A stretch of 64,000 bases of DNA, from positions 2,914,001 to 2,978,000 of the forward strand of contig NZ_CP049867.1 of the NCBI RefSeq assembly GCF_011299595.1. The letters run 5' to 3'. The notes below the pieces were generated by a model. It worked only from the letters and a program-made list of their open reading frames with translations, did not search any database and was not told where the DNA came from. Positions 1 to 64,000 of the stretch are shown here, in pieces. How positions within the stretch are numbered: the stretch's first letter is position 1; every line of letters begins with the position of its first letter. The translations under genes and the position numbers were made by a program. The stretch comes from Nocardioides sp. HDW12B. GTDB taxonomy: Bacteria > Actinomycetota > Actinomycetes > Propionibacteriales > Nocardioidaceae.

Positions 1-2
1 CC

Positions 3-1100
3 GAGCTCGCTCAGGCGACCGGTCTGTCGCGCACCGCCGTCGTCACCCGGGTCACCGCACTGCTCGACGCCGGACTGCTGCTCGCCGGCGAGGAGCGCGC
101 CTCCACCGGGGGACGTCCCCCGGCCTCCCTGGTGTTCCACAACCGCGCCGGCGTCGTGCTGGCGGCCGCGGTGGGCCGCTCGCGCACCCAGCTCGGCGTC
201 TTCGACCTCGACGGCCAGGAGCTCGCCGGGGTGTGGTCGGACCACGAGGTCGGCGTCGGGCCCGAGGAGCTCATGCCCCAGGTGGCCGGCCGGCTGCGCG
301 CGCTGCTGGACGGCGTGGAGCCGCGGGTGGTGGCGGTCGGCATGAGCCTGTCCGGCACGGTCGACCCGGAGCGGGTCATGAGCGTCGACTCCCCCGTCAT
401 GCGCGGCTGGGACGGCGTGCCCCTGGCGCCGTACCTCGCGGAGGTCACCGACGCCCCCGTCCACCTGGCCAACGACGCCTCCGCGCTCGCCACGTCCGAG
501 CTGCTCGGACAGCCCGACCCGCCGCGCGAGGCGCTGGTGCTCAAGGCCTCGACCGGCCTGGGGCTCGGCATCATCGCCGGCGGCGAGGTGCTCCACGGCG
601 CCGGCGGCGCGACCGGCGAGATGGGCCACAGCAAGCACTCCGCCGCCGTCGGGCTGACCTGCCGCTGCGGGGCCAGCGGGTGCCTGGAGACGATCGCCGG
701 CGGCTGGGCGCTCGTGCAGCGGCTGCAGGAGAGCGCGCCGGAGCTCGGGGCCGGGCACGTGCGCGACCTCGTGCGGCTCGCGCTGGACGGCGACCCCGTC
801 GCGCGCGGGCTGCTCATCGAGAGCAGCCGCCACGTCGGCGACCTGCTGGCCAACGCGGTGAACCTGCTCAACCCCGAGGTCGTCGTGATCGGGGGCGACA
901 TGGGAGGGGCGTTCGACCTCTACGTGGCGGGGGTGCGGCAGCAGGTCTACGCCAACGCCGCGGCGATGAACACCCGCGACCTCGTCTTCCGCCCCGCTGC
1001 CCACGGCGACCGCGCCGGGCTCCTGGGCTGCGCCGCCATCGCCATCGAGGCCGTCCTGGCGCCGGCCGCCGTCGACGCCTTCCTCGCCTCCCGCCCCTGA
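3..1100 (+). CDS. ROK family transcriptional regulator/sugar kinase, 5' truncated
   Basis: The reading frame is open from the window edge; the start codon lies outside. The first residues (ELAQATGLSRTAVVTRVTAL) form a winged helix-turn-helix, followed by a wing with a GGRPP turn, as in NagC/XylR-type ROK repressors. The rest is the ROK sugar-kinase fold: an ASTGLGLGI phosphate-binding loop, a GEMGH segment, and the zinc-binding CRCGASGCLET motif at about 655-690. ROK repressors bind DNA with the N-terminal domain and sense a sugar or sugar phosphate with the kinase-like domain. The target and sugar cannot be told from the sequence because the upstream neighbours are missing. It ends 40 bp before a permease gene on the same strand, so co-transcription is possible. 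Confidence 0.93.
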   Translation, partial: ELAQATGLSRTAVVTRVTALLDAGLLLAGEERASTGGRPPASLVFHNRAGVVLAAAVGRSRTQLGVFDLDGQELAGVWSDHEVGVGPEELMPQVAGRLRALLDGVEPRVVAVGMSLSGTVDPERVMSVDSPVMRGWDGVPLAPYLAEVTDAPVHLANDASALATSELLGQPDPPREALVLKASTGLGLGIIAGGEVLHGAGGATGEMGHSKHSAAVGLTCRCGASGCLETIAGGWALVQRLQESAPELGAGHVRDLVRLALDGDPVARGLLIESSRHVGDLLANAVNLLNPEVVVIGGDMGGAFDLYVAGVRQQVYANAAAMNTRDLVFRPAAHGDRAGLLGCAAIAIEAVLAPAAVDAFLASRP

Positions 1101-1140
1101 CGCGTCCCCGGTTCCGGCCCGCGCGTGGCAGGCTCGGCGC

Positions 1141-1941
1141 GTGCTGCTGACCCTCACGACCGGTTCAGCGACGGCCGCGACGCCGGACCCGGACCTGCGC
1201 CTCGCGGTCGTCCTCGTCCTGCTCGTCGGGATCGCGGTCGCGGCGTCGTACGCCGGACGGCTCGGCGTGGCGCGCGAGCAGGTGACGGCCGCCGTCCGGG
1301 CGGTGGTCCAGCTGGCGGTCGTCTCGCTGGTGATCGCGGCGGCGCTGGCGTCGGTGTGGTGGTCGCTGGCCTTCGTCCTCCTCATGTACGGCGTCGCGAC
1401 GCTCACCTCCGCGCGTCGGCTCGACGTGGCGCGCCGCCAGGTCGTCTGGGTGGGGGCGGCGGTGGCAGCCGGCGCCCTGCCGGTGCTCGTCCTGGCGCTC
1501 GGGTCCGGGGTCGTGCCCTTCAACGGCGCCGGCGTCATCCCGGTCGCCGGGATCGTGATCGGCAACGTGATGACGGCCTCGACGCTCACCGGTCGACGCG
1601 CCTTCGACCAGCTCCGTGACCAGCGCGGCACCTACGAGGCGGCCCTCGCGCTGGGCCTCCCCGGACGGGACGCGGCCGAGCTCGTCGTACGACCCACGGC
1701 GCGCGAGGCCCTCCTGCCCGGCCTCGACCAGACCCGCACCGTCGGGCTCGTCACGCTGCCGGGCGCGTTCATCGGCGTCCTTCTTGGGGGCGGGACACCC
1801 CTGCAAGCCGGCGCCGCGCAGGTCCTCGTGCTCGTCGGCCTCATGGCCGGCCAGGCCGTCACGTGCGCGGTCCTCCTGCGCCTCGTCGCCACCCGCCGCG
1901 TCGTCCGCGCCGACCTCCGCGCCCACCCCCTGCCGCGCTGA
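1141..1941 (+). CDS. FetB/UPF0014-type ABC transporter permease
   Basis: 266 residues, GTG start. The protein is almost entirely hydrophobic with about seven membrane segments. It carries the family's typical central block GIVIGNVMTASTLTG and the later LPGAFIGVLLGGGTPLQAG segment. FetB (YbbM) in Escherichia coli works with the ATPase FetA and has been linked to iron export. No ATPase gene of the FetA type lies beside this gene, so the partner must be encoded elsewhere or the protein works differently. The upstream gene is the ROK regulator; downstream is a convergent regulator separated by a large palindrome. The family assignment is good; the substrate is only inferred from the family. Confidence 0.8.
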   Translation: MLLTLTTGSATAATPDPDLRLAVVLVLLVGIAVAASYAGRLGVAREQVTAAVRAVVQLAVVSLVIAAALASVWWSLAFVLLMYGVATLTSARRLDVARRQVVWVGAAVAAGALPVLVLALGSGVVPFNGAGVIPVAGIVIGNVMTASTLTGRRAFDQLRDQRGTYEAALALGLPGRDAAELVVRPTAREALLPGLDQTRTVGLVTLPGAFIGVLLGGGTPLQAGAAQVLVLVGLMAGQAVTCAVLLRLVATRRVVRADLRAHPLPR

Positions 1942-1951
1942 TGACCCCCCG

Positions 1952-2028
1952 CAGATTCGTTCACAAGAGCGTTCAGGCGACTGATGGGGTACTCCCACGT
2001 CACATGAGGGTTCTTGTGAACGGATCTG
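1952..2028. repeat. Large imperfect palindrome between convergent genes
   Basis: Left arm 1952-1968 (CAGATTCGTTCACAAGA) and right arm 2012-2028 are inverted repeats of 17 bp with one mismatch, around a 43-nt loop that holds a small TGGG..CCCA hairpin. It lies between the stop codons of the FetB-like gene and the WYL regulator. The element is visibly less GC-rich than its surroundings. It may be a two-way terminator or a remnant of a palindromic mobile element. Confidence 0.7.
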
Positions 2029-2052
2029 ACGCAGTGAGGCCGCGCTGAGCCC

Positions 2053-3012
2053 TCACGTGGCGCGGGAGTACCGCTCCGCGATGAGGCGTACGGCGTCCGC
2101 CAGCTCGGGTGAGTCGACGACCTCGAAGTCGGCCTCGAGGATCCCGAGCCAGAAGGCGATGTCGGTCATCGACGGCCCGCCTATCCGCACCAGGCAGGTG
2201 TGCTCGTCCTCGACCTCGACCGTCTCCTCGTTCCAGCGCCCCATCCGCTGCTCGACGAACGAGGCCGGGGCGTGGACCCGCACGGTGCCGCTGACGCGGT
2301 GCCGCACCTGGCGGGTCTTCTCCGCCACGTAGTCGGCCAGGTCGGCGGCCGGGAGCCCACGGGCGCGGAACCGGTGGCCCACGGACCGGACGTCGCTCAT
2401 CCGGTCGAGCCGGAAGGTGCGCCAGTCGTCACGGGCGAGGTCGAAGGCGACGAGGTACCACCGCGACCCCATGCTCACCAGGCGGTAGGGCTCGACCTTG
2501 CGCTCAGTCGAGGCGCCGGCGTGGTCGGCGTACCCGAAGCGCACCACCTCCTGCGCGCCCACCACCGCGGCGAGGTCGGTCAGCAGCCCGGCGGCGACGA
2601 CGGTGCGCGGCGGGCCGAAGCGGACCCGCTCGGTGGCCGCGCCCAGCGCCTCGACCTGGCTGCGCAACCGGCGCGGCAGCACCTGCTGCAGCTTGGTGAG
2701 CGCCCGCAGGGACGACTCCTCGATCCCCGACAGCCCGCCCCCGCTCGAGGTCCGCAGGCTCACCGCGACGGCCACGGCCTCGTCGTCCTCGAGCAGCAGC
2801 GGCGGCATCGCCGTACCGGCGGCGAGGCGGTAGCCGCCGGCCGAGCCCCGCGTGGCGTCGACCGGGTAGCCGAGCGTGCGCAGCCGGTCGACGTCGTTGC
2901 GCACCGTGCGCTCGCTGACCGCGAGGCGGCGCGCCAGCTCGGGACCGGGCCACTCGCGCGGGGTCTGGAGCAGCGAGAGCAGGCGCAGGAGGCGTGCGGA
3001 GGTGTCGGCCAT
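2053..3012 (-). CDS. HTH/WYL-domain transcriptional regulator (YafY type)
   Basis: 319 residues. The N-terminus (residues 1-60) is a DeoR-like HTH_11 domain (LARRLAVSERTVRNDVDRL). Residues about 140-215 form a WYL domain with the VEPYRLVSMGSRWYLVAFD core and the following TFRLDRM strand. WYL domains sense small ligands or nucleic acid and control the attached HTH. The gene is divergent from the DHA2 exporter at 3076; their starts are only 63 bp apart, so it probably controls the exporter and itself from that shared region. The start at 3012 gives a normal family N-terminus. Confidence 0.92.
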   Translation of the reverse strand: MADTSARLLRLLSLLQTPREWPGPELARRLAVSERTVRNDVDRLRTLGYPVDATRGSAGGYRLAAGTAMPPLLLEDDEAVAVAVSLRTSSGGGLSGIEESSLRALTKLQQVLPRRLRSQVEALGAATERVRFGPPRTVVAAGLLTDLAAVVGAQEVVRFGYADHAGASTERKVEPYRLVSMGSRWYLVAFDLARDDWRTFRLDRMSDVRSVGHRFRARGLPAADLADYVAEKTRQVRHRVSGTVRVHAPASFVEQRMGRWNEETVEVEDEHTCLVRIGGPSMTDIAFWLGILEADFEVVDSPELADAVRLIAERYSRAT

Positions 3013-3062
3013 GCGTCGCAGATTACGCGCGCATCAGGAACGAAACGTGCCTGTACGACGCC

Positions 3063-3068
3063 TAGCGT
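3063..3068 (+). promoter_or_regulatory. -10 box TAGCGT of a probable leaderless transcript
   Basis: TAGCGT lies 7 bp upstream of the ATG at 3076, which puts the transcription start at or next to the A of that ATG. The same hexamer stands 6 bp before the ATG at 22116 and at other promoters in this window. Confidence 0.5.
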
Positions 3069-3075
3069 CGCGCTC

Positions 3076-4593
3076 ATGACACCACTTGCCACCGATCCAG
3101 GAGAGCCCGTGACCACTGCCCTGACCCCGCCCGAGGTGCGCCCGCCCCTGCCGACGGGCGGCTCGCCCGATCGTGCGGCGTGGATCGGCTTCGCCGTCGT
3201 CCTCACCGCGACCGTGCTCAACATCCTCGACTCCACCATCGTCAACGTCGCCGCCCCGGCGGTCGCGGCCGAGCTGGCGATGAGCACCTCGGCGCTCGAG
3301 TGGATCGCGGCGGCGTACACCCTCGCGCTGGCGGTCGGGCTCATGACCGGCGCCCGGCTCGGCGACCTGCTCGGCCGTCGGCGGATGATGCTGCTCGGGC
3401 TGACCGGCTTCGTCGTCACGTCCGTCGGCTGCGCGCTCGCGCCGACCGGCGAGACCCTCATCGCGGCGCGCGCCCTGCAGGGGCTGACGGCCGCCGTCAT
3501 GGTGCCGCAGGCGTTCGGGCTGCTGCGCGAGATGTTCGCCCCCGAGCACCTGGGCAAGCCGTTCGCGGCGATGGGACCGGCGATCGGGATGGCGACCGTG
3601 CTCGGTCCGGTCGTCGCGGGAGGTCTGCTGCAGCTCGACGTCCTCGGCACGGGCTGGCGCTCGCTGTTCCTGGTCAACGTGCCGGTCGGCCTGGCGGCGC
3701 TGTACGTCGGGTGGCGGGTCCTGCCGCGCACCACCCCGTCGCACGCCGGCACCCGGCTCGACCTCACCGGCACCCTGCTGCTGGGCGCCTTCAGCTTCCT
3801 GCTGATCTTCCCGCTGGTCGAGGGCCGCGCCCTGGGCTGGCCGACCTGGGTGGTCGCGACCGCGGTCGCCGCCGCCCCGGTGCTGGCGCTCTTCGTGGCC
3901 CAGCAGCGACGCCGGCTGTCGGCCGGGCTCACCCCGCTCATCGAGACGAGCCTGCTGCGCAAGCCGTCGTACGTCGCCGGGCTGGCCTTCATGACCGTGT
4001 TCTTCGGCTGCGTGGTCGGCCTGTCGCTGGTGGTCGGGATCTTCCTGCAGGTCGGGCTCGGTGAGACACCGATGAGTGCTGGGCTCTACCTGTCCTCGCT
4101 CGCGGTCGGGTCGTTCTTCGGCGCCGGCGTCGGGGCCTGGGCGACGACCGCGGTCGGCCGTCCGATCCTCCACGTCGGCCTGACGGTCATGGCGGTCGGC
4201 TGCCTGGTGCTGTGGGCGTCGCTGCGCGGGGCCGACGGCGGGGTCGGGGCGCTCGACCTGGCACCCGGGATGGCGACCTTCGGGCTCGGGATGGGGATGA
4301 TCTTCGTGCCGCTGTTCAGCATCGTCATGGGCGAGATCGACGACCACGAGGTCGGCTCGGCGACCGGGCTGCTGAGCTCGGTCGAGCAGCTCGGCGCCTC
4401 CCTCGGCGTGGCCGTGCTGGCGACGCTGTTCTTCCACGTCATCGACCTGGAGTCCGGAGGTCCGGCGGCCGCGGTCGCCACCGGTCGCCACCTGGCCGCG
4501 GCCGAGCAGACGCTGCTCGTCGTGGTCGCCCTGTGCGCGCTGGCCTGGGCCGTCGCCTGGGCGCTCCCCCGCCGGGCCCGCGCGATGCACTGA
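3076..4593 (+). CDS. DHA2 family multidrug MFS exporter (EmrB/QacA type)
   Basis: 505 residues, mostly hydrophobic, with the family's 14-helix layout. The DHA2 signature LNILDSTIVNVAAPAVA lies in the first helix (about residues 45-61) and MFS motif A, GARLGDLLGRRRM, follows near residue 95. Such proteins export drugs or metabolites by proton antiport at the cell membrane. Two starts are possible: ATG 3076, which fits a leaderless transcript from the TAGCGT box at 3063, and GTG 3109, preceded at 5 nt by AGGAG (3099-3103). The divergent WYL regulator is its likely controller. The substrate is not predictable. Confidence 0.92.
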   Translation: MTPLATDPGEPVTTALTPPEVRPPLPTGGSPDRAAWIGFAVVLTATVLNILDSTIVNVAAPAVAAELAMSTSALEWIAAAYTLALAVGLMTGARLGDLLGRRRMMLLGLTGFVVTSVGCALAPTGETLIAARALQGLTAAVMVPQAFGLLREMFAPEHLGKPFAAMGPAIGMATVLGPVVAGGLLQLDVLGTGWRSLFLVNVPVGLAALYVGWRVLPRTTPSHAGTRLDLTGTLLLGAFSFLLIFPLVEGRALGWPTWVVATAVAAAPVLALFVAQQRRRLSAGLTPLIETSLLRKPSYVAGLAFMTVFFGCVVGLSLVVGIFLQVGLGETPMSAGLYLSSLAVGSFFGAGVGAWATTAVGRPILHVGLTVMAVGCLVLWASLRGADGGVGALDLAPGMATFGLGMGMIFVPLFSIVMGEIDDHEVGSATGLLSSVEQLGASLGVAVLATLFFHVIDLESGGPAAAVATGRHLAAAEQTLLVVVALCALAWAVAWALPRRARAMH

Positions 4594-4627
4594 CCCGACC
4601 CGGCGTGCCCGACCCGGCGCGCGAGGG

Positions 4628-5401
4628 TCAGCGGGTGGCGCGGGCGAGGCGGTCGGCGACGGTGAGCCAGACGTCGGGGTCGATGCCCATGCCGAGGTGG
4701 GTGGAGCCGACCTCGACGTGCTCGACGCCGGGCGTCACGTGGTCGAGGCAGGCCTGCCAGGACACGATGCCGTCGCGCCGGCTGAAGATCGCGGTGACCG
4801 GCACGCTCAGCGGGTTGGCCCGGTCGTGGCGCTCGGACAGCTCGGCGACCCGCTGGCTCTCCTCGGCGCCGTAGTAGCGCGCGACCGCGGTGTGCGAGGG
4901 TCCCCCCACGACCGGGGTGCCGTAGGTGACGACCTGGGCCACCGCCTCCGGCAGCTCGCGGGCCACCTCGCGCGCGATCACGCCCCCGAGGCTCCAGCCG
5001 ACGAGGTGCACCGGCCCGTGCTGCTCGGCCCACTGGGCCACCTTGCGGGCCAGCCGGTCCGCGTCGGCCTGGGGGTCGCCGCGGTTGACGCCGAAGCCCC
5101 ACCCGCGCGCGTCGTACCCGAGCCGCTTGAGGAAGGCGCGGATCGGTGCACCCGACAGCTCGGGCGCCTGCCAACCGGGGATGTCGACGACCACGGGCGC
5201 GTCGACGCCGCGCGGCGCTCGCGGCGCACGCAGCAGCCGGGGCGAGGCCAGGGCCAGCCGCGGTCCCTGCACGAGCGCGGCGACCTCGCCGTTGAGGGTC
5301 CGTCGCGACGGCGGGCCGGTCGGCCGGGGGAGGTCCGACACGTCGACCCAGGGTCGGGCGTCGCCTAGGAGCCCGGTACGTCGTGCCGCGCGCGTCACCA
5401 C
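4628..5401 (-). CDS. Alpha/beta hydrolase, lipase-like
   Basis: 257 residues. The nucleophile elbow GWSLGG places the catalytic Ser near residue 137. Asp in SRRDG (about 213) and His in GSTHLGMG (about 235) complete a plausible Ser-Asp-His triad. The VVDIPGWQAPELSGAP opening strand and RFLKRLGYDARGW-like region match PGAP1/lipase-type esterases. No signal peptide is evident, so it probably acts in the cytoplasm or is peripheral. The first possible start in the open frame near the family N-terminus is GTG 5401, with GAGG about 8 nt upstream. It is convergent with the exporter and follows the GAF kinase gene by 62 bp. The substrate is unknown. Confidence 0.85.
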   Translation of the reverse strand: MVTRAARRTGLLGDARPWVDVSDLPRPTGPPSRRTLNGEVAALVQGPRLALASPRLLRAPRAPRGVDAPVVVDIPGWQAPELSGAPIRAFLKRLGYDARGWGFGVNRGDPQADADRLARKVAQWAEQHGPVHLVGWSLGGVIAREVARELPEAVAQVVTYGTPVVGGPSHTAVARYYGAEESQRVAELSERHDRANPLSVPVTAIFSRRDGIVSWQACLDHVTPGVEHVEVGSTHLGMGIDPDVWLTVADRLARATR

Positions 5402-5463
5402 GGGGTCGCCTCGTCCATCACCTCGCCAGCCTAGGCGCGGCCCGGTGCCGGCAGGGGCAGCGG

Positions 5464-6666
5464 TCAGCGCGGCAGGGAGAACCAGGCGAGTGTGCCGCCA
5501 CCGTCGGCGGCCTCCAGGCCGATCTCGCCGCCGTGGTTCTCCACGATCCGGCGGGCGGTGGCCAGGCCGATCCCGCTGCCGGGCGTCTCGGGGTCGACAC
5601 GGGCGTAGAGGTCGAAGACCCGCCCGCGCTCCTCGACCGCCACCCCCGGTCCGTTGTCGAGGACCTCGACGCGGTGCCCCCGCCCCTCGGCGTGCGCCCG
5701 GACCTCCACGACCGGCGCCACTCCGGGCCGGCGGAACTTCAGCGCGTTGCTCAGCACGTTGAGCAGCACGGCGTAGAGCTGTTGCGGGTCGCCGCAGACG
5801 ACCGGCAGCGGCCCCACCTCGACGTGGGCGCCGGCGTCCTCGACCGCCGGCCGCAGGTCGCGCAGCACGTCGGCCACGACCTCGCCCAGGTCGACCGGCA
5901 CCGGTCGCAGGTCGGCCCCCAGCAGCGCGTGGGCGTGGATGTCCTCGATCATCGCGGCCATCCGCCGTCCGGCCCGCATCGCGCCCGACGCCAGGGTGCC
6001 GAGCAGGGCGTCGTCGGTGACGGCCGGCTCCTCCGAGAGCATCTCGACGTTGGCCAGCAGCGCCGTGAGCGGGGTGCGCAGGTCGTGGCTGATCTGACCC
6101 GCGAAGAGCGTCAGCTTCTCGTTGGAGCGGTGCAGCTCCTCCTGGGTGCGCGTCAGTCGCGCCAGCGACTCCTCCAGCTGCCGGCTGCGCAGTCGCAGCT
6201 CGAGCGCGTCGACGACCCGCTCGGCCAGCGACGTCAGCAGCTCGCGCTGCTCGTCGTCGAGCACGCGCGGCTCGTCGTCGAAGACGCACAGTCGGCCGAT
6301 CACGACGCCCTGCGGCGTCGTCAGCCCGGCCGAGGCGTAGAACCGGACGTCGCCGATCTCGCCGGTCACGAAGGGGTTGTCGCGGAAGCGGTCGTCACGA
6401 CTGGCGTCGGCGACCATCACCACCCGCGGGTCGTGCAGCACGGCGGCGCACATCGAGTCCTCCCGCGAGCACACCGACGCGTCGAAGCCGGCCGTCGCGA
6501 CCTGGTGCTGCTCGGTCTCGGTGAGCAGGTTGATCGCTGCGTGCGAGACCCCGCAGACCTGCGCCGCGAGGTGCACCAGCGCCTCCAGGTCGCGGCCTGC
6601 GGGCTCGCCGAGCACGCCGTACTGCTCGATGACGGTGTCGACCCCCGTCGAATTGCGCGTGCACAT
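5464..6666 (-). CDS. GAF-domain sensor histidine kinase
   Basis: 400 residues and no membrane segment. Residues about 20-160 form a GAF domain (VCGVSHAAINLLTETEQHQ, later GRLCVFDDEPR). The HisKA domain has the phospho-acceptor in SHDLRTPL near residue 193. The HATPase domain is intact: N box NVLSNALKF (about 303), G1 DNGPGV (about 337) and G2 GSGIGLA (about 360). It is therefore an active cytosolic histidine kinase that senses a small ligand, redox state or light through GAF. No response regulator gene is directly beside it; the nearest is at 7924-8748. The 77-bp gap upstream is AT-richer than its surroundings and probably holds the promoter. Confidence 0.95.
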   Translation of the reverse strand: MCTRNSTGVDTVIEQYGVLGEPAGRDLEALVHLAAQVCGVSHAAINLLTETEQHQVATAGFDASVCSREDSMCAAVLHDPRVVMVADASRDDRFRDNPFVTGEIGDVRFYASAGLTTPQGVVIGRLCVFDDEPRVLDDEQRELLTSLAERVVDALELRLRSRQLEESLARLTRTQEELHRSNEKLTLFAGQISHDLRTPLTALLANVEMLSEEPAVTDDALLGTLASGAMRAGRRMAAMIEDIHAHALLGADLRPVPVDLGEVVADVLRDLRPAVEDAGAHVEVGPLPVVCGDPQQLYAVLLNVLSNALKFRRPGVAPVVEVRAHAEGRGHRVEVLDNGPGVAVEERGRVFDLYARVDPETPGSGIGLATARRIVENHGGEIGLEAADGGGTLAWFSLPR

Positions 6667-6743
6667 GTTTCAAATCATGCCTTGTCGGACATACTCCCGG
6701 GCCGACATCGTGGAGTTCGGCGCGGCCGGTCCGGCGACCTGCC

Positions 6744-7931
6744 TCACACGGCCAGGCGTACGACGACCCCGCGGCGACCGTCGTGGAGGGCTGACAGCCG
6801 CCCCCCGACGGCCTGGGCCAGCTCGCCCGCCTGCGGGTCCGGCGGGGCCTCGAGGATGCCGTCCCCGTGCAGCTCCACCTCGATCTCGTGGTGCGACCCG
6901 ACGGTGCGCACCCGCAGGGACACCGTGGAGGCGCCGCTCGCCAGGCTCGTCTCGAGCAGCCGTCCGACCAGGCGACGCAGCGTCACCGGGTCGACGTGGA
7001 CGCGGCCCGACCCGTCGGGCTCGTGGCGCAGCCGGCAGCCGACGGCGGAGGCGGCCTCGTCCCACTGTGCCGCGACCTCCGCGACCAGCGCGTCGAGGTC
7101 GACGTCGCGGGCGGCGTCGCGCCGCTGGTCGGCCGAGCGGTCGAGCAGCACCCCGATCGCCGTCGAGAGCCGGTCGAGCTCGGCGACCGAGGCGTGCAGC
7201 TGCGCCGCGACCTCCGGCGACGTCTGCGGCCACAGTGCGAGGTCCTCGAGCTCCAGACGCAGCGCCGTCACGGGGGTCCGCAGCTCGTGGGAGGCGTGCA
7301 CGGCCAGCTCGCGCTCGTGGCGACGCAGCTCCTCCAGCTGCACGGCGCTGGTGCGGATCGCGGCCCCGATCGCCTCGACCTCCGGGATCGCGGAGTGCGG
7401 GACGTCGACCACGGGCTCGCCGGTGCCGAGGCGTCGGGCGGCCGCGGCCAGCCGCTGGAAGGGGCGCGACAGCCGACGCGCCATCAGCACGCCGGTGACG
7501 ACCGAGAGCGCCAGCAGGGTCAGCACGATGAGCACGAGCGGCAGCAAGGCCTCCGAGACCCGGTCCTGAACGGTGGCGGCCGAGCGCTCCAGCGACACGC
7601 TCCCGCCTCCGGGCAGCTCACGGCTCGCCGTCAGGTTCTCGGGGTCGTCCGCCGGGCCGTCGCCGGAGGAGGCGACCCGCGCCCCGTCGGCCGCGACGTA
7701 GGTGATCTGCTCGTCTCCGCTGACCATCTCGTCGAGCAGCGCCGGGGTGACCTCCTCGCCGTCGGCGACCTCCTCGCGCACCACGACGGCCGCGAGGTCG
7801 GTCGCGCGCTGGACCGTGCGCTGCTCGTCGTCGCGCACGAGCTCACCCACCTGGTAGGCGCGCGGCACCCCGAAGAGGACCAGCACCGCGAGCGTGGAGC
7901 CCACGAAGGCGGCGACCAGCCGCTCACGCAT
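6744..7931 (-). CDS. Membrane histidine kinase with degenerate ATP-binding domain
   Basis: 395 residues from ATG 7931, which overlaps the response regulator stop by 8 nt. A first membrane segment (about residues 5-24), an extracytoplasmic loop of about 105 residues, a second membrane segment (about 131-155), a HAMP region and HisKA with SHELRTPV (His about residue 215) are clear. The C-terminal HATPase part is abnormal: where the N box should be there is RLLETSLASGA, the G1 region reads HGDGI, and no GxGLGL G2 loop is present. It may bind ATP poorly or act mainly as a phosphatase or scaffold. It is coupled to the OmpR-type regulator and ends the TasA/SipW cluster. Confidence 0.85.
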   Translation of the reverse strand: MRERLVAAFVGSTLAVLVLFGVPRAYQVGELVRDDEQRTVQRATDLAAVVVREEVADGEEVTPALLDEMVSGDEQITYVAADGARVASSGDGPADDPENLTASRELPGGGSVSLERSAATVQDRVSEALLPLVLIVLTLLALSVVTGVLMARRLSRPFQRLAAAARRLGTGEPVVDVPHSAIPEVEAIGAAIRTSAVQLEELRRHERELAVHASHELRTPVTALRLELEDLALWPQTSPEVAAQLHASVAELDRLSTAIGVLLDRSADQRRDAARDVDLDALVAEVAAQWDEAASAVGCRLRHEPDGSGRVHVDPVTLRRLVGRLLETSLASGASTVSLRVRTVGSHHEIEVELHGDGILEAPPDPQAGELAQAVGGRLSALHDGRRGVVVRLAV

Positions 7932-8748
7932 CCCGCGGGCCGACCTCGAGCCGGAAGCCGACACCGCGCACGGTCACGACCTGCGCCGGTACGTCGTTGT
8001 CGTCGAGCTTCTGGCGAAGCCGCCCGACCGTGACGTCGAGTGTCTTGGTGGAGCCGAACCAGTTCTCGTCCCAGACCTCGTCCATGAGCCGCTCGCGCGT
8101 CAGGACCGCGCCCCGCTCGGAGTCCAGCAGCGCCAGCACGTCGAACTCCTTGGAGGTCAGCACGACCTCGGTGTCACCGACCCACACGCGTCGGGCCTGC
8201 ACGTCGACACGGAACGCTCCCGTGCCCGCCGTGTCGCCCACCCCGCCGGACGGGACACCCGGGGCCACCGGCGTCTCGGACGCCCCTGCACCGGACGGGG
8301 CGACCGCCGCCCCGCCGACACCGCCGGCACCGCCGGCACTGCCGGTGTCCGCGCCCCCCTCCACCTCCACGCTCGCCGCGCGGGTGAAGCGCCGCAGCAG
8401 CGCGCGGGTCCGGGCCAGCAGCTCGGCCAGGGCGAACGGCTTGGCGAGGTAGTCGTCGGCGCCCACGTCGAGCCCGACGACCCGGTCGAGCTCGCCACCC
8501 CGGGCGGTGAGGATCATGAGCGCGTCCTGGTAGCCGTCGGCGCGCATGCGTCGGCAGACCTCGAGCCCGTCGAGGTCGGGCAGGCCGAGGTCCAGCACGA
8601 CGAGGTCGATGCCGCCGCGGGCGACCCGGTCGAGGCCGGCCTGGCCGGTGGCGACCCGTTCCACGACGTAGCCCTCACGCTCCAACGTCCGCTGCAGAGG
8701 CGCGGCGATCCCGTCGTCGTCCTCCACGACCAGCAGCTGCGGTGCCAT
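7924..8748 (-). CDS. OmpR/PhoB-family response regulator
   Basis: 274 residues from ATG 8748. The receiver domain (1-115) has the acidic pocket VEDDD, phospho-acceptor Asp in VVLDLGLPD (about residue 50), Thr in ILTARG and Lys in YLAKPF. The C-terminal winged helix (about 180-274) carries VLTSKEFDVLALL and the TLDVTVGRLRQKL recognition region. Between them is an unusually long Gly/Ala/Pro-rich linker of about 60 residues. A TATGCT box lies 7 bp before ATG 8748, so a leaderless transcript is plausible even though the gene starts inside the preceding one. It is paired with the kinase at 6744-7931. Confidence 0.94.
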   Translation of the reverse strand: MAPQLLVVEDDDGIAAPLQRTLEREGYVVERVATGQAGLDRVARGGIDLVVLDLGLPDLDGLEVCRRMRADGYQDALMILTARGGELDRVVGLDVGADDYLAKPFALAELLARTRALLRRFTRAASVEVEGGADTGSAGGAGGVGGAAVAPSGAGASETPVAPGVPSGGVGDTAGTGAFRVDVQARRVWVGDTEVVLTSKEFDVLALLDSERGAVLTRERLMDEVWDENWFGSTKTLDVTVGRLRQKLDDNDVPAQVVTVRGVGFRLEVGPRDA

Positions 8749-9223
8749 CCTCCGAAGCATACGGATCCGCGGCCGCCGAGGCGCCAGCCGCGCGGGCGAG
8801 GCCGCGCGCACGCCACGGCACCACGACGGCCACCGCGAGGGCGAGCCCGACGATCAGCACCCGGCCCCCCGACCAGCCCAGCGGGACGCCACCGGGGGCT
8901 CCCACCGTGGCCGCGAGCACGTGGGCCCCCGCGACGCAGCCGGCGATGACGACCGCGAAGAGCCGCGACTCGCACATCCGTCCGGTCCACAGGCCCCACA
9001 CCAGCGGCAGCGCCAGTCCGAGCGCCGTGACCGCGAGGACACCGGCCCACGGCTCACCGGCGCCCGCGGCGACGTACAGCACCAGCTGGGCGACGACGAG
9101 CGCGAGCAGCAGGACCGCGGAGGCCGGACACCCGCGACGCGCGGGCCGGATCGTGGGTCGGGCGACGGTGTCGCCGCTGCGCCGCTGGCGCGGCACTCCC
9201 CCGAGCGGACCCAGCGCCGCCAT
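8675..9223 (-). CDS. Four-helix membrane protein of unknown function
   Basis: 182 residues. ATG 9223 overlaps the stop of the Ig-like gene by one base (TGATG), so it is translationally coupled to it. There are four predicted membrane segments: VLLLALVVAQLVLYVA, VLAVTALGLALPLVWGL, LFAVVIAGCVAGAHVLAA and VLIVGLALAVAVVVPW. The basic, Ala/Gly-rich tail overlaps the start of the response regulator by 74 nt in another frame. No family was recognised. Its position, directly after the exported Ig-like protein and before the two-component system, suggests a membrane accessory for secretion, anchoring or sensing of the surface proteins. This is inference only. Confidence 0.7.
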   Translation of the reverse strand: MAALGPLGGVPRQRRSGDTVARPTIRPARRGCPASAVLLLALVVAQLVLYVAAGAGEPWAGVLAVTALGLALPLVWGLWTGRMCESRLFAVVIAGCVAGAHVLAATVGAPGGVPLGWSGGRVLIVGLALAVAVVVPWRARGLARAAGASAAADPYASEDGTAAAGRGGRRRDRRASAADVGA

Positions 9224-11043
9224 CAGAACTCCCGGTCCAGGGCTCCGGTCTCGGTGGCCGGGGCCACCGAGGCGGGGCGACCCGACAGGTCGGTCGCGGT
9301 CGCGCTCGGCGTCCACTGCATCGCCGAGGTGAGCGTCACGGTTCGCAGCCACTTGGTGACCGTGTTCCCGGCCAGCGAGCCCAGCGTCAGCGTGACCTGC
9401 GTGACCGGGACGCCGTTCACAGTGACGCTCGTCGCCGTCATGGTCGCGTTGAGCTGCGCGGTGCGGTTGCTCTTGACGTAGTCCTCGTTGAGCCGCACCG
9501 AGCCGAGCGGGACGACCGCGCCGCCGGCCGTGCGGAGCACGTCGAGCGTGTCGCCCTTGTTGCCCAGACCGAGGGGGTTGCCGTCGCGGACCCGGACGAC
9601 GACGCCGAGGGCGGAGCCGTTCCAGCCGGCACTGAGGGTGCTGAGGTTGGCCTGGTCGCTGTAGGTCAGACGGATCACGTCGCCGCTGTCGAGCCGGCCG
9701 CTGATAGCACCGCCGTTGACGGTCTGCACGTCGGCACCGCGCAGCGGGCTGTTGTCGACGACGAGCCCGCTCACGACCGACGAGGTCGTCGTCCGGCTGG
9801 AGCCGTCGACCAGGACGGCGCGGAGCTGGTAGCCGCCGTCGGCGACGGTGGTCGTGCTCCAGCTGCAGGAGTACGGCGCGGTCGTGTCGGTGCAGATCTC
9901 GGTCCAGGTGCTCGAGCCCGCGGCGGCCCGCTCGATGCGGACCGAGGTGACGCCCGCGGTGGAGTTGGCGACCGCGGTGAGGTTCACCGTGCCGCTCAGG
10001 TAGGTGCCCGGGTCGTTGAGCGAGACCGAGGAGACGGTGTTGTCGACGACGCGGTTGGCGACCACGGCCGACGTGGTCGGGTTGCCGGCGACGTCGGTGA
10101 CCACGGCGCGCACCGCGTAGCTGCCGTCGGCGATCCCGACGGTGTCGAAGCGGCAGGAGTACGGCGCGGTGGTGACCGTGCACAGCTCCTTCCACGTCGA
10201 GGTACCGGTCGCGGCGTACTGGAGGACGACGGAGGCGACTCCCGACTCGGCGTCGGTCGCGGTGGCACCGAAGGTGACCGTGCCGCGCAGCGGCGAGCCC
10301 GGGTCGGTCATGGTGACCGAGGGGGCGACGTTGTCCACGAGGACGTCGGAGACCAGCGCGGAGGTGGCCTTCGAGGCGCCGGAGGTGGCGACGGCCCGGA
10401 GGTCGTAGCCGACGTTGGCGAAGCCGGTGGTGTTCCAGGCGCACGTGTAGGGCGACACGAGCTGCGTGCAGTTGCTGATCGGCGTCCACTTCGTGGTGTC
10501 GGCGAGGGCGTACTCGACATCGACCTTGTACGTCAGGGTCCCGGCGCCGAAGACGGCCGCGTTCAGCGCCACCGAGCCCTTGACGACGTCCCCGGGTGAG
10601 GCCAGCGTCGCGACGAGCTTGTTGGCGACCGTCGTGGTGACCGAGGCGGAGGTGGTCGTGTAGCCGGCCCCGTCGGTCGCGACGGCGCGCAGCTCGTAGG
10701 GGCCGTCGGCCAGGGTGGTGGTGTTCCAGGAGCAGGAGTACGGCGCGGCGGTGGTCGTGCAGATCGTCGTCCAGGTGCCGTTCTCAGGCAGGTACTGCAC
10801 GACGACCTGGGCGATCCCTGTCTCGCCGTCCGTGGCGTCGGCGGTGATCGTCGCGGTGTCCTTCACCGACGAGCCCGGGTTGCGCACCGACACGGTCGGC
10901 GGCGTCCAGTCGCTGGCCGCCGTGACCGTGCTGAGCGTGTTGCGGGTGGTCGAGACGTAGGTCGCGCCGGAGAACGACGGCATCCCGAGCAGCACCAGGC
11001 CGGCGGTGAGCGCCAGGACGAGGAGAGCGACGGGACGGGACAT
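9223..11043 (-). CDS. Secreted Ig-like repeat protein with SipW-type signal
   Basis: 606 residues from ATG 11043 (AGGAG upstream). A signal segment of about 25 residues is followed by FSGATYVSTTRNTLSTV, resembling the start of SipW-dependent proteins. Four tandem Ig-like repeats of about 85-95 residues follow. In each, a conserved Cys pair (ICTTTAAPYSCSW, NCTQLVSPYTCAW, LCTVTTAPYSCRF, ICTDTTAPYSCSW) could form a disulphide, and an ADGxYxLRAV strand recurs. The C-terminal 170 residues are a different beta-rich domain with a SAGWNGSALGVVVRV core. No LPXTG motif or C-terminal anchor is seen. It shares promoter structure with the TasA-like gene and is likely a cell-surface or matrix adhesin. Confidence 0.88.
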   Translation of the reverse strand: MSRPVALLVLALTAGLVLLGMPSFSGATYVSTTRNTLSTVTAASDWTPPTVSVRNPGSSVKDTATITADATDGETGIAQVVVQYLPENGTWTTICTTTAAPYSCSWNTTTLADGPYELRAVATDGAGYTTTSASVTTTVANKLVATLASPGDVVKGSVALNAAVFGAGTLTYKVDVEYALADTTKWTPISNCTQLVSPYTCAWNTTGFANVGYDLRAVATSGASKATSALVSDVLVDNVAPSVTMTDPGSPLRGTVTFGATATDAESGVASVVLQYAATGTSTWKELCTVTTAPYSCRFDTVGIADGSYAVRAVVTDVAGNPTTSAVVANRVVDNTVSSVSLNDPGTYLSGTVNLTAVANSTAGVTSVRIERAAAGSSTWTEICTDTTAPYSCSWSTTTVADGGYQLRAVLVDGSSRTTTSSVVSGLVVDNSPLRGADVQTVNGGAISGRLDSGDVIRLTYSDQANLSTLSAGWNGSALGVVVRVRDGNPLGLGNKGDTLDVLRTAGGAVVPLGSVRLNEDYVKSNRTAQLNATMTATSVTVNGVPVTQVTLTLGSLAGNTVTKWLRTVTLTSAMQWTPSATATDLSGRPASVAPATETGALDREF

Positions 11044-11090
11044 CGGGAGGACTCCTGAGGAAGGCAGACGGGGTGGAGATCGTGAGGACA

Positions 11091-11157
11091 ACGCTACGAG
11101 CGGGCGGACCACCGCCGGGCAACGCGACTGCCACAGCCGCTCCACACCTCGGCAACA
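11091..11157 (-). promoter_or_regulatory. Promoter and upstream element of the Ig-like gene
   Basis: Read on the minus strand, the element TGTTGCCGAGGTGTGGAG (11157-11140) is followed after exactly 43 bp by the -10 box TAGCGT (11096-11091, continuing TAGCGTTGT). The predicted transcript starts about 41 nt before ATG 11043. The arrangement is the same as at 12788-12854. Confidence 0.65.
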
Positions 11158-11173
11158 CCGTCACCCCCACGCC

Positions 11174-11261
11174 GAGACGTCGGTTCTGAGGGCGCGAGAC
11201 GCCGGTTCCGCAGGTGCGAGACGCCACTTCTGCAGGCGCGAGGCGCCAGGTCCGCAGGAGG
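11174..11261. repeat. Four tandem 22-bp imperfect repeats
   Basis: Units at 11174, 11196, 11218 and 11240, each of the form GAGACGCCGGTTCYGCAGGTGC with 2-6 changes. They fill the gap between the sipW-like terminator and the promoter of the Ig-like gene. Function unknown. Confidence 0.75.
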
Positions 11262-11271
11262 CGGGAAGGTC

Positions 11272-11307
11272 GTCGCCCCGCAGGAACGGGGGTCTCTGCG
11301 GGGCGAC
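11272..11307 (-). terminator. Hairpin after the signal peptidase gene
   Basis: Perfect 12-bp stem GTCGCCCCGCAG (11272-11283) / CTGCGGGGCGAC (11296-11307) with a 12-nt loop, 18 bp beyond the stop of the gene ending at 11325. There is no clear U-tract, as is common in actinobacteria. Confidence 0.6.
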
Positions 11308-11324
11308 GGGTCGAGGGGGCGGGC

Positions 11325-11990
11325 TCAGGCCTGGGCGGGCACGCCCTGCGGTCGCGCGGCCGGCGTGCCGCGGGTCTGGCCGGGGACGACCGGCGGGGCG
11401 CCTGCCGCGGACGGAGCGGCGACCGTGTCGCCGGAGGCGGTCTTCTCGGCGTCACGTCCGGGTCGCAGGGCCTTGCCGAGCTCGACGAGGGCCAGCAGGG
11501 CGATGACGCCGGCGGGGACGCCGACGAGCAGCATCCGGGTGTCGCGGTCGGCCAGCGCGATGAAGGCGTGGCCGACGAGCGGCACGGTGTGCTCGACCAC
11601 CGGCTGGGTGGGAGCGGTGAGCTCGAAGCGCCAGGGGTCGGCGTCGGCATTGGCGTCGCCCTTGGTGCGGTAGAGCGTGCCGCCGCCCGCGGCCGGCTTG
11701 ATGGCGACGATGCGGTGGGTGACGAGGGTGCCGACGCCGGAGCTGGGGGGCGGCATGTAGGTGATGACGTCGCCGCGCTCCAGCTCCGAGACGGGCACCT
11801 GCTTCTCGAAGGCCATCGAGCCCTTCTCGAAGGTGCCCGACATGGAGCCGCCGGTGATCACGTAGCGCTCGTAGCCGAGCGCGCTCGGGACCAGCCAGGC
11901 GGCGCAGACGAGGATGCTCACCACGACGGCGACGTTGACGAGGAAGCGGCCGGTGCGACGGATCGCGGTGGACGACGCGGTCGTGGCCAT
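11325..11990 (-). CDS. sipW: SipW-type (ER-type) signal peptidase I
   Basis: 221 residues from ATG 11990, with GGAGG 5 nt upstream. Membrane segment about residues 17-38. The catalytic Ser lies in ITGGSMSGTF (about 48). The general base is His in VTHRI (about 90), not Lys, which marks the archaeal/ER/SipW class; GDANAD follows near 111. A second membrane segment (MLLVGVPAGVIALLALVEL) is followed by a Pro/Ala-rich tail. In Bacillus, SipW processes TasA and TapA; here the gene sits between a TasA-like gene and an Ig-like exported protein whose N-termini suit it. It follows the TasA-like gene after two hairpins, so it is probably expressed less than its substrate. Symbol given by class and context. 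Confidence 0.88.
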   Translation of the reverse strand: MATTASSTAIRRTGRFLVNVAVVVSILVCAAWLVPSALGYERYVITGGSMSGTFEKGSMAFEKQVPVSELERGDVITYMPPPSSGVGTLVTHRIVAIKPAAGGGTLYRTKGDANADADPWRFELTAPTQPVVEHTVPLVGHAFIALADRDTRMLLVGVPAGVIALLALVELGKALRPGRDAEKTASGDTVAAPSAAGAPPVVPGQTRGTPAARPQGVPAQA

Positions 11991-12091
11991 CGGAGCCTCC
12001 TCGGGTCGGTGGGTGCGGGGGTCGGGTCGTGCGGGTGGTGCTCCTGAGCGGCGTACGGCGGGCGGGGCGGGCGGTGCTGCCACCGCCCGGG

Positions 12092-12165
12092 GCGTCCCCG
12101 AGGGCTCAGGCCCCTCGGGGACGCTCCGGCTGGAGCTCAGGCGTCCTCCCCGACGTCTGAGCTCC
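12092..12165 (-). terminator. Two tandem strong hairpins between tasA-like and sipW-like genes
   Basis: Proximal to the TasA-like stop: stem GGAGCTCAGGCGTC / GACGTCTGAGCTCC (12132-12145 with 12152-12165, one G-T pair, 6-nt loop). Distal: perfect 12-bp stem GCGTCCCCGAGG / CCTCGGGGACGC (12092-12103 with 12113-12124). They may act as attenuator, terminator or 3'-end stabiliser, letting more of the TasA-like mRNA than of sipW accumulate. Confidence 0.65.
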
Positions 12166-12171
12166 CGGAGG

Positions 12172-12729
12172 TCACTGGTTCGAGACCAGCGGGGTGGTGT
12201 CCTGGGTGGAGTTCCACTGGTAGACGGCGCCGGCGGACTTGTTCTGGTCGACGTTGGTCGCACCGGAGTCCAGGGTCACCGAGAACTTGTAGGTGTGGGC
12301 CTCCTGCGGCGCCCAGGTGCCCGCGCCGAGGGCGACGGCGGTGCCGTCGACGAGGCCGCCGAAGTTGCCGCTGTAGACGGTGGCGCCGGAGCCGGTGTCG
12401 GTGATGCTCAGCGACAGGTTGCTGACGGCGGCGTTCGGGGCGGCCTTGTTGCTGAAGGCGTTCGTGGAGCTGACCTCGGTGAGCGAGAAGCTCGCCGGCA
12501 GCGAGCCGGTGTTCTTGAGCGTCACGGTGCCGTTGACGGTGTCGCCGGGCTTCATGTTGTCGAGGGTGAAGATCGCGGCGTTGTTCTTGCTGTTGGTGTG
12601 CTCGAGCGTCCCGGTGGTGACGGCGCTGATGGTGTTCCCCGTCTGCGAGCTGAAGGTCGCACCCGAGCCGACGGCGACGGCGCCGGCGGCGAGAGCAGTG
12701 GCGAGGGGGACGAGGATCTTGCGGTTCAT
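12172..12729 (-). CDS. TasA/camelysin-like SipW-dependent secreted protein
   Basis: 185 residues from ATG 12729, with AGGAG about 5 nt upstream. The signal peptide MNRKILVPLATALAAGAVAVGSG is followed by ATFSSQTGNTISAVTTGTLE, the pattern found at the start of TasA/CalY proteins. The mature part has the family's features: a DNMKPGDTVNGTVTLKNTGSLPASF-like strand pair, then a jelly-roll-like beta domain with few charges and no Cys. TasA forms amyloid-like matrix fibres in Bacillus, and camelysin is surface bound. The neighbour encodes the matching signal peptidase. A strong promoter with a conserved upstream element lies at 12788-12854. Likely a major secreted or matrix protein; fibre formation is inference. 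Confidence 0.85.
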   Translation of the reverse strand: MNRKILVPLATALAAGAVAVGSGATFSSQTGNTISAVTTGTLEHTNSKNNAAIFTLDNMKPGDTVNGTVTLKNTGSLPASFSLTEVSSTNAFSNKAAPNAAVSNLSLSITDTGSGATVYSGNFGGLVDGTAVALGAGTWAPQEAHTYKFSVTLDSGATNVDQNKSAGAVYQWNSTQDTTPLVSNQ

Positions 12730-12787
12730 CGGGACTCCTGAGTGAGGTGCTGCGGTGGATGGTCGAGGTTGTTTCTCGATGTCCACA

Positions 12788-12854
12788 ACGCTAGGGATCC
12801 CGGCTCCACGGCCGTCCTACACGCGACCCTCAGGACCTCCACACTTCGGTAACA
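12788..12854 (-). promoter_or_regulatory. Promoter and upstream element of the TasA-like gene
   Basis: On the minus strand TGTTACCGAAGTGTGGAG (12854-12837) precedes the -10 box TAGCGT (12793-12788, continuing TAGCGTTGT) by exactly 43 bp. The same element with two base changes and the same spacing lies before the Ig-like gene. The leader is about 52 nt long. Confidence 0.65.
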
Positions 12855-12890
12855 ACACTCACCGCTTCAACTGTTGCCGAGGAGCGCGGC

Positions 12891-14252
12891 CTACCGGGGC
12901 GCCGCGCGGCCGCGCTCGACCGCCGACGTACGCCGTGCCCGGTGCGCGAGCGCCGCAGCGACCAGGCCGGCGACGAGGGGGACGACCCAGGCCACCCGCA
13001 GGTTGCTGAGGTCGGACAGGCCCCCGACGACCGGCGACGTGACGAGGAACCCGATGCGCATCAACCACCCCAGGAGCGCGATCCCGGTGCCCTCCGGCAG
13101 GCCCGGCACCCGACCGGCCGCGGCGAACGCCGCCGGCACCAGGGTCGCGCTGCCGAACCCCGACAGGGCGAGACCGGCGAGCGCGACGGGGTACGCCGGA
13201 GCGACGACCGTCGCGAGGGCGCCGACCGCGATCAGCAGCCCACCCGTCCGCGCGACCGTGTCGCGACCCCACCGGTCGGTCATGACGTCGCCGCAGAGCC
13301 GTCCGACGAACTGGGCGCCGAGCATGACGCTCACGCCCAGCCCGGCCACCGCGAGCGGCGCGTCGGTCTCGCTGCGCAGGTAGAGCACGGACCAGTTGTT
13401 CGCCATGTCCTCGACGAGGGTGCCGCAGATCGCCAGCACCACGAGAGGCGCCAGCACCGGCCACGGACTCCCCCGCCGGCCTCCACCGCCGTCCCGGCCG
13501 CCGCCGTCGCTGCCGCTGCCGTCGCCGCTGCCGTCGCCGCTGCCGTCGCTGCCGTCGCCGCTGCCGTCGCTGCCGTCGCCGCTGTCGCCCGAGGTCTCGC
13601 CCAAGGCGCCGCCGCCCGCCGCGACCGCACCGTCCGCAGGAGAGCGCGGGACCCGGGCGGCCACGGAGGCGAGGATCGCGACGACGGACCAGAGCACCCC
13701 GCCGAGGGTGGCCTGCACCACCGGCTCGACGCCGTTCGCCGCGCACCACGCGCCCACGACGCCGCCGGCGGTCGCGCCGAGGCTCCACAGGGCGTGCAGC
13801 GAGTTGATCACCGAGCGGCCGAGCCGCACCTCGACCAGGACTCCCTGGACGTTCTGGGCCGTGTCGACGACCGCGTCGATCGCGCCGGCGACGAAGAGGG
13901 CGAGAGCGAACACCGCCACCGTCGGCGCGGCTGCCGCGAGGACGAACGCCGCCGCCAGCAGCACCGATCCGCCGGCCGCCACCGGCAGGACCCCCAGGCG
14001 TCGGGTCACCCGCGCGGCGAGGGCGGCAGCCACCAGCGCACCGGCCGGGAGGGCCACCACCACGAGGCCGAACGCGCTGTTGCTCAGCGCGAGCTCCGCC
14101 TTGATCTCGGGGAACCGGGGCAGCAGCGCGGCCAGCAGGACACCGTTGGTGAAGAACAGCAGCGACACCCCGGCACGGGCGCGCCGGGGGTGGGTGAGGG
14201 CAGGGGTGCTCGGGGTGCTCGGGGTGCTCGGGGTGCTCAGGGGGGTGCTCAC
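12891..14252 (-). CDS. MFS transporter (YbjJ-like) with Gly/Ser/Asp-rich central loop
   Basis: 453 residues. The N-terminal half begins with a short STP repeat and then MFS helices including SLLFFTNGVLLAALLPRFPEI, typical of YbjJ-like sugar MFS proteins. The two six-helix halves are joined by a loop of about 45 residues consisting largely of GSGDGSDG repeats. Two simple repeats shape the gene: 9-bp units GGGGTGCTC at 14203-14238 in the N-terminus and the tandem region 13500-13590 in the loop. GTG 14252 is used, with GGAG about 9 nt upstream. It is divergent from a DeoR-type regulator and is its probable target. Substrate unknown, probably a sugar or sugar-like compound. Confidence 0.88.
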   Translation of the reverse strand: MSTPLSTPSTPSTPSTPALTHPRRARAGVSLLFFTNGVLLAALLPRFPEIKAELALSNSAFGLVVVALPAGALVAAALAARVTRRLGVLPVAAGGSVLLAAAFVLAAAAPTVAVFALALFVAGAIDAVVDTAQNVQGVLVEVRLGRSVINSLHALWSLGATAGGVVGAWCAANGVEPVVQATLGGVLWSVVAILASVAARVPRSPADGAVAAGGGALGETSGDSGDGSDGSGDGSDGSGDGSGDGSGSDGGGRDGGGGRRGSPWPVLAPLVVLAICGTLVEDMANNWSVLYLRSETDAPLAVAGLGVSVMLGAQFVGRLCGDVMTDRWGRDTVARTGGLLIAVGALATVVAPAYPVALAGLALSGFGSATLVPAAFAAAGRVPGLPEGTGIALLGWLMRIGFLVTSPVVGGLSDLSNLRVAWVVPLVAGLVAAALAHRARRTSAVERGRAAPR

Positions 14253-14301
14253 GGGCGTCTCTCCGGGTGCGGCCAGGACGACGCGACGCTAGGTGCTTGA
14301 A

Positions 14302-14338
14302 TGATCACGTGCAACGATCACTTCGTCACTCCGTGATC
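14302..14338. promoter_or_regulatory. GATCA-containing dyads, possible DeoR operator
   Basis: TGATCA occurs at 14302-14307 and 14333-14338, with a third GATCAC at 14315-14320 between them. The sites cover the start of the DeoR gene and lie 50 bp from the divergent MFS start, suited to autoregulation and control of both genes. Confidence 0.4.
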
Positions 14339-15082
14339 ATGAGGGCGCTGACGCCGTCGCGCCTCACCTCCGTCGAGGCCTTGGTCGAGCTCACCGGCGT
14401 CTCGGCCGTGACGATCCGTCGCGACCTCGTCGACCTCGAGTCGCACGGCCTCGTGCAGCGTCGGCGCGGCGGCGCCCTCAAGGCGCCCCAGCGCGGTGTG
14501 CGCACCCACTTCACCGCGCGCTACGACACCGGGCGGGCCGCCAAGGAGGCGTTGGCCGCTCACGTCGCGACCCTGATCGCCGACGACGACTCCGTGATCC
14601 TCGACAACGGCACGACCTGCTTCGCGGTGGCCCACGAGCTCGTGGGCCGTCCCCTGACGGTGCTGGCCCTGTCCCTGCGAGCCGCGGCGGTCCTGGCGTC
14701 CCGACCCGGGCCCAGCGTCGTCGTCCCCGGCGGGCCGGTCGAGACCGACTCGTTGGCCCTGGTCGGCTCGGCCGCTCTCGAGGCGGTCACCGAGATGCGG
14801 TCCGACGTCCTCGTGCTCGGCGCGTGCTCGGCCTCCCCGGCGCACGGGCTCACCAGCACGACGTACGACGACGCCCGGATCAAGCGGGCCGCGCTCGCCG
14901 CCGCCTCGCGGCGCGTCCTGGTGACGACCGGGGAGAAGCTGACCTCGACGTCGACGTTCCGCTTCGGGGTCGTCGGTGACGTCACGGACCTCGTCACCAC
15001 CCCCGACGCCCCCGAGGAGCAGCGGCGACGCTTCGCCGACGAGGGTGTCACCGTGCACGTCGTCGAGCCGGCGGACGCCTGA
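14309..15082 (+). CDS. DeoR-family transcriptional regulator
   Basis: 257 residues from GTG 14309. The N-terminal HTH reads LTSVEALVELTGVSAVTIRRDLVDLESHG followed by the RRRGGA wing. The C-terminal DeoRC sensor is an isomerase-like fold with ILDNGTTCFAVAHEL, a phosphate-loop region, and GACSASPAHGLT near the expected position. DeoR proteins usually respond to a phosphorylated sugar. The frame extends upstream to 14267, but GTG 14309 gives the family's usual N-terminus. The divergent MFS gene is the likely target. Confidence 0.92.
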   Translation: MQRSLRHSVIMRALTPSRLTSVEALVELTGVSAVTIRRDLVDLESHGLVQRRRGGALKAPQRGVRTHFTARYDTGRAAKEALAAHVATLIADDDSVILDNGTTCFAVAHELVGRPLTVLALSLRAAAVLASRPGPSVVVPGGPVETDSLALVGSAALEAVTEMRSDVLVLGACSASPAHGLTSTTYDDARIKRAALAAASRRVLVTTGEKLTSTSTFRFGVVGDVTDLVTTPDAPEEQRRRFADEGVTVHVVEPADA

Positions 15083-15102
15083 CGCGGCCGGCCCGGTCCC
15101 CC

Positions 15103-16329
15103 TCAGCCGGCGCCGAGGCGCATCGCCTCGCGCAGTCCGATGCGCCCGCCCGAGCGCAGCAGGGTGCGCTCGTAGACCTGCGAGCCGATCCGCACGAACA
15201 GGACGGCGGCCGCGACGGTGGCGAGCAGGGCGACCCCGATCTGCCACACCGGCACGTCGCCCTCGGCCATGCGCGCGGGCATGATCATCGTCGAGGCGAC
15301 CGGCACCATCGAGGCGACGGTCTTCACGCCCTCGCCGGCGAAGGCGCTGACGAAGTAGGGGATGAACAGCAGCATCTGCATCGGCAGCGTGGTCGACTGC
15401 AGGTCCTCCTGCCGGCTCGACAGCGACCCGGCGACCGCCCACAACGCGGCCAGCGCCAGGAACCCCAGCACGAAGAAGACGACGTACCACGCCACGGCCG
15501 GCCCGACGCCGGCGAGCACGTCCCCGCGACCGGTGACGACCATCCCCGCGATCCCGACAGCGACCACCACCAGCAGCTGGCCGAGGGCGAGCACGGTGTT
15601 GCCGAGGATCTTGCCCCACAGCAGCGAGCGGATCGGCAGCGCTGCGGCGAGGATCTCCACCACGCGGCTCTCCTTCTCCTGCACGACGCTCTGCGCGATG
15701 GTCATGCCGTAGCCCAGCGCGGTGACGAGGAAGACGAGCGTGAAGGCGAAGGCGATGGTCGAGCGGGTGCCCGCGTCCTCCGCGTCGGGGTCGAGGGACC
15801 GCTGGTCGACGGCCGTGCCCGCGTCGAGGGCCTCGAGGTCGACGCCCTGCTCCTCGGCGTTGGCCTGCAGCGCCAGGCCGGAGACGGTCTGGGTCGTCGC
15901 GGCGGCCAGCCCCGGGTCGGCCCCGTCCTCCGAGACGAGCTCGTAGCCGTCGTCGGTCGCGAGGAGTGCGGCGTCCACGTCCCCGTCGGTCACCGCCTGC
16001 TCAGCCGCGGCGGCGTCGGACACCTCGGTGGCCGAGACGCTCGCGTCCTCGCCCGCCGCGGTGAGGGTGTCCTCGACCTGCTGCACGAGCGCGGCGTCCT
16101 GCTCACCGACCACCGCGACGTCGTACTCGTCGGGGCCGCCGCCGAAGGACCCGGCGACGAAGAAGCCCACGACGAAGGCGATCGTGATGCCGAGCCCGAT
16201 GAGGAACGACTTCTCGCGCACGCGCGTGGTGATCTCACGCTCGGCGACCAGGCGCCACCAGGGCGTCTGCCTCGATGTCTGCCTCGATGTCTGCCGGGCT
16301 GACTGCTGCGAGCCGTGCGGGGCGCTCAT
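15103..16329 (-). CDS. ABC-2 transporter permease (NatB-like)
   Basis: 408 residues. First helix at about residues 40-60 (FLIGLGITIAFVVGFFVAGSF), then an extracellular loop of about 130 residues rich in Asp/Ala, then five more helices in the C-terminal half including the QSVVQEKESRVVEILAAALPI coupling region typical of NatB and CcmB-like ABC-2 permeases. A 12-bp duplication gives RQTSRQTSRQT near the N-terminus. ATG 16329 overlaps the end of the ATPase gene by 4 nt, so the two are one operon. Likely exports an ion, peptide or drug; the substrate is unknown. Confidence 0.9.
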   Translation of the reverse strand: MSAPHGSQQSARQTSRQTSRQTPWWRLVAEREITTRVREKSFLIGLGITIAFVVGFFVAGSFGGGPDEYDVAVVGEQDAALVQQVEDTLTAAGEDASVSATEVSDAAAAEQAVTDGDVDAALLATDDGYELVSEDGADPGLAAATTQTVSGLALQANAEEQGVDLEALDAGTAVDQRSLDPDAEDAGTRSTIAFAFTLVFLVTALGYGMTIAQSVVQEKESRVVEILAAALPIRSLLWGKILGNTVLALGQLLVVVAVGIAGMVVTGRGDVLAGVGPAVAWYVVFFVLGFLALAALWAVAGSLSSRQEDLQSTTLPMQMLLFIPYFVSAFAGEGVKTVASMVPVASTMIMPARMAEGDVPVWQIGVALLATVAAAVLFVRIGSQVYERTLLRSGGRIGLREAMRLGAG

Positions 16330-17228
16330 GCGACCACCTCCCGGTAGATCTGCGACAACGGGCGTACGACGCGTGCGAACTCGGCCACCGGGCCGTAGGC
16401 CTCCTGGAGACGACCGAGGGCGTGCTCGGGGGCGAGCCCGTCGAGCTCGACGAGGACCCGGGCGCCGTCGACCTCGACGAGGCGGAGCCCGTGGGGGGCG
16501 TCGGGGGCGCCACCGGCGAGGCGCGTGCCTGCTCCGTCGCCGGCGAGCACCACGCGGTAGCGCTCCGCCTGCTCGGCCCGGAGGCCGTCGACCGGTCCGG
16601 CGGCGACGAGGCGACCGCCGGAGAGGATCACCAGGTCGTCGCAGAGGCTCTCGACCAGCTCGAGCTGGTGGCTGGAGAACAGCACCGGCACCTCGCTGCC
16701 GACCTCGTCACGCAGCAGCGAGATCATCGCGTCGACCGCGATGGGGTCGAGGCCGCTGAACGGCTCGTCGAGCACGAGCGCCGCCGGCCGGTGCATCAGC
16801 GCGCAGGCGATCTGCACCCGCTGCTGGTTGCCCAGCGACAGCTTCTCCAGCACCTCGCCGGAGCGCTCGCCGAGCCCGAGGCGCTCCAGCAGCTCGTCGG
16901 CCCGGGCCCCGGCCTCGCCGGGGCCCTGGGCGTGGAGCCGCCCGAAGTAGACGAGCTGGTCGCGGACCTTCATCTTGGGGTAGAGGCCGCGCTCCTCCGG
17001 CATGTAGCCGATGGCGCGACGCTGCTCGACGGTGATGGGCTCACCTCCCCACCGCACCGCCCCGCTGGTCGCGGCCAGGACGCCGACGACCATGCGCATC
17101 GTCGTGGTCTTGCCGGCTCCGTTGGCCCCCACGAAGCCGGTCATCCGGCCGGGGTGCACGTCGAAGGAGATGTCGTCGACGACCGTGGTGTCGCCGTACT
17201 TCCTGGTCAGCTGGTGGACGCTCAACAC
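16326..17228 (-). CDS. ABC transporter ATP-binding protein (NatA-like)
   Basis: 300 residues. Walker A GANGAGKTT (about 35-43), signature LSLGNQQRVQIA (about 128-139) and Walker B ALVLDEPFSGLDP (about 150-162), with the H-loop SSHQ at about 187. The C-terminal 85 residues are the DUF4162-like extension common in drug/antibiotic ABC ATPases. It is translationally coupled to the permease at 15103-16329 and forms the energising subunit at the inner face of the membrane. Confidence 0.95.
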   Translation of the reverse strand: MLSVHQLTRKYGDTTVVDDISFDVHPGRMTGFVGANGAGKTTTMRMVVGVLAATSGAVRWGGEPITVEQRRAIGYMPEERGLYPKMKVRDQLVYFGRLHAQGPGEAGARADELLERLGLGERSGEVLEKLSLGNQQRVQIACALMHRPAALVLDEPFSGLDPIAVDAMISLLRDEVGSEVPVLFSSHQLELVESLCDDLVILSGGRLVAAGPVDGLRAEQAERYRVVLAGDGAGTRLAGGAPDAPHGLRLVEVDGARVLVELDGLAPEHALGRLQEAYGPVAEFARVVRPLSQIYREVVA

Positions 17229-17281
17229 CCCGCCACCCTAGGCAGACGCCGGATACGCCCCCCGTCCCCGCCTGCCGGCCA

Positions 17282-17315
17282 GCCTGCCTGCCTGCCTGCC
17301 CGCCTGCCTGCCTGC
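17282..17315. repeat. GCCT tetranucleotide microsatellite
   Basis: About eight tandem GCCT units with one GCCC variant, ending at the stop codon of the phosphatase gene and lying 54 bp upstream of the ABC ATPase start. Confidence 0.85.
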
Positions 17316-19457
17316 TCAGCGCAGGCGTCGGGCGGCGAGCGTGGCGACGTCGTCGTTGCGCGACGGGTCGGTGAGGTGCTCGCCGAACCGCTCGAGCGCG
17401 GCCGACAGGTCGTCCGCGGCCAGGCCCGGGAGGGCGTCGAGGACGCGCTGCTGACCGGTGCTGATGTCCTCGTCACGCCGCTCGATGAGGCCGTCGGTGA
17501 AGATCACCACCGTGTCGCCGGCGCAGAAGGTGACCGAGCGCTCGGTGCGCTCCTGCGGGACGGTGCCGAGCGGGGCGCCGTCCGCGATCGGCAGCTGCTC
17601 GGTGGTGCCGTCCGCGCGCAGCAGTGCCGGTGGCGGGTGCCCGGCGTTGGTGAAGGTGAGCGAGTCGGTCGTGGGGTCGACCAGCAGGTAGGCCAGCGTG
17701 ACGAGCTGGTCGGTCGGGAACAGCCCGAACATCGCGTCGAGGGCCCCGACGACGGCGGCCGGACGCGGGTCCGCAGCGGCGTAGGCCCGGACGGCGGCGC
17801 GCATCTGGGCCATGTTCGCGGCGGCCGCGACGCCGCGTCCCATCACGTCGCCGACGAAGAGGGCCACGCGCCCGTCGCGCAGCGGGATGGCGTCGTAGAA
17901 GTCTCCGCCGACCTCGGTGCGCCCGGACGGGCGGTACCACGACGCGACGTCCATTCCGTCGACCACGGGCATGCTGTCGGGCAGCACGGCCCGCTGGAGG
18001 TGGATGGCGGCGGCGAGCGTCTGGCTGTGCAGCTCGGCGTTGTCGATGGCGATGGCCGCGCGCTTGGCGAGGTCCTCGGCCAGCGCGAGGTCGGCCTCGG
18101 AGTAGAGCCGGCCCGACTCCGCCGCGATCCAGCTCATCACGCCCAGGACCCGTCCCCGGGCGATGAGCGGGACGGTGACGGCGCTGCGCAGCTGCAGGTC
18201 GCGGACCAGCTGCTTCTGCTCGTCCGGCAGGTCGAGCATCTCCAGGACCTCGTCGGTGACCTCGGGGACGAACTCGCTCTGCCCGGTGCGCATGACGTTC
18301 CACGCGCCGGTGGGGGCGTCCGGGTCGGGCGGGTACTTCTCGGCCAGCTCCTGCGCCAGCCGGACCTTGGCCGGGTCGATGTGGGCGACCGCGAGGCGGC
18401 GCAGCACGCCGTCGTCGACCAGGTCGATCGTCGACCAGTCGGCGAACTCCGGCACCACGAGCTGCGCGACCTTGGCCAGCGTGGCCTCGTAGTCGAGGCT
18501 GCTGGACAGCTCGATGGCCGCCTCGGCCAGGAAGGTCAGCTTGGCGCTCTGCCTGTCGGCGACCTCCTGGACCTCGATGCGCTCGATGGCCTGGGCGCAG
18601 CTGTCGGCGAAGATGTCGAAGAACTCCAGCTCCGCGGTGTCGAGGATCCGGATGCCCGGGAACACCAGGGCGATGGCACCGATGGTGGTCGTCGCCCCGT
18701 GCAGGGGAAGGCACACCACCGAGCGCTCGCCCCGGTCGTCCGCGGCATCGGGGTAGCGCGCCGCGAGCTCCCGCTCCCCCACGATCACGATGCGCTCACC
18801 GGTGCGGACCGCCTCGGCAGCGGGGTTCTCGTCGGTGACGGGGTAGGTCGCGTAGCGCTCCTGGTCCTTCGGGTTGCCCTCGGTGAGGCCGACGAGCCGG
18901 AGCTTCCCCGGGTCCTTGGGGTCCCGCAGGCTCAGCGCTGCCATCGTGGCGCCGACCGCGTCCGCGCTGTGGGTGATGACGATCTGGCGGACCGCGTCGA
19001 TCGTGTGGGCGGTGGCCAGCTCCGAGGTCACGCGGGCCAGCCGGGTCAGCCGCTCGCGCAGCCGACCGGCCTCCAGGGCGGTGTCCTCCTGGCCGCCGAT
19101 GTCCTCGAGGAGCACGGCCACGCCGTACACCTCCTCGCCGTCGCGCAGCGGGGAGCAGGTCAGCTCGACCCGGTGCGTCGCTCCGTCTGCCTGGCGCAGC
19201 TGCATGAGTCCGCGCCAGGCGTCGCCCACGAGCACGCGCTGGAGCACGGTCTCCATCTGGTGCTGCTCGCGCTCGCCGAACAGCGCAGGCACCAGCTGCC
19301 GACCGGCCAGGGCCACGTCGGAGCGTCCGTAGAGCCGCTGGGCGAGGTCGTTGGCCGCCACCACCCGGCCCTCGGCGTCGGTGAGCAGCGCGGCGGTGTC
19401 GAGGGCATCGAGCAGCCCCGACCGTGCCGGCCACCCGTCGACGAGAGTCACCCGCAC
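17316..19457 (-). CDS. PAS-GAF-GAF-SpoIIE serine phosphatase
   Basis: 713 residues, GTG start. A PAS domain (about 15-130, with VVAANDLAQRLYGRSD), two GAF domains (about 145-300 and 310-480) and a C-terminal PP2C/SpoIIE phosphatase (about 500-713). Metal-binding Asp residues appear in VGGDFYD, FVGDVMGRG and IFTDGLIE. Such RsbU/RsbP-like proteins dephosphorylate anti-sigma-factor antagonists and switch on stress sigma factors. No RsbV/RsbW genes lie beside it, so the partner is elsewhere. Soluble, probably sensing a small ligand or redox state. It is divergent from the DUF559 gene across a 348-bp gap. Confidence 0.93.
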   Translation of the reverse strand: MRVTLVDGWPARSGLLDALDTAALLTDAEGRVVAANDLAQRLYGRSDVALAGRQLVPALFGEREQHQMETVLQRVLVGDAWRGLMQLRQADGATHRVELTCSPLRDGEEVYGVAVLLEDIGGQEDTALEAGRLRERLTRLARVTSELATAHTIDAVRQIVITHSADAVGATMAALSLRDPKDPGKLRLVGLTEGNPKDQERYATYPVTDENPAAEAVRTGERIVIVGERELAARYPDAADDRGERSVVCLPLHGATTTIGAIALVFPGIRILDTAELEFFDIFADSCAQAIERIEVQEVADRQSAKLTFLAEAAIELSSSLDYEATLAKVAQLVVPEFADWSTIDLVDDGVLRRLAVAHIDPAKVRLAQELAEKYPPDPDAPTGAWNVMRTGQSEFVPEVTDEVLEMLDLPDEQKQLVRDLQLRSAVTVPLIARGRVLGVMSWIAAESGRLYSEADLALAEDLAKRAAIAIDNAELHSQTLAAAIHLQRAVLPDSMPVVDGMDVASWYRPSGRTEVGGDFYDAIPLRDGRVALFVGDVMGRGVAAAANMAQMRAAVRAYAAADPRPAAVVGALDAMFGLFPTDQLVTLAYLLVDPTTDSLTFTNAGHPPPALLRADGTTEQLPIADGAPLGTVPQERTERSVTFCAGDTVVIFTDGLIERRDEDISTGQQRVLDALPGLAADDLSAALERFGEHLTDPSRNDDVATLAARRLR

Positions 19458-19805
19458 ATCGTGGCAGCCCCAGCGGGGGTCGGCATGATCTACCCGGGCG
19501 GTTCGTCATGGTCCGTCCCGACGGGGCCCGACATAAGCCTTTGCACGGGCGATACCGGGACATCGACCGGATGGACCCGGACCGATCCGGTCCGGGCGCT
19601 TCGCGCTCGACGGCCTCCTCGGTCGGTCGTCCAGCGACGGTGGAGCGATCGCTTGCCGACACGACGCACGTCCGGACGGGCAGCTCGCCGTAATTCGGCG
19701 CCGCGGGGGCGGACGAAGGCCGAGCTGCCCGTTCGAACGAGCGCCCTCTCCACAGATCGGGCAGCGGGTCCCCACGGACCGCTCCGAATCGCCGACGATC
19801 GACCG
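19458..19805. other. Divergent intergenic region with hairpins and GCTGCCCG repeats
   Basis: No coding frame is convincing. It holds a near-perfect palindrome at 19576-19596 (arms CCCGGACCG / CGGTCCGGG, 3-nt loop) and an inverted pair of CGGGCAGCTCG (19677-19687) and CGAGCTGCCCG (19721-19731). The latter recur as a compact palindrome after the DUF559 gene. The promoters of both flanking genes must be here, but none can be fixed with confidence. Confidence 0.5.
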
Positions 19806-20702
19806 ATGCACCCGGTCCTCGCACAGCATCGATGCGGCGGGGTCGCGTCCACGCGCAGGCTGCTGCAGCTGACGACCCCGCGTCGTCTGCGCACGGCGTT
19901 GCGCCGGGGCGAGGTTGTGCGAGCGACCCGCGGCCACTGGACCCTCCCCCAGACGTCCGACGGCCTGCGTGCCGCTGCCTCCCTCGCCGGGGCTGCGTCG
20001 CACACGAGCGCCGCTCTGATCCATGGCTGGGAGGTCGCCCATCCCCCTGAGCGGCCCCACGTTGTCGTGCCGCGCAACCGCAACGTGGACGCGCACCGGC
20101 GGCGCGGGGTCGAGCTGCGGTGGCGACCCGTGTCGGCCGACGAGCTCGACCACCACCTCACCGTGATGGACCGAACGGTCATCGACTGCGCACGAGACCT
20201 GCCCTTCGCCGACGCGCTCGCGGTGGCCGACTCAGCGCTGCGCCACCGCGACGTCGACCACGATGAGCTCCTCACCCTGGCCGAGCTGGTGCCCACCACC
20301 GGTCGCAGGCAGGCCCGGCGCGTGGTCGAGCACGCCGACCCACGGGCCGCCAACCCGTTCGAGTCGGTGCTGCGCGCCATCGCCCTGGACGTGCCCGGCC
20401 TGGACGTCCAGCCGCAGCAGCTCATCCAGGAGCGAGGGTTCGTCGGCCGGCCGGACCTCGTCGACCGCGTCGCCCGCATCGTCGTCGAGGGTGACTCCTT
20501 CAGCCACCACGGCACGCGCAAGGCCTTCCGGCGCGACTGCGAGCGCTACAACGCGCTGACGCTCCGTGGGTGGAGGGTGCTGCGGTTCACGTGGGAGCAC
20601 GTGATGTTCAACCCCGACTACGTGCACGACGTCCTGCTGTGGACGGTGCAGCGACCGGACGAACGGGCAGCTCTCCCCCCGACGCTGCTCTGGACGCCGT
20701 GA
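19806..20702 (+). CDS. AbiEi-like HTH plus DUF559 endonuclease-fold protein
   Basis: 298 residues from ATG 19806. Residues 1-60 resemble the AbiEi antitoxin N-terminal winged helix (TTPRRLRTALRRGEVVRATRGHW). The C-terminus (about 215-290) is a DUF559/Vsr-like PD-(D/E)xK fold: GRPDLVD, VVEGDSFSHHG, FRRDCERYNALTLRGWRVLRFTWEHV. The family is very common in actinobacteria, often in many copies per genome, and its role is not settled; defence or DNA repair is possible. No toxin gene lies beside it, so it is not a full AbiE system. It is flanked on both sides by GCTGCCCGT-type inverted repeats. Confidence 0.85.
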   Translation: MHPVLAQHRCGGVASTRRLLQLTTPRRLRTALRRGEVVRATRGHWTLPQTSDGLRAAASLAGAASHTSAALIHGWEVAHPPERPHVVVPRNRNVDAHRRRGVELRWRPVSADELDHHLTVMDRTVIDCARDLPFADALAVADSALRHRDVDHDELLTLAELVPTTGRRQARRVVEHADPRAANPFESVLRAIALDVPGLDVQPQQLIQERGFVGRPDLVDRVARIVVEGDSFSHHGTRKAFRRDCERYNALTLRGWRVLRFTWEHVMFNPDYVHDVLLWTVQRPDERAALPPTLLWTP

Positions 20703-20719
20703 CCAGGCCGGAGGACGAC

Positions 20720-20748
20720 CGAGCTGCCCGTCCGAGCGGACGGGCAGC
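20720..20748. terminator. Two-way hairpin between convergent genes
   Basis: GCTGCCCGTCCG (20723-20734) and CGGACGGGCAGC (20737-20748) form a perfect 12-bp stem with a 2-nt gap, between the DUF559 gene stop and the YeeE gene stop. It has the same sequence core as the repeats at 19677-19731. Confidence 0.65.
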
Positions 20749-20755
20749 CCGGCGC

Positions 20756-22012
20756 TCAGCAGACCGAGTCGGAGGGCTTGGGGTTGCCGAGCCCGAAAAG
20801 CGGACGCAGCTTGAGCCCGATGAAGGTCCCGCTCAGCGCCAGCACGCCCCACAGCCAGCCGTGCAGGCTGAAGGAGGCGATGCCGCCGAAGTAGGCCCCG
20901 ATGTTGCAGCCGTAGGCGATCCGGGCGCCGTAGCCCATGAGCAGGCCGCCGACGACGGCGCCGAGGGCGAGCCGCGGCGGGATGCGCTTGTGCAGCGTCC
21001 AGGAGCCGGCGGCGGCCGAGGCGACCAGGGCGCCGAGGATGATGCCGAGGTCCATCACCGAGGTGACGTTGCCGAGCACGCCCTCCTGGTAGGCCGCGGC
21101 GTTGTCCTGCCAGTAGTCCCAGCCCTGCACGTCGACGCTGACGAGGTCGAGGACCTTCGAGCCCCACAGCGCGAACGCCGAGGTGATCCCCCAGGCCTTG
21201 CCGGACAGCCACAGCGTGAGGGCGTTGAGGCCGGCGAGCAGCAGCGCACCGACCCACAGCGGCCAGGAGCCGCGGACGGCTCGCGCGAGGCCACGGGCGG
21301 CCGGCGGGCGGTCGAGGGAGGGCACCCGACGGTTGCGCTGCACGGCGAAGGACAGCGCGACGACGGCGCCGATGAGCGCGAGCGTGATCAGCCAGGCGCC
21401 GAGGTAGCCGGCGCCGGTGTCGGCGAACGAGACCGGGTCGGCGTTGGGCAGGGTGTCGGTCCAGAACGACAGGGTGTAGGCGCCGAGCACGGAGCCGACG
21501 ATGAAGGCCACCAGCGTGATGACGATCGCGGTCTGGCCGCTGCCGACGGCGAAGAGCGTGCCGGAGGCGCAGGCACCGCCGAGCTGCATGCCGATGCCGA
21601 AGAGGAACGCCCCGATCAGCACGCCCGCGCCGATGGGCGCCAGCGAGGCGGCCGGCGCGACGCCGCCGTACGACGCCCCGCTGGCCAGGATCGGCGCGAA
21701 GAGGGTGGCCGCGGCGGCGAGCATGAGCATGTGTGCACGCAGGCCCGCGCCCTGGCGGACCGAGGCCAGCTGGCGCCACGCCGAGGTGAAGCCGAAGCGG
21801 GAGTGGAACAGCACGAACCCGAAGGCCAGCCCGACGGCGTAGAGCGTCGCGATCAGCCCACCGGCCTGGAGGAAGACGATGCTGCCCAGGGCCAGGGCGC
21901 CGAGCAGTCCGGCGACGACGACGCCGGCCTGGGGCGGGTTCGGCGTGGTGGCCGGCTCGGGCGCCTGGTCGGCCGACCCGGTGGTCTCGAGGGATACAGA
22001 GGTTTTGCTCAT
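20756..22012 (-). CDS. YeeE/YedE family (DUF395) transporter
   Basis: 418 residues from ATG 22012. About ten membrane segments arranged as two halves. Each half has the family's Cys motif: FGIGMQLGGACASGTLF in the first and GARIAYGCNIGAYFGG in the second. Members such as TsuA take up thiosulphate through a row of Cys residues; others move sulphur- or selenium-containing compounds. No TusA-like partner gene lies beside it. The C-terminus ends in DSVC, an additional Cys. The substrate is inferred from the family. Confidence 0.9.
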   Translation of the reverse strand: MSKTSVSLETTGSADQAPEPATTPNPPQAGVVVAGLLGALALGSIVFLQAGGLIATLYAVGLAFGFVLFHSRFGFTSAWRQLASVRQGAGLRAHMLMLAAAATLFAPILASGASYGGVAPAASLAPIGAGVLIGAFLFGIGMQLGGACASGTLFAVGSGQTAIVITLVAFIVGSVLGAYTLSFWTDTLPNADPVSFADTGAGYLGAWLITLALIGAVVALSFAVQRNRRVPSLDRPPAARGLARAVRGSWPLWVGALLLAGLNALTLWLSGKAWGITSAFALWGSKVLDLVSVDVQGWDYWQDNAAAYQEGVLGNVTSVMDLGIILGALVASAAAGSWTLHKRIPPRLALGAVVGGLLMGYGARIAYGCNIGAYFGGIASFSLHGWLWGVLALSGTFIGLKLRPLFGLGNPKPSDSVC

Positions 22013-22103
22013 AGGGGGCACAACACGGCCCCGGCAGCGCGGTGTTCCCCGGTGGGCGTGTCGTGGGGCACATCGGGCCGGGCCGCCTGTCGGTCCTCGG
22101 CGC

Positions 22104-22109
22104 TAGCGT
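22104..22109 (+). promoter_or_regulatory. -10 box TAGCGT of a probable leaderless transcript
   Basis: TAGCGT ends 6 bp before the ATG at 22116, the same arrangement (CTAGCGTCGC..ATG) as at 3063. No ribosome binding site precedes the ATG. Confidence 0.5.
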
Positions 22110-22115
22110 CGCCTC

Positions 22116-22709
22116 ATGATCGAGCTGGAGGAGCTGCTGGTCGCCGGCCCCGAGGAGCTGCGCGCGTGGCTGCTCGCGAACCACGCGACCTCTCCGGGGG
22201 TGCTGCTGGTCCTGGGCAAGGCCGGCGGCTCGGCCACCACGCTGCGCTGGGACACCGCCGTCGAGGAGCTGCTGTGCGTCGGGTGGATCGACGGGGTCGC
22301 CGGCAAGCGCGACGAGGAGAGCTACACCGTGCGCGTCACGCCCCGGCGCCCGCGCAGCAGCTGGTCGGCGCGCAACGTCGCGCTGGTGGAGCGGCTCGAG
22401 GCCGAGGGCCGGATGCAGCCGGCGGGCCGCGCGGTCGTCGAGCAGGCGAAGGCCGACGGCCGCTGGGAGCGGGCGTACGCCGGACCCGCCACGACCGAGC
22501 TGCCCGACGACCTGGCCGCCGCACTGGCGGCGGAGCCGGCGGCCCAGGCGTGGTGGCACGTGCTGACCAGCCAGAACCGGTTCGCCCTCGTCACCCGGGT
22601 CACCTCGGTGAAGCGCCCCGAGACCCGTGAGCGCAACATCGGGAAGGTCGTCAAGATGCTGGCGCGGGGCGAGACGCCGTACCCCCAACGGGCGCGGCCG
22701 CCCGGCTGA
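22116..22709 (+). CDS. YdeI/OmpD-associated family protein
   Basis: 197 residues. The N-terminal 90 residues fit the YdeI family: WLLANHATSPGVLLVLGKAG, TLRWDTAVEELLCVGWIDG and RVTPRRPRSSWSARNV. The C-terminal segment has TSQNRFALVTRVTSVKRPETRERNIGKVVKML, also conserved in the family. YdeI-like proteins have been tied to stress and bacteriocin protection, but the molecular role is not established. It stands alone between two minus-strand genes and is probably made from a leaderless mRNA. Confidence 0.88.
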   Translation: MIELEELLVAGPEELRAWLLANHATSPGVLLVLGKAGGSATTLRWDTAVEELLCVGWIDGVAGKRDEESYTVRVTPRRPRSSWSARNVALVERLEAEGRMQPAGRAVVEQAKADGRWERAYAGPATTELPDDLAAALAAEPAAQAWWHVLTSQNRFALVTRVTSVKRPETRERNIGKVVKMLARGETPYPQRARPPG

Positions 22710-22745
22710 CCCGGCGGCGGACGCGGGCCGGCGTGCCTGCGGTCG

Positions 22746-24122
22746 TCAGTCGGCCAGCTCGTACTCGGCGACGTAGAAGCCGAGCGTCTCGTCCGGCCCC
22801 GTCAGCCGTCGCTGCACCACGGTCCGCGACTCCCCGGGGGTGAGCAGCAGCGTGTCGTCTCCGGGGCCGTAGCTGCCCGAGGGTCCGGCGGCGGACTTCC
22901 CGAGCGGTTCACCGTCCACCGAGGTTGACCACCGCACGTCACGCCCGTCGTTGCCGGCGCCGACCTCGACGAAGGTCGTCTCGCGCACCGGCCCGACCCG
23001 GTGCTCGAGGACGTCCGCGCCCGGCTCGGAGGCGACCAGGTCGGCCAGGGCCCAGGTGTGGCCCTCCCGCTCGATCAGCCGGTCGACCTCGATCCCCGTG
23101 CCCGCGACCCGGGCCGGCGCGCCGTCGGCGTACGCCCCGAGGGCGACGAACGCGCCCGGGACCGACACCGGTCGACTCGGCCCGCGCTGGTCGGGGTGGA
23201 TGCTGGCGGTGAGCTCGACGGTGTCGCCGACCCGGAAGCGTCCCCCGTCCTCCTTCTTCGTCCCGGCGAGCTCGAAGCCGAACCACCCGCCGCCGCCCGC
23301 GTCGCGCGGTGCCGAACCGGCGCACGAGGTGCCGCTCCAGCCGCGCTCCCCGTCCACGCGCACGCGGATCATGTGGTCCTGGGCGTCGGCCGTGCACACG
23401 TCGGTCAGCCGCAGCATGCCCTCGGGGACCTCGACCTCGAAGGACACCGACGCCTGGCCCGGCCGGCCGATCGCGGCGCCCAGCAGCTCGGCGCCGTCGA
23501 CCTGGTCGCGGAAGACGATGCCCTGACCGCTCACGCCGGGCGGCACCTCGTCGCCGAGCGTGTAGACGGCGATCGCCATCTCGCCGTCCGTCTCGGCGGC
23601 CGGCACCAGCCGGTAGGACGCCGGCCCACCGGGCGGGACCAGCCGCCACGTCTCGAAGCCCCTCGCGCCGCCGGTCCAGCCGGCGGTGAGCTCGCCGGCC
23701 TGCCGGTCGACGAGGCTGCCGGTGACCGGCCCCTCGACCGCGCCTCCCGTACCGGCGTTGACGGTCCAGCTGACCAGCCGGGGCTCGTCGGTCGCCGGCA
23801 GGCGCAGGTCCAGCGGCCGGTCGGCCGGGCCCTCGACGCCGCCGGAGAAGTCGTAGGTGAAGCCGTTCGAGACCAGGCTCTCCGGAGCCGTCCGGCCGGC
23901 GAGGTCGCGCTCGGAGGCGGGCTCCGGCGGAGCCACCTCCAGCGCGCGGAGGGCGGGTACGGCGAGCACCGCGCCGGCGACGCAGGCCGCCGCGACGACG
24001 GCCCGACGACGGCGTACGGCGCGGACGCGCCCGCGGACGGCACCGGCGCGGCCGTGCAGGCCGTCGTCGTGGGCCAGGTCGGCGTGCTCGGCCAGGGTGG
24101 TCCTCAGGTCGTCGATCCTCAT
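22746..24122 (-). CDS. Membrane-anchored partner of the SigE-type sigma factor
   Basis: 458 residues from ATG 24122, which overlaps the sigma factor stop by 4 nt (ATGA). Residues 1-40 are a short basic cytosolic part (MRIDDLRTTLAEHADLAHDD), followed by one membrane helix (VVAAACVAGAVLAVPAL) and an extracytoplasmic domain of about 390 residues rich in beta strands with two Cys. In actinobacteria, genes in this position after SigE-family sigma factors often act as anti-sigma or sensory partners. No zinc-binding HxxxCxxC motif is present. It might sense an envelope signal; this is inferred from gene order. Confidence 0.75.
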   Translation of the reverse strand: MRIDDLRTTLAEHADLAHDDGLHGRAGAVRGRVRAVRRRRAVVAAACVAGAVLAVPALRALEVAPPEPASERDLAGRTAPESLVSNGFTYDFSGGVEGPADRPLDLRLPATDEPRLVSWTVNAGTGGAVEGPVTGSLVDRQAGELTAGWTGGARGFETWRLVPPGGPASYRLVPAAETDGEMAIAVYTLGDEVPPGVSGQGIVFRDQVDGAELLGAAIGRPGQASVSFEVEVPEGMLRLTDVCTADAQDHMIRVRVDGERGWSGTSCAGSAPRDAGGGGWFGFELAGTKKEDGGRFRVGDTVELTASIHPDQRGPSRPVSVPGAFVALGAYADGAPARVAGTGIEVDRLIEREGHTWALADLVASEPGADVLEHRVGPVRETTFVEVGAGNDGRDVRWSTSVDGEPLGKSAAGPSGSYGPGDDTLLLTPGESRTVVQRRLTGPDETLGFYVAEYELAD

Positions 24123-24688
24123 CGTGCCTCCCCCTCTCCGGGGCCGGCGACGAGCGCCGGGTCGATCCTCAGCTTGGCCAGGGCCTTGCTGGTCTGGCTC
24201 TTGACGGTGCCGACGCTGCAGTCGAGGACCCGGGCGGTGTCGGCCTCGGACAGGTCCTCGAAGAAGCGCAGCACCACGACGGCCCGCTGCTTGCGCGGCA
24301 GACGCCCCAGGGCGTCCCACAGGTCGTGACGGTGGTCGCTGGCGCCGGCGAAGTCGCCGGCCCCGGCGTCGGGGAGCTCCTCGGTGGGGCGCTCACCGTT
24401 CCACTTGCGCCGCCAGGCGCTGGCGAAGGTGTTCACCAGGACGCGGCGGACGTAGGGCTCGGGCTCGCCGTCGATGCGGCCCCAGGCGAACCACGCCTTG
24501 GTCAGCGCGGTCTGCAGCAGGTCCTCGGCCAGGGCGTGGTCGCGGGTGAGCAGGTAGGCGAGCCGCAGCAGGCGGCTGGAGCGGGCCTCGACGAAGTCGT
24601 CGAAGCCCACCCGTCCGGGGTCGCCGGTCCGCTCCCCGCGCCCGGCCCGGGGCCTGGCCTCGTCGCGTCCGGTGGTCGTCGTGTTCAC
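24119..24688 (-). CDS. SigE-family (ECF-type) RNA polymerase sigma factor
   Basis: 189 residues from GTG 24688. Region 2 is clear (FDDFVEARSSRLLRLAYLLTRDHALAEDLLQTALTKAW...RRVLVNTF), and region 4 follows (LPRKQRAVVVLRFFEDLSEADTARVLDCSVGTVKSQTSKAL). This matches the SigE family of ECF group 41-like factors in actinobacteria. In-frame earlier starts exist at 24709 and 24754, but these lie in the probable promoter. It forms an operon with the membrane protein at 22746 and is divergent from nrdAB. Confidence 0.92.
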   Translation of the reverse strand: MNTTTTGRDEARPRAGRGERTGDPGRVGFDDFVEARSSRLLRLAYLLTRDHALAEDLLQTALTKAWFAWGRIDGEPEPYVRRVLVNTFASAWRRKWNGERPTEELPDAGAGDFAGASDHRHDLWDALGRLPRKQRAVVVLRFFEDLSEADTARVLDCSVGTVKSQTSKALAKLRIDPALVAGPGEGEAR

Positions 24689-24693
24689 ACCCT

Positions 24694-24722
24694 CTGTACC
24701 GCCCGGCATGGGTGAATGGTTG
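24694..24722 (-). promoter_or_regulatory. Possible autoregulated promoter of the sigma factor gene
   Basis: On the minus strand GGCAACCA is followed, after a spacer of about 15-17 bp, by GGTACAG just before GTG 24688. AACC-type -35 elements are usual for ECF promoters of this class. Weak evidence. Confidence 0.3.
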
Positions 24723-24758
24723 CCCAGAGCGTCTGGGATTTTCCCTTTCGACACGCCG

Positions 24759-24805
24759 CCCCAAGATGTGGTCCCACTTTTCGCCGCGGCCCCTACATAT
24801 GGTGG
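24759..24805 (+). promoter_or_regulatory. Two NrdR boxes, 31 bp apart
   Basis: Box 1 at 24759-24774 (CCCCAAGATGTGGTCC) and box 2 at 24790-24805 (CCCCTACATATGGTGG) each match the NrdR consensus acaCwAtATaTwGtgt at most conserved positions. Their centres are exactly 31 bp apart, three helix turns, as in known NrdR operators. Box 2 overlaps a TACATA -10 hexamer, so NrdR bound with dATP/ATP would block the nrdAB promoter. Confidence 0.65.
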
Positions 24806-25000
24806 CGCACGCAGCTGGTTCCCGACGTCAGCCAGACGTCGGGAGGCAAGAGGGAACCCGGTTCGACTCCGGGACTGCCCCGCAGCGGTGAGTGGGAACG
24901 ACAGCCGTCATGAGCACTGGGCGCGAGCCTGGGAAGCGACGGCCGGTAGGGGTCGACCGAGCGATCGGGAGGCGCGCCCACGAGTCCGAAGACCTGCCAG
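24806..25000 (+). ncRNA. Cobalamin (B12) riboswitch
   Basis: The leader contains the core of the cobalamin riboswitch in order: AAGAGGGAACCCGGTT, ACTCCGGGACTGCCCCGCA (B12-box region), GTGAGTGGGAACGACAGCC, GAGCACTGG, GAGCCTGGGAAG and, at the 3' end, CGAGTCCGAAGACCTGCC. A matching P1 segment lies near the 5' end. It precedes nrdAB by about 155 bp. In streptomycetes the same arrangement shuts down the oxygen-dependent class Ia reductase when B12 is present, because a B12-dependent class II enzyme can then serve. The same logic is inferred here; a class II gene would have to be elsewhere. Confidence 0.93.
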
Positions 25001-25154
25001 CGCGCCGGACCCGCCGGGTCCGGTGGTCCGAGGCCTCGTGGGACGGCCGACGGCTGCTGCGTCGCTGCGCCGGGTCACCCTCGGACGTTGCCGTCGTACG
25101 CCGTCGCCTGCTCGCGAGCCGGACCCTCCAGGACCGATCTCGCGAGGAGAGAGC

Positions 25155-27659
25155 ATGACGGTCACCGCAGCAACCAGCCCAGCACCCACCCCCTCCCCCC
25201 AGGGCCGCACCACGATGCAGGTGCGCAAGAGGAACGGCGACTCCGAGGTCGTCGATCTCAACAAGATCGTGCGCGCGGTCGACCGCTGCGCCGACGGGCT
25301 GGTCGACGTCGACCCGATGCGGGTCGCGACCCGCACCATCAGCGGGCTGTACGACGGTGCCACCACCGCCGAGCTCGACCGGCTGTCGATCCGCACCGCC
25401 GCCGACATGATCGGCGAGGAGCCGGAGTACTCCCGGCTCGCCGCCCGGCTGCTCGCCGGCTACGTCGACAAGGAGGTCCGCAACCAGGGCGTCGCCTCCT
25501 TCAGCCAGTCGGTCGCGCTCGGCCACGCCGAGGGCCTCATCGGCGACGAGACGGCGGCGTTCGTCAAGGACAACGCCCGCAAGCTCGACTTCGCCGTCGA
25601 CCACGGGGCCGACCGGCGCTTCGAGTACTTCGGGCTCCGCACCGTCTACGACCGCTACCTGCTGCGCCACCCCCAGACCCGCGAGGTGGTGGAGACGCCG
25701 CAGTACTTCCTGCTGCGCGTCGCCTGCGGTCTGGCGCAGAGCCCGGCCGAGGCGATCACGTTCTACCGGCTGATGTCGTCGCACGCCTACCTGCCGAGCA
25801 GCCCGACGCTGTTCAACTCCGGCACGCGCCACCAGCAGATGTCGTCGTGCTACCTCGTCGACTCCCCGCGCGACGACCTCGACTCGATCTACTCCCGCTA
25901 CGCCCAGGTGGCGAAGCTGTCGAAGTTCGCCGGCGGGATCGGCATCGCCTTCTCCCGGGTCCGCTCGCGCGGGGCGCTGATCCGCGGCACCAACGGCCAG
26001 TCGAACGGGATCGTGCCGTTCCTGCGCACGCTCGACGCGTCGGTCGCCGCGGTCAACCAGGGCGGTCGCCGCAAGGGCGCGGCCTGCGTCTACCTCGAGC
26101 CGTGGCACCCCGACGTCGAGGAGTTCCTCGAGCTGCGCGACAACACCGGCGAGGACGCGCGCCGCACCCACAACCTCAACCTGGCCCACTGGGTGCCCGA
26201 CGAGTTCATGCGCCGCGTGGAGGCCGACGAGCTCTGGTCGCTCGTCGACCCCGACCAGGCGCCGGAGCTGCCCGACATGTGGGGCGAGGCGTTCGACGTC
26301 GCCTACCGCCGGGTCGAGGCCGAGGGCCGCTTCGTCAAGCAGGTCAGGGCGCGCGACCTCTACAGCCGGATGATGCGCACGCTGGCGCAGACCGGCAACG
26401 GCTGGATGACCTTCAAGGACGCCGCCAACCGCACCTGCAACCAGACCCGGGACACCCCCGGCGGCCCGGTCGTGCACCTGTCGAACCTGTGCACCGAGAT
26501 CATCGAGGTCTCCTCCGACGACGAGACCGCCGTGTGCAACCTCGGCTCGGTCAACCTCGCCCAGCACCTGGCGTCGGTCTCGGTGCCCGAGAGCCTCGAG
26601 GTGACCGAGGCGCTGGACTGGGAGAAGCTGCGCGCCACCGTGCGCACGGCGGTACCGCTGCTCGACCGCGTCATCGACATCAACTTCTACCCCAGCGACG
26701 AGGCGGCCGCCTCCAACCCGCGCTGGCGTCCGGTCGGGCTCGGGGTGATGGGGCTGCAGGACGTGTTCTTCGCGCTGCGGCTGCCCTTCGACTCCCCCGA
26801 GGCGCGACGGCTGTCGACGCAGGTCGCCGAGGAGATCTACCTGACCGCGCTCGAGGTCTCGTGCGAGCTCGCCCGCGAGAACGGCCCGCACCCGGCGTAC
26901 GCCGAGACCCGCGCGGCCGGCGGCGTGCTCCAGCCCGACCTGTGGGGCGTCACCTCCTCGACCGTCCAGGACGGCGACGCCCGGTGGGCGCGGCTGCGCG
27001 CCGACGTCGCCGAGCACGGGCTGCGCAACGCGCTGCTGGTGGCGATCGCGCCGACCGCGACGATCGCCTCGATCGTGGGCGCCTACGAGTGCATCGAGCC
27101 GCAGGTGTCGAACCTGTTCAAGCGCGAGACGCTGTCGGGCGAGTTTCTCCAGGTCAACGCGGCGCTGACGCGCGAGCTCAAGGCGCGCGGGTTGTGGACG
27201 CCGGCTGTGCGGGAGGCGATCAAGCGGGCCGAGGGGTCGGTGCAGGGCGTCACCGAGCTGCCCGACGACGTCCGGCACCTGTTCCGGACGGCGTGGGAGC
27301 TGCCCCAGCGGGCGTTGATCGACATGGCGGCCGAGCGCTCGGCGTACATCGACCAGAGCCAGTCGCTCAACCTCTTCATCGCCGGGCCGACGATCCCCAA
27401 GCTGTCGTCGATGTACCTCCACGCCTGGAAGTCCGGGCTCAAGACGACGTACTACCTGCGCTCGCGTCCCGCCACCCGGATCCAGCAGGCGACGACCTCG
27501 GTGGTCGCTCCCCCGTCGTCCGAGCCCGCGTCGGCCGAGCGCGCGTCGGCCGAGCACGCGTCGGTCGAGCCCGTCGAGACCCCTTCGACGTCGGTCGAGC
27601 CCGTCGAGACCCAGCTCTGCTCCCTCGAGAACCCCGAGACCTGTGAGGCCTGCCAGTGA
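25155..27659 (+). CDS. nrdA: Ribonucleoside-diphosphate reductase, class Ia alpha subunit
   Basis: 834 residues from ATG 25155 with GAGGAGAG before it. ATP-cone at about 18-105 (VRKRNGDSEVVDLNKIVRAVDRC). Catalytic residues are in place: Cys in QQMSSCYL (about 232), Asn-Leu-Cys-Thr-Glu in SNLCTEI (about 445) and Cys in CNLGSVNL (about 461). The C-terminal CEAC pair (about 830) would pass electrons from thioredoxin or glutaredoxin. It makes dNDPs from NDPs together with NrdB, whose gene overlaps by 4 nt. The stretch about 785-820 is a repeat insertion (VEPVET twice) from a dispersed DNA repeat, inside the flexible tail before the redox Cys. Controlled by NrdR boxes and a B12 riboswitch. Confidence 0.96.
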   Translation: MTVTAATSPAPTPSPQGRTTMQVRKRNGDSEVVDLNKIVRAVDRCADGLVDVDPMRVATRTISGLYDGATTAELDRLSIRTAADMIGEEPEYSRLAARLLAGYVDKEVRNQGVASFSQSVALGHAEGLIGDETAAFVKDNARKLDFAVDHGADRRFEYFGLRTVYDRYLLRHPQTREVVETPQYFLLRVACGLAQSPAEAITFYRLMSSHAYLPSSPTLFNSGTRHQQMSSCYLVDSPRDDLDSIYSRYAQVAKLSKFAGGIGIAFSRVRSRGALIRGTNGQSNGIVPFLRTLDASVAAVNQGGRRKGAACVYLEPWHPDVEEFLELRDNTGEDARRTHNLNLAHWVPDEFMRRVEADELWSLVDPDQAPELPDMWGEAFDVAYRRVEAEGRFVKQVRARDLYSRMMRTLAQTGNGWMTFKDAANRTCNQTRDTPGGPVVHLSNLCTEIIEVSSDDETAVCNLGSVNLAQHLASVSVPESLEVTEALDWEKLRATVRTAVPLLDRVIDINFYPSDEAAASNPRWRPVGLGVMGLQDVFFALRLPFDSPEARRLSTQVAEEIYLTALEVSCELARENGPHPAYAETRAAGGVLQPDLWGVTSSTVQDGDARWARLRADVAEHGLRNALLVAIAPTATIASIVGAYECIEPQVSNLFKRETLSGEFLQVNAALTRELKARGLWTPAVREAIKRAEGSVQGVTELPDDVRHLFRTAWELPQRALIDMAAERSAYIDQSQSLNLFIAGPTIPKLSSMYLHAWKSGLKTTYYLRSRPATRIQQATTSVVAPPSSEPASAERASAEHASVEPVETPSTSVEPVETQLCSLENPETCEACQ

Positions 27660-28711
27660 CCACCACCGAGACCACCACCCCGTCCAGCCCCGCGCTGTCG
27701 ACCGAGCCCACCGGGATGCTGCTGGACCCGGGGATGAACCTGACGCTGCGGCCGATGCGCTACCCGCACTTCTACGACCGCTACCGCGACGCCATCAAGA
27801 ACACCTGGACCGTCGAGGAGGTCGACCTGCACTCCGACCTCGCCGACCTCCAGCGGCTCAGCGACGCCGAGCGGCACCTGGTGTCACGGCTGGTGGCGTT
27901 CTTCGCCACCGGCGACACGATCGTGGCGAACAACCTGGTGCTCAACCTCTACCAGCACGTCAACTCGCCGGAGGGGCGGCTGTACCTGTCGCGGCAGCTG
28001 TTCGAGGAGGCCGTGCACGTGCAGTTCTACCTGACGCTGCTCGACACCTACGTGCCCGACGAGACCGAGCGGCACGAGGCGTTCGCGGCGGTCGACAACA
28101 TCCCGTCGATCAAGGCGAAGGCGGACTTCTGCTTCCGCTGGATCGACTCGTGCTTCGAGCTCGACGCGCTGCGGACGCGCGAGGACCGGCGGGCGTTCCT
28201 GCTCAACCTCATCTGCTTCGCCGCGGTGATCGAGGGGTTGTTCTTCTACGGCGCGTTCGCCTACGTCTACTTCCTGCGCTCGCGCGGCTTCCTCAACGGG
28301 CTGGCGTCGGGGACGAACTGGGTGTTCCGCGACGAGTCGATGCACATGGCCTTCGCCTTCGACGTGGTCGACACGGTGCGGGCCGAGGAGCCCGACCTGT
28401 TCGACGACGCGATGGCGGCGCAGGTGCGGCAGATGCTGATCGACGGGGTCGACGCGGAGGCGCTGTTCGCCGAGGACCTGCTCGGCGGCGGGGTGGCCGG
28501 GTTGTCGGCGGCCGACATGCGCTCCTACCTGGAGTACGTGGCCGACCGGCGGATGGAGCGGCTCGACCTGCCGGTCATCTACGGCTCGGCCAACCCGCTG
28601 GCGTTCATGGAGCTGCAGGACGTGCAGGAGCTGTCGAACTTCTTCGAACGGAAGGTGTCGGCCTACCAGGTCGGCGTCACCGGCTCGGTCGGGTTCGACG
28701 AGGACTTCTGA
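27656..28711 (+). CDS. nrdB: Ribonucleoside-diphosphate reductase, class Ia beta subunit
   Basis: 351 residues, GTG start overlapping the nrdA stop (GTGA). Di-iron ligands are recognisable: Asp in FFATGDTIV, Glu and His in EEAVHVQF, Glu in AAVIEGLFF and Glu/His in RDESMHMAF. A Tyr stands four residues after the EAVH His, at the position of the radical-bearing Tyr122 of Escherichia coli, so this is a Tyr-radical enzyme. It supplies the radical to NrdA. A strong hairpin follows the stop codon. Confidence 0.96.
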   Translation: MTTTETTTPSSPALSTEPTGMLLDPGMNLTLRPMRYPHFYDRYRDAIKNTWTVEEVDLHSDLADLQRLSDAERHLVSRLVAFFATGDTIVANNLVLNLYQHVNSPEGRLYLSRQLFEEAVHVQFYLTLLDTYVPDETERHEAFAAVDNIPSIKAKADFCFRWIDSCFELDALRTREDRRAFLLNLICFAAVIEGLFFYGAFAYVYFLRSRGFLNGLASGTNWVFRDESMHMAFAFDVVDTVRAEEPDLFDDAMAAQVRQMLIDGVDAEALFAEDLLGGGVAGLSAADMRSYLEYVADRRMERLDLPVIYGSANPLAFMELQDVQELSNFFERKVSAYQVGVTGSVGFDEDF

Positions 28712-28725
28712 TCCGTCCGGACCGG

Positions 28726-28788
28726 CGGGCAGGCAGGTGACCGGCCCAGGGGCGTTCTGGCCCCGGGTCGGGCCGACCTGCCTGCCCG
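28726..28788 (+). terminator. Terminator hairpin of nrdAB
   Basis: Outer 13-bp perfect stem CGGGCAGGCAGGT (28726-28738) / ACCTGCCTGCCCG (28776-28788), inner stem CGGCCC / GGGCCG, and a further GGGGC / GCCCC hairpin in the loop. It begins 14 bp after the nrdB stop and lies before a convergent operon end at 28878. Confidence 0.75.
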
Positions 28789-28877
28789 TCGGCACGCCGG
28801 CTCTACGCGACGGGCGACGATCGTGCCGTGACGGTGCGTCGACGAACTCCGGATGCCTCGGGCCGAGGGTCCGACGG

Positions 28878-31800
28878 CTACCGCGGTGCCGTGCGGTCGT
28901 GACCGACCGCGAAGGCCGGCGCCGTGCGCGGCGCGAGCCGACGCCGCTGCTGCCACAGCACCGGTCGTCCGTCGCGTGCCCGCGCCAGCACCCACCGCCG
29001 CTCGAGCCGGAGCCCTCCGGCCGGGACCGCCGCCGGGTCGATCTCCGGCAGCACCTTCCCGCGGCGACCCGCGAGGAAGCGGCTGCTCGGGTCGGGCAAC
29101 GGGTTGTCCTCGGGGGCACCGTCGCCCGCGACCCGCAACCTGCCCTGCCGGAACCGCCGGGGCCCACCCGCGGACGGGTCGACCGCCGGGTAGGGGTGCC
29201 ACGGTCCGGGGGACGGCGCGGTGAGCCGGTAGCCGAGCGGCGGCGTGCCGACCACGCGGTCACCCGCGGCGACCCCGGACGGCGAGCCGACCGTGGCACC
29301 GGACGGGCCCGGTGCGTCGTGCCCGTCGATCCGCTCCTCGACGACCCAGAGCAGGTCGGCGTCCTCGTCGACGCCCATCACCACCTGCTCGAGCACGTCG
29401 CCGTGGAGGGGCGGCGGCGTGGCGAACCACGCGAGGAGGTCGTGGGGCTCCAGCCCCTTCGTGCGGAACGGCGTCGTCCACCCGTCGGCCTCCCGGCGCC
29501 AGCCCTCGCCCTCGGGAGGCCAGAGGTCCCCGAAGGAGTCCCGCACCTGCAGGTCCTCCAGGCGTACGACGTGACCCGGCGGGGTGGGGAGGTTGGCGAG
29601 GTACCAGTCGGTGGCGTGACCGGCCACGACGTCGAGGAAGAACAGCGACGAGACGTGGGTGGGGTCGGGCAGGTGCCCGGTCACCGTCCGCTGCGGGTCC
29701 TCGAGGGTGAACCAGCCGGGCTCGGGCGCGCCCGGGTAGTCCATCCGGCCGGGCAGACCGCGGAAGCGACGACGGCGGGCGACCGGGGTGAACGGCGTGG
29801 CCGGCCCACCGTCGAGCGGGCCGAGATCGAGCGACCACCAGTCGGCCTCGCCGCCGTCGTGCTCGCGCGCGGAGAACGGTGCCGCACCCGCCTGGGGCTC
29901 GGCGCTGTGCCAGAGCCCGACCGGGTCCCAGGGGTCGCCGCGTCCTCGGACGGGTCCGGGCAGCAGCACGTCGCCCGCCGCCGCCTCCAGCACCGCCTCG
30001 CCCGGCAGCCGCCGGGGGTCGGCGAACGGCCGCCCGGCCGGCGCGCGCAGCGGCGTACGGGAGGCCCGCAGGCGGTACTCCACCGGGCTCGACGCGTCCT
30101 CCCCCGCGTGCTCACCCAGCTGCCACTGCCGCGCCAGCATCCACACCGGGTCGCCCACCTCCGCGCGCAGCCCGGCGTCGAGGTCGGCGGCGTCCGGCGG
30201 CACCGGCTCGAGGCGCACGTGCAGGCCGCGGCTCCTGCCGCCGAAGACCGGCACGCCCTGCAGCTCGACGCCGCCGCGCTCCCCGGCCGGCAGGTGCAGG
30301 CTGGGCAGCAGCGCCCCGACGGAGCCGAGGCGCGAGGGCGGCACGCTGCGGGCGCGGGAGAGCAGCGCGGCCTGGCGCACGACGTCGCGTGCCGTCGCGA
30401 CGTCGACCTCCTCGCCCTCGCGCGCCGGTACGGCGAGCAGGATCGCCTGGGGAGGCCGGGCGCCCGGGGTGTGGAACGAGAACGCTGCGGTCACGGGTAC
30501 TTCGCGTGCGGGGAGGGTCTCCGTCCAGGCGTCCAGGACGCCGGTCGCGAGCGGTCCACCCCGCCCCTGCGGACCCACGACGACGTCGGAGACCCGTCCG
30601 CCGCCCTCCTCGGGCCGCCCCGTCCAGGGGTCGTCGGACGCGCCGTGCTGCCACGCCCAGCCGAGGGGCACCAGCGTGACCGTGCTGCGCACCCGCCCGA
30701 ACACCTCGCGCCAGTCGTCGGCCACGTCGGCCCCCACGGGCGGCAGCGTCCGCGCCGGCAGCAGCAGCGGCCCACGGCGTGCCGGTGACCCCGGCGCCGC
30801 CCCGGCTCCGCCGCCGAACGCCTGCAGCTCCGCGACCGGGTCCGTGACCGGCAGCGCGACAACGTCGGGGCCGGCACCGTCCGTGGGGACGGGCAGCAGC
30901 GCCCGCACCCGCGACGCGGCGACGCCGGCGGGTCCACGGACGCCCCAGCGGAGCGCGCGCCGGGCCAGCGCCGCCGGCAGGTCGGCACGTTCGTCGAGGA
31001 GCTCCAGGTCCTCCGCGAGGGCCCGGGCGGCCGCGCGCAGCTCCCGCACCCGGTCCACGAGGTCGTCGCGGGCGTCCGGCTCGAGGTCGGCGCCCGGGGA
31101 GCACCGCGCGAGCAGGTCGATGCGCCGGCGGGCCTCGGGCAGCCCGGTCGCGGGCACGACGTCGCTGGGTGCGGCTCCGAGCCGGGCGGCCACCTCGGCC
31201 AGCAGGGTGTCGTCGTCGACCGCGACGAGGTCGGCCACGGTCAGGCCGAGGTCCGCCAGGGTCACGCCGGCGCCGCCTGCCGACCAGAGCCAGGCGACGT
31301 CGTCCGGGTCGGGCAGCGCGTCGTCGAGGTGAGCCGACGCCGGCGGGCACGCGTCGGCAGGGACCGTGGCTGCACGTGCGGCGGCGACGTCGGGCAGGAC
31401 CACGTGCACCGTCGTGCGCAGCGGGACGCCACCGGCGGGCGTGGCCGGGAAGCGCAGCGGCGGTGGGGCGGCCAGTCCGGAGGCGGCGTCGAGCGCGACC
31501 GCTGCCTGGGCCGCGCCGCCAGTGACGGTGTCGTGCACCGCCTCGGCGACGAGCAGGTCGGCGAGGTCGGCGGGCAGCTCCGCGAGCAGCCCGAACCGCC
31601 GGGCCACCTCGCTCTCCGGCGCGAAGCCGGTGTCGGTCTCGATCGTGCCGGCGCGCACGGCGGCGAGCGCCTTCAGCCCGTCGCAGGTACGTCGACCCGC
31701 GTCCGTGCGGTGCGCGGGGTAGGCCCGCCGGAATTCGCGCACCTCCGGGTCGCCCGGGAGCAGCCGCTCGATCTCGCGGCCGAGCGCCTCGGCCGGGTGC

Positions 31801-34025
31801 GCCCCCTCCCGCACCGCCCGGGTGACCCGCAGCGTGAGCCGCACGCGCTCGGAGTCGAGCGCGACGTCATTCAGCCCGGCCGGCGGGAGCCCGTCCTCGT
31901 GCTGGGCCACGGCCCGGTCGCGCAGGATGGCCGCGGTCTTGGCCTGGTCGGGCGAGGGGGCCAGGGTGACCCCGCCGCGACCGAGCCCCGGCTGCCCGCG
32001 CCACGGCCGGTCGACGTACCCGTAGAGACCGAGCACCCGCGGCGCGTCGTCGCGCAGCCGCAGTCGGCGCCACGCCAGCCCGACGGCCCAGGGGTCGATG
32101 CGGTGCGTCGCCGTGTCGACGAGCGCTGCGGTCGCCCGGTCGAGGTCACCGCGCCGGCCCAGGGGGACGACGGCGAGCGTGTGGAGGGCGTCGAGCATCC
32201 GGTCGAGGTGCTTCTGCACCCAGGAGGTGTCCCCTCCTGGGGAGGTCCACGCGCTGTTGCCGTGGTCGCGCAGCGTCGGGCCACCGCCCGGGAGCGGTCC
32301 GGACGCGCCGTCGGCCGCCCAGACCCCCCAGCGCCACGTCTCGAGGACCGAGGAGCGCACGAGGTGGACGAGGAGGCTGTCCGGCCAGGGGTCACCGAGG
32401 CCCTCCAGGCAGATCTCAGGCGTCGCCCCGTCGCGCAGCCGGCCGAGGCGGTGCCACAGCCAGCCGAGCAGCACCCGCAGAGGCTCGTCCTCCAGCCGCG
32501 TCGCGAGCACGTCGCGCAGCCGGTCGTCGGAGGTGTTGCCGGCGACCTCGTCGAACATCCGCTCGACGAGGGCCCACTGGTCGGCGGTCGCGGGGTCGTC
32601 GCGGCGTGCCCGCGGCTCGGCCGGCGCCTCCAGGACGGGGCTGCGGTGCCCGACGGTGACCGGAGGGTCCGTCGCCCGGCCCACGTCGAGGCCGGCGCGG
32701 CCGAAGAGCTCGGTGACCGCGTCCTCCTGCGTGCGTTGGACGTCGGGGCCGAGGTGCCGCACCGGCAGGCTCCACCGCCACGCCCACGAGGGAGAGGTCG
32801 GCGTCCGCCCGAGCACCCGGAGCAGGCGCTCGCCGTCGGCCTCGAGCACGGTGTCGTCGTCCTCCCGCGCGAGCCGGGCGACCTCGTCCAGCGCCACCTC
32901 GAGCGCCGGCGCCAGACGGTCGTCGACCGGGTGGCCGTCCCCCGCCCCGACGAGCGGGGTGAGCGGGAGCACGCCGTACGGCTGGTCGTCGACGAGCAGC
33001 GTGGCCAGCGGGCCCTGCGGGAGCAGGTGGTCGAGGACCCAGCGCCCCAGCTCGTCCGCCGGCCACGCGTCGTCCGGCCCCCACAGGTCCTGGGCGGCGT
33101 GCCCCCACAGCGACGGCCACGCCACGCCCACGAGGCCGTGCTGGGCGCCGCGGTGGTCGACGTCGCCACCGACGAGCCGCGGCAGCCCCGCGGGGTCGCC
33201 GGTGACGGCGCGGGCCAGGTCCGCCGTGGCCGTCTCGCCGGTGTCGGCCAGCGGCACGGGGACGTCGCGCGGCAGCAGCAGCGCGTGGTGGGCGCGGGGG
33301 GTGGGCTGCGGGTGACCGGCGCCGGCGGTCACGTTGGTCGGGGTGCCGGGAGGCAGCAGCGCGGCGTTGCCGGCGTGCGCGTGCGCGGTGAACAGGTCCG
33401 CCGCCGGGGTCGTCCCCACCCCGACGACCACGAGGCGGCGGAGGTGCTGCGGCTCGAGGGGCCAGGCACCGAGGTCGATCGTGGTCGCCAGCCCCGCCCG
33501 TCGCAGGACCCGCCACGAGGCCCAGAAGACGTTCGTCGCCTCGCCCGTGTCCGGGTCATTGCGCGGCGGCTGGACGGGCAGCGAGCGGGCGCGGGGTCTT
33601 AGCGTGTCGAGAAGGTGGTGGCCGGACTCCGTCTCGGCCCAGACCTGCAGCTCCTCGGGTAGGCCCCTCATGGTCGCCGGCGCAGGCTCCACGTCACCAC
33701 GCGCGACGGCCTCGGCACGGTCGACGGACCAGCCGTCCGCAGCGACCGCGAAGCGGGTGCGCACGAGCCACAGCGCACGACCAGCACCTATTTCTTGTGC
33801 GAGCGACTCGAAAGCACGGGCACCCTCGGGCTCGAGCAGCCGCCCGTCGCAGGCGGCCGCGGCCGCCTCGAGGCGGTCGAGCTCGTCGTGACGCACCACC
33901 GGGTCGTGGACGTCGACGGACGCCTCGCCGGGGACGACCAGCAGGCGGAGCCGCCAGCCGCCGTCGAGCAGGTCGAAGCGGGTCTCGAGACGGGCGGGCA
34001 GGAGCACGCCCACGCTGCCGCTCAT
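28878..34025 (-). CDS. Giant protein of unknown function (VRLETRF / MLARQWQ motif family)
   Basis: 1715 residues from ATG 34025, which overlaps the upstream gene by 4 nt. No signal peptide or membrane helix. The N-terminus (VGVLLPARLETRFDLLDGGWRLRLLVVPGEASVDVHDPVVRHDEL) matches a pattern I recall from large uncharacterised bacterial proteins (LLPVRLETRF, then a strand, then a Glu-rich helix). Near residues 1285-1310 stands VGDPVWMLARQWQLGEHAGEDASSP, the hallmark of a second uncharacterised family. The protein thus looks like a fusion of two such modules. Middle regions are Asp/Ala/Leu rich and often helical. It is the last gene of a three-gene operon. No enzymatic motif was identified; the function is unknown. 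Confidence 0.85.
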   Translation of the reverse strand: MSGSVGVLLPARLETRFDLLDGGWRLRLLVVPGEASVDVHDPVVRHDELDRLEAAAAACDGRLLEPEGARAFESLAQEIGAGRALWLVRTRFAVAADGWSVDRAEAVARGDVEPAPATMRGLPEELQVWAETESGHHLLDTLRPRARSLPVQPPRNDPDTGEATNVFWASWRVLRRAGLATTIDLGAWPLEPQHLRRLVVVGVGTTPAADLFTAHAHAGNAALLPPGTPTNVTAGAGHPQPTPRAHHALLLPRDVPVPLADTGETATADLARAVTGDPAGLPRLVGGDVDHRGAQHGLVGVAWPSLWGHAAQDLWGPDDAWPADELGRWVLDHLLPQGPLATLLVDDQPYGVLPLTPLVGAGDGHPVDDRLAPALEVALDEVARLAREDDDTVLEADGERLLRVLGRTPTSPSWAWRWSLPVRHLGPDVQRTQEDAVTELFGRAGLDVGRATDPPVTVGHRSPVLEAPAEPRARRDDPATADQWALVERMFDEVAGNTSDDRLRDVLATRLEDEPLRVLLGWLWHRLGRLRDGATPEICLEGLGDPWPDSLLVHLVRSSVLETWRWGVWAADGASGPLPGGGPTLRDHGNSAWTSPGGDTSWVQKHLDRMLDALHTLAVVPLGRRGDLDRATAALVDTATHRIDPWAVGLAWRRLRLRDDAPRVLGLYGYVDRPWRGQPGLGRGGVTLAPSPDQAKTAAILRDRAVAQHEDGLPPAGLNDVALDSERVRLTLRVTRAVREGAHPAEALGREIERLLPGDPEVREFRRAYPAHRTDAGRRTCDGLKALAAVRAGTIETDTGFAPESEVARRFGLLAELPADLADLLVAEAVHDTVTGGAAQAAVALDAASGLAAPPPLRFPATPAGGVPLRTTVHVVLPDVAAARAATVPADACPPASAHLDDALPDPDDVAWLWSAGGAGVTLADLGLTVADLVAVDDDTLLAEVAARLGAAPSDVVPATGLPEARRRIDLLARCSPGADLEPDARDDLVDRVRELRAAARALAEDLELLDERADLPAALARRALRWGVRGPAGVAASRVRALLPVPTDGAGPDVVALPVTDPVAELQAFGGGAGAAPGSPARRGPLLLPARTLPPVGADVADDWREVFGRVRSTVTLVPLGWAWQHGASDDPWTGRPEEGGGRVSDVVVGPQGRGGPLATGVLDAWTETLPAREVPVTAAFSFHTPGARPPQAILLAVPAREGEEVDVATARDVVRQAALLSRARSVPPSRLGSVGALLPSLHLPAGERGGVELQGVPVFGGRSRGLHVRLEPVPPDAADLDAGLRAEVGDPVWMLARQWQLGEHAGEDASSPVEYRLRASRTPLRAPAGRPFADPRRLPGEAVLEAAAGDVLLPGPVRGRGDPWDPVGLWHSAEPQAGAAPFSAREHDGGEADWWSLDLGPLDGGPATPFTPVARRRRFRGLPGRMDYPGAPEPGWFTLEDPQRTVTGHLPDPTHVSSLFFLDVVAGHATDWYLANLPTPPGHVVRLEDLQVRDSFGDLWPPEGEGWRREADGWTTPFRTKGLEPHDLLAWFATPPPLHGDVLEQVVMGVDEDADLLWVVEERIDGHDAPGPSGATVGSPSGVAAGDRVVGTPPLGYRLTAPSPGPWHPYPAVDPSAGGPRRFRQGRLRVAGDGAPEDNPLPDPSSRFLAGRRGKVLPEIDPAAVPAGGLRLERRWVLARARDGRPVLWQQRRRLAPRTAPAFAVGHDRTAPR

Positions 34026-36400
34026 CCGGACACCCCCACGGTGGCGGGCCCCTCGAGCAGCACCCGCAACGGCTTGTCCAGGTTGGCCTTCGCCCACGCC
34101 GCGCTGTCGGCCGCGGTGACGGTGCGGCCGAACCGGATCCCCTCGGGCATCTCCTGCACGACGACCCAGTGGTCGTCGACGACGTCCGGGTCGCGGTCGA
34201 AGGCGAACATCGTGAGGTCCGGTCCCATGGCGGAGACCGAGCGCGGCAGGACCGGTCGCGCGAGGTCGGGCTTCCGGTCGGCGAACCCGGTCCCCGGCGT
34301 GTGCGGGGCGAGGAAGAGCAGGGTGCGGGGGTAGCGCCGGAACAGCTCGGAGCGCACCACCACGACGAGCCGCTCGGCCCGCACCCCCGCCGGGGCGTGG
34401 GAACCCAGCCGGCTGCCGTCCAGCCACCGCCTCACCGGCTGGACGTCCTCCCCCGCGGTCTCCGGCTCGCCGTCGTCCGGGGCGGCGTCCCAGAACCGGC
34501 GCAGCGGCGTGCACCCGACCGCCACCGGGTGCTGGCGCCACGACAGCTCCCCCAGCGCGCGGTGGTTGAGCCCGAGCAGGAACGCCTCGACGAACTCCGG
34601 GCACGTGCGCATGGCGACGACCTCGCCGGGCCCGAGGGTCTCGGCCCCCGGCAGCAGCCAGTGCGGCACGACGTCACGCACGTAGGGCCAGGCCGGCAGG
34701 TCGATGTCGGGGCAGTCGCGCAGCGGGGCCAGCGGCTCCTCGTCGTCGTGACCGGTCAGGCGGCCGGTCACCCGACGGCGGGCCGACCCCGACGTCGCAC
34801 CCGCCACGAGCACGTCGACGACCGCCTCGGGCCGGACGCGTCGCGGCGGGTCGGTGGGCTCCACGTCGACCACGATCGGCACCTCGAGCTCGTTGAGCAC
34901 CCCGCGCAGCGTCCGGTCCACCTCCTCGGCGCTCGTCGCTCCCCCGCTGGTCTGCTCCAGCCGGTGCCCGAGGCCGTCGAGGTGCCCGGCCTCGACCTCC
35001 CACGGGTCGGCGCCGGTGGCGATGTCGTCCTTCGGCCGGGCCGGGACCGGCAGGCCCTCGGCGGCGCGCTGCTGCAGCTCGACCTGGCCTCCGGCGTCCC
35101 GCAGCCGGTCGCGCCCGACGGCGCGCGCGACCTGGGGGCCGAGCAGCCCGACCGGGTACGCCGCCGACCCCGGCTCGGGCTCGCCCAGCGCGCCAGCGAG
35201 GGAGGTGGCGGTGGGGTGGTCGTCGACCGGCAGCCGGTGCGCCGCCGGGCCGAGCAGCCCGAGCTGCGACGCCGGGTCCGCGGGCAGCCGGCGTCGCCAC
35301 TGCGCCTCGGCGGCGGCGGTCCCGAGCGCCAGGGAGCCGATCAGGTCGGCGGTCCAGCGCCCCTGGCCCCACTGGGCGTCGGCGGCCGCGACGATCTGCT
35401 CCTGCAGGTCGATGCCGGCCTGCAGACCGACCCCGGCGATGGCCCGCACCCGCAGGTCGGCGTTGACCTGCGCCGTCCACGGCCACTGCGCGTCCGGCAG
35501 CGGCCGGGCCGCCTCGACCTCGGCGCGCACCTCGGCATGCCCCACCCAGGCGTCGCCGTACGCCGGGGGCTGGACGTACTCACGCCCCTGCCGATCCGTC
35601 TCGACCGTGAGCACGTCGTGGTCGCGGGCCGGGCTCCCGGGCTCGATCGGGTCCCAGGTGAAGCCCAGCGTGGTGAGGGCGCCCGGGACCTCGACCTCCT
35701 CGCCGCCGAAGGCGACCTTCACGGTGCCGACCTCGTCGTTGTCCGCGGCGTGCAGCTGCAGCGCGAGGTCGTCGAACGTGCCCGCGGCGCCGGTGCGGAA
35801 GGTCCAGGAGTGGAGGCAGAGCACCTCCGCGGGCGCGCTCCCGTCCCACGCCGGCCCGCCGTCCTTCCACGGCACCACGAGGGCAGCCACGTAGTCGCGG
35901 TCCGCCAGCAGCCGTGCGGGGCTCACGACGCGGGAGAAGCCGGAGCCCGCCGACGCTGTGCGGGGTCGCTGCACGTGGGCCCAGAGCCGGACCCGCACGA
36001 GGTCGTGGTCGGCCTGGGTGGTGGTGCCCAGGGTCGCCCGGTCGCCGGCGACGGTCACGTCGGAGGGCTCCCCGACGACGAGAGCCAACCACGGGCGGGG
36101 CGGGCCGCCGTCGGTGAGGCCGTAGCGCCACGGCAGGTCCTCGGTGGCGAGCTCGACGTAGGGGCAGTGCTCCTCGTCGGCGTCGCGGTCCCCCGGCGGA
36201 GGCACGACCTGGCGGATCGCGCCGGGCTGCAGCGCCCGGACGTCGGCGGGCCCGGGCTGGGCGAAGCGCAGCAGGCTCGGCACCGACTCGCGGTCGTCGC
36301 GCAGCTCGAAGGCGACGTCGGTGGTCGGACGCCCGCCGACCGGCGCCGCCCCGGCACCGCCCCGGCGCGACCACGCCGCGAAGGCCAGCTCCTCGATCAC
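34022..36400 (-). CDS. Large protein of unknown function, middle gene of giant-protein operon
   Basis: 792 residues from GTG 36400, overlapping the stop of the upstream gene by 4 nt (GTGA). No signal peptide. The first 120 residues carry QPGPADVRALQPGAIRQVVPPPG, then CPYVELATEDLPWRYG (about 78-93), then PRPWLALVVGE. This pattern (GPGDV.. VVRT.P.., .EF...DLPWRYTP, L.PWL.LVV) recurs in large uncharacterised proteins I remember from diverse bacteria. The remainder mixes beta-rich and helical parts; near residue 550 there is a segment ending in DLPAWPYVRDVVPHWLLPG. It is probably a structural partner of the two other products. The function is unknown. Confidence 0.85.
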   Translation of the reverse strand: MIEELAFAAWSRRGGAGAAPVGGRPTTDVAFELRDDRESVPSLLRFAQPGPADVRALQPGAIRQVVPPPGDRDADEEHCPYVELATEDLPWRYGLTDGGPPRPWLALVVGEPSDVTVAGDRATLGTTTQADHDLVRVRLWAHVQRPRTASAGSGFSRVVSPARLLADRDYVAALVVPWKDGGPAWDGSAPAEVLCLHSWTFRTGAAGTFDDLALQLHAADNDEVGTVKVAFGGEEVEVPGALTTLGFTWDPIEPGSPARDHDVLTVETDRQGREYVQPPAYGDAWVGHAEVRAEVEAARPLPDAQWPWTAQVNADLRVRAIAGVGLQAGIDLQEQIVAAADAQWGQGRWTADLIGSLALGTAAAEAQWRRRLPADPASQLGLLGPAAHRLPVDDHPTATSLAGALGEPEPGSAAYPVGLLGPQVARAVGRDRLRDAGGQVELQQRAAEGLPVPARPKDDIATGADPWEVEAGHLDGLGHRLEQTSGGATSAEEVDRTLRGVLNELEVPIVVDVEPTDPPRRVRPEAVVDVLVAGATSGSARRRVTGRLTGHDDEEPLAPLRDCPDIDLPAWPYVRDVVPHWLLPGAETLGPGEVVAMRTCPEFVEAFLLGLNHRALGELSWRQHPVAVGCTPLRRFWDAAPDDGEPETAGEDVQPVRRWLDGSRLGSHAPAGVRAERLVVVVRSELFRRYPRTLLFLAPHTPGTGFADRKPDLARPVLPRSVSAMGPDLTMFAFDRDPDVVDDHWVVVQEMPEGIRFGRTVTAADSAAWAKANLDKPLRVLLEGPATVGVSG

Positions 36401-38649
36401 GGCGCCCCCCAGACGTCGGCGACGGAGAAGGCCGGCTCGCCCAGCGGCAGCGCGACGGCGTCCCGGCCTGCGGCCCGGTCCGTCGCGGCGTCCACCACCG
36501 AGGCCGTCCACGACCGGGCCTCGTCGGCGCGGTCGGGTCGCGCAAGCTCCCGCACCGACCAGGCCTCCGGCCCCACCGAGAGCCGGGCGTCCTTCAACCG
36601 GGTCTCGGCCGGGCCCTGGCTGGCGGCCAGGCGGGACAGCAGCGCCGAGCTGAGGGCGAGGGTCGTCGCGCTGGGCAGGCGGTCCCCGGGGGCGAAGACG
36701 TTGCGGTAGTCCAGGGTGGCGTCACGCGCTGCAGCGGCGCTCGGCAGCAGCGGCACCTCGACGCCGGACGGCAGGTCCTCGAAGGCCGGCAGCGACAGCA
36801 GCTGGTCGCGATCGGCGTCACGGAAGGAGGCCGGGGCGAAGGGCGCCACGACGCCGGCGGTCCCGCCTGCGGCGAGGTTGGCGACGCCCACCCGGGTGGT
36901 GCGCCCGACGCGCCGACCCTGGACGCGCTGCAGGTCGTGGTCGAGCGGCGCGAGGGTCTGGCTCCACCGGACCGCTCCCAACGGGTGGACGACCGCGACG
37001 CCCTCTGCCGTCCGGCTCGGGGCGTCGAGCACGACGTGCGGGTCGTGGCCCGCCGTACCGCTGATGTTGGCAGGCACCACCTCGGCGGCGAGCGCGGCCG
37101 CGACGCGCTCGGCCAGCGGGGGTTCGGGAGCCCGGTCCGACGAGCCGAGCACGAAGCGGTCGTTCCACGAGGCCTTGGCGCCCATGAAGCTGACCCGCAC
37201 GCGGCCGCGCACCACGACCGGGCCGGGGGCGTCGAGCGAGCCGTGGAAGTCGACGCCGGCGAAGTCGATCCCGAGCGCCTCGATCTCCACGCCGCCGTGC
37301 AGGTCGACGTGCAGGTGGAAGGGGTCGAGCTGGGCGATGGCGTCGAAGGACAGGAAGCCGTGCGCGGAGAGGATCCCGACGTCGAAGCCGATCTCGAAGC
37401 GCGCGCCGGCCTGGAACGTGCCGCCGGTGAAGGCGAGGTAGCCCTCGAAGCGGAAGGTCAGCGGCAGCGGGATGCTCGGGCCGAACGAGATGCGCCGCTG
37501 CTCCGGGAGGCCAGGCACCTGGGTGCGGTAGCCGGGGTAGAAGCCGCCGAGGGTGAACAGCGTGTACGCCGGCCGCGCGGTCGAGATGCGCATCGCGGCG
37601 GTGCCGCCGGCACGGAAGATCCCCATCACCCGGCCCTCGACGACGGCGAGGTCGACGGCGTAGTAGCCGCGCGGGACGTCGATCTCGCCGAGCAGGTCGA
37701 GGCGCAGGTCGAGCATCGGCGGGATCGCCACCGCGCCCCGTCCGAGCACGAGCACGCGACCGCGGGGCAGCTCGAGGAGCAGCACGAGGGAGATGCGCAG
37801 CAGGGAGGCGCCGCCGACCTGCAGCCAGGTCAGCTCGACCGACGGGCCCACGACGACGCTGCCGGAGCGGCTCGTGAAGGTCTCGCGCACGGCGGGCAGG
37901 AGGCGGTCGCCGGCGCTCGGGTCGGCGGGGAAGAACAGCGCGAGCGCGGTCCCCTCGCGCAGCCGGCGGCGCAGGACGTCGGAGTCGACGCCGACGTTGA
38001 CGCCGACGACGCCGCCCAGGCTGGAGATCTCGAAGCCGAAGCCGAGCTGGATCCCGGGGGTGAAGCGGGCGCCGAGGATCGCGACGAACGAGACGGTGCC
38101 TCCGTCGACGGCCAGGCGTCCGAGCGCGCCGGCGGCGATCGCGCCGGCGTTGAAGGACAGGTGCCCCGTCGCGCCGCGGCGGTCGGCGTCGACCAGGAAG
38201 CCGCCGCGCAGCTTGGTCGGGCCGGCGTCGAGGGCGCCGGCGAGGCCGCTGGCCGGCAGAAGGCCCACGAGCAGGGCCTCGCCCTGCGCCCGGGCGGTCG
38301 TCACGGCGGTGTGCTGGGCGCGCATCGCCAGGGGGCCCAGCGGCGCCTCCGTGCGCCAGCCGGCGAGCATGCGGGGGTCGCCGTCGAAGATGGTGCGGGC
38401 GAGCCCGGCGTCGAGGCCGGGGATCGGCGGCAGGGCCAGGGCCTCGCCGATCAGGCGCTCCGCGTCGGCTCGGGTGCCGCCGGCGACCTGCGCGAGCTCG
38501 GTGCGCCACTGCTGCAGCGCCGCCTGCACCTGGCCGGCGGCGGCGGCGCGGACCTGCTGCGCCGCGGCCTCCAGACGGACGCGCGCCGTCGCCGGGTCGG
38601 GCGCCGCAGCAGCCAGCGCTGAGACCAGCAGGGGCAGCCCCTCAGTCAC
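36397..38649 (-). CDS. DUF6603-like beta-rich protein, first gene of giant-protein operon
   Basis: 750 residues, GTG 38649 with GGGGGA 5 nt upstream. Residues 1-130 are Ala-rich helices, probably coiled coil. Residues about 150-500 form a long series of amphipathic beta strands: GHLSFNAGAIAAGALGRL, GYYAVDLAVVEGRVMG, FTLGGFYPGYRTQVPGL, LPLTFRFEGYLAFTGGTFQAG, GFLSFDAIAQLDPFHLHVDL. This order closely resembles DUF6603 proteins as I recall them. No signal peptide is evident, so outer-membrane-like export is unlikely in this monoderm. It probably builds a beta-helix or sheet scaffold. The RBS lies in one arm of a hairpin, so translation may be controlled. The function is unknown. Confidence 0.85.
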   Translation of the reverse strand: MTEGLPLLVSALAAAAPDPATARVRLEAAAQQVRAAAAGQVQAALQQWRTELAQVAGGTRADAERLIGEALALPPIPGLDAGLARTIFDGDPRMLAGWRTEAPLGPLAMRAQHTAVTTARAQGEALLVGLLPASGLAGALDAGPTKLRGGFLVDADRRGATGHLSFNAGAIAAGALGRLAVDGGTVSFVAILGARFTPGIQLGFGFEISSLGGVVGVNVGVDSDVLRRRLREGTALALFFPADPSAGDRLLPAVRETFTSRSGSVVVGPSVELTWLQVGGASLLRISLVLLLELPRGRVLVLGRGAVAIPPMLDLRLDLLGEIDVPRGYYAVDLAVVEGRVMGIFRAGGTAAMRISTARPAYTLFTLGGFYPGYRTQVPGLPEQRRISFGPSIPLPLTFRFEGYLAFTGGTFQAGARFEIGFDVGILSAHGFLSFDAIAQLDPFHLHVDLHGGVEIEALGIDFAGVDFHGSLDAPGPVVVRGRVRVSFMGAKASWNDRFVLGSSDRAPEPPLAERVAAALAAEVVPANISGTAGHDPHVVLDAPSRTAEGVAVVHPLGAVRWSQTLAPLDHDLQRVQGRRVGRTTRVGVANLAAGGTAGVVAPFAPASFRDADRDQLLSLPAFEDLPSGVEVPLLPSAAAARDATLDYRNVFAPGDRLPSATTLALSSALLSRLAASQGPAETRLKDARLSVGPEAWSVRELARPDRADEARSWTASVVDAATDRAAGRDAVALPLGEPAFSVADVWGAP

Positions 38650-38654
38650 TGCGT

Positions 38655-38676
38655 CCCCCGGCGGTCGAGCCGGGGG
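38655..38676 (-). promoter_or_regulatory. Hairpin covering the ribosome binding site of the giant-protein operon
   Basis: CCCCCGGC (38655-38662) and GCCGGGGG (38669-38676) form a perfect 8-bp stem with a 6-nt loop. On the minus-strand transcript the arm nearest the GTG holds the GGGGGA Shine-Dalgarno sequence, so the folded form would hide it. Confidence 0.45.
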
Positions 38677-38857
38677 CGATGGTCGAACTTCCTACCCGCA
38701 TGCGACTCCCCTCGTGGGACGCCCGAGCCGCCGTTCCTTTACTTTCCCAGCATTCGCACCGGCCCCGGAGGGTCGCAATGGTCCGAAGTGACCAGAAGCC
38801 CGGCTCGCGGTGAGTGCGTTGTTCCCTTTGCCCGATCTGCTCGGGCCGGGAGGTCGC

Positions 38858-39445
38858 TCAGCGCTCCTCGAGCCGCTTCTTGCGGATCACCTCGACGACG
38901 TCGAGGTGGCTCTCACGGCGCCACTCGGCGACCCGTTCGAGGTCCTGCCACAGCTCGGAGCTGCTGTGGCCGAGCCGCTTGTGGTGCCACACGAGCGCGT
39001 CGCCGGCGTAGTCGACGTACGCGATCTCGCGGGCCTCCCGGATCGCGGTGAGCGCCTCGACCGCGTCCCACCCCTGGTGCAGTAGGACGGCGAACCCCAG
39101 CGACGGCCCGCGGTTGATGCCCATGTGGCAGTGGGCCAGCACGATGCCGCCGGCGTCGATGGCCTCGACGGCGAAACCGACCGTGGTGTCGAAGAAGTCG
39201 GCCGCCACCCGCTGCCCGGCGTCGTCGATGCCGTGGTGGAGGTAGCCGACCTCCGGCGCGAGCTCCGCCACCAGGTCGGCGTCGTTCGCCTCCACACGGA
39301 CGTCGACGATGTGCGTCACCCCGGCGGCCACGAGCTCCTCGAGCTGACCGGCCGCCATCGACTGGTCGAACGACAGGTCTCCCCCGACGAGCAGCTGCGG
39401 AGTGACGAAGTGAGCGTTGGCGTGACGCAGGCTGGGCAGGCTCAT
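38858..39445 (-). CDS. Dual-specificity/tyrosine phosphatase-like protein
   Basis: 195 residues from ATG 39445. The P-loop HCHMGINRG (catalytic Cys about residue 105, Arg six residues on) fits the C(X)5R signature of the Cys-based phosphatase superfamily, and an Asp in HHGIDDAG about 30 residues earlier is a candidate general acid. The LLVGGDLSFDQS opening and THIVDVRVEANDADLV are usual for this fold. The Arg spacing is correct, so activity is plausible on phosphotyrosine, phosphoserine or phosphoinositides. No membrane segment. It is divergent from the TPP enzyme gene with 117 bp between the starts. Confidence 0.88.
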   Translation of the reverse strand: MSLPSLRHANAHFVTPQLLVGGDLSFDQSMAAGQLEELVAAGVTHIVDVRVEANDADLVAELAPEVGYLHHGIDDAGQRVAADFFDTTVGFAVEAIDAGGIVLAHCHMGINRGPSLGFAVLLHQGWDAVEALTAIREAREIAYVDYAGDALVWHHKRLGHSSSELWQDLERVAEWRRESHLDVVEVIRKKRLEER

Positions 39446-39562
39446 GACAGGACACGTTCCCCTCGCGACGGCGGGCGACACCACGGGCACCGGTCCCGCG
39501 GCCCCGCCGGATGGATCCGACGACGGTGGGTACCGCCAGGTCCACCCCCCCGAGGAGAACCC

Positions 39563-41350
39563 ATGACGGAGCGACTGGTCGCGGACCTGGTCGTCGAGCG
39601 GTTGCGTGCCTGGGGCGTCCCCCGGGTCTTCGGCTACTCCGGTGACGGCATCAACGGCGTCATGGGTGCGCTCAGGCGCGCCTACGGCGACCCCGCCTTC
39701 GTGCAGGCGCGCCACGAGGAGACCGCCGCCCTCATGGCTGTCGGGCACGCCAAGTACACCGGCGGCGTCGGGGTCGTGGTCGCCACCCAGGGCCCCGGGG
39801 CGGTCCACGTCCTCAACGGCCTGTACGACGCCAAGCTCGACCACCAGCCCGTCGTGGCGATCGTCGGCCAGCAGCCCACGACCGCCCTGGGGGCGGAGTA
39901 CCAGCAGGAGATCGACCTCACCAGCCTCTTCAAGGACGTCTCGGCGCAGTTCCTGCAGATGGTGCTGGCGCCCGAGCAGGCCGCCATGGTCATCGACCGG
40001 GCCTTCCGCACCGCGCTGGCGACGCGCTCGCCCTGCGTGGTCGTGCTGCCCCACGACGTGCAGGTCGCGCCGGCACCGGAGGAGCCGCCCCACACCCACG
40101 GCGTGATGGTCACGACCCCGGAGTGGCGCAAGCCGCGGGTGCTGCCGCTCGAGACCGACCTGGCCGCCGCCGCCGAGGTGCTCAACGCCGGCGAGCGCGT
40201 CGCGCTGCTCGTCGGCCAGGGCGCCAAGGACGCGACCGCCGAGGTGCGGGCCGTCGTCGACCGGCTGGGCGCCGGTGTCACCACGAGCCTGCTCGGCAAG
40301 CCGTGGTGGGACGAGACCGCCCCGGACAGCTGCGGCGTGATGGGTCACCTCGGCACGACCGCGTCGGGCTGGCTGATGCACCACTGCGACACCCTGCTCA
40401 TCGTGGGCAGCCACGACCCGTGGACCGAGTTCTACCCCGAGCCCGGCCAGGCCCGGGCGGTGCAGGTCGACATCGACGGCCGTCACCTCGGCAACCGCTA
40501 CCCGGTCGAGGTCGGGCTCACCGGCGACGCCGCCGAGACGCTGACCGCCCTGCTGCCGCTGCTGGAGGAGAAGTCCGACCGGTCGTGGCACGGCGAGGTC
40601 CGCGAGCAGGTGGAGCGCTGGCACGCCCTCGCCGAGGAGCGGGCCGCGATGGCCGCCAGGCCGCTGAGCCCCGAGCTCGTCGTACGCGAGCTGTCGCCGC
40701 GGCTGCCCGCCGACGCGCAGGTCAGCGTGGACGTGGGCTCGATCGTCTACTGGTACGCCCGCCACCTCACGCTGCCCGACGGCGTGCCCGCGCACCTGTC
40801 CTCGACGCTGGCGTCGATGGGCTCGGCGCTGCCCTACGGCCTGGCCGCGAAGCTGGCCGACCCCTCCCGGCCGGTCGTGGCGCTGGCCGGCGACGGTGCG
40901 ATGCAGATGAACGGCCTCGCCGAGCTCATCACGGTGGCGTCCCGCTGGCAGGACTGGGCCGACCCGCGCTTCGTGGTGCTGGTGCTGCACAACCAGGAGC
41001 TGGCCGAGGTCACCTGGGAGCAGCGCGAGACCGAGGGGGACCCGCGCTACCCCGTCAGCCAGGCGCTGCCGGCCTTCCCGTACGCCGAGTACGGGTGCCT
41101 GCTCGGGCTCGAGGGGATCCGGGTCGACGACCCGGCCGACGTCGGGTCCGCCTGGGACCGGGCGCTCGCCGCCGACCGGCCCGTCGTGCTCGAGGCCGTC
41201 GTGGACCCCGACGTGCCGCTGCTGCCGCCGTGGCCCGCGGGCGAGGCGATGCTCGACTCGTTCCGCCGCGGGCTCGACCAGGAGGGTGCCGACGGGACGC
41301 ACGCCCGCGACCTGCTGGACCGCCATGCCGCCCAGGAACCCACCTGGTAA
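39563..41350 (+). CDS. Thiamine pyrophosphate-dependent enzyme (pyruvate oxidase-like)
   Basis: 595 residues from ATG 39563, with CGAGGAG 7 nt upstream. The PYR domain has the catalytic Glu in ARHEETAALMA (about 51) and TGGVGVVVATQGPGAVHVLNG. The central domain (about 195-330) is of the acetolactate synthase type. The PP domain carries the TPP/Mg motif GDGAMQMNGLAELITVASRW (GDG near 443) ending with a VLHN. Length and motifs fit pyruvate oxidase, pyruvate decarboxylase-like or acetolactate synthase-like proteins; the catalytic subclass cannot be fixed from motifs alone. No regulatory subunit gene is beside it. Repeats follow directly after the stop codon. Confidence 0.9.
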   Translation: MTERLVADLVVERLRAWGVPRVFGYSGDGINGVMGALRRAYGDPAFVQARHEETAALMAVGHAKYTGGVGVVVATQGPGAVHVLNGLYDAKLDHQPVVAIVGQQPTTALGAEYQQEIDLTSLFKDVSAQFLQMVLAPEQAAMVIDRAFRTALATRSPCVVVLPHDVQVAPAPEEPPHTHGVMVTTPEWRKPRVLPLETDLAAAAEVLNAGERVALLVGQGAKDATAEVRAVVDRLGAGVTTSLLGKPWWDETAPDSCGVMGHLGTTASGWLMHHCDTLLIVGSHDPWTEFYPEPGQARAVQVDIDGRHLGNRYPVEVGLTGDAAETLTALLPLLEEKSDRSWHGEVREQVERWHALAEERAAMAARPLSPELVVRELSPRLPADAQVSVDVGSIVYWYARHLTLPDGVPAHLSSTLASMGSALPYGLAAKLADPSRPVVALAGDGAMQMNGLAELITVASRWQDWADPRFVVLVLHNQELAEVTWEQRETEGDPRYPVSQALPAFPYAEYGCLLGLEGIRVDDPADVGSAWDRALAADRPVVLEAVVDPDVPLLPPWPAGEAMLDSFRRGLDQEGADGTHARDLLDRHAAQEPTW

Positions 41351-41351
41351 C

Positions 41352-41543
41352 CCGGTGGTCGAGCTGATCCCGGTGGTCGAGCTGATCCCGGTGGTCGATC
41401 TCGACGAGCTCGATCCAAGGAGCAGCGAGCGCCAGCGAGCGCCGTCGAGACCTCAGGTGCCGGCGACGACGAGCTGCCCCCGGTGGTCGAGCAGCGAGCG
41501 CCAGCGAGCGTCGTCGAGACCTCAGGTGCCGGCGACGACGAGC
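41352..41543. repeat. REP-like repeat block with 69-bp tandem duplication
   Basis: Three 18-bp units CCGGTGGTCGAGCTGATC (the third altered) lie at 41352-41405. A 55-bp segment at 41420-41474 recurs at 41489-41543 with one mismatch (offset 69 bp). Each copy includes the last codons and stop of the response regulator on the minus strand plus the GCGAGCGCCAGCGAGCG and GTCGAGACC elements. Confidence 0.85.
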
Positions 41544-42235
41544 CCGCTCTCGTAGGCGATGACCACGCACTGGGCGCGGTCGCGCGCCTGGAGCTTGAGG
41601 AACAGCCGGGAGACGTGTGTTTTCACCGTCAGCGGTGACAGCACGAGCTCCTCGGCGATCTCGTGGTTCGACAGCCCGCGGCCGACCAGGGCCAGGATCT
41701 CCCGCTCGCGCGGCGTGAGGTCGGCGAGCCGGCCATCCCGCCGGTGGTCGAGCTCGTCGATACCCCGCTGGTCGAGCCCGTCGTCACCCTGGTGGTCGAG
41801 CCTGTCGAGACCCCCGACGAACGCCTCGACCAGCCGCCGCGTCACTCGCGGCGCCAGCAGCGCGTCGCCCCCCGCGACCGTGCGCACCGCCTCGATGAGC
41901 GCGGCCGGCTCCATGTCCTTGAGCAGGAACCCCGACGCCCCGACCCGCAGCGCCCCGAAGACGTAGTCGTCGAGCTCGAAGGTCGTCAGCACCACGACCC
42001 GGGTGTCGGCCAGCCGCGGGTCGGCGACGATGCGCGCGGTGGCCTCGAGCCCGTCGAGGCGCGGCATCCGGATGTCCATGAGCACGACGTCCGGCTGGGT
42101 CTCGAGCGCCCGGGCGACCGCCTCCTCGCCGTCGGCGGCCTCGGCAACGACGGTGATCTCGGGCTCGGCGTCGAGCAGCACCCGGAAGCCGGAGCGCACC
42201 AGCGCCTGGTCGTCGACCAGCAGGACGCGGATCAC
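41522..42235 (-). CDS. NarL/LuxR-family response regulator
   Basis: 237 residues from GTG 42235, which overlaps the kinase stop by 4 nt. The receiver domain has the acidic pair LLVDDQ, phospho-Asp in VVLMDIRMPR (about 52), Thr in VLTTFE and Lys in FLLKDME. The LuxR HTH (about 175-235) shows LTPREREILALVGRGLSNHEIAEEL and TVKTHVSRLF. The linker is about 20 residues longer than usual (LDRLDHQGDDGLDQRGIDELDHRRDG) because copies of the dispersed TGGTCGAGC..GTCGAGACC repeat sit in it. The last seven codons are duplicated just downstream. It likely controls the MMPL exporter operon of which it is the third gene. Confidence 0.94.
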   Translation of the reverse strand: MIRVLLVDDQALVRSGFRVLLDAEPEITVVAEAADGEEAVARALETQPDVVLMDIRMPRLDGLEATARIVADPRLADTRVVVLTTFELDDYVFGALRVGASGFLLKDMEPAALIEAVRTVAGGDALLAPRVTRRLVEAFVGGLDRLDHQGDDGLDQRGIDELDHRRDGRLADLTPREREILALVGRGLSNHEIAEELVLSPLTVKTHVSRLFLKLQARDRAQCVVIAYESGLVVAGT

Positions 42236-43476
42236 CGAACCGCCGATCCCTGCGCGGAGGGATCGGGAGCGCGTACGTCGTCCAGCGGCTCGACCGGGCG
42301 ATCGGTCTCGCCGGCCGCGTCTGCGGTGAGCGGCAGCGACGCCCGCACCCGCCACCCGCCCTCCGGCGTGGGGCCGGCGTCGAGCGTGCCACCGGCCGCG
42401 GCGGCCCGCTCCCGCATTCCCTGGACGCCATGGCCGCTCCCGGGTGTGGGCTGTCGTCCGGGGGCGGGGGCGTCGTTCTCGACCTCCACGCGCAGCCGCG
42501 CGCCGTCGCGACGTACGGTCACGCGAGCGCCCACGGAGCCGGCGTGACGCATGACGTTGGTGAGCGCCTCCTGCACGATGCGGTACGTCGCGGCGCCGAC
42601 CGTGCTCGCCCCAGCCCTCGATCCGGCCGTGAGAGCCGGATCCACGTCGAGGTCGACGGTGACCCCGGAGGTGGCGAGCACGGCGACCAGATCGGGCAGC
42701 TGGTCGAGGCCGGGCGTGGGTGCGACCGGGGCCTCGGCGTCGCCCGCACGCAGCACGCCGAGCGTCGTACGCAGGTCGGCCAGCGCCTCGCCGCTGACCT
42801 GCTTGATGTGGCGGAAGGTCTGGCGGTTGGTCTCCGGGTCAGGGTCCTGGACGTGGGCGGCGACGCCGGCCTGGACGTTGATGGCGACCAACGAGTGGGC
42901 GACCATGTCGTGCAGGTCGCGGGCGATGCGCAGCCGCTCCTCGTCGACGCGGCGCTTCGCCTCCTCCTCGCGGGTCCGCTCGGCCGTCTCGGCCCGATCG
43001 ACGAGCGCCTCCTGGTAGGCGCGGCGGTCGTGCGCGGCGGCGCCCAGGGCGAGCGGCAGGAACACGAAGGCCAGGTTCTTGAAGGTCTCGAAGGACAGCA
43101 GCCCGTGGTCGCTCGCGACCGCGAGGTTGGCCAGCACGGCGGGCGCGACGAGCGAGGCGGCGAGGACCGCCCGCCGCCGGTCGGCGACCACGGCGTAGGA
43201 GTATCCCGCGACCATGCTGGGGATCGGGATGGTCTGGTGGATCGGGATCACCATCTGCAACGGCACCAGCGCCAGCATGCTCAGCGCCAGCGCCCACCCG
43301 GGCCGGCGGCTGCGCAGCAGCGCGACCGGCAGCACGGCGAGCACGATGACCGCGACCGCGGCCGGGGTGGTGTCGGCGTCGGAGTCGGTGTCCAGCGCCA
43401 GCTCGCGCAGCATCGCCGTGGCCAGGACCACGGCGATGCCGACGTCGACGAGGAAGGGACGGAGCCGGTTGCTCAT
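42232..43476 (-). CDS. NarL-type sensor histidine kinase (HisKA_3)
   Basis: 414 residues. Four or five membrane helices in the first 155 residues, with short loops and no large outer domain. The dimerisation domain has the phospho-acceptor His in RIARDLHDMVAHSLVAINVQAG (about 187). The HATPase has the N box YRIVQEALTNVMRHAG and GSGHGVQGMRERAAAAGG as G2. Likely senses a membrane or envelope condition; this kinase type often responds to cell-wall drugs. Coupled to the response regulator (GTGA overlap) and 40 bp after the MMPL gene. Confidence 0.94.
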   Translation of the reverse strand: MSNRLRPFLVDVGIAVVLATAMLRELALDTDSDADTTPAAVAVIVLAVLPVALLRSRRPGWALALSMLALVPLQMVIPIHQTIPIPSMVAGYSYAVVADRRRAVLAASLVAPAVLANLAVASDHGLLSFETFKNLAFVFLPLALGAAAHDRRAYQEALVDRAETAERTREEEAKRRVDEERLRIARDLHDMVAHSLVAINVQAGVAAHVQDPDPETNRQTFRHIKQVSGEALADLRTTLGVLRAGDAEAPVAPTPGLDQLPDLVAVLATSGVTVDLDVDPALTAGSRAGASTVGAATYRIVQEALTNVMRHAGSVGARVTVRRDGARLRVEVENDAPAPGRQPTPGSGHGVQGMRERAAAAGGTLDAGPTPEGGWRVRASLPLTADAAGETDRPVEPLDDVRAPDPSAQGSAVR

Positions 43477-43516
43477 GCGCCGACGCTAGTCGCCGGCCCG
43501 CGCCCGGTCATCCTCC

Positions 43517-45652
43517 TCAGGGAGTAGGTACGAGCTCGCGCTCGGCGGGCGGCGCGCTCTCCTCCCGGAAGCCGATGCGGTCGTGCAGCCGGCGCAGCGG
43601 CATCGGCGCCCACCAGTTGTACTTGCCGAGCAGTCCCATCAGTGCCGGCACCAGCAGCGACCGGACCACGAACGCGTCGACCAGGACGCCGAAGGCGGTG
43701 GCGATCCCGATCTGCTGGATGAAGGAGATCGAGCTGGTGGCGAAGGCGCCGATGGCGACGGCCAGCAGGATCGCGGCCGCGGTGACGACGGCGCCGGTGC
43801 GCTGCAGGCCGATGGAGACCGACTCCCGCTCCCCCTCGCCGGCGTCGCGCAGCTCCTTGATGCGGCCGAGGAGGAAGACGCCGTAGTCGGTGGAGAGGGC
43901 GAAGACGAGCGCAGTGGCGACGAGGAAGTCGGTCGGCTCGATCCCGCCGTTGGGCGTGTAGCCGAGCACGTCGGTGAACCGCCCGCCCTGGTAGACGAAC
44001 ACCAGTGCTCCGAGCGAGGCGCCGACGGTGAGCGCGTTCATGATCACCGCCTTGATCGGCAGCACGACCGAGCCGGTCAAGAGCCAGAGCACGATCATGG
44101 TCAGTCCGACAAGAAGTCCGGCGGCGAGCGGCAGGGCGTCGGCGATGGCCTGCTGCTGGTCGACGAAGTCGGCGGCCGGCCCGGCGACCTGGGTCTCGAA
44201 GGGCGCGTCCAGGGCGCGCACCTCGGTGACGAGGTCCTGCGCCTGGGCGTCGTCCGGCTCCCCGGTGACGGCCACGTCGAGCTGCCACAGGTCCGGTCCG
44301 AGCCGGACGGGCTCGGCGACCGTGGCGACACCGGGCAGGGACGCGACCTGCTCGGCGTACGACGTGAGGCCGGCGGAGCCTGCGCCCGTGCCGTCGGTCT
44401 CGATCGCGACGGTCATCGGGCTGGTGCCGCTGTCGGGGAACTCGGCCTCGACGGCGTCGGAGACGGCGCGGGCGCTGGCCTCCGGGGGCACGACGGACTC
44501 GTCGACCGGCGTCCAGACGGCGGAGAGGGCCGGCAGGGCGAGGCCGAGCATGACGAGCATGGTCGTGGCCGCGACGGCGCCGGGGCGGCGCATGACGGCG
44601 TGGGAGAGGCGGTACCACCGGCCCTGGCCGTCGGTGCCCGTGCCGCGGGAGCGGCGCATCAGCTTGGCGCCCCAGAGGCCGAAGACCATCGGGGAGACCA
44701 GCAGGGCCGCGAGCGCGGCGACGACCGCCACGACGGCGCCGGCGATGCCCATCGACTTGAGGAAACCGAGGGGGAAGACGGTGAGGGTGATCATCGCGAC
44801 CGCGACCGTGGCGGCGGAGAAGACGACCGAGCGGCCGGCGGTGCGCATGGTGACCGCGATCGCGTCGGGGCCGGCGCCGCGGCGCGCGACCTCCTCGCGG
44901 TAGCGGGTGAGGAGGAAGAGCGTGTAGTCGATGGCGAGGCCGAGGCCCAGCCCGATGACGAGGTTGAGGGCGAAGATGCTCAGGCCGTAGACCTGGTTGA
45001 TGCCCTGGAGGGCGAGGAACGTGCCGAGCACGGTCGTGATGCCGACGACGAGCGGCATGAGGGCGGCGCGGCCGCCGAAGAAGATCAGCGACAGCACGAT
45101 GAGGAGCGGGAAGGCGAAGGTCTCGGCACGGGCGAGGTCGGACTCGACGGTCTCGCCCAGCTGGGTGCCGCCGACGGTCCAGCCGCCGACGGTGACGTCC
45201 GGGTCGTCGGCGTACGCCTCGACAACGGCGTCGGCGACCTCGCCGTCGTCCGCCCCCGCGGCGAGCGTGCCGAGGACGAGCGAGCGCGTGCCGTCCTCCG
45301 AGACGAGGCCCGATCGGGCGCCGGGCGGGGCGTTGGCGGCGGAGACGACGCTGCTGATGCCGTCGACGGCTCCGAGCCGCTCGGTGGCCGACTCGACCTG
45401 GGCGGGGGTGGCGGCCGGGCCGTCCTCCTCCCCGACGAGCAGGACGACGCCCGGCGACGGCGCCTCGCCGGTGGCGGCGGAGATCGCCTCGACGGCGGCG
45501 GCCGACTCGGCGTCGGCGGGGAGGAAGCCGCCGTCGTCGTCGAGGGCGCCGGCGACTGAGCCGCCGAAGAACCCGGCGAGGACGACGAAGAGCAGGAGGC
45601 CGGCCAGGGACCGGCGTGGGTGGCGACTGAGGGTCTGCGTCAGGGAGGTCAT
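43517..45652 (-). CDS. MMPL/RND-family exporter
   Basis: 711 residues from ATG 45652. About twelve membrane helices in two MMPL halves, each with a large outer loop (about 35-190 and 380-510). The MMPL hallmarks NLVIGLGLGLAIDYTLFLLTRYREE and VATALVFALSTDYGVFLLGRIKELRD hold the Asp/Tyr pair that carries protons. Members move lipids, siderophores or drugs. It is first in an operon with the NarL-type kinase and regulator, suggesting response to, and export of, an envelope-active compound or envelope lipid. The substrate is unknown. Confidence 0.93.
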   Translation of the reverse strand: MTSLTQTLSRHPRRSLAGLLLFVVLAGFFGGSVAGALDDDGGFLPADAESAAAVEAISAATGEAPSPGVVLLVGEEDGPAATPAQVESATERLGAVDGISSVVSAANAPPGARSGLVSEDGTRSLVLGTLAAGADDGEVADAVVEAYADDPDVTVGGWTVGGTQLGETVESDLARAETFAFPLLIVLSLIFFGGRAALMPLVVGITTVLGTFLALQGINQVYGLSIFALNLVIGLGLGLAIDYTLFLLTRYREEVARRGAGPDAIAVTMRTAGRSVVFSAATVAVAMITLTVFPLGFLKSMGIAGAVVAVVAALAALLVSPMVFGLWGAKLMRRSRGTGTDGQGRWYRLSHAVMRRPGAVAATTMLVMLGLALPALSAVWTPVDESVVPPEASARAVSDAVEAEFPDSGTSPMTVAIETDGTGAGSAGLTSYAEQVASLPGVATVAEPVRLGPDLWQLDVAVTGEPDDAQAQDLVTEVRALDAPFETQVAGPAADFVDQQQAIADALPLAAGLLVGLTMIVLWLLTGSVVLPIKAVIMNALTVGASLGALVFVYQGGRFTDVLGYTPNGGIEPTDFLVATALVFALSTDYGVFLLGRIKELRDAGEGERESVSIGLQRTGAVVTAAAILLAVAIGAFATSSISFIQQIGIATAFGVLVDAFVVRSLLVPALMGLLGKYNWWAPMPLRRLHDRIGFREESAPPAERELVPTP

Positions 45653-45809
45653 GGACCCACCGTCGCGGCGCGGGGTGGTCGCCCGCGTCCGCCGTGAGGA
45701 GGCAGTCGGGCGGGTGCCTACTCCCGGGGGTGTACGCCGTCGGGTGTGCTGCCGGCGCGGTCGTGACCGTCCCGGGTCACTGGCGGGGCGCAGCCGTGGG
45801 CATCCTGCG

Positions 45810-46775
45810 TCAGGGGGCGGGGCACGGTGCTGCGCGGTCGGTCCGGGCGTTGGCCCGGGACCGGTCGTCGCTCGCGCGCGGCTTCTCGCGGACGCGCTCG
45901 CGGGGCTGCTCGACGCAGCTGTCCGTCTCAGGCTCCAGCTGACCGGTGAAGAACTCTCCGAGCTTCTCACCGAGCGGGGGCAGCACCGTCGGGGCCGCCG
46001 CCGCGGCGCCGAGGGTGAGGGCGGTGACGACGAGGGTGCGCGACAGCGTGCGAGCGGCCTTGCGTCGCTTCGTCCGCTTGGCGTCGGGGGCCGGGCCGGC
46101 CAGGACGACCGGCGCCACGGGTGATGGCGCGGAGGGCAGCGAGCTCGGCATCAGGCTCGGGGCCGGCGTCGCCATCGGACTCGGCGTCCGACCGGGCGAC
46201 TGGCTCGGAGCGGTGCGCGGCTCGGTCGCCGACCGCAACTGCCGGTCGAACTGCTTCGCCACCTCCTTGACCCGGGCGCTGACGAGGAGCGGCGGTCGTG
46301 AGGTCAGCATGCGCCGGAGGTTCGAGGTCGAGCAGATCATCACGCCGCCCATCGAGCCCGAGAGGTTCTCGTCCCGCGCGAAGCACAGGACCGGGCGGAC
46401 CAGGCTCGCGTACGCCGGCGCCAGCTCGGCCACCGCCAGCGCGGCGTCGGCGGCGGCCGCCACGGTCCGCTCGCGGGAGCGGCCGTCCTGGCGCAGCACG
46501 GCACCCTCGACGGTCAGGCGTCCGGCCCAGTTCTTGGTGTCGATGACGAAGATGCCGCCCGGCCCGATGACGACGTGGTCGATGTTGGCCAGCCGCCGTC
46601 CGGGCCAGCGCACATCGTGCAGGACGACCCAGTCGCGGCCCAGGCGCGACAGCGCTTTCGCCGTACGGGCCTCGCCGTCGGCGCCCTTGTCGAACATCTC
46701 CGCGCGCCGCTGCAGACGGGCGGCGCGCTCCCGCACCCGCTGCGCCTCGTTCCGCGCTGAATCCCCCGCACCCAT
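45810..46775 (-). CDS. NERD-domain nuclease-related protein with C-terminal membrane helix
   Basis: 321 residues from ATG 46775. After a basic helical N-terminus, a NERD domain spans about 25-170, with ANIDHVVIGPGGIFVIDTKNW containing the Asp and Asp-x-Lys of the PD-(D/E)xK fold. A Pro/Ser-rich linker (about 190-225) leads to a basic patch and one membrane helix (TLVVTALTLGAAAAAPTVL), then a charged tail with one Cys. NERD proteins are predicted to process DNA or RNA; a membrane-bound nuclease could act on incoming DNA. It is divergent from the duplicated-domain gene at 47012 and near a NERD helicase. A TAGTCT -10-like box lies at 46801-46806. Confidence 0.85.
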   Translation of the reverse strand: MGAGDSARNEAQRVRERAARLQRRAEMFDKGADGEARTAKALSRLGRDWVVLHDVRWPGRRLANIDHVVIGPGGIFVIDTKNWAGRLTVEGAVLRQDGRSRERTVAAAADAALAVAELAPAYASLVRPVLCFARDENLSGSMGGVMICSTSNLRRMLTSRPPLLVSARVKEVAKQFDRQLRSATEPRTAPSQSPGRTPSPMATPAPSLMPSSLPSAPSPVAPVVLAGPAPDAKRTKRRKAARTLSRTLVVTALTLGAAAAAPTVLPPLGEKLGEFFTGQLEPETDSCVEQPRERVREKPRASDDRSRANARTDRAAPCPAP

Positions 46776-46960
46776 GTAGCCGCCCCTCTCCCAGGACACC
46801 AGACTAAGGCGACAATTCGTCTTCAGGCCGACGGATCGCTGAGAGCGAGCCGAGCAACTTCTCCCCCTGCGTCCGCGGGTGGTCGAGACGCGGACCCCTG
46901 CCGGTCTCACCTGGTCCAGCCCGCAGCCTTTCGCCTCTGCCGCCCCCGTGGCGTGCGGCG

Positions 46961-46993
46961 TAGCGTCGAGACGCCCTTCTGGGGTGAAGGGCG
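46961..46993 (+). promoter_or_regulatory. TAGCGT -10 box and 5' hairpin
   Basis: -10 box TAGCGT at 46961-46966 is followed at the expected transcription start by an 8-bp hairpin CGCCCTTC (46972-46979) / GAAGGGCG (46986-46993), about 20 nt before the AAGGGGAAG ribosome binding site of the gene at 47012. Confidence 0.45.
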
Positions 46994-47011
46994 GGACAGA
47001 AGGGGAAGCAC

Positions 47012-47620
47012 ATGTTCGTACAGGTGATCCAGGGACGCGTGTCTGACGCCGCGGCGATGCGCGCGCAGATGGACCGGTGGAGCTCGGAGCTGGCGCCTGG
47101 CGCGACCGGGTGGCTCGGCAGCACGACGGGAGTGACCGAGGACGGGACCTTCGTGGCACTCGCGCGTTTCGAGTCACCCGAGGCCGCGCGGGAGAACAGC
47201 GACCGCCCGGAGCAGACCGCGTGGTGGGAGGAGACCGCGAAGCTCTTCGACGGCGAGCCGGAGTTCCACGACGGCACCGAGGTGGACGTCGACCTGACGG
47301 GCGACCCGGACGCGGCCGGCTTCGTGCAGGTCATGCAGGGACGCACGAGCGACCCCGCCCGGGCCCGGGAGGTGATGAACGACGACTCCATCGACTTCGA
47401 GAAGTACCGCCCCGACATCCTCGGCTCGATCAACGTCCAGCACGACGGCGACGCGTGGACGATGGCGCTCTACTTCACCTCAGAGGAGGAGGCGCGCGAG
47501 GGCGAGAGCAAGGAGCCGCCGCCGGAGATGGAGAGCATGATGAAGGAGCTCGAGTCGTTGTCGCTCGGGGAGCCGAGGTACTTCGACCTCAAGGACCCCT
47601 GGCTGCACTCCCCCGGCTGA
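47012..47620 (+). CDS. Duplicated ferredoxin-like (ABM-type) domain protein
   Basis: 202 residues with AAGGGGAAG 4 nt before ATG. The protein is two copies of one domain: FVQVIQGRVSDAAAMRAQMDRW at the start and FVQVMQGRTSDPARAREVMNDD from residue about 104. Each has the strand-helix-strand pattern of dimeric alpha/beta-barrel (antibiotic biosynthesis monooxygenase-like) domains. No cofactor motif is seen. Very acidic overall. Widespread uncharacterised actinobacterial family; function unknown, perhaps a small-molecule sensor or heme/redox-related protein. Lies between the two NERD genes. Confidence 0.8.
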   Translation: MFVQVIQGRVSDAAAMRAQMDRWSSELAPGATGWLGSTTGVTEDGTFVALARFESPEAARENSDRPEQTAWWEETAKLFDGEPEFHDGTEVDVDLTGDPDAAGFVQVMQGRTSDPARAREVMNDDSIDFEKYRPDILGSINVQHDGDAWTMALYFTSEEEAREGESKEPPPEMESMMKELESLSLGEPRYFDLKDPWLHSPG

Positions 47621-47637
47621 CCGGTTGGCGCTGTCCG

Positions 47638-49293
47638 TCAGATCCCGAGCTCGCGGGCGACGGCGTCGCCGCCGATCTCACGGACCCGCTCCGGCTCGCC
47701 CACCACGACGAGCTGGTCGGTGGCCCGGGACATGCCGACGTACAGCTTCTCGCGGACGCGCTCGTGGTCGCGGCCCTCGTTGACGCAGAGCACGACGGCC
47801 GGGCGCTCGAGCCCCTTGCAGCCGAGGACGTGGCCGTAGAAAACCATCTCCTCGTCCCAGAACCCGTCCCAGTAACCCTCTTGGCCCCACTCCTCGGTCT
47901 GCTCGACCTGGACGGGGTGGCGGCTGCCGGTGGTGATGAGGGCGACGTGCTGCGGCTGCCAGCCGGCGTCGAGCAGCCGGTCGACCTCCTCGTCGGCGAG
48001 CTCGATCACAGCCTCCGGGGAGTCGGCGGCGACGAAGCGTACGTCGACCCCGGTGCCGCCACGCGAGTACATCCGGCTCGGCGCGAGCGGTCCGAACGAC
48101 TCGTGGATCTGCCGCGTGTTGCGCAGGTTGTGGTCGAGCACCAGCGGCACGAGCTCGACCGGCGGGCGGCCGAAGCGGGCGAAGAGGCGCTGGTTCTCGT
48201 CGGAGTAGAGGAACAGCCCGCTGGCGGCCTCGTCGCGCAGCGCCTTGATGACCGGCTGCCACCAGAGGTCGGCGAAGTCCTGAGCCTCGTCGACGATGAT
48301 CGCGTCGTAGCGGTCGTGGTCCGGGAGGTTCGCGGCGAGGCGGTCCATGGTCTGCGGCAGCTCGACCTCCCAGAAGTCGCTGCGCTGGCGGTCGGTCTCA
48401 GCCGGGGCGCCCCACTGCATGCCGAACTCGTGGAAGGTGCCCACGAAGGCGGGGCGGTCCTTGCGGTGCCAGGTGGAGACCTCCCGCTTGAGGAAGGTGG
48501 CCAGGCCGATGGAGTAGCAGATGACCGCCACCCGCTGCGCCGGTCGGTCACCGCGGCCACGGGTCAGCTCCTTGGCCTGCTGCAGCGCGAGGATCGTCTT
48601 GCCGCTGCCGGCGCCGCCGCGGATCTCGACGCGGTTGAGCAGCCGGGTGACACGCAGCAGCGTGGCCTGCTCCTGGGTGAGCCGGTCGGCCTCGGCGGCC
48701 CGCTCCTCGGCCTCGGCGACGACGTCGAGTGAGGTCGGGACGGGGCCGTCGAGGATCTCCGCGATCAGCTCGACGTCGTCGTACGTCGGGGCGGGCTGGC
48801 CGTGGGCGAGGCGGCGGGCGTTCTCCGCGAGCCGGCCGGCCAACGGGCCCTGGTCACCCCGGTCATGCAGGGCATACCTCGGCAGGTCGGCGACCTCGAA
48901 GTCCTCGGCGAACGCGGAGAACGGGGTGGCCACGCCGTGCGCCCAGGCCACGCGCCGGCCGCGGGTCCAGCGGTGGTTGCGCTCGACGTACTGGCGCAGG
49001 GCGTACTTCGTGCTTCGCGCCTGGCTGACCGGGTCGACGGGGGTGTCACGACCGTGGCGCTGCACGATCCAGCCGTCGTCCCAGCGGATGTTGCCGCCCT
49101 TCACCTCGAGGACGAGCACGCCGACCTCCGGCATGAGCACGACGAGGTCGGCCTCGTGGTCCTTGCTCTCGTCGGTCAGCCGGAGGTTGGCCAGCAGCAC
49201 GTCGTCGTCGCCGAGGGTGTCGCGCAGCCGCTCCCACACCTTGCGCTCGGACGCGGTCGTGAAGGCGGGGTCCTCCGGGATCAGCCGTGGCAT
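47638..49293 (-). CDS. NERD-domain UvrD-like helicase
   Basis: 551 residues. The N-terminal NERD domain (about 10-125) has ESKDHEADLVVLMPEVGVLVLEVKGG with Asp and Glu-x-Lys of the nuclease fold. The superfamily 1 helicase core follows: Walker A IRGGAGSGKT (about 226), motif II IIVDEAQDFAD (about 337), motif III YSDENQ, motif VI KLYVGMSRATDQLVVVG (about 525). It is shorter than UvrD, with a reduced 2B domain. Such NERD-helicases are found in defence and DNA-processing contexts. It converges with the gene at 47012; the neighbours give no direct partner. Confidence 0.92.
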   Translation of the reverse strand: MPRLIPEDPAFTTASERKVWERLRDTLGDDDVLLANLRLTDESKDHEADLVVLMPEVGVLVLEVKGGNIRWDDGWIVQRHGRDTPVDPVSQARSTKYALRQYVERNHRWTRGRRVAWAHGVATPFSAFAEDFEVADLPRYALHDRGDQGPLAGRLAENARRLAHGQPAPTYDDVELIAEILDGPVPTSLDVVAEAEERAAEADRLTQEQATLLRVTRLLNRVEIRGGAGSGKTILALQQAKELTRGRGDRPAQRVAVICYSIGLATFLKREVSTWHRKDRPAFVGTFHEFGMQWGAPAETDRQRSDFWEVELPQTMDRLAANLPDHDRYDAIIVDEAQDFADLWWQPVIKALRDEAASGLFLYSDENQRLFARFGRPPVELVPLVLDHNLRNTRQIHESFGPLAPSRMYSRGGTGVDVRFVAADSPEAVIELADEEVDRLLDAGWQPQHVALITTGSRHPVQVEQTEEWGQEGYWDGFWDEEMVFYGHVLGCKGLERPAVVLCVNEGRDHERVREKLYVGMSRATDQLVVVGEPERVREIGGDAVARELGI

Positions 49294-49336
49294 GGCGCCG
49301 ACCCTGCCACGCCTCTGCGGCCCGTGCCGGGCTTCC

Positions 49337-50569
49337 TCACGAGCAAGCCGCGTCGGCGATCGTGAGGTGCAAGGCCTGGCGCAGCAGCTGTCGCTGGCGC
49401 AGCAGCAGCTCCTCCTTGCGGTGGTCGACGTGGCTGCCGCGCCCGGTGGCGAGCACCCGCCGGACCCGGGTCAGCTGGCTCTGCGTGCCGCGCAGCAGCG
49501 AGGCGACCGTGTCCTGGTCGCGGCCACAGACCTCGCCCACCATCGCGGGGTCCAGCGGCAGGGTGTCGCCCGACAGCTCTCCCTTGACGAGCTCGGTGAG
49601 CGTGGCCACCGCCTGCTTGCGGCGATGGCGCGCCTGCTCGACCGAGGCGGCCTCGAGGGTCTCGGTCAGGGTCCGGATCGCCTCGTCGAGCGCGACGCGG
49701 AAGTGCGCGACCTGGTTGCGGACGTGGACGTCACTGAACGGCGCGCAGTCGATGCGCAGGTGCGCCATCACGGTGGCGTCGACGATGGTGTGCTGCACGA
49801 GCGCGTCGCGGCGGTTGAGCCGGTTCACCTCGAGCAGCGCCAGGCTCGTGTCGCTGACGTCGGCGGCGACGGTCGCAGTCAGGTCGAGCGCCGGCGCGTC
49901 CGGCGCCGGCAGCACCCAGAACGCGCCGTGGTCGCTGGGGACGAGGAAGTCGCCGTCGGAGTCGCGGTGGGGCGGCTGGCCCAGCAGCTCCTCGAGAACG
50001 GTGGCGGTCAGGTCGCGCAGCGCGTCGGGCGAGTCGACGATCGCGACCATCGGCGCCGCGGCCGGCGGTGAGACCGGGGCCGCAGCGTGCTCGTGGGGCG
50101 CGTCGGGCAGCAGTCCGTCGGCGGTCAGGAACGCCGGGTGCGCGACGCCGTACGCCCGTCGGAACGCGCGAACGGTCATGTCGGCCAGGTGCTCGGCGTC
50201 CTCGGCCAGCAGGTCGACGTACCAGTTGGCCGAGCCGCTGTCGGGCTCGTCGCCGGCGCCGTACGTCGGGTGGTTGAACCCGAGGCTCTCGAGCTCGCGC
50301 TCACCGCCCGGGTTGAGCCGGCGCGTGGCGTCCAGGTAGTGGTTGCTGACCGCTTCGGCGCGGATCGTCAGCCCGGGGGTGGTCTCCCAGGCGCAGAACT
50401 GCACGTACGGCGATGCACCGTCGAGCTCGACCGCCTCGAGCGACTCGATGATGGCCAGGTCGTCCGCGGTCATGCCCGCCAACCGCTCGGCGAGCGCCGC
50501 CTCCAGCTCGTCCCACGCCGCGTCGGCGGAGGACTGGAAGTCCGGCCCGGTGCTGTTCTCTCTCGTCAT
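49337..50569 (-). CDS. YbjN/TY-Chap-like two-domain protein
   Basis: 410 residues from ATG 50569. The first domain (about 20-125) resembles the T3SS/YbjN chaperone-like fold (YVQFCAWETTPGLTIRAEAVSNHYLD, ANWYVDLLAEDAEHLADMTVRAFRRAYG). A second domain of the same fold follows (about 155-300), with LVPSDHGAFWVLPAP and TSLALLEVNRLNRRDALVQHTIVD. The C-terminal 100 residues are helical and basic. These proteins are usually cytosolic and are thought to bind or chaperone partners. A TAGCGT -10 box lies at 50615-50610, giving a leader of about 33 nt. Function unknown. Confidence 0.78.
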   Translation of the reverse strand: MTRENSTGPDFQSSADAAWDELEAALAERLAGMTADDLAIIESLEAVELDGASPYVQFCAWETTPGLTIRAEAVSNHYLDATRRLNPGGERELESLGFNHPTYGAGDEPDSGSANWYVDLLAEDAEHLADMTVRAFRRAYGVAHPAFLTADGLLPDAPHEHAAAPVSPPAAAPMVAIVDSPDALRDLTATVLEELLGQPPHRDSDGDFLVPSDHGAFWVLPAPDAPALDLTATVAADVSDTSLALLEVNRLNRRDALVQHTIVDATVMAHLRIDCAPFSDVHVRNQVAHFRVALDEAIRTLTETLEAASVEQARHRRKQAVATLTELVKGELSGDTLPLDPAMVGEVCGRDQDTVASLLRGTQSQLTRVRRVLATGRGSHVDHRKEELLLRQRQLLRQALHLTIADAACS

Positions 50570-50675
50570 GCTCGACCCCCGTCGGTTGGTGTTCCCTGGT
50601 GCGTCTCCGACGCTAGAGAGCCCCCCCGACACAAAGATCGTGGGCGGGGCGGGGGCTTCACGGCACGATGGGCTG

Positions 50676-51728
50676 GTGGCTTCCTCCTCCCCCGTCTCGT
50701 CCCTGCTCGACGCCTGGGTCGCCGACGGGCGCGAGCCGGGCGGCGCGGTCTGCGTGGTGCGGGAAGGCGAGCCGGTCGTCGACCACGTCGCCGGCACCCG
50801 CGACGGCGTACGCCCCTGGGAGCCGGACACGCTGGTCATGACCTACTCCGTCGCCAAGCCCTTCGCCGCCCTCACCGTGCTTGACGTGGTCGCCTCGGGT
50901 GGGCTGTCGCTGGAGACGCGCGTCGCCGAGCTGTGGCCGGAGTACGCCGCCCGCGGCAAGGAGGGGACCACGGTGCGGCACGTGCTGAGCCACGGCGCCG
51001 GCCTTCCGTGCTTCCCGGAGGCCGCGGCGTCCCTGGCCTTTGACGACGAGGCGAGGCTGACCGGGCTGCTGGCCGACGCGGCACCGGACCACGCCCCGGG
51101 AGACGCGGTCGCCGAGCACGCCCTGACCTACGGGCACCTGTGCGCGGCGCTGGTGCGAGCCGCGACGGGCGAGGACCTCGCCGACCGGTTCGCGCGCATC
51201 GCGGCCGAGCACGGTTGGGACCTCCACCTGCGTGTGGCCGACTCCGATTTGGGGCGCGTGGCCGACGTGGTCGCGCTCGACGGGTGGCCGGAGGTGTACG
51301 CCGACGACCCGCGGTGGGGTCCCGCGCTCGGTCGGCCACCGGGGCTGCTCGACCCGGACGTGCTCAACTCGGCCCGCTTCCGCGGCTGCTCGTTCCCCGC
51401 GATCGCGATGCACGCCAGCGCCCGCGGGCTGGCGCGCTTCTACGCCGACCTCATGGCGCCGGGTGGTCCGGTCGAGCAGCGCCTGGGACGCGAGCTGAAC
51501 GCGGCGTACGTCGGCCCCGCCGCCAGCGGGCACGACCGGATTCTGGACCGCGAGGTCACCTGGACGCTGGGGTTCCAGGTCGACGACGAGGACATCGGCA
51601 TGGGCGGCGCCGGCGGCTGCTCGGCCTGGTGGTCGTTCCGCGGCAGGTACGCCGCGGCGTACGTGAGCCGAGGGCTCGGCGACCACACCCGCGGTGACGA
51701 GATCTGGTCCGCGATCGAGGCGGTGTAG
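50676..51728 (+). CDS. Beta-lactamase-fold serine hydrolase (class C/esterase type)
   Basis: 350 residues from GTG 50676. The SxxK motif is SVAK near residue 60, with the Tyr motif as YGH near 151 instead of YxN, and a later MGGAGGCSAWW in place of the HTG/KTG loop. This pattern fits esterases and amidases of family VIII rather than a true beta-lactamase. No signal peptide, so it acts in the cytoplasm. Neighbours do not suggest a substrate. Confidence 0.88.
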   Translation: MASSSPVSSLLDAWVADGREPGGAVCVVREGEPVVDHVAGTRDGVRPWEPDTLVMTYSVAKPFAALTVLDVVASGGLSLETRVAELWPEYAARGKEGTTVRHVLSHGAGLPCFPEAAASLAFDDEARLTGLLADAAPDHAPGDAVAEHALTYGHLCAALVRAATGEDLADRFARIAAEHGWDLHLRVADSDLGRVADVVALDGWPEVYADDPRWGPALGRPPGLLDPDVLNSARFRGCSFPAIAMHASARGLARFYADLMAPGGPVEQRLGRELNAAYVGPAASGHDRILDREVTWTLGFQVDDEDIGMGGAGGCSAWWSFRGRYAAAYVSRGLGDHTRGDEIWSAIEAV

Positions 51729-51789
51729 GCGCCCCATCGCGCTCGCGCGGCGGGCACGGTGGAGCGAGTGTGGCGCCGCCTGTGTCTAC

Positions 51790-51806
51790 GCATGCACAAT
51801 GCATGC
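51790..51806 (+). promoter_or_regulatory. Operator-like inverted repeat at the VapB start
   Basis: Perfect inverted repeat GCATGCA-CAA-TGCATGC ends one base before ATG 51807. A CACAAT hexamer at 51795-51800 would be the -10 box of a leaderless mRNA, so a bound VapBC complex would cover promoter and start. Confidence 0.55.
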
Positions 51807-52040
51807 ATGACCACCATCACGATCCGTGACGTCCCGCCGGAGGCACGTGACGCCCTCGCCGCTCGCGCCAGGAGCAGCGGCCGGTCCCTGCAGGAATTCC
51901 TCCGGGCCGAGCTGATCGACCTCTCCCGTCGCCCGGACATGGGTGAGCTCGCGGACCGGATCCGGTCGCGCAAGGAGTCGACCCGGACGTCGGTGACGCC
52001 GGAGCAGATCCTCCGCGAGGTCACCGCCGACCGCCGATGA
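51807..52040 (+). CDS. vapB: VapB/FitA-type antitoxin
   Basis: 77 residues. The N-terminus is a ribbon-helix-helix fold (MTTITIRDVPPEARDALAARARSSGRSLQEFLRAEL). The C-terminus, rich in Arg and Glu, would wrap the toxin. ATG 51807 is chosen because it starts the ribbon strand and directly follows the operator. The stop overlaps the VapC start by 4 nt. It represses its own operon and blocks VapC. Confidence 0.9.
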   Translation: MTTITIRDVPPEARDALAARARSSGRSLQEFLRAELIDLSRRPDMGELADRIRSRKESTRTSVTPEQILREVTADRR

Positions 52041-52441
52041 CCCTCGTCGCAGACGCGTCGGTCCTCGTCGCCGCTCTGGTCGACAGCGGGCCCGACGGGT
52101 CCTGGGCGCTCGCGCTCATCGCGGACGAGCAGCTCGCCGCACCCCACCTCGTGATGGTCGAGACCGCGAACGTGCTCCGCCGGTTGGCCCTCAGCGGTGC
52201 GATCCCTGCGCAGACGGCCGACCTCGCCCACGAGGATCTCCTCGCCCTGCCGATCCAGCTCGCGCCGTACGACCTGCTCGCGCGTCGCGTGTGGCAGCTC
52301 AGGGAGACCCTGACGTCGTTCGACGCCTGCTACGTCGCGCTCGCCGAGGAGCTCGCGGTGCCGCTGGCGACACTCGACCGACGCCTCGCGAGGTCGACCG
52401 GCCCGCGCTGCCGGATGCTCACGCCACCCGCTCGTCCTTGA
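52037..52441 (+). CDS. vapC: VapC PIN-domain RNase toxin
   Basis: 134 residues. PIN-domain acidic residues: Asp in LVADASVLV (about 6), Glu in VETANVLRR (about 43), Asp in TSFDACYVALAE (about 95) and Asp in TLDRRLA (about 115). These hold Mg and cut RNA, usually tRNA or rRNA. Translationally coupled to VapB; together they form a type II toxin-antitoxin system. It ends 72 bp before the convergent PafC stop. Confidence 0.92.
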   Translation: MTLVADASVLVAALVDSGPDGSWALALIADEQLAAPHLVMVETANVLRRLALSGAIPAQTADLAHEDLLALPIQLAPYDLLARRVWQLRETLTSFDACYVALAEELAVPLATLDRRLARSTGPRCRMLTPPARP

Positions 52442-52512
52442 CGCGGCACCGGTCGAGAATCAGATCGATCACCGCGCAAGCAGCGCCGTCTTCGGCTCTG
52501 CAAGCGCGCCGC

Positions 52513-53499
52513 TCAGCCGTGGTGCGCCATCAGCTGGCGGGCCAGGTCTGCCGCGGCACCTCGCAGCTCGACCGGCTCCACGACGTGCGCGTCGCTCCCA
52601 GCGGCAAGCAGCAGCAGCCCGAGCCGGTGCTTCAGCGGCGGCAGCAGGTCGACGTCGAGGACGGCGGTCGTCTCCTGGTCGTCGACGACAGCGACGCTCT
52701 CGGCGTACATGTCGGCAGCCCAGCGTCCTGACTGCGGCAGCTCGACGCGCACCCGACTGGTGGCGCGTTTGGCCTCCAGCAGCTGCGGCAAGTTCTCCGG
52801 TGGCTCGAAGGTCTCCTCGAGCAGCTCGGCCTCGCGGATGTTGCCGACGATGTAGGTGCGCACCTCGCCGCGCTGCTCGCCAGTGCCGGCGTCGACCTCC
52901 CAGCCGCGGCCGGTGGCGACAAGGCGATAGGGCTCGATGACGCGCTCGCGCACACCGGCGTCCCAGGAGCGGGAGTAGATGATGCGCACGCGTCGCCGCT
53001 CGCGCCAGCCGATCTGAATCGCCTCGAGCGCCTCGTTCCACGGCGCAGGGTCGTCGCTGCCGGCGTCGGTGACGGCGAACATCGTCTCGGCGAGCACGTC
53101 GACGGCAGCGGCCAGGTCGGGGTCGTCGTCGATCTCCTGCAGCGCCCGCGCGGCGGTGTAGATCAGCGCCAGCTCGGAGGCGTCGACGTGCTCGACCCCG
53201 AGCTCGTCGGCGTTGCGGGCGTCGAGCACGCGCACGACCTCAGCGTCCTCGGGGTCCGCGTCGTCGCCGTCGGGTCCGAAGAAGCCGAGCACACCCGGGC
53301 GCGACAAACCCATGAGCAGGTCGGGGGTGACGTCGGCGGTGTAGAAGGCGAGCAGGTCCTCACGCAGCTGCTCCGGCGGTACGTCGAACTCGGCGGCCAG
53401 CTCGCCCAGGGACAGCCCGTCCTGGTGGGCAGCGAGGTGCTCGAAGACGAGCGGCAGCCGGGCGATGCGTGCGACGTACTTCGGGGTGGCGGCGCTCAT
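52513..53499 (-). CDS. pafC: PafC, WYL-domain DNA-damage regulator
   Basis: 328 residues, ATG 53499. An N-terminal HTH (PKYVARIARLPLVFEHLAAHQDG, LGELAAEFDVPPEQLREDLLAFY) is followed by a WYL domain (about 165-235, VIEPYRLVATGRGWEVDA) and a WCX region. PafC and PafB form a heterodimer-like activator of the mycobacterial DNA-damage response, triggered by single-stranded DNA through the WYL domains. ATG overlaps the PafB stop by 4 nt. The usual downstream tatA is not here; the gene is followed by a convergent VapBC module. Confidence 0.9.
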   Translation of the reverse strand: MSAATPKYVARIARLPLVFEHLAAHQDGLSLGELAAEFDVPPEQLREDLLAFYTADVTPDLLMGLSRPGVLGFFGPDGDDADPEDAEVVRVLDARNADELGVEHVDASELALIYTAARALQEIDDDPDLAAAVDVLAETMFAVTDAGSDDPAPWNEALEAIQIGWRERRRVRIIYSRSWDAGVRERVIEPYRLVATGRGWEVDAGTGEQRGEVRTYIVGNIREAELLEETFEPPENLPQLLEAKRATSRVRVELPQSGRWAADMYAESVAVVDDQETTAVLDVDLLPPLKHRLGLLLLAAGSDAHVVEPVELRGAAADLARQLMAHHG

Positions 53500-54416
53500 C
53501 GGTTGGCTCCTTCAGCGACGGTCGCCAGCTCGTCGAGCAGCTCCTTGCGCAGGTCCTCGGGGCCCACGAGCCGCACCCGAGAGCCGAGGTCGTAGAGCCG
53601 CACCTTGAGCGCCTCCCGGTTGGTGACCTCGTAGGTCAGCTCGAGCTCGTCGCCGTCCTCGCGTGCGTCGGCTGGCGTGCCGAGCCAGTGCTCGGTGTCC
53701 AGGCGGTACGCCGCCTCCAGGCGGACCGTGACCTGCACCGGCGGGTCGACCTTCCACTGCATGGGGTGCAGCGCGAGGGTGCGCTCCCCCTCGACCGGGT
53801 CAGCCGTGCCGGGGGCGTCGCGCTCGACCTCACTCATGCGCGCCACGACGAAGAGCTTGGCCTCGTCGCCTCCGACCTCGACGGCGCGGAGGTACCACCG
53901 CGCGTTCTGGTGGCGCACCGACTCGGGGTGGACCTGGCGGGTGCGTCCGCCGTAGCGGAAGCGCAACAGGCAGCGGCGCCGCACAGCGCTGAGCACCGTG
54001 GCGAGCTGATCGTCGGGCTCGGAGGTCCGCAAACTTGGCGTGACCTCAGCGGGGGTCTGGTCGGCGGTCAGTCCGAGTCGCTGGCCGAGCTCCTGGCGGT
54101 CGGCCAGCAGCACGGCACGCTGGAGAGCCCGCTGCTGCGCAGGCGTCAGTCGCACCCGGAGGCGGTTGTCGACGGTGACCATGCGGTATCGCCCGGGCTC
54201 GCCGGGGTCCGCGATGTTGTCGATCTGCCAGCCCTGGTTGCGCAGATGGCGCAGCTCGCGAGCCAGCTGGTCCATGGCCTCCTCGCCGTCGAAGCCGGCG
54301 ACCCGGACGAGCTTGTCGGCGCCGACCCCGCGGTCGCCCGCCACCTTGAGGACGGCCGCGATGCGCACGAGCCGCTCCATCGGGGCGCGCTGGTCGCGCC
54401 CGGGACCACCTGGCAT
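53496..54416 (-). CDS. pafB: PafB, WYL-domain DNA-damage regulator
   Basis: 306 residues, ATG 54416 with AGGAGG 4 nt upstream. The N-terminus has MERLVRIAAVLKVAGDRGVGADKLVRVAGFDGEEAMDQLARELRHL as a winged helix, and the WYL domain lies at about 145-215 (LRFRYGGRTRQVHPESVRHQNARWYLRAVEV). In other actinobacteria pafBC follow the Pup ligase gene pafA; that gene is absent here and the gene stands next to a less GC-rich region. Acts with PafC on LexA-independent repair genes. Confidence 0.9.
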   Translation of the reverse strand: MPGGPGRDQRAPMERLVRIAAVLKVAGDRGVGADKLVRVAGFDGEEAMDQLARELRHLRNQGWQIDNIADPGEPGRYRMVTVDNRLRVRLTPAQQRALQRAVLLADRQELGQRLGLTADQTPAEVTPSLRTSEPDDQLATVLSAVRRRCLLRFRYGGRTRQVHPESVRHQNARWYLRAVEVGGDEAKLFVVARMSEVERDAPGTADPVEGERTLALHPMQWKVDPPVQVTVRLEAAYRLDTEHWLGTPADAREDGDELELTYEVTNREALKVRLYDLGSRVRLVGPEDLRKELLDELATVAEGANR

Positions 54417-54954
54417 GACGCCTCCTGACGAGTCGGCTGGTCGCGTCAGTCTCCCCCGCCGCCCCAGCGAAGTCGCGTGACGCGCGGGGGCGAACCCGCA
54501 CCGGCCACGATCCCCCGAGCGCGACCGGCATGAGGTACGACCGCAACCGCACCAACCTCGACGACCACGTCATCCATGCCTTCGGGGGCCTTTATCAGTT
54601 GCGCGGATGAGCACGAAGATGTCACGCCTGCTCTGAGTTCCGACTATCCGAGAGTGACCAGCAGCGAGGCGTACAGCCTTGGCGCGCAGCCCAGCAACAC
54701 GGGCTCCATAGCCAAGCACGGTGTTCGTTCTCGCTTGGGTGATCGGATGTGTGTGCATTCCGATCACGTCACTGCTCAAACCCAGCATTGCCCACCGCAT
54801 AATTGCAGTTCAGAGGCGGTTTTCTCGGAACCGCATCTGAAACGGGGAACATTCGGGGAACAAGGAGCTGCCAAATCTGATCGCTCCTGACCTGCTTCGG
54901 CTCCCAGACCGATCCACGCAGGGCGAAGCGTGATGCCCAGGATCGCAGCGGTAC
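54417..54954. other. 538-bp boundary region before the defence island
   Basis: From about 54560 the sequence is clearly less GC-rich than to its left. It contains a dyad GTGATCGGA..TCCGATCAC at 54739-54767 and a short direct repeat CGGGGAACA at 54843 and 54854. No convincing gene is seen: a 104-codon plus-strand frame (54576-54890) has no RBS or family, and a short frame at 54530 (MRYDRNRTNLDDHVIH) ends after 26 codons. The pafB promoter must lie in the first 60 bp. Confidence 0.5.
54739..54767. repeat. Dyad TGATCGGA/TCCGATCA, copy 1 (after mcrC)
   Basis: Perfect 9-bp inverted repeat GTGATCGGA / TCCGATCAC with an 11-nt loop, about 190 bp beyond the mcrC stop. The same 8-bp core recurs at 59695-59717, after hsdR. 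Confidence 0.7.
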
Positions 54955-56202
54955 TCACGCCAGTGCCGGCACTTCATCTAGCGCGCGGAGCGCAATCTGC
55001 CGGATGCGTGCCAGCACCTCCTCTGGTGACTGGCGCAAGTTGATCGGAGCAGCTACCACGTCGACTCCGGTGTTCTTGATCGTGCGTCGGATGTCCTGCC
55101 CGCCGCCGGCATAGATCAGCCAGGCCACCGGGACCTGGAGCGCCGTGCAGTAGGCGAGCATCTGGTAATGGTCGGCGTTGGCGTAGTCGCCGGTGCTCGA
55201 TGCGAGTTTGTACTTCGCGTCGAAGACGACGTTGGGAGTGCCACCATCGTCTAGGTGAACGACGTCCACGTCCATGACGACGTCCCCATGCGGGTCATCC
55301 GCTCCCTTGCCGGTCATGCCCTGGCTCCAATCTCCTTCACCTGTCAGATACGCGGGCAACTGCGGGCGAACGAAACCGGGGTGGTCGGCAAGTACATCGC
55401 GGAGGGCGGTAGTGACGAAATCCTCGAAGACCTTCCACATCACGACGACGAAGGCCGACATCTCGACGCCGACGGCGCTGGCGCGGGCCGAACTGTTCCG
55501 CAGTAAGACCTCGGCCAACCCCAGGGCCGACTGGTATCGCTCGTTGAGGCGAGAGCGGTGCCAGCGCGGGATCGGTGTACCAGGCAGGAGCCGGGTCACC
55601 CCGGCGAACCGTGCGGCCAGGTGGAGCAATCGTCGTCGCGTCTCTGGCTGCAGGCGGGGTACGCCGAGCATCAGGTGGAGCGCCGCAAGCAGGATCTGGT
55701 TTTCGGCGATGTCTGGGCTGAACTCGTCGTACCTCACCTCGATCGGTACGAGGTACCCGGGCCGGCGGCGGATCTGTTCCTCGAACGCGATGCGGCCGCG
55801 GACCGTCAGGAGAGCTTCCTGCTCGGTTCGGTAGCCCTGCAACAGCCCCAAGGTCAGCGACCGCTCGACGGACACCACCAGCGAGTGAGCCATGGCCGGC
55901 CACAGGTCGCTATACGTCTCGGCCATGACGGAGTCCGGGCGGAAACCAGGGTTCTTGGCATAGCCGAGGAGGAACATTAAGTGGGCCACTCCCAGCTTGT
56001 GCTTCGGGGTCACCTCGATCTGGAGGTCTTCGAAACGCACGGCCCCGACTCGGCCGTTGGGCAACAGCCGGAAGCTATGACCGCTCAGGGGCTGGACATC
56101 GACGAGCTTCGACTCCGCGAGGAGCCTCGCCTGGTCGGTGTCCAGCTGGACCTCGATGCCGTCAGCGTTGAGCTCGTCCATCGACTCGTGCCTGAAGGCC
56201 AT
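54955..56202 (-). CDS. mcrC: McrC-family restriction endonuclease subunit
   Basis: 415 residues. ATG 56202 overlaps the McrB stop by one base (TGATG). The N-terminal beta-rich part (about 35-130) and helical middle are typical of McrC. The C-terminal PD-(D/E)xK nuclease shows DVDVVHLDDGGTPNVVFDAKYK (Asp and Asp-x-Lys about 318-330) followed by DHYQMLAYCTAL, a Gln-Tyr motif. McrC is the nuclease that joins McrB hexamers and cuts modified DNA after translocation. Confidence 0.92.
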   Translation of the reverse strand: MAFRHESMDELNADGIEVQLDTDQARLLAESKLVDVQPLSGHSFRLLPNGRVGAVRFEDLQIEVTPKHKLGVAHLMFLLGYAKNPGFRPDSVMAETYSDLWPAMAHSLVVSVERSLTLGLLQGYRTEQEALLTVRGRIAFEEQIRRRPGYLVPIEVRYDEFSPDIAENQILLAALHLMLGVPRLQPETRRRLLHLAARFAGVTRLLPGTPIPRWHRSRLNERYQSALGLAEVLLRNSSARASAVGVEMSAFVVVMWKVFEDFVTTALRDVLADHPGFVRPQLPAYLTGEGDWSQGMTGKGADDPHGDVVMDVDVVHLDDGGTPNVVFDAKYKLASSTGDYANADHYQMLAYCTALQVPVAWLIYAGGGQDIRRTIKNTGVDVVAAPINLRQSPEEVLARIRQIALRALDEVPALA

Positions 56203-59200
56203 CAGGTGTCCGAGTCGGCCGAGCTCTCGTCGGCCTTGGTCCGGATCTCGATGCGCTTCCTCAACGACATCAGGCCGAAGTCCTGATCAATCGCCTCAGG
56301 GGACTTGCTGCCGTAGAAGTGTTCATGCAGCAACGGCAGGATGTCGTATCGCCACACCAGATCGAGCGCTCCTGGTTCATGTAGTCCGTCGCGCATCAGA
56401 TACGACGGCCCGATGTGCAGGTCGTGCCCACGCTGCCCCATCGTCGCGTTCAGTTCCTCGAGGAGGTCGACCCGGTCGTCGGTCAGTTTGTTTCGCTTGG
56501 CGAACTCGGCGAGTACTCCACTAACGGGTTCCCGTTGCGGATGCATTTCGTAGAACGGGAACCGTCGCCGGATGGCGGCGTCGACGAGGGCGATCGAGCG
56601 GTCCGCCGTGTTCATGGTGCCGATGATGAACATGTTGTCGGGAAGGCTGAACGGTTTGTCGGGTCGGTACTGGAGCCGTACGGTCTCCTCCCGGTACTCC
56701 AGCAGGAAGTACAGCTCGCCGAATACCTTCGCCAGGTTGGCACGGTTAAGCTCATCGATGATGAGCACGTAGGCCTTGCCTCGATTCTCCGCCTTGGCTG
56801 CCTCCGCCGCCATCAATTTCAGGGGTCCGTCCTGGAGGGCAAAGTGCGCCTGGCCGTCTTTCTCTACAGGTCGGAAGCCCTCAAAGAAGTCCTCATAGCC
56901 GTACGACGGGTGGAACTGCACAAGCCGGACCCTGCTGGGATCTTGCGCCCCCGCCAGGCGTTCTGCGAGCTTCTTGGCGACATACGTCTTCCCTGTCCCG
57001 GGCGGGCCGTAGATGACGAGCTGCCGTCGCCGGTTTAGCAGGTTGACCAACTCCTGGAGCGGCGATATCGGCATGAACAGCTCGTCGGCCAGGCTTTGGG
57101 GGACAGCAGGCAGCATCGCCCGCTCGGCCGGCTTGGGAGGGGCGGGTGAGTCCACCGACGCGACCGTCTCGTTGTCCACCAGCTCAGACAGAAGTCGGAT
57201 CACGGCCGTCAGGTCGACAACGTGCCCCTCCTGTTCCAGGGCGGCGTTGAGCTTGGCAGGGAGTCCGCCCAGCGGCGTCCGTGACTCAGACCAGAGAACT
57301 GGGCGGCTCAGCAGCGAAGTCGACTGTTCCTCGTGGGGCACAGTGTCATCGATCGTGCCGATGATGAGCTGCTCTTCTGTCAGGGCGACAACCAGGTCGT
57401 CCTCCTGCATCCCCTCGAGGAATGTATGCAGGGCGACGGACAGTTCGTCACGCTGCGAGGGCGGGAGGTGGGCGTAGCCGTCCGCCACGAGGCTTGAGAC
57501 CTCGGACCGGGTCAGGCCGGGCTTCAAGGAGAGCTCGGCGTCGTCACGGAGATCAACGCATTTGTTGCTCAGCCACCTGCTTACGTCCTCAGGGGTGTCA
57601 GAGCGGACCAACCAGGCGCGCGGGCCTGCAGACGAGCCGGGGCGCCAACGGTTCACGTATGGCGGGTCGTACCACGACACGAAGCCCTTCTTCTTCCGTT
57701 CGTGAAGGTTCCGGAGGGCGACGAGGTCGCGCGTCACCTCGTCGTCCTGATCGCCGCTCGAACCCCCGACGTCTGAGATGAGTCCGTTTCGGATCTTTCG
57801 GCGGTGGGCTGCACTCACGATCGACGGATAGATACCCGGCCACGCGAGGTACTCGACGACGTAACGGATCGATGGCGAGTCGCCGGGCACGCTCGTCGTT
57901 ACCTCACGGAAGGCGACGGGGTCCCGCAGCGCCTCGTCGATGACCTCCGGGGATTGTTCAAGCCAATGAAGTACGAACCGACACAGCCACTGGAGATGTT
58001 CGGGTGCGCGGGCATGGTAGCCCTGGCCACCCGCGAAGGCGTGGCCGTCGTCCAGTCCTGTTCTCTGTGCTTCGGGTAAGGGCGGAGCACCCGACACCGC
58101 GGCCAGGATGGCGCCGATCCGGTCGGCCTTCGTCGTCGCCTTCATGTCGTGCAGCGGCGCGTCCCTGATGTAGAGCAGCTCGGCGGCCAGGCACAACACG
58201 CCGTCGGACGCGCCCTCGAGCTGTTGGGCGAGGCGGTCCGCGAAGCGCTGGCCGCTTTCGCCGGTTGTGAACCGGGCGGCGAGATCCTGGGCGTTCTCGA
58301 CCGACCAGCTCCGGATCCCCCTGACGAGGGCTGAGGTCTGGCCCCTCAGCCCGGCGCCCAGCACCTCCCACGCGGCACCCTCCATCGCGGGGCATATCCC
58401 GGCCCCCCGACCGACGCGCACCTCGTCGGTGCGCCCCTCGCGCCAGTGCTGCAGCTCGGCACGCTTCATGGGGTGCCACGTGTCAGGTGGCGCCCACTTG
58501 AGAACTGCCCAACCCAGGCCCTGAGCGTCGAGCCGGTCACGCAGCCGCGGCTCCTCGTCCGTCCAGCGCTCGCGCAGGCCGTCGCAGAGCGAAAGTAAGG
58601 TCGCGTAGCGCTCCCCCGGTGTGGTACCTGCGGTCTCGCCGACCCGTTCTGCCCAGGCTTTGCCTAGCGCGGGTCGGTACGGAGCGAACGACGACGCGTC
58701 CCGGCCGAGCAGGAGGCAGGAGGCGAACACGGTGCGATCTCCGGGACTGACGTACTCATCCCAACTGCCGAGCTGCTCACCGAACTCCTCGACCGCCTCC
58801 ACTGTGCCCGCGGAATACAGCTGCCCGAACGCTGCGCGCACCTCATCGGGATGATCGAGGATGCGGTTGCGCAGCCAGGTCTGGGCAAACGAGTCGACGA
58901 GATTCCCGGCTCCGGACGCCTGCTTAAGTCGCACGGCCCAGTCCCTGCTGTTGGCCGCACAGGCGGCGCCGGCCGCGGCCCACTTTTCGGCAGCCTTGAG
59001 CTTGTAGTCGCGCTCCTCGACGTCAAGGTCGATGACACTGGAAAGTTCGCGTGCCCAAAGGATAAAGGATTCCCAGCCGACCCCTTGCGACGCGCTTTCA
59101 AGCTTCGACGCGTGGTAGCGACGCGCGATCTCTAACCAGAGATCGTCAGCCGACAGTTCGCCGAGCGCCTCGGCTCCGCTCTCTGTGAGCGAGTACCCGC

Positions 59201-59465
59201 GATCCTCGTCTCGCGTCAACCAACCGCCAAAGGTGGACCAGGACATAGCAGCGTTGGCGGCCGTGCGCCAACGAATCTGCCCACTCGCGTTCGTGCTCAG
59301 TTCGCGTTCGTTGAAGCCGATGAGCTCGGAAACGCGCGATAGGATGTCGCCGCTACGCATGGGACTCTGACCGGCGGCTAAGACTTCGTAGACGGTCCGA
59401 GTCAGCAGACCGCGGCGGACCCCATCGCTCGGCGAGCTAGCCCCGTCGCTATCGGCGTCGTTCAC
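56202..59465 (-). CDS. mcrB: McrB-family GTPase with long N-terminal region
   Basis: About 1087 residues from GTG 59465; the frame also has GTG 59471, but GAGGGG lies 6 nt upstream of 59465. Residues 1-110 form a winged helix related to Mrr-N (LLTRTVYEVLAAGQSPMRSGDILSRVSEL). Residues about 120-780 are long, helix-rich and unrecognised, and may read modified DNA or another signal. The AAA+ domain has Walker A IYGPPGTGKTYVAKKL (about 820), Walker B VLIIDELNRANLAKVFGELYFLLE (about 900) and the McrB signature GTMNTADRSIALVDAAIRRRF (about 957). Coupled to mcrC as a type IV restriction system; the target modification cannot be told. Confidence 0.93.
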   Translation of the reverse strand: MNDADSDGASSPSDGVRRGLLTRTVYEVLAAGQSPMRSGDILSRVSELIGFNERELSTNASGQIRWRTAANAAMSWSTFGGWLTRDEDRGYSLTESGAEALGELSADDLWLEIARRYHASKLESASQGVGWESFILWARELSSVIDLDVEERDYKLKAAEKWAAAGAACAANSRDWAVRLKQASGAGNLVDSFAQTWLRNRILDHPDEVRAAFGQLYSAGTVEAVEEFGEQLGSWDEYVSPGDRTVFASCLLLGRDASSFAPYRPALGKAWAERVGETAGTTPGERYATLLSLCDGLRERWTDEEPRLRDRLDAQGLGWAVLKWAPPDTWHPMKRAELQHWREGRTDEVRVGRGAGICPAMEGAAWEVLGAGLRGQTSALVRGIRSWSVENAQDLAARFTTGESGQRFADRLAQQLEGASDGVLCLAAELLYIRDAPLHDMKATTKADRIGAILAAVSGAPPLPEAQRTGLDDGHAFAGGQGYHARAPEHLQWLCRFVLHWLEQSPEVIDEALRDPVAFREVTTSVPGDSPSIRYVVEYLAWPGIYPSIVSAAHRRKIRNGLISDVGGSSGDQDDEVTRDLVALRNLHERKKKGFVSWYDPPYVNRWRPGSSAGPRAWLVRSDTPEDVSRWLSNKCVDLRDDAELSLKPGLTRSEVSSLVADGYAHLPPSQRDELSVALHTFLEGMQEDDLVVALTEEQLIIGTIDDTVPHEEQSTSLLSRPVLWSESRTPLGGLPAKLNAALEQEGHVVDLTAVIRLLSELVDNETVASVDSPAPPKPAERAMLPAVPQSLADELFMPISPLQELVNLLNRRRQLVIYGPPGTGKTYVAKKLAERLAGAQDPSRVRLVQFHPSYGYEDFFEGFRPVEKDGQAHFALQDGPLKLMAAEAAKAENRGKAYVLIIDELNRANLAKVFGELYFLLEYREETVRLQYRPDKPFSLPDNMFIIGTMNTADRSIALVDAAIRRRFPFYEMHPQREPVSGVLAEFAKRNKLTDDRVDLLEELNATMGQRGHDLHIGPSYLMRDGLHEPGALDLVWRYDILPLLHEHFYGSKSPEAIDQDFGLMSLRKRIEIRTKADESSADSDT

Positions 59466-59471
59466 GTCCAC

Positions 59472-59726
59472 CCCTCACTGTCACGTGGCCACGTCCCGAA
59501 GCCATTACGACCCTATCTGCGATTCAACATCTGGCGTCCCTCGAATGCTGGTGATTTGGGTAGCCTCGAGTACCAGCGCCGAGCATGCCGCGCAGAGCAC
59601 GTCGCCGGCGACCGTGCGCGCCGCCCACCCCGGCGAACTGGGCGCGATGAAGCCCAGCGGACGAGGTCAAGCAGTCCTCAACGACCTGCACAAATGATCG
59701 GAGACGTAGTCCGATCACTCTGCTCG
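59472..59726. other. Gap between mcrB and hsdR with terminator dyad
   Basis: Holds the mcrB promoter and the dyad at 59695-59717. Several short frames are open, but none has an RBS or a recognisable product. Confidence 0.45.
59695..59717 (-). terminator. Dyad TGATCGGA/TCCGATCA, copy 2 (after hsdR)
   Basis: Perfect 8-bp stem TGATCGGA / TCCGATCA with a 7-nt loop, starting 9 bp after the hsdR stop. It shares its stem with copy 1 at 54739; the two bracket mcrB-mcrC. Confidence 0.6.
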
Positions 59727-62663
59727 TCAGTAGTACTCACGGACATAGCCCAGCGCCTTCTCGAAGACGTCGTTCTCGCGGATCTTGAACTGAACGTAGA
59801 GCGTCCTGCGCAGCGCCTGCCGGACCTCCTGGTCGCCTCGAATGGTCGACTGCCAGCCCTCAAAGCGGACAGCTCGAACTACCTCGTCGATTCGATTGAC
59901 GACATTCTCGACGATGATCGGGGTTTCCTCACCCTTGAGGGCCTCGAATAGCTCGGTGAGCGCCGCTTTGCCCTGCTCCTCCCGGGGCACGTCGGCAGCG
60001 GCCTTGCCCGCGGCGACGGTGTCACGGGCCAGTTCCAAGAGCTCGCGCAGGAAGTCCAGGCTGGACTGCTGGATGTCGGCGTACTTCTCCCGGAGCGCGT
60101 TGAGGCGCTGCCCGAGCTCGATGAAGACCGGGTTGTTGAGGTGGCGCGCGATCCGGGCGGTGATCTGCTTCTCGACCTCCTCAATCGGGACGTCCTTGCG
60201 CTTTCCCGTCATCAGGTCCTCGATGGTCTGAGCATCCAGGACAATCGTTTCGGCGCCTCGCGGGATCTCGACCTCGACGTGCTCGTTGATCAGGTCGATC
60301 GTCTTCGCTCCGAGAGCGTGCCACACCAGACGGCCGGCAATGTCGGACGGGCGCACGGACTCGTAGACGTCGGTCAACCAGCGGTAGTCATCGCGGTACT
60401 GGGCGAGCATCGGATCGGGGCTAAGGGCCTCCCACAACTGCGAGACGACGCTGTACGCCAGACCGAATGCATCCTTGGCCCCGTCGTCCGCGATCGCCGA
60501 CTGTGCTTGAACGAGTCCCGCGTAGCCGCCGACGGTCCGATCGACTCCGGGGAAGAACGCCAGAGCCGCGGCCATGGCCGGCTCGAGCTGCTTCTTGAGC
60601 TCCTCGATGTTGGAGATCAGCTGCTGCACGGACTTCTCGTCGAAGGCCAGCGACTTGGCGACGTCGTCGAAGATGCCGAGGTAGTCGACGATCAACCCAT
60701 GGGTCTTGTTGGGCGGGTGGACCCGGTTGGTGCGGGTGATCGCCTGAAGGAGCGTGTGCTCCTTGAGCGGTTTGTCGAGGTACTGGCAGTGCAAGATCGG
60801 TGCGTCGAACCCCGTCAGCAACTTCGCCGTGACGATGATGATCTTCAGCGGATCGGCCGGGTCGTTGAATCGCGCGACGACCTGCTCCAGCGCCTCCGCT
60901 CCCGGTGTCCACCTCGCCCAGTCCGGCGAGTCGCCGCGGGACTTAGACATCACGATCGTCGAGACGTCCGGGCCGAGGTGCTTGTCGAGCTCCTCCTTGT
61001 ACGCAACGCACGAGGCCTTGTCGTAAACGACGACCTGCGCCTTCAACCCCTGCGGTTCGACCTTGGAGCGGAAGTGGTCGGCGATGTCGGAAGCGATCTT
61101 CGCGATCCGTGACGGGGTCTTGATCAGAACCTCGATCGATGCGGCCTTCCTCGACAGCGTGATCTTGTCCGCCTCCGTCAGTCGCTCCTCAATTGCGAGT
61201 TCCTCGAACGCGGTGTCGATCGCCTCCTGGTCGATGTGCAGCTCAGACAAACGCGGCTCGAAGTGCAACGGCAGGGTCGCCCCGTCGCGGATGGAGTCGT
61301 GGAAGGAGTACCGGGACAGATAGCCGCCCTCGTCCTCGGGCGACCCGAACCACATGAACGTGTTGCGGTCGCGCTTGTTGATCGGCGTGCCGGTCAGGCC
61401 GAAGAGGAAAGCATTGGGCAGCGCCTCGCGCATCTTCTGCCCGTAGTCGCCCTCCTGAGAACGGTGCGCCTCGTCGACCATCGCAATGATGTTGTCGCGC
61501 GCGTCGAGCACGCCCGGCGCCTCGCCGAACTTGTGGATCGTGGTGATGATGACCTTCCGCGCACCCTGGCTCAGCAGCGTCTGTAATTGGGCGCGCGAGT
61601 CGGTCGAGACAAGGCCGGGTACGTCGGAGGCGTTGAAGGTGCCAGTGATCTGAGTGTCGAGGTCGATGCGGTCGACCACGATCAGGATCGTCGGGTTGGT
61701 CAGCGCAGCCATCGCCCGCAGTTTGAGCGCGGTGAAGACCATGAGCAGCGACTTTCCCGAGCCCTGGAAGTGCCAGATCAGACCCTGCTTGATCTTGCCC
61801 AGCAGTACCCGCTCGACGATCAGGTTGGTCGCTTGGAACTGCTGGAACCGAGCGATGATCTTGATCTTGCGGTGCTTCTTGTCGGTGGCGTAGATCGTGA
61901 AGAACCGCAGAAACTCCAGTACTGCCGCCGGCTTGAGGACACCCTCGACCGCCTCTCCGACCGCGACCAGACCGACCTTGGCCGGGGCATCATCTTCGGT
62001 TGTCTCCTCGCGCCAGGGACCCCACAGCTCCACCGGCATCCCGACCGTGCCGTAGCGGAGGTCCTTACCTTCGGTGGCGAAGGAGAATACGTTGGGCACG
62101 AAGAATTGCGGCACGCTCTGCTCGTAGTCGTCGTGGACCTGAGCAGCAGCGTCGATCCACGTGTACGCCGCCCGAACCGGCGTCTTCGCCTCACCCACCA
62201 CCAGCGGGAAGCCGTTGCACCACAGCACCAGATCGAAGCGCTTATCGACGCGTCCCTGCTTGAAGGTGACTTCGGTCGAGATCACCCACTGGTTCGATGA
62301 GTCATCCGCGGGTTCATCGAAGTTGATCAAGCGGACCGTCGTGTGCTCGCCGTTCGGGCCGAAGGGCATCGACTTCTGGCCCGTCAGCCATGCCATGAAC
62401 TCCTCGTTCGCCACGACCGGATGCGGGCTGGTCCGGGCGGCGATCAGGATCGCGCGGAGGTTGTAGATCACCTCGTCTGCCTTGTCCGGGTCGGCCGCGA
62501 TCTCCGGGTTCAACCGGATCAGCGCAGCCTTGACCAAGCCTTCGAGCATTACCTCGTCGGTCTGTCGCGGAAGCTCGTTGCCTGCGAGTGACTGGACGTT
62601 GGTCGATTCCACCAGGTCGCGGACAAAGTCTCGGACTGAGTTGGCCTCGTTGAACTGAGCCAT
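59727..62663 (-). CDS. hsdR: Type I restriction endonuclease subunit R
   Basis: 978 residues; ATG 62663 overlaps the hsdS stop (TGATG). The N-terminal nuclease shows RFDLVLWCNGFPLVVGEAKTP with Asp and Glu-x-Lys (about 142-160). The helicase motor has Walker A WHFQGSGKSLLMVF (about 302), DEAH-like MVDEAHRSQEGDYG (about 396), TGTPINKRDRNTF (about 415) and motif VI LLQAITRTNRVHPP (about 640). The C-terminal helical domain contacts the methylase. HsdR cuts unmodified foreign DNA after ATP-driven translocation. Last gene of hsdM-hsdS-hsdR. Confidence 0.96.
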   Translation of the reverse strand: MAQFNEANSVRDFVRDLVESTNVQSLAGNELPRQTDEVMLEGLVKAALIRLNPEIAADPDKADEVIYNLRAILIAARTSPHPVVANEEFMAWLTGQKSMPFGPNGEHTTVRLINFDEPADDSSNQWVISTEVTFKQGRVDKRFDLVLWCNGFPLVVGEAKTPVRAAYTWIDAAAQVHDDYEQSVPQFFVPNVFSFATEGKDLRYGTVGMPVELWGPWREETTEDDAPAKVGLVAVGEAVEGVLKPAAVLEFLRFFTIYATDKKHRKIKIIARFQQFQATNLIVERVLLGKIKQGLIWHFQGSGKSLLMVFTALKLRAMAALTNPTILIVVDRIDLDTQITGTFNASDVPGLVSTDSRAQLQTLLSQGARKVIITTIHKFGEAPGVLDARDNIIAMVDEAHRSQEGDYGQKMREALPNAFLFGLTGTPINKRDRNTFMWFGSPEDEGGYLSRYSFHDSIRDGATLPLHFEPRLSELHIDQEAIDTAFEELAIEERLTEADKITLSRKAASIEVLIKTPSRIAKIASDIADHFRSKVEPQGLKAQVVVYDKASCVAYKEELDKHLGPDVSTIVMSKSRGDSPDWARWTPGAEALEQVVARFNDPADPLKIIIVTAKLLTGFDAPILHCQYLDKPLKEHTLLQAITRTNRVHPPNKTHGLIVDYLGIFDDVAKSLAFDEKSVQQLISNIEELKKQLEPAMAAALAFFPGVDRTVGGYAGLVQAQSAIADDGAKDAFGLAYSVVSQLWEALSPDPMLAQYRDDYRWLTDVYESVRPSDIAGRLVWHALGAKTIDLINEHVEVEIPRGAETIVLDAQTIEDLMTGKRKDVPIEEVEKQITARIARHLNNPVFIELGQRLNALREKYADIQQSSLDFLRELLELARDTVAAGKAAADVPREEQGKAALTELFEALKGEETPIIVENVVNRIDEVVRAVRFEGWQSTIRGDQEVRQALRRTLYVQFKIRENDVFEKALGYVREYY

Positions 62664-63799
62664 CAGTTGCCTCCGAAGACATCCGCTAGGAGCGACGAAC
62701 GCAGGCCGACGAGGGTGTCAGCTTCCGCCTCAAGGCTCCCGACCGCTCGGCGGTGATTACCAACCAGCAGGTGGAGAACACTCCTGTCCTCCGGCCAAGG
62801 CACCTCGACCTTCATGAGGTCGCCCTTGTTGAGCTTCCGAACAATCGTCGTTGTCTCTCGTGCCTCCATCGCAGCGCGCCCGAGCGGGTGCGCAAGGAGC
62901 GCCTGCAAGAGATAGGCGTCCTCAGTCGATAGACCCACCACTGAAGTGATCTGCTGATTGGAGATACCTGGCTTTTCGATGACTGCGGACTTGCCCATAT
63001 CGCCGCCGATACAGGCGACAGCGACCGAGTTCGGAAGGAGCCGACGGCCGGCTTTGGCGCCAGCCTCACTGACCTTCTGGCGTGCCACGCGAACCGTGTC
63101 TCCCTCGATCTCGGACGGTGTGTAGAACGGGACATCTTCGCTGTCCCAGAATGTCCGGTTCGACTTCGACGGGGTCGACCCAGTCACACAATCGCCGATG
63201 CGTCCGACCGGCTGGAGTGCCTCAAGGGACCACAACTCTCGGATCTTCACCGCGAGCACAGTCCGAACTTCGGTGACCAAGTTCCGAGTTGCGAGCCGGT
63301 TGGCCTCGACCGCCCAGACCAAGGCGGCGATGCGCTTCTGCTCGTCGAGTGGTGGGAGATCGAACTCCTGCACTTTGAGGTCACGCCAGTTGACTGTCGG
63401 AGAGAGCGATCCGACTGAGATCTCGATGGCGCGCTCGAGAAAGTAGTCGCTGGAGAGGAAGACGGGAAGGAAGTCGGGGTCGACGTAGTCCGGCCGCGCA
63501 CGAAGGACGAGTGCGTGCGCCGAGCAGATGCCCTCAAACTCGGCTTTGGCGACCTTCTTCTGGTAAGCGCGGCGCCGGCCGAAGATCACGTCACCCGGAA
63601 GGAATCGCAGCTTCTGGGCTTCCACCCTTTCGGGGGCATCCCAACGTGTGACCGTCATTCCTCCCGGGTCCAGGTGCTCAAGGCCGACATACCGATCGAC
63701 ACCCGCCTCGGACGGGTTGTCGACACGATCGGTGACGCTGTCGATGACGTCGCCGAAAGCAACGCGCTTCCAGGTGGACTTGTCGAGGTTAAGACTCAT
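62663..63799 (-). CDS. hsdS: Type I restriction system specificity subunit S
   Basis: 378 residues from ATG 63799, overlapping the hsdM stop by 4 nt. Two target-recognition domains, each followed by a helix: TRD1 about 5-150 ending with VNWRDLKVQEFDLPPLDEQKRIAALV, TRD2 about 190-330 ending with RKLNKGDLMKVEVPWPEDRS. The two halves differ, so it should read a two-part asymmetric sequence. The TRDs decide the recognition site of the whole system; the site cannot be read from the sequence alone. TRD exchange is a common source of variation. Confidence 0.95.
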   Translation of the reverse strand: MSLNLDKSTWKRVAFGDVIDSVTDRVDNPSEAGVDRYVGLEHLDPGGMTVTRWDAPERVEAQKLRFLPGDVIFGRRRAYQKKVAKAEFEGICSAHALVLRARPDYVDPDFLPVFLSSDYFLERAIEISVGSLSPTVNWRDLKVQEFDLPPLDEQKRIAALVWAVEANRLATRNLVTEVRTVLAVKIRELWSLEALQPVGRIGDCVTGSTPSKSNRTFWDSEDVPFYTPSEIEGDTVRVARQKVSEAGAKAGRRLLPNSVAVACIGGDMGKSAVIEKPGISNQQITSVVGLSTEDAYLLQALLAHPLGRAAMEARETTTIVRKLNKGDLMKVEVPWPEDRSVLHLLVGNHRRAVGSLEAEADTLVGLRSSLLADVFGGN

Positions 63800-64000
63800 G
63801 CCGACACCTCCGATCGGAGCACGGTGAGGACGTCGGTGATCGCGGCCTCCGACTCGGCAGCCGCGACCCTCCACTCGGCCAGCGCATCGACTACGTCGAT
63901 CTTCTCGCCAGCATCGCCAGCCTTCACGCCTGCGACGTACAGCGGGATCGCGAGGCTGAAGGACCTGCCTGCGATCTGATCGACAGTCGCCACTACCGCG
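63796..64000 (-). CDS. hsdM: Type I restriction system methylase subunit M, C-terminal part
   Basis: The frame is open to the window end; only the last 67 residues are visible. They include DQIAGRSFSLAIPLYVAGV, which resembles the typical N/Y-rich segment near the end of HsdM, followed by a helical tail (ALAEWRVAAAESEAAITDVLTVLRSE). The stop overlaps ATG of hsdS. The methylase catalytic motif (NPPF/DPPY) lies outside the window. Assignment rests on position and tail features. Confidence 0.82.
   Translation of the reverse strand, partial: AVVATVDQIAGRSFSLAIPLYVAGVKAGDAGEKIDVVDALAEWRVAAAESEAAITDVLTVLRSEVSA

What the first reader, a model, noticed from the sequence alone, without database searches (positions are those of the whole stretch)
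28878..38649. Three-gene operon of very large uncharacterised proteins
Genes for 750, 792 and 1715 residues overlap by 4 nt each, so the products are made together, probably in fixed ratio. They bear hallmarks of uncharacterised families that I recall in other bacteria: a DUF6603-like beta-rich protein, a DLPWRYG/PWLALVV protein, and one joining VRLETRF and MLARQWQLGE modules. No signal peptides, no enzyme motifs, no phage genes nearby. This looks like a multi-protein assembly of unknown purpose.
Basis: partly seen in the sequence, partly recalled or inferred. Interest (0 to 1): 0.85.

Follow-up and report, generated by a model that had tools for sequence, protein, structure and literature searches.

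The report
Uncharacterised four-part protein operon, enzyme-less version
This gene trio is a divergent copy of a widespread, apparently undescribed four-part protein system found in many bacteria and some archaea, which elsewhere usually sits next to one of several interchangeable digestive-type enzymes and may be a device that carries or controls that enzyme.

Summary
The operon is real: three minus-strand genes (750, 792, 1715 codons) with 4-nt overlaps. Comparison shows four modules, A-B-C-D. A is DUF6603. B, C and D match no Pfam family beyond isolated hits in 30-66 divergent members each. The third gene is a fusion of C and D, which are separate genes in almost all relatives. A scan for D found 478 relatives; the best 80 span Actinomycetota, Pseudomonadota, Myxococcota, Bacillota, Bacteroidota, Planctomycetota and others, and plasmid records add haloarchaea. 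Wherever enough DNA is available, the order is A-B-C-D on one strand. Module divergences correlate (Spearman 0.79-0.87).

The gene directly before A, usually overlapping or within tens of bases, is interchangeable: PhoD-like phosphodiesterase, S8, trypsin-like, M64, M14 or M23 peptidase, or galactose-oxidase-like protein. Those inspected lack an obvious signal peptide. Several S8 and trypsin-like proteins share a C-terminal domain found almost only there.

A is predicted as an open amphipathic beta-sheet (weak best match apoB-100). D's model matches no solved or viral fold.

Best reading: a constant scaffold that carries or restrains one swappable hydrolase, by delivery or as a conflict effector. 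The window copy is very divergent, fused and has no adjacent enzyme. Physical assembly and function are untested.

The parts
36397..38649 (-). Gene A: DUF6603 protein, 750 aa; N-terminal helices, then a long amphipathic beta-meander core (residues ~130-501)
   Evidence: Pfam PF20248 E 2.6e-66; AlphaFold2 model, core pLDDT mostly above 85; strand amphipathicity
34022..36400 (-). Gene B: 792 aa, family with DLPWRY and PWLALVV motifs; overlaps A by 4 nt
   Evidence: ORF; no Pfam in window protein or in 48 members except FG-GAP in one; homologues next to DUF6603
28878..34025 (-). Gene C-D: 1715 aa fusion; overlaps B by 4 nt
   Evidence: ORF; relatives of the two halves are separate genes
30246..34025 (-). 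Module C (residues 1-1260), VRLETRF family
   Evidence: HMM match to separate C genes; no Pfam in the window protein, only isolated hits among 30 members
28881..30242 (-). Module D (about residues 1262-1715), MLARQWQLGE family; model has no PDB or viral fold match
   Evidence: 478 relatives; AlphaFold2 model pLDDT 80, pTM 0.78; fold searches
38650..38857 (-). 208-nt intergenic stretch before A, a probable place for the operon's own promoter
   Evidence: sequence; no sigma-70 or terminator consensus found

Best explanation
A-B-C-D is the constant part of a cytoplasm-made multi-protein assembly that binds, carries or restrains one interchangeable enzyme, usually a hydrolase. SHOWN: the four modules are inherited as one unit in one order across many phyla and haloarchaea. 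The gene directly before A (in one branch the gene after D) is often a phosphodiesterase, an S8, trypsin-like, M64, M14 or M23 peptidase, or an oxidase-like protein, without an obvious signal peptide. Several of the S8 and trypsin-like ones carry a shared C-terminal domain found almost only next to A. A is predicted as an amphipathic open beta-sheet. INFERRED: the shared domain docks the enzyme; A's hydrophobic face contacts lipid or unfolded cargo; B, C and D form the body; the enzyme is released outside the cell or into a target. The window copy is a very divergent, C-D-fused member with no enzyme gene beside it, so its own cargo is unknown or lost.
For: Complete ordered cassette in 54 of 72 loci with enough upstream DNA. 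The other 18: in nine, DUF6603 lies just beyond the locus edge on the same strand; eight were not tested there; one has an assembly gap. Co-occurrence P 4e-13. Correlated divergence 0.79-0.87 against permuted maxima of 0.07-0.43. Median start gaps from -4 to +2 nt. Swappable upstream enzyme: seed enzymes match 12 of 38 first upstream genes against 1 of 263 other upstream genes, P 3e-11. Pfam identities. Shared domain in S8 and trypsin-like proteins; all four strong hits in 43 cassette genomes lie directly before A. M14 and M64 enzymes share a CFI-box-CTERM-like tail, below the curated cut-off. Low N-terminal hydrophobicity of the enzymes.
Against: The window locus has no adjacent enzyme, and no shared-domain protein was found in its genome. 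About 40% of sampled loci show no identified enzyme. No physical interaction, export or activity is shown. Signal peptides were judged by a hydrophobicity heuristic only, and enzyme start sites are uncertain. Some next-door proteins (nSTAND-WD40, kinase-WD40) fit intracellular signalling better than delivery. The rarity of the shared domain elsewhere rests on a limited search with no positive control.
Confidence: 0.45

Rival explanations
1. Intracellular conflict or programmed-death complex: A-B-C-D keeps a toxic peptidase or phosphodiesterase latent in the cytosol and frees it on infection or stress.
For: Enzymes lack obvious signal peptides. Patchy, cross-phylum distribution. nSTAND1-WD40 and kinase-WD40 neighbours. 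Known conflict systems couple trypsin-like and S8 peptidases, with EAD domains recruiting effectors (PMC7159879).
Against: No NTPase, nuclease or sensor domain in A-D, no PADLOC match, no known EAD in the Pfam-scanned enzymes. M23 and galactose-oxidase-like neighbours act on outside substrates in known cases (general knowledge).
Confidence: 0.25
2. Lipid-associated structure: A acts as an apoB-like beta-belt or lipid-transfer sheet, and A-D coat an inclusion or bridge membranes; neighbouring enzymes process its contents.
For: Open amphipathic meander; the best PDB match is the apoB-100 beta-belt at E 5e-4.
Against: Low TM-scores and rmsd of 9-14 angstroms to the matches. Porins score alike. 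Peptidase neighbours do not fit lipid stores.
Confidence: 0.13
3. A-D is a self-contained enzyme or envelope complex, and the adjacent enzymes are only loosely related neighbours.
For: Enzyme-less members such as the window; B, C and D hold conserved W, R, D and E residues.
Against: Strong position-specific enrichment of enzymes and a shared domain found nearly only there.
Confidence: 0.12
4. A remnant or relative of a phage tail, contractile injection system or toxin complex.
For: Large co-encoded proteins with variable neighbours, as in eCIS (PMC8213781).
Against: No PHROG, Pfam or PDB sequence match. D has no viral fold match. No confident viral contig: the one short IMG/VR match was not examined, and the one phage-collection hit looks like actinobacterial DNA.
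Confidence: 0.05

Closest known systems
DUF6603 (Pfam PF20248)
   Same: Gene A is a member well over the gathering score (224.7 against 27 bits).
   Different: The Pfam entry names only the domain and gives no function; it does not describe B, C, D or the enzyme.
Extracellular contractile injection systems (PMC8213781)
   Same: Constant multi-gene core in bacteria and archaea, horizontally spread, with variable enzyme or toxin genes beside it.
   Different: No sheath, tube or baseplate genes found here; core proteins unrelated by sequence, and D unmatched by fold.
EAD-linked peptidase conflict systems (PMC7159879, system 3)
   Same: Trypsin-like and S8 peptidases, small domains shared among effectors, STAND NTPases sometimes nearby.
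   Different: No EAD or NucA found; DUF6603 not mentioned there; shared domain is not a known EAD by Pfam.
ApoB-100 beta-belt
   Same: Best Foldseek match of A: long amphipathic open beta-sheet.
   Different: E 5e-4, TM about 0.2, 7% identity; bacterial, no signal peptide seen.

Membership tests
DUF6603 (PF20248) | score above the curated cut-off over most of the profile | tested here: met
   224.7 bits against 27; profile 27-494 of 502
A-B-C-D cassette as defined here | all four modules, same order and strand | tested here: met
   HMM matches in window; C and D fused
A-B-C-D cassette as defined here | adjacent hydrolase or oxidase gene (common, not universal) | tested here: not met
   Before A, after a 208-nt gap, is a DSP-phosphatase-like gene that same-family genomes carry without the cassette; after D are convergent ribonucleotide reductase genes
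Extracellular contractile injection system / phage tail | sheath, tube or baseplate proteins in the locus | tested here: not met
   none among Pfam scans of the three genes and about 20 neighbouring ORFs, none in PHROGs for the three
Tc-type toxin complex | Tc component domains | tested here: not met
   no such Pfam or PDB sequence match
EAD-based conflict system | EAD domain plus the known core (NucA, trypsin or VMAP type) | tested here: not met
   no EAD in Pfam scans of enzymes from relatives; PADLOC empty for the window proteins
ApoB-like beta-belt | same fold | tested here: inconclusive
   Foldseek E 5e-4 but TM about 0.2; porins score similarly
Outer-membrane beta-barrel | signal peptide | tested here: not met
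   no signal-like stretch in A, which comes from a high-GC actinobacterium and has homologues in haloarchaea
Outer-membrane beta-barrel | closed barrel fold | tested here: inconclusive
   Z up to about 14 but rmsd 11-14 angstroms to barrels

The most novel reading that the evidence does not exclude
A previously undescribed, phage-independent carrier system of bacteria and archaea: a four-protein particle made in the cytoplasm that loads a signal-less, interchangeable hydrolase through a dedicated docking domain and uses an apoB-like amphipathic beta-sheet to pass it through or into a membrane.
Probability: 0.25. Interest if true: 0.95.

Novelty: categorically new. Interest (0 to 1): 0.8.

Why it matters
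A cassette of four very large proteins with a strictly kept order, spread across many phyla and haloarchaea yet apparently without a name, is unusual. Three of the four families lack any Pfam entry, and one predicted fold has no solved relative that could be found. The interchangeable enzyme gives a direct handle on purpose: the same scaffold can be tested with several different enzymes. If it exports or unleashes enzymes, it is a new kind of delivery or conflict machinery.

Tried and rejected
(1) Phage or injection-system origin: no sequence match; D had no viral fold match. The only phage-collection hit, MT835531.1, is 76% GC, carries A-D and looks like actinobacterial chromosome. (2) A as an outer-membrane pore: porins score high but at 11-14 angstrom rmsd, and no signal peptide was seen. 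(3) Homology among A, B, C and D: none by profile comparison. (4) Joint folding of C's second half with D: the combined alignment misplaced rows and was dropped. (6) The upstream phosphatase as the window's cargo: it occurs in same-family genomes without the cassette. (7) An apparent incomplete cassette in Nostocoides japonicum is an assembly gap. (8) One class-wide search with C-D failed. (9) Literature: no open paper names DUF6603; subscription papers and preprints were not searchable. Absence from fold-match lists does not prove a new fold.

Full report
OBSERVATION. The window lies in a complete 4.19-Mb, high-GC actinobacterial genome (the taxon is inferred from GC and from the nearest homologues). 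Three minus-strand genes encode 750, 792 and 1715 residues and overlap by 4 nt each. Third-position GC is 0.89-0.96 and homologues keep the same order, so they are genes and not GC-driven ORFs. The genome has one DUF6603 gene. No same-family genome among those listed in the class sample had DUF6603 or D.

FOUR MODULES. A is DUF6603. B and C-D match nothing in Pfam, NCBIfam, PHROGs or PADLOC. Scanning 48 B, 30 C and 66 D members against Pfam gave only isolated hits such as FG-GAP or a lamin tail in single members. Relatives show that the third gene is two modules, C (about residues 1-1260) and D (about 1262-1715), normally separate genes and fused only here and in G112/L058 among the loci examined. 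The families are unrelated to each other by profile comparison.

A CONSERVED UNIT. A scan of species-representative genomes with D found 478 relatives; the best 80 were fetched. In every locus with intact upstream DNA, the modules present lie in the order A, B, C, D on one strand: 54 of 72 are complete. In nine of the other 18, DUF6603 lies just beyond the locus edge on the same strand; eight were not tested that way; one has an assembly gap. All 43 whole genomes checked have DUF6603. In 395 genomes of the class, 37 have DUF6603 and 15 have D; 13 have both, where 1.4 are expected. B was found in 14, all with D. Pairwise divergences of the modules correlate at 0.79-0.87; common descent of the host genomes adds to this figure. 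Plasmid records show the cassette in haloarchaea, Nocardia, Streptomyces, Rhizobium and Paraburkholderia. The D tree mixes phyla, with well-supported branches forcing at least 7 changes for Actinomycetota and 8 for Pseudomonadota. That is consistent with transfer but not proof. The window's D has one of the three longest branches and its nearest rows are actinobacterial.

THE VARIABLE PARTNER. The gene just before A changes from locus to locus: PhoD-like, S8, trypsin-like, M64, M14, M23, galactose-oxidase-like, DUF2515 or unknown. In Cupriavidus and Nocardia an S8 peptidase follows D; in one Nocardia plasmid record it overlaps D by 4 nt. Seed enzymes match 12 of 38 first upstream genes against 1 of 263 other upstream genes. 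The seeds came from sibling loci, so this measures recurrence at the position. The inspected enzymes show no strong N-terminal hydrophobic stretch (heuristic only). Seven S8 and trypsin-like proteins share a C-terminal domain of about 100 aa with an AWHR..GPALV core. In 43 cassette genomes its four strong hits are all directly before A. M14 and M64 proteins carry a CFI-box-CTERM-like tail just below, or well below, the curated cut-off.

STRUCTURE. A: the core is a meander of about 20 long strands, mostly with one face hydrophobic. Its best PDB match is the apoB-100 beta-belt (E 5e-4); porins follow at Z up to about 14, but rmsd is 11-14 angstroms. I read this as an open curved sheet, without having inspected coordinates. 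D: model pLDDT 80, pTM 0.78; no PDB match below E 0.1, best Z 4.4, no BFVD match. B and C were not folded, because the cap was two jobs.

A WIDER FAMILY. Other DUF6603 operons lack C and D. They have a B-like protein (profile match E 4e-15 to B) in eight of the 12 examined and another large recurrent protein in most. Neighbours in some include a metallo-beta-lactamase-fold protein or a LysM/amidase-like protein, by my reading of the sequences. So DUF6603 plus B may be the older core.

THE WINDOW COPY. No enzyme gene of the usual kinds adjoins it. Before A, after 208 nt, is a DSP-phosphatase-like gene (38858-39445) with a CHMGINR motif; same-family genomes carry it without the cassette. After D are convergent ribonucleotide reductase genes. 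No shared-domain protein was found in the genome. It may be a derived or cargo-less member.

INTERPRETATION. A constant scaffold with a swappable, signal-less, often outside-acting enzyme suggests carriage or restraint. Delivery and intracellular conflict remain open; I favour the scaffold idea at 0.45, with conflict at 0.25. The physical complex, docking, membrane contact and export are inferences. The literature check covered open-access papers only; none names DUF6603.

Noticed in passing
window 38858-39445 (-): DSP-type phosphatase-like gene with a CX5R motif (CHMGINR) upstream of A; patchy in the family and independent of the cassette.
   Followed up: yes
window 24672-28711 (+): Ribonucleotide reductase large and small subunits, convergent with the operon; this version of the small subunit is patchy within the family.
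   Followed up: partly
window 52500-64000: Lower-GC stretch (0.63-0.66 from about 54 kb) with a McrBC component, two WYL regulators and large unscanned genes; looks like a defence island.
   Followed up: no
window 45810-50839 (-): Two NERD-domain proteins, one with a helicase domain, next to a TY-Chap chaperone-like protein.
   Followed up: no
L068-L079: A second type of DUF6603 operon: a B-like protein and another large recurrent protein with a GVHLQWALP...PNRWLV motif, without C and D.
   Followed up: partly
L214 (MT835531.1): Record deposited as 'Bacteriophage sp.' carries the cassette in what looks like high-GC actinobacterial chromosome.
   Followed up: yes
L184 and L185: M64 and M14 peptidases before A share a CFI-box-CTERM-like tail of unknown role.
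   Followed up: partly
L213: Single short IMG/VR match to D at the end of a 4-kb contig.
   Followed up: no
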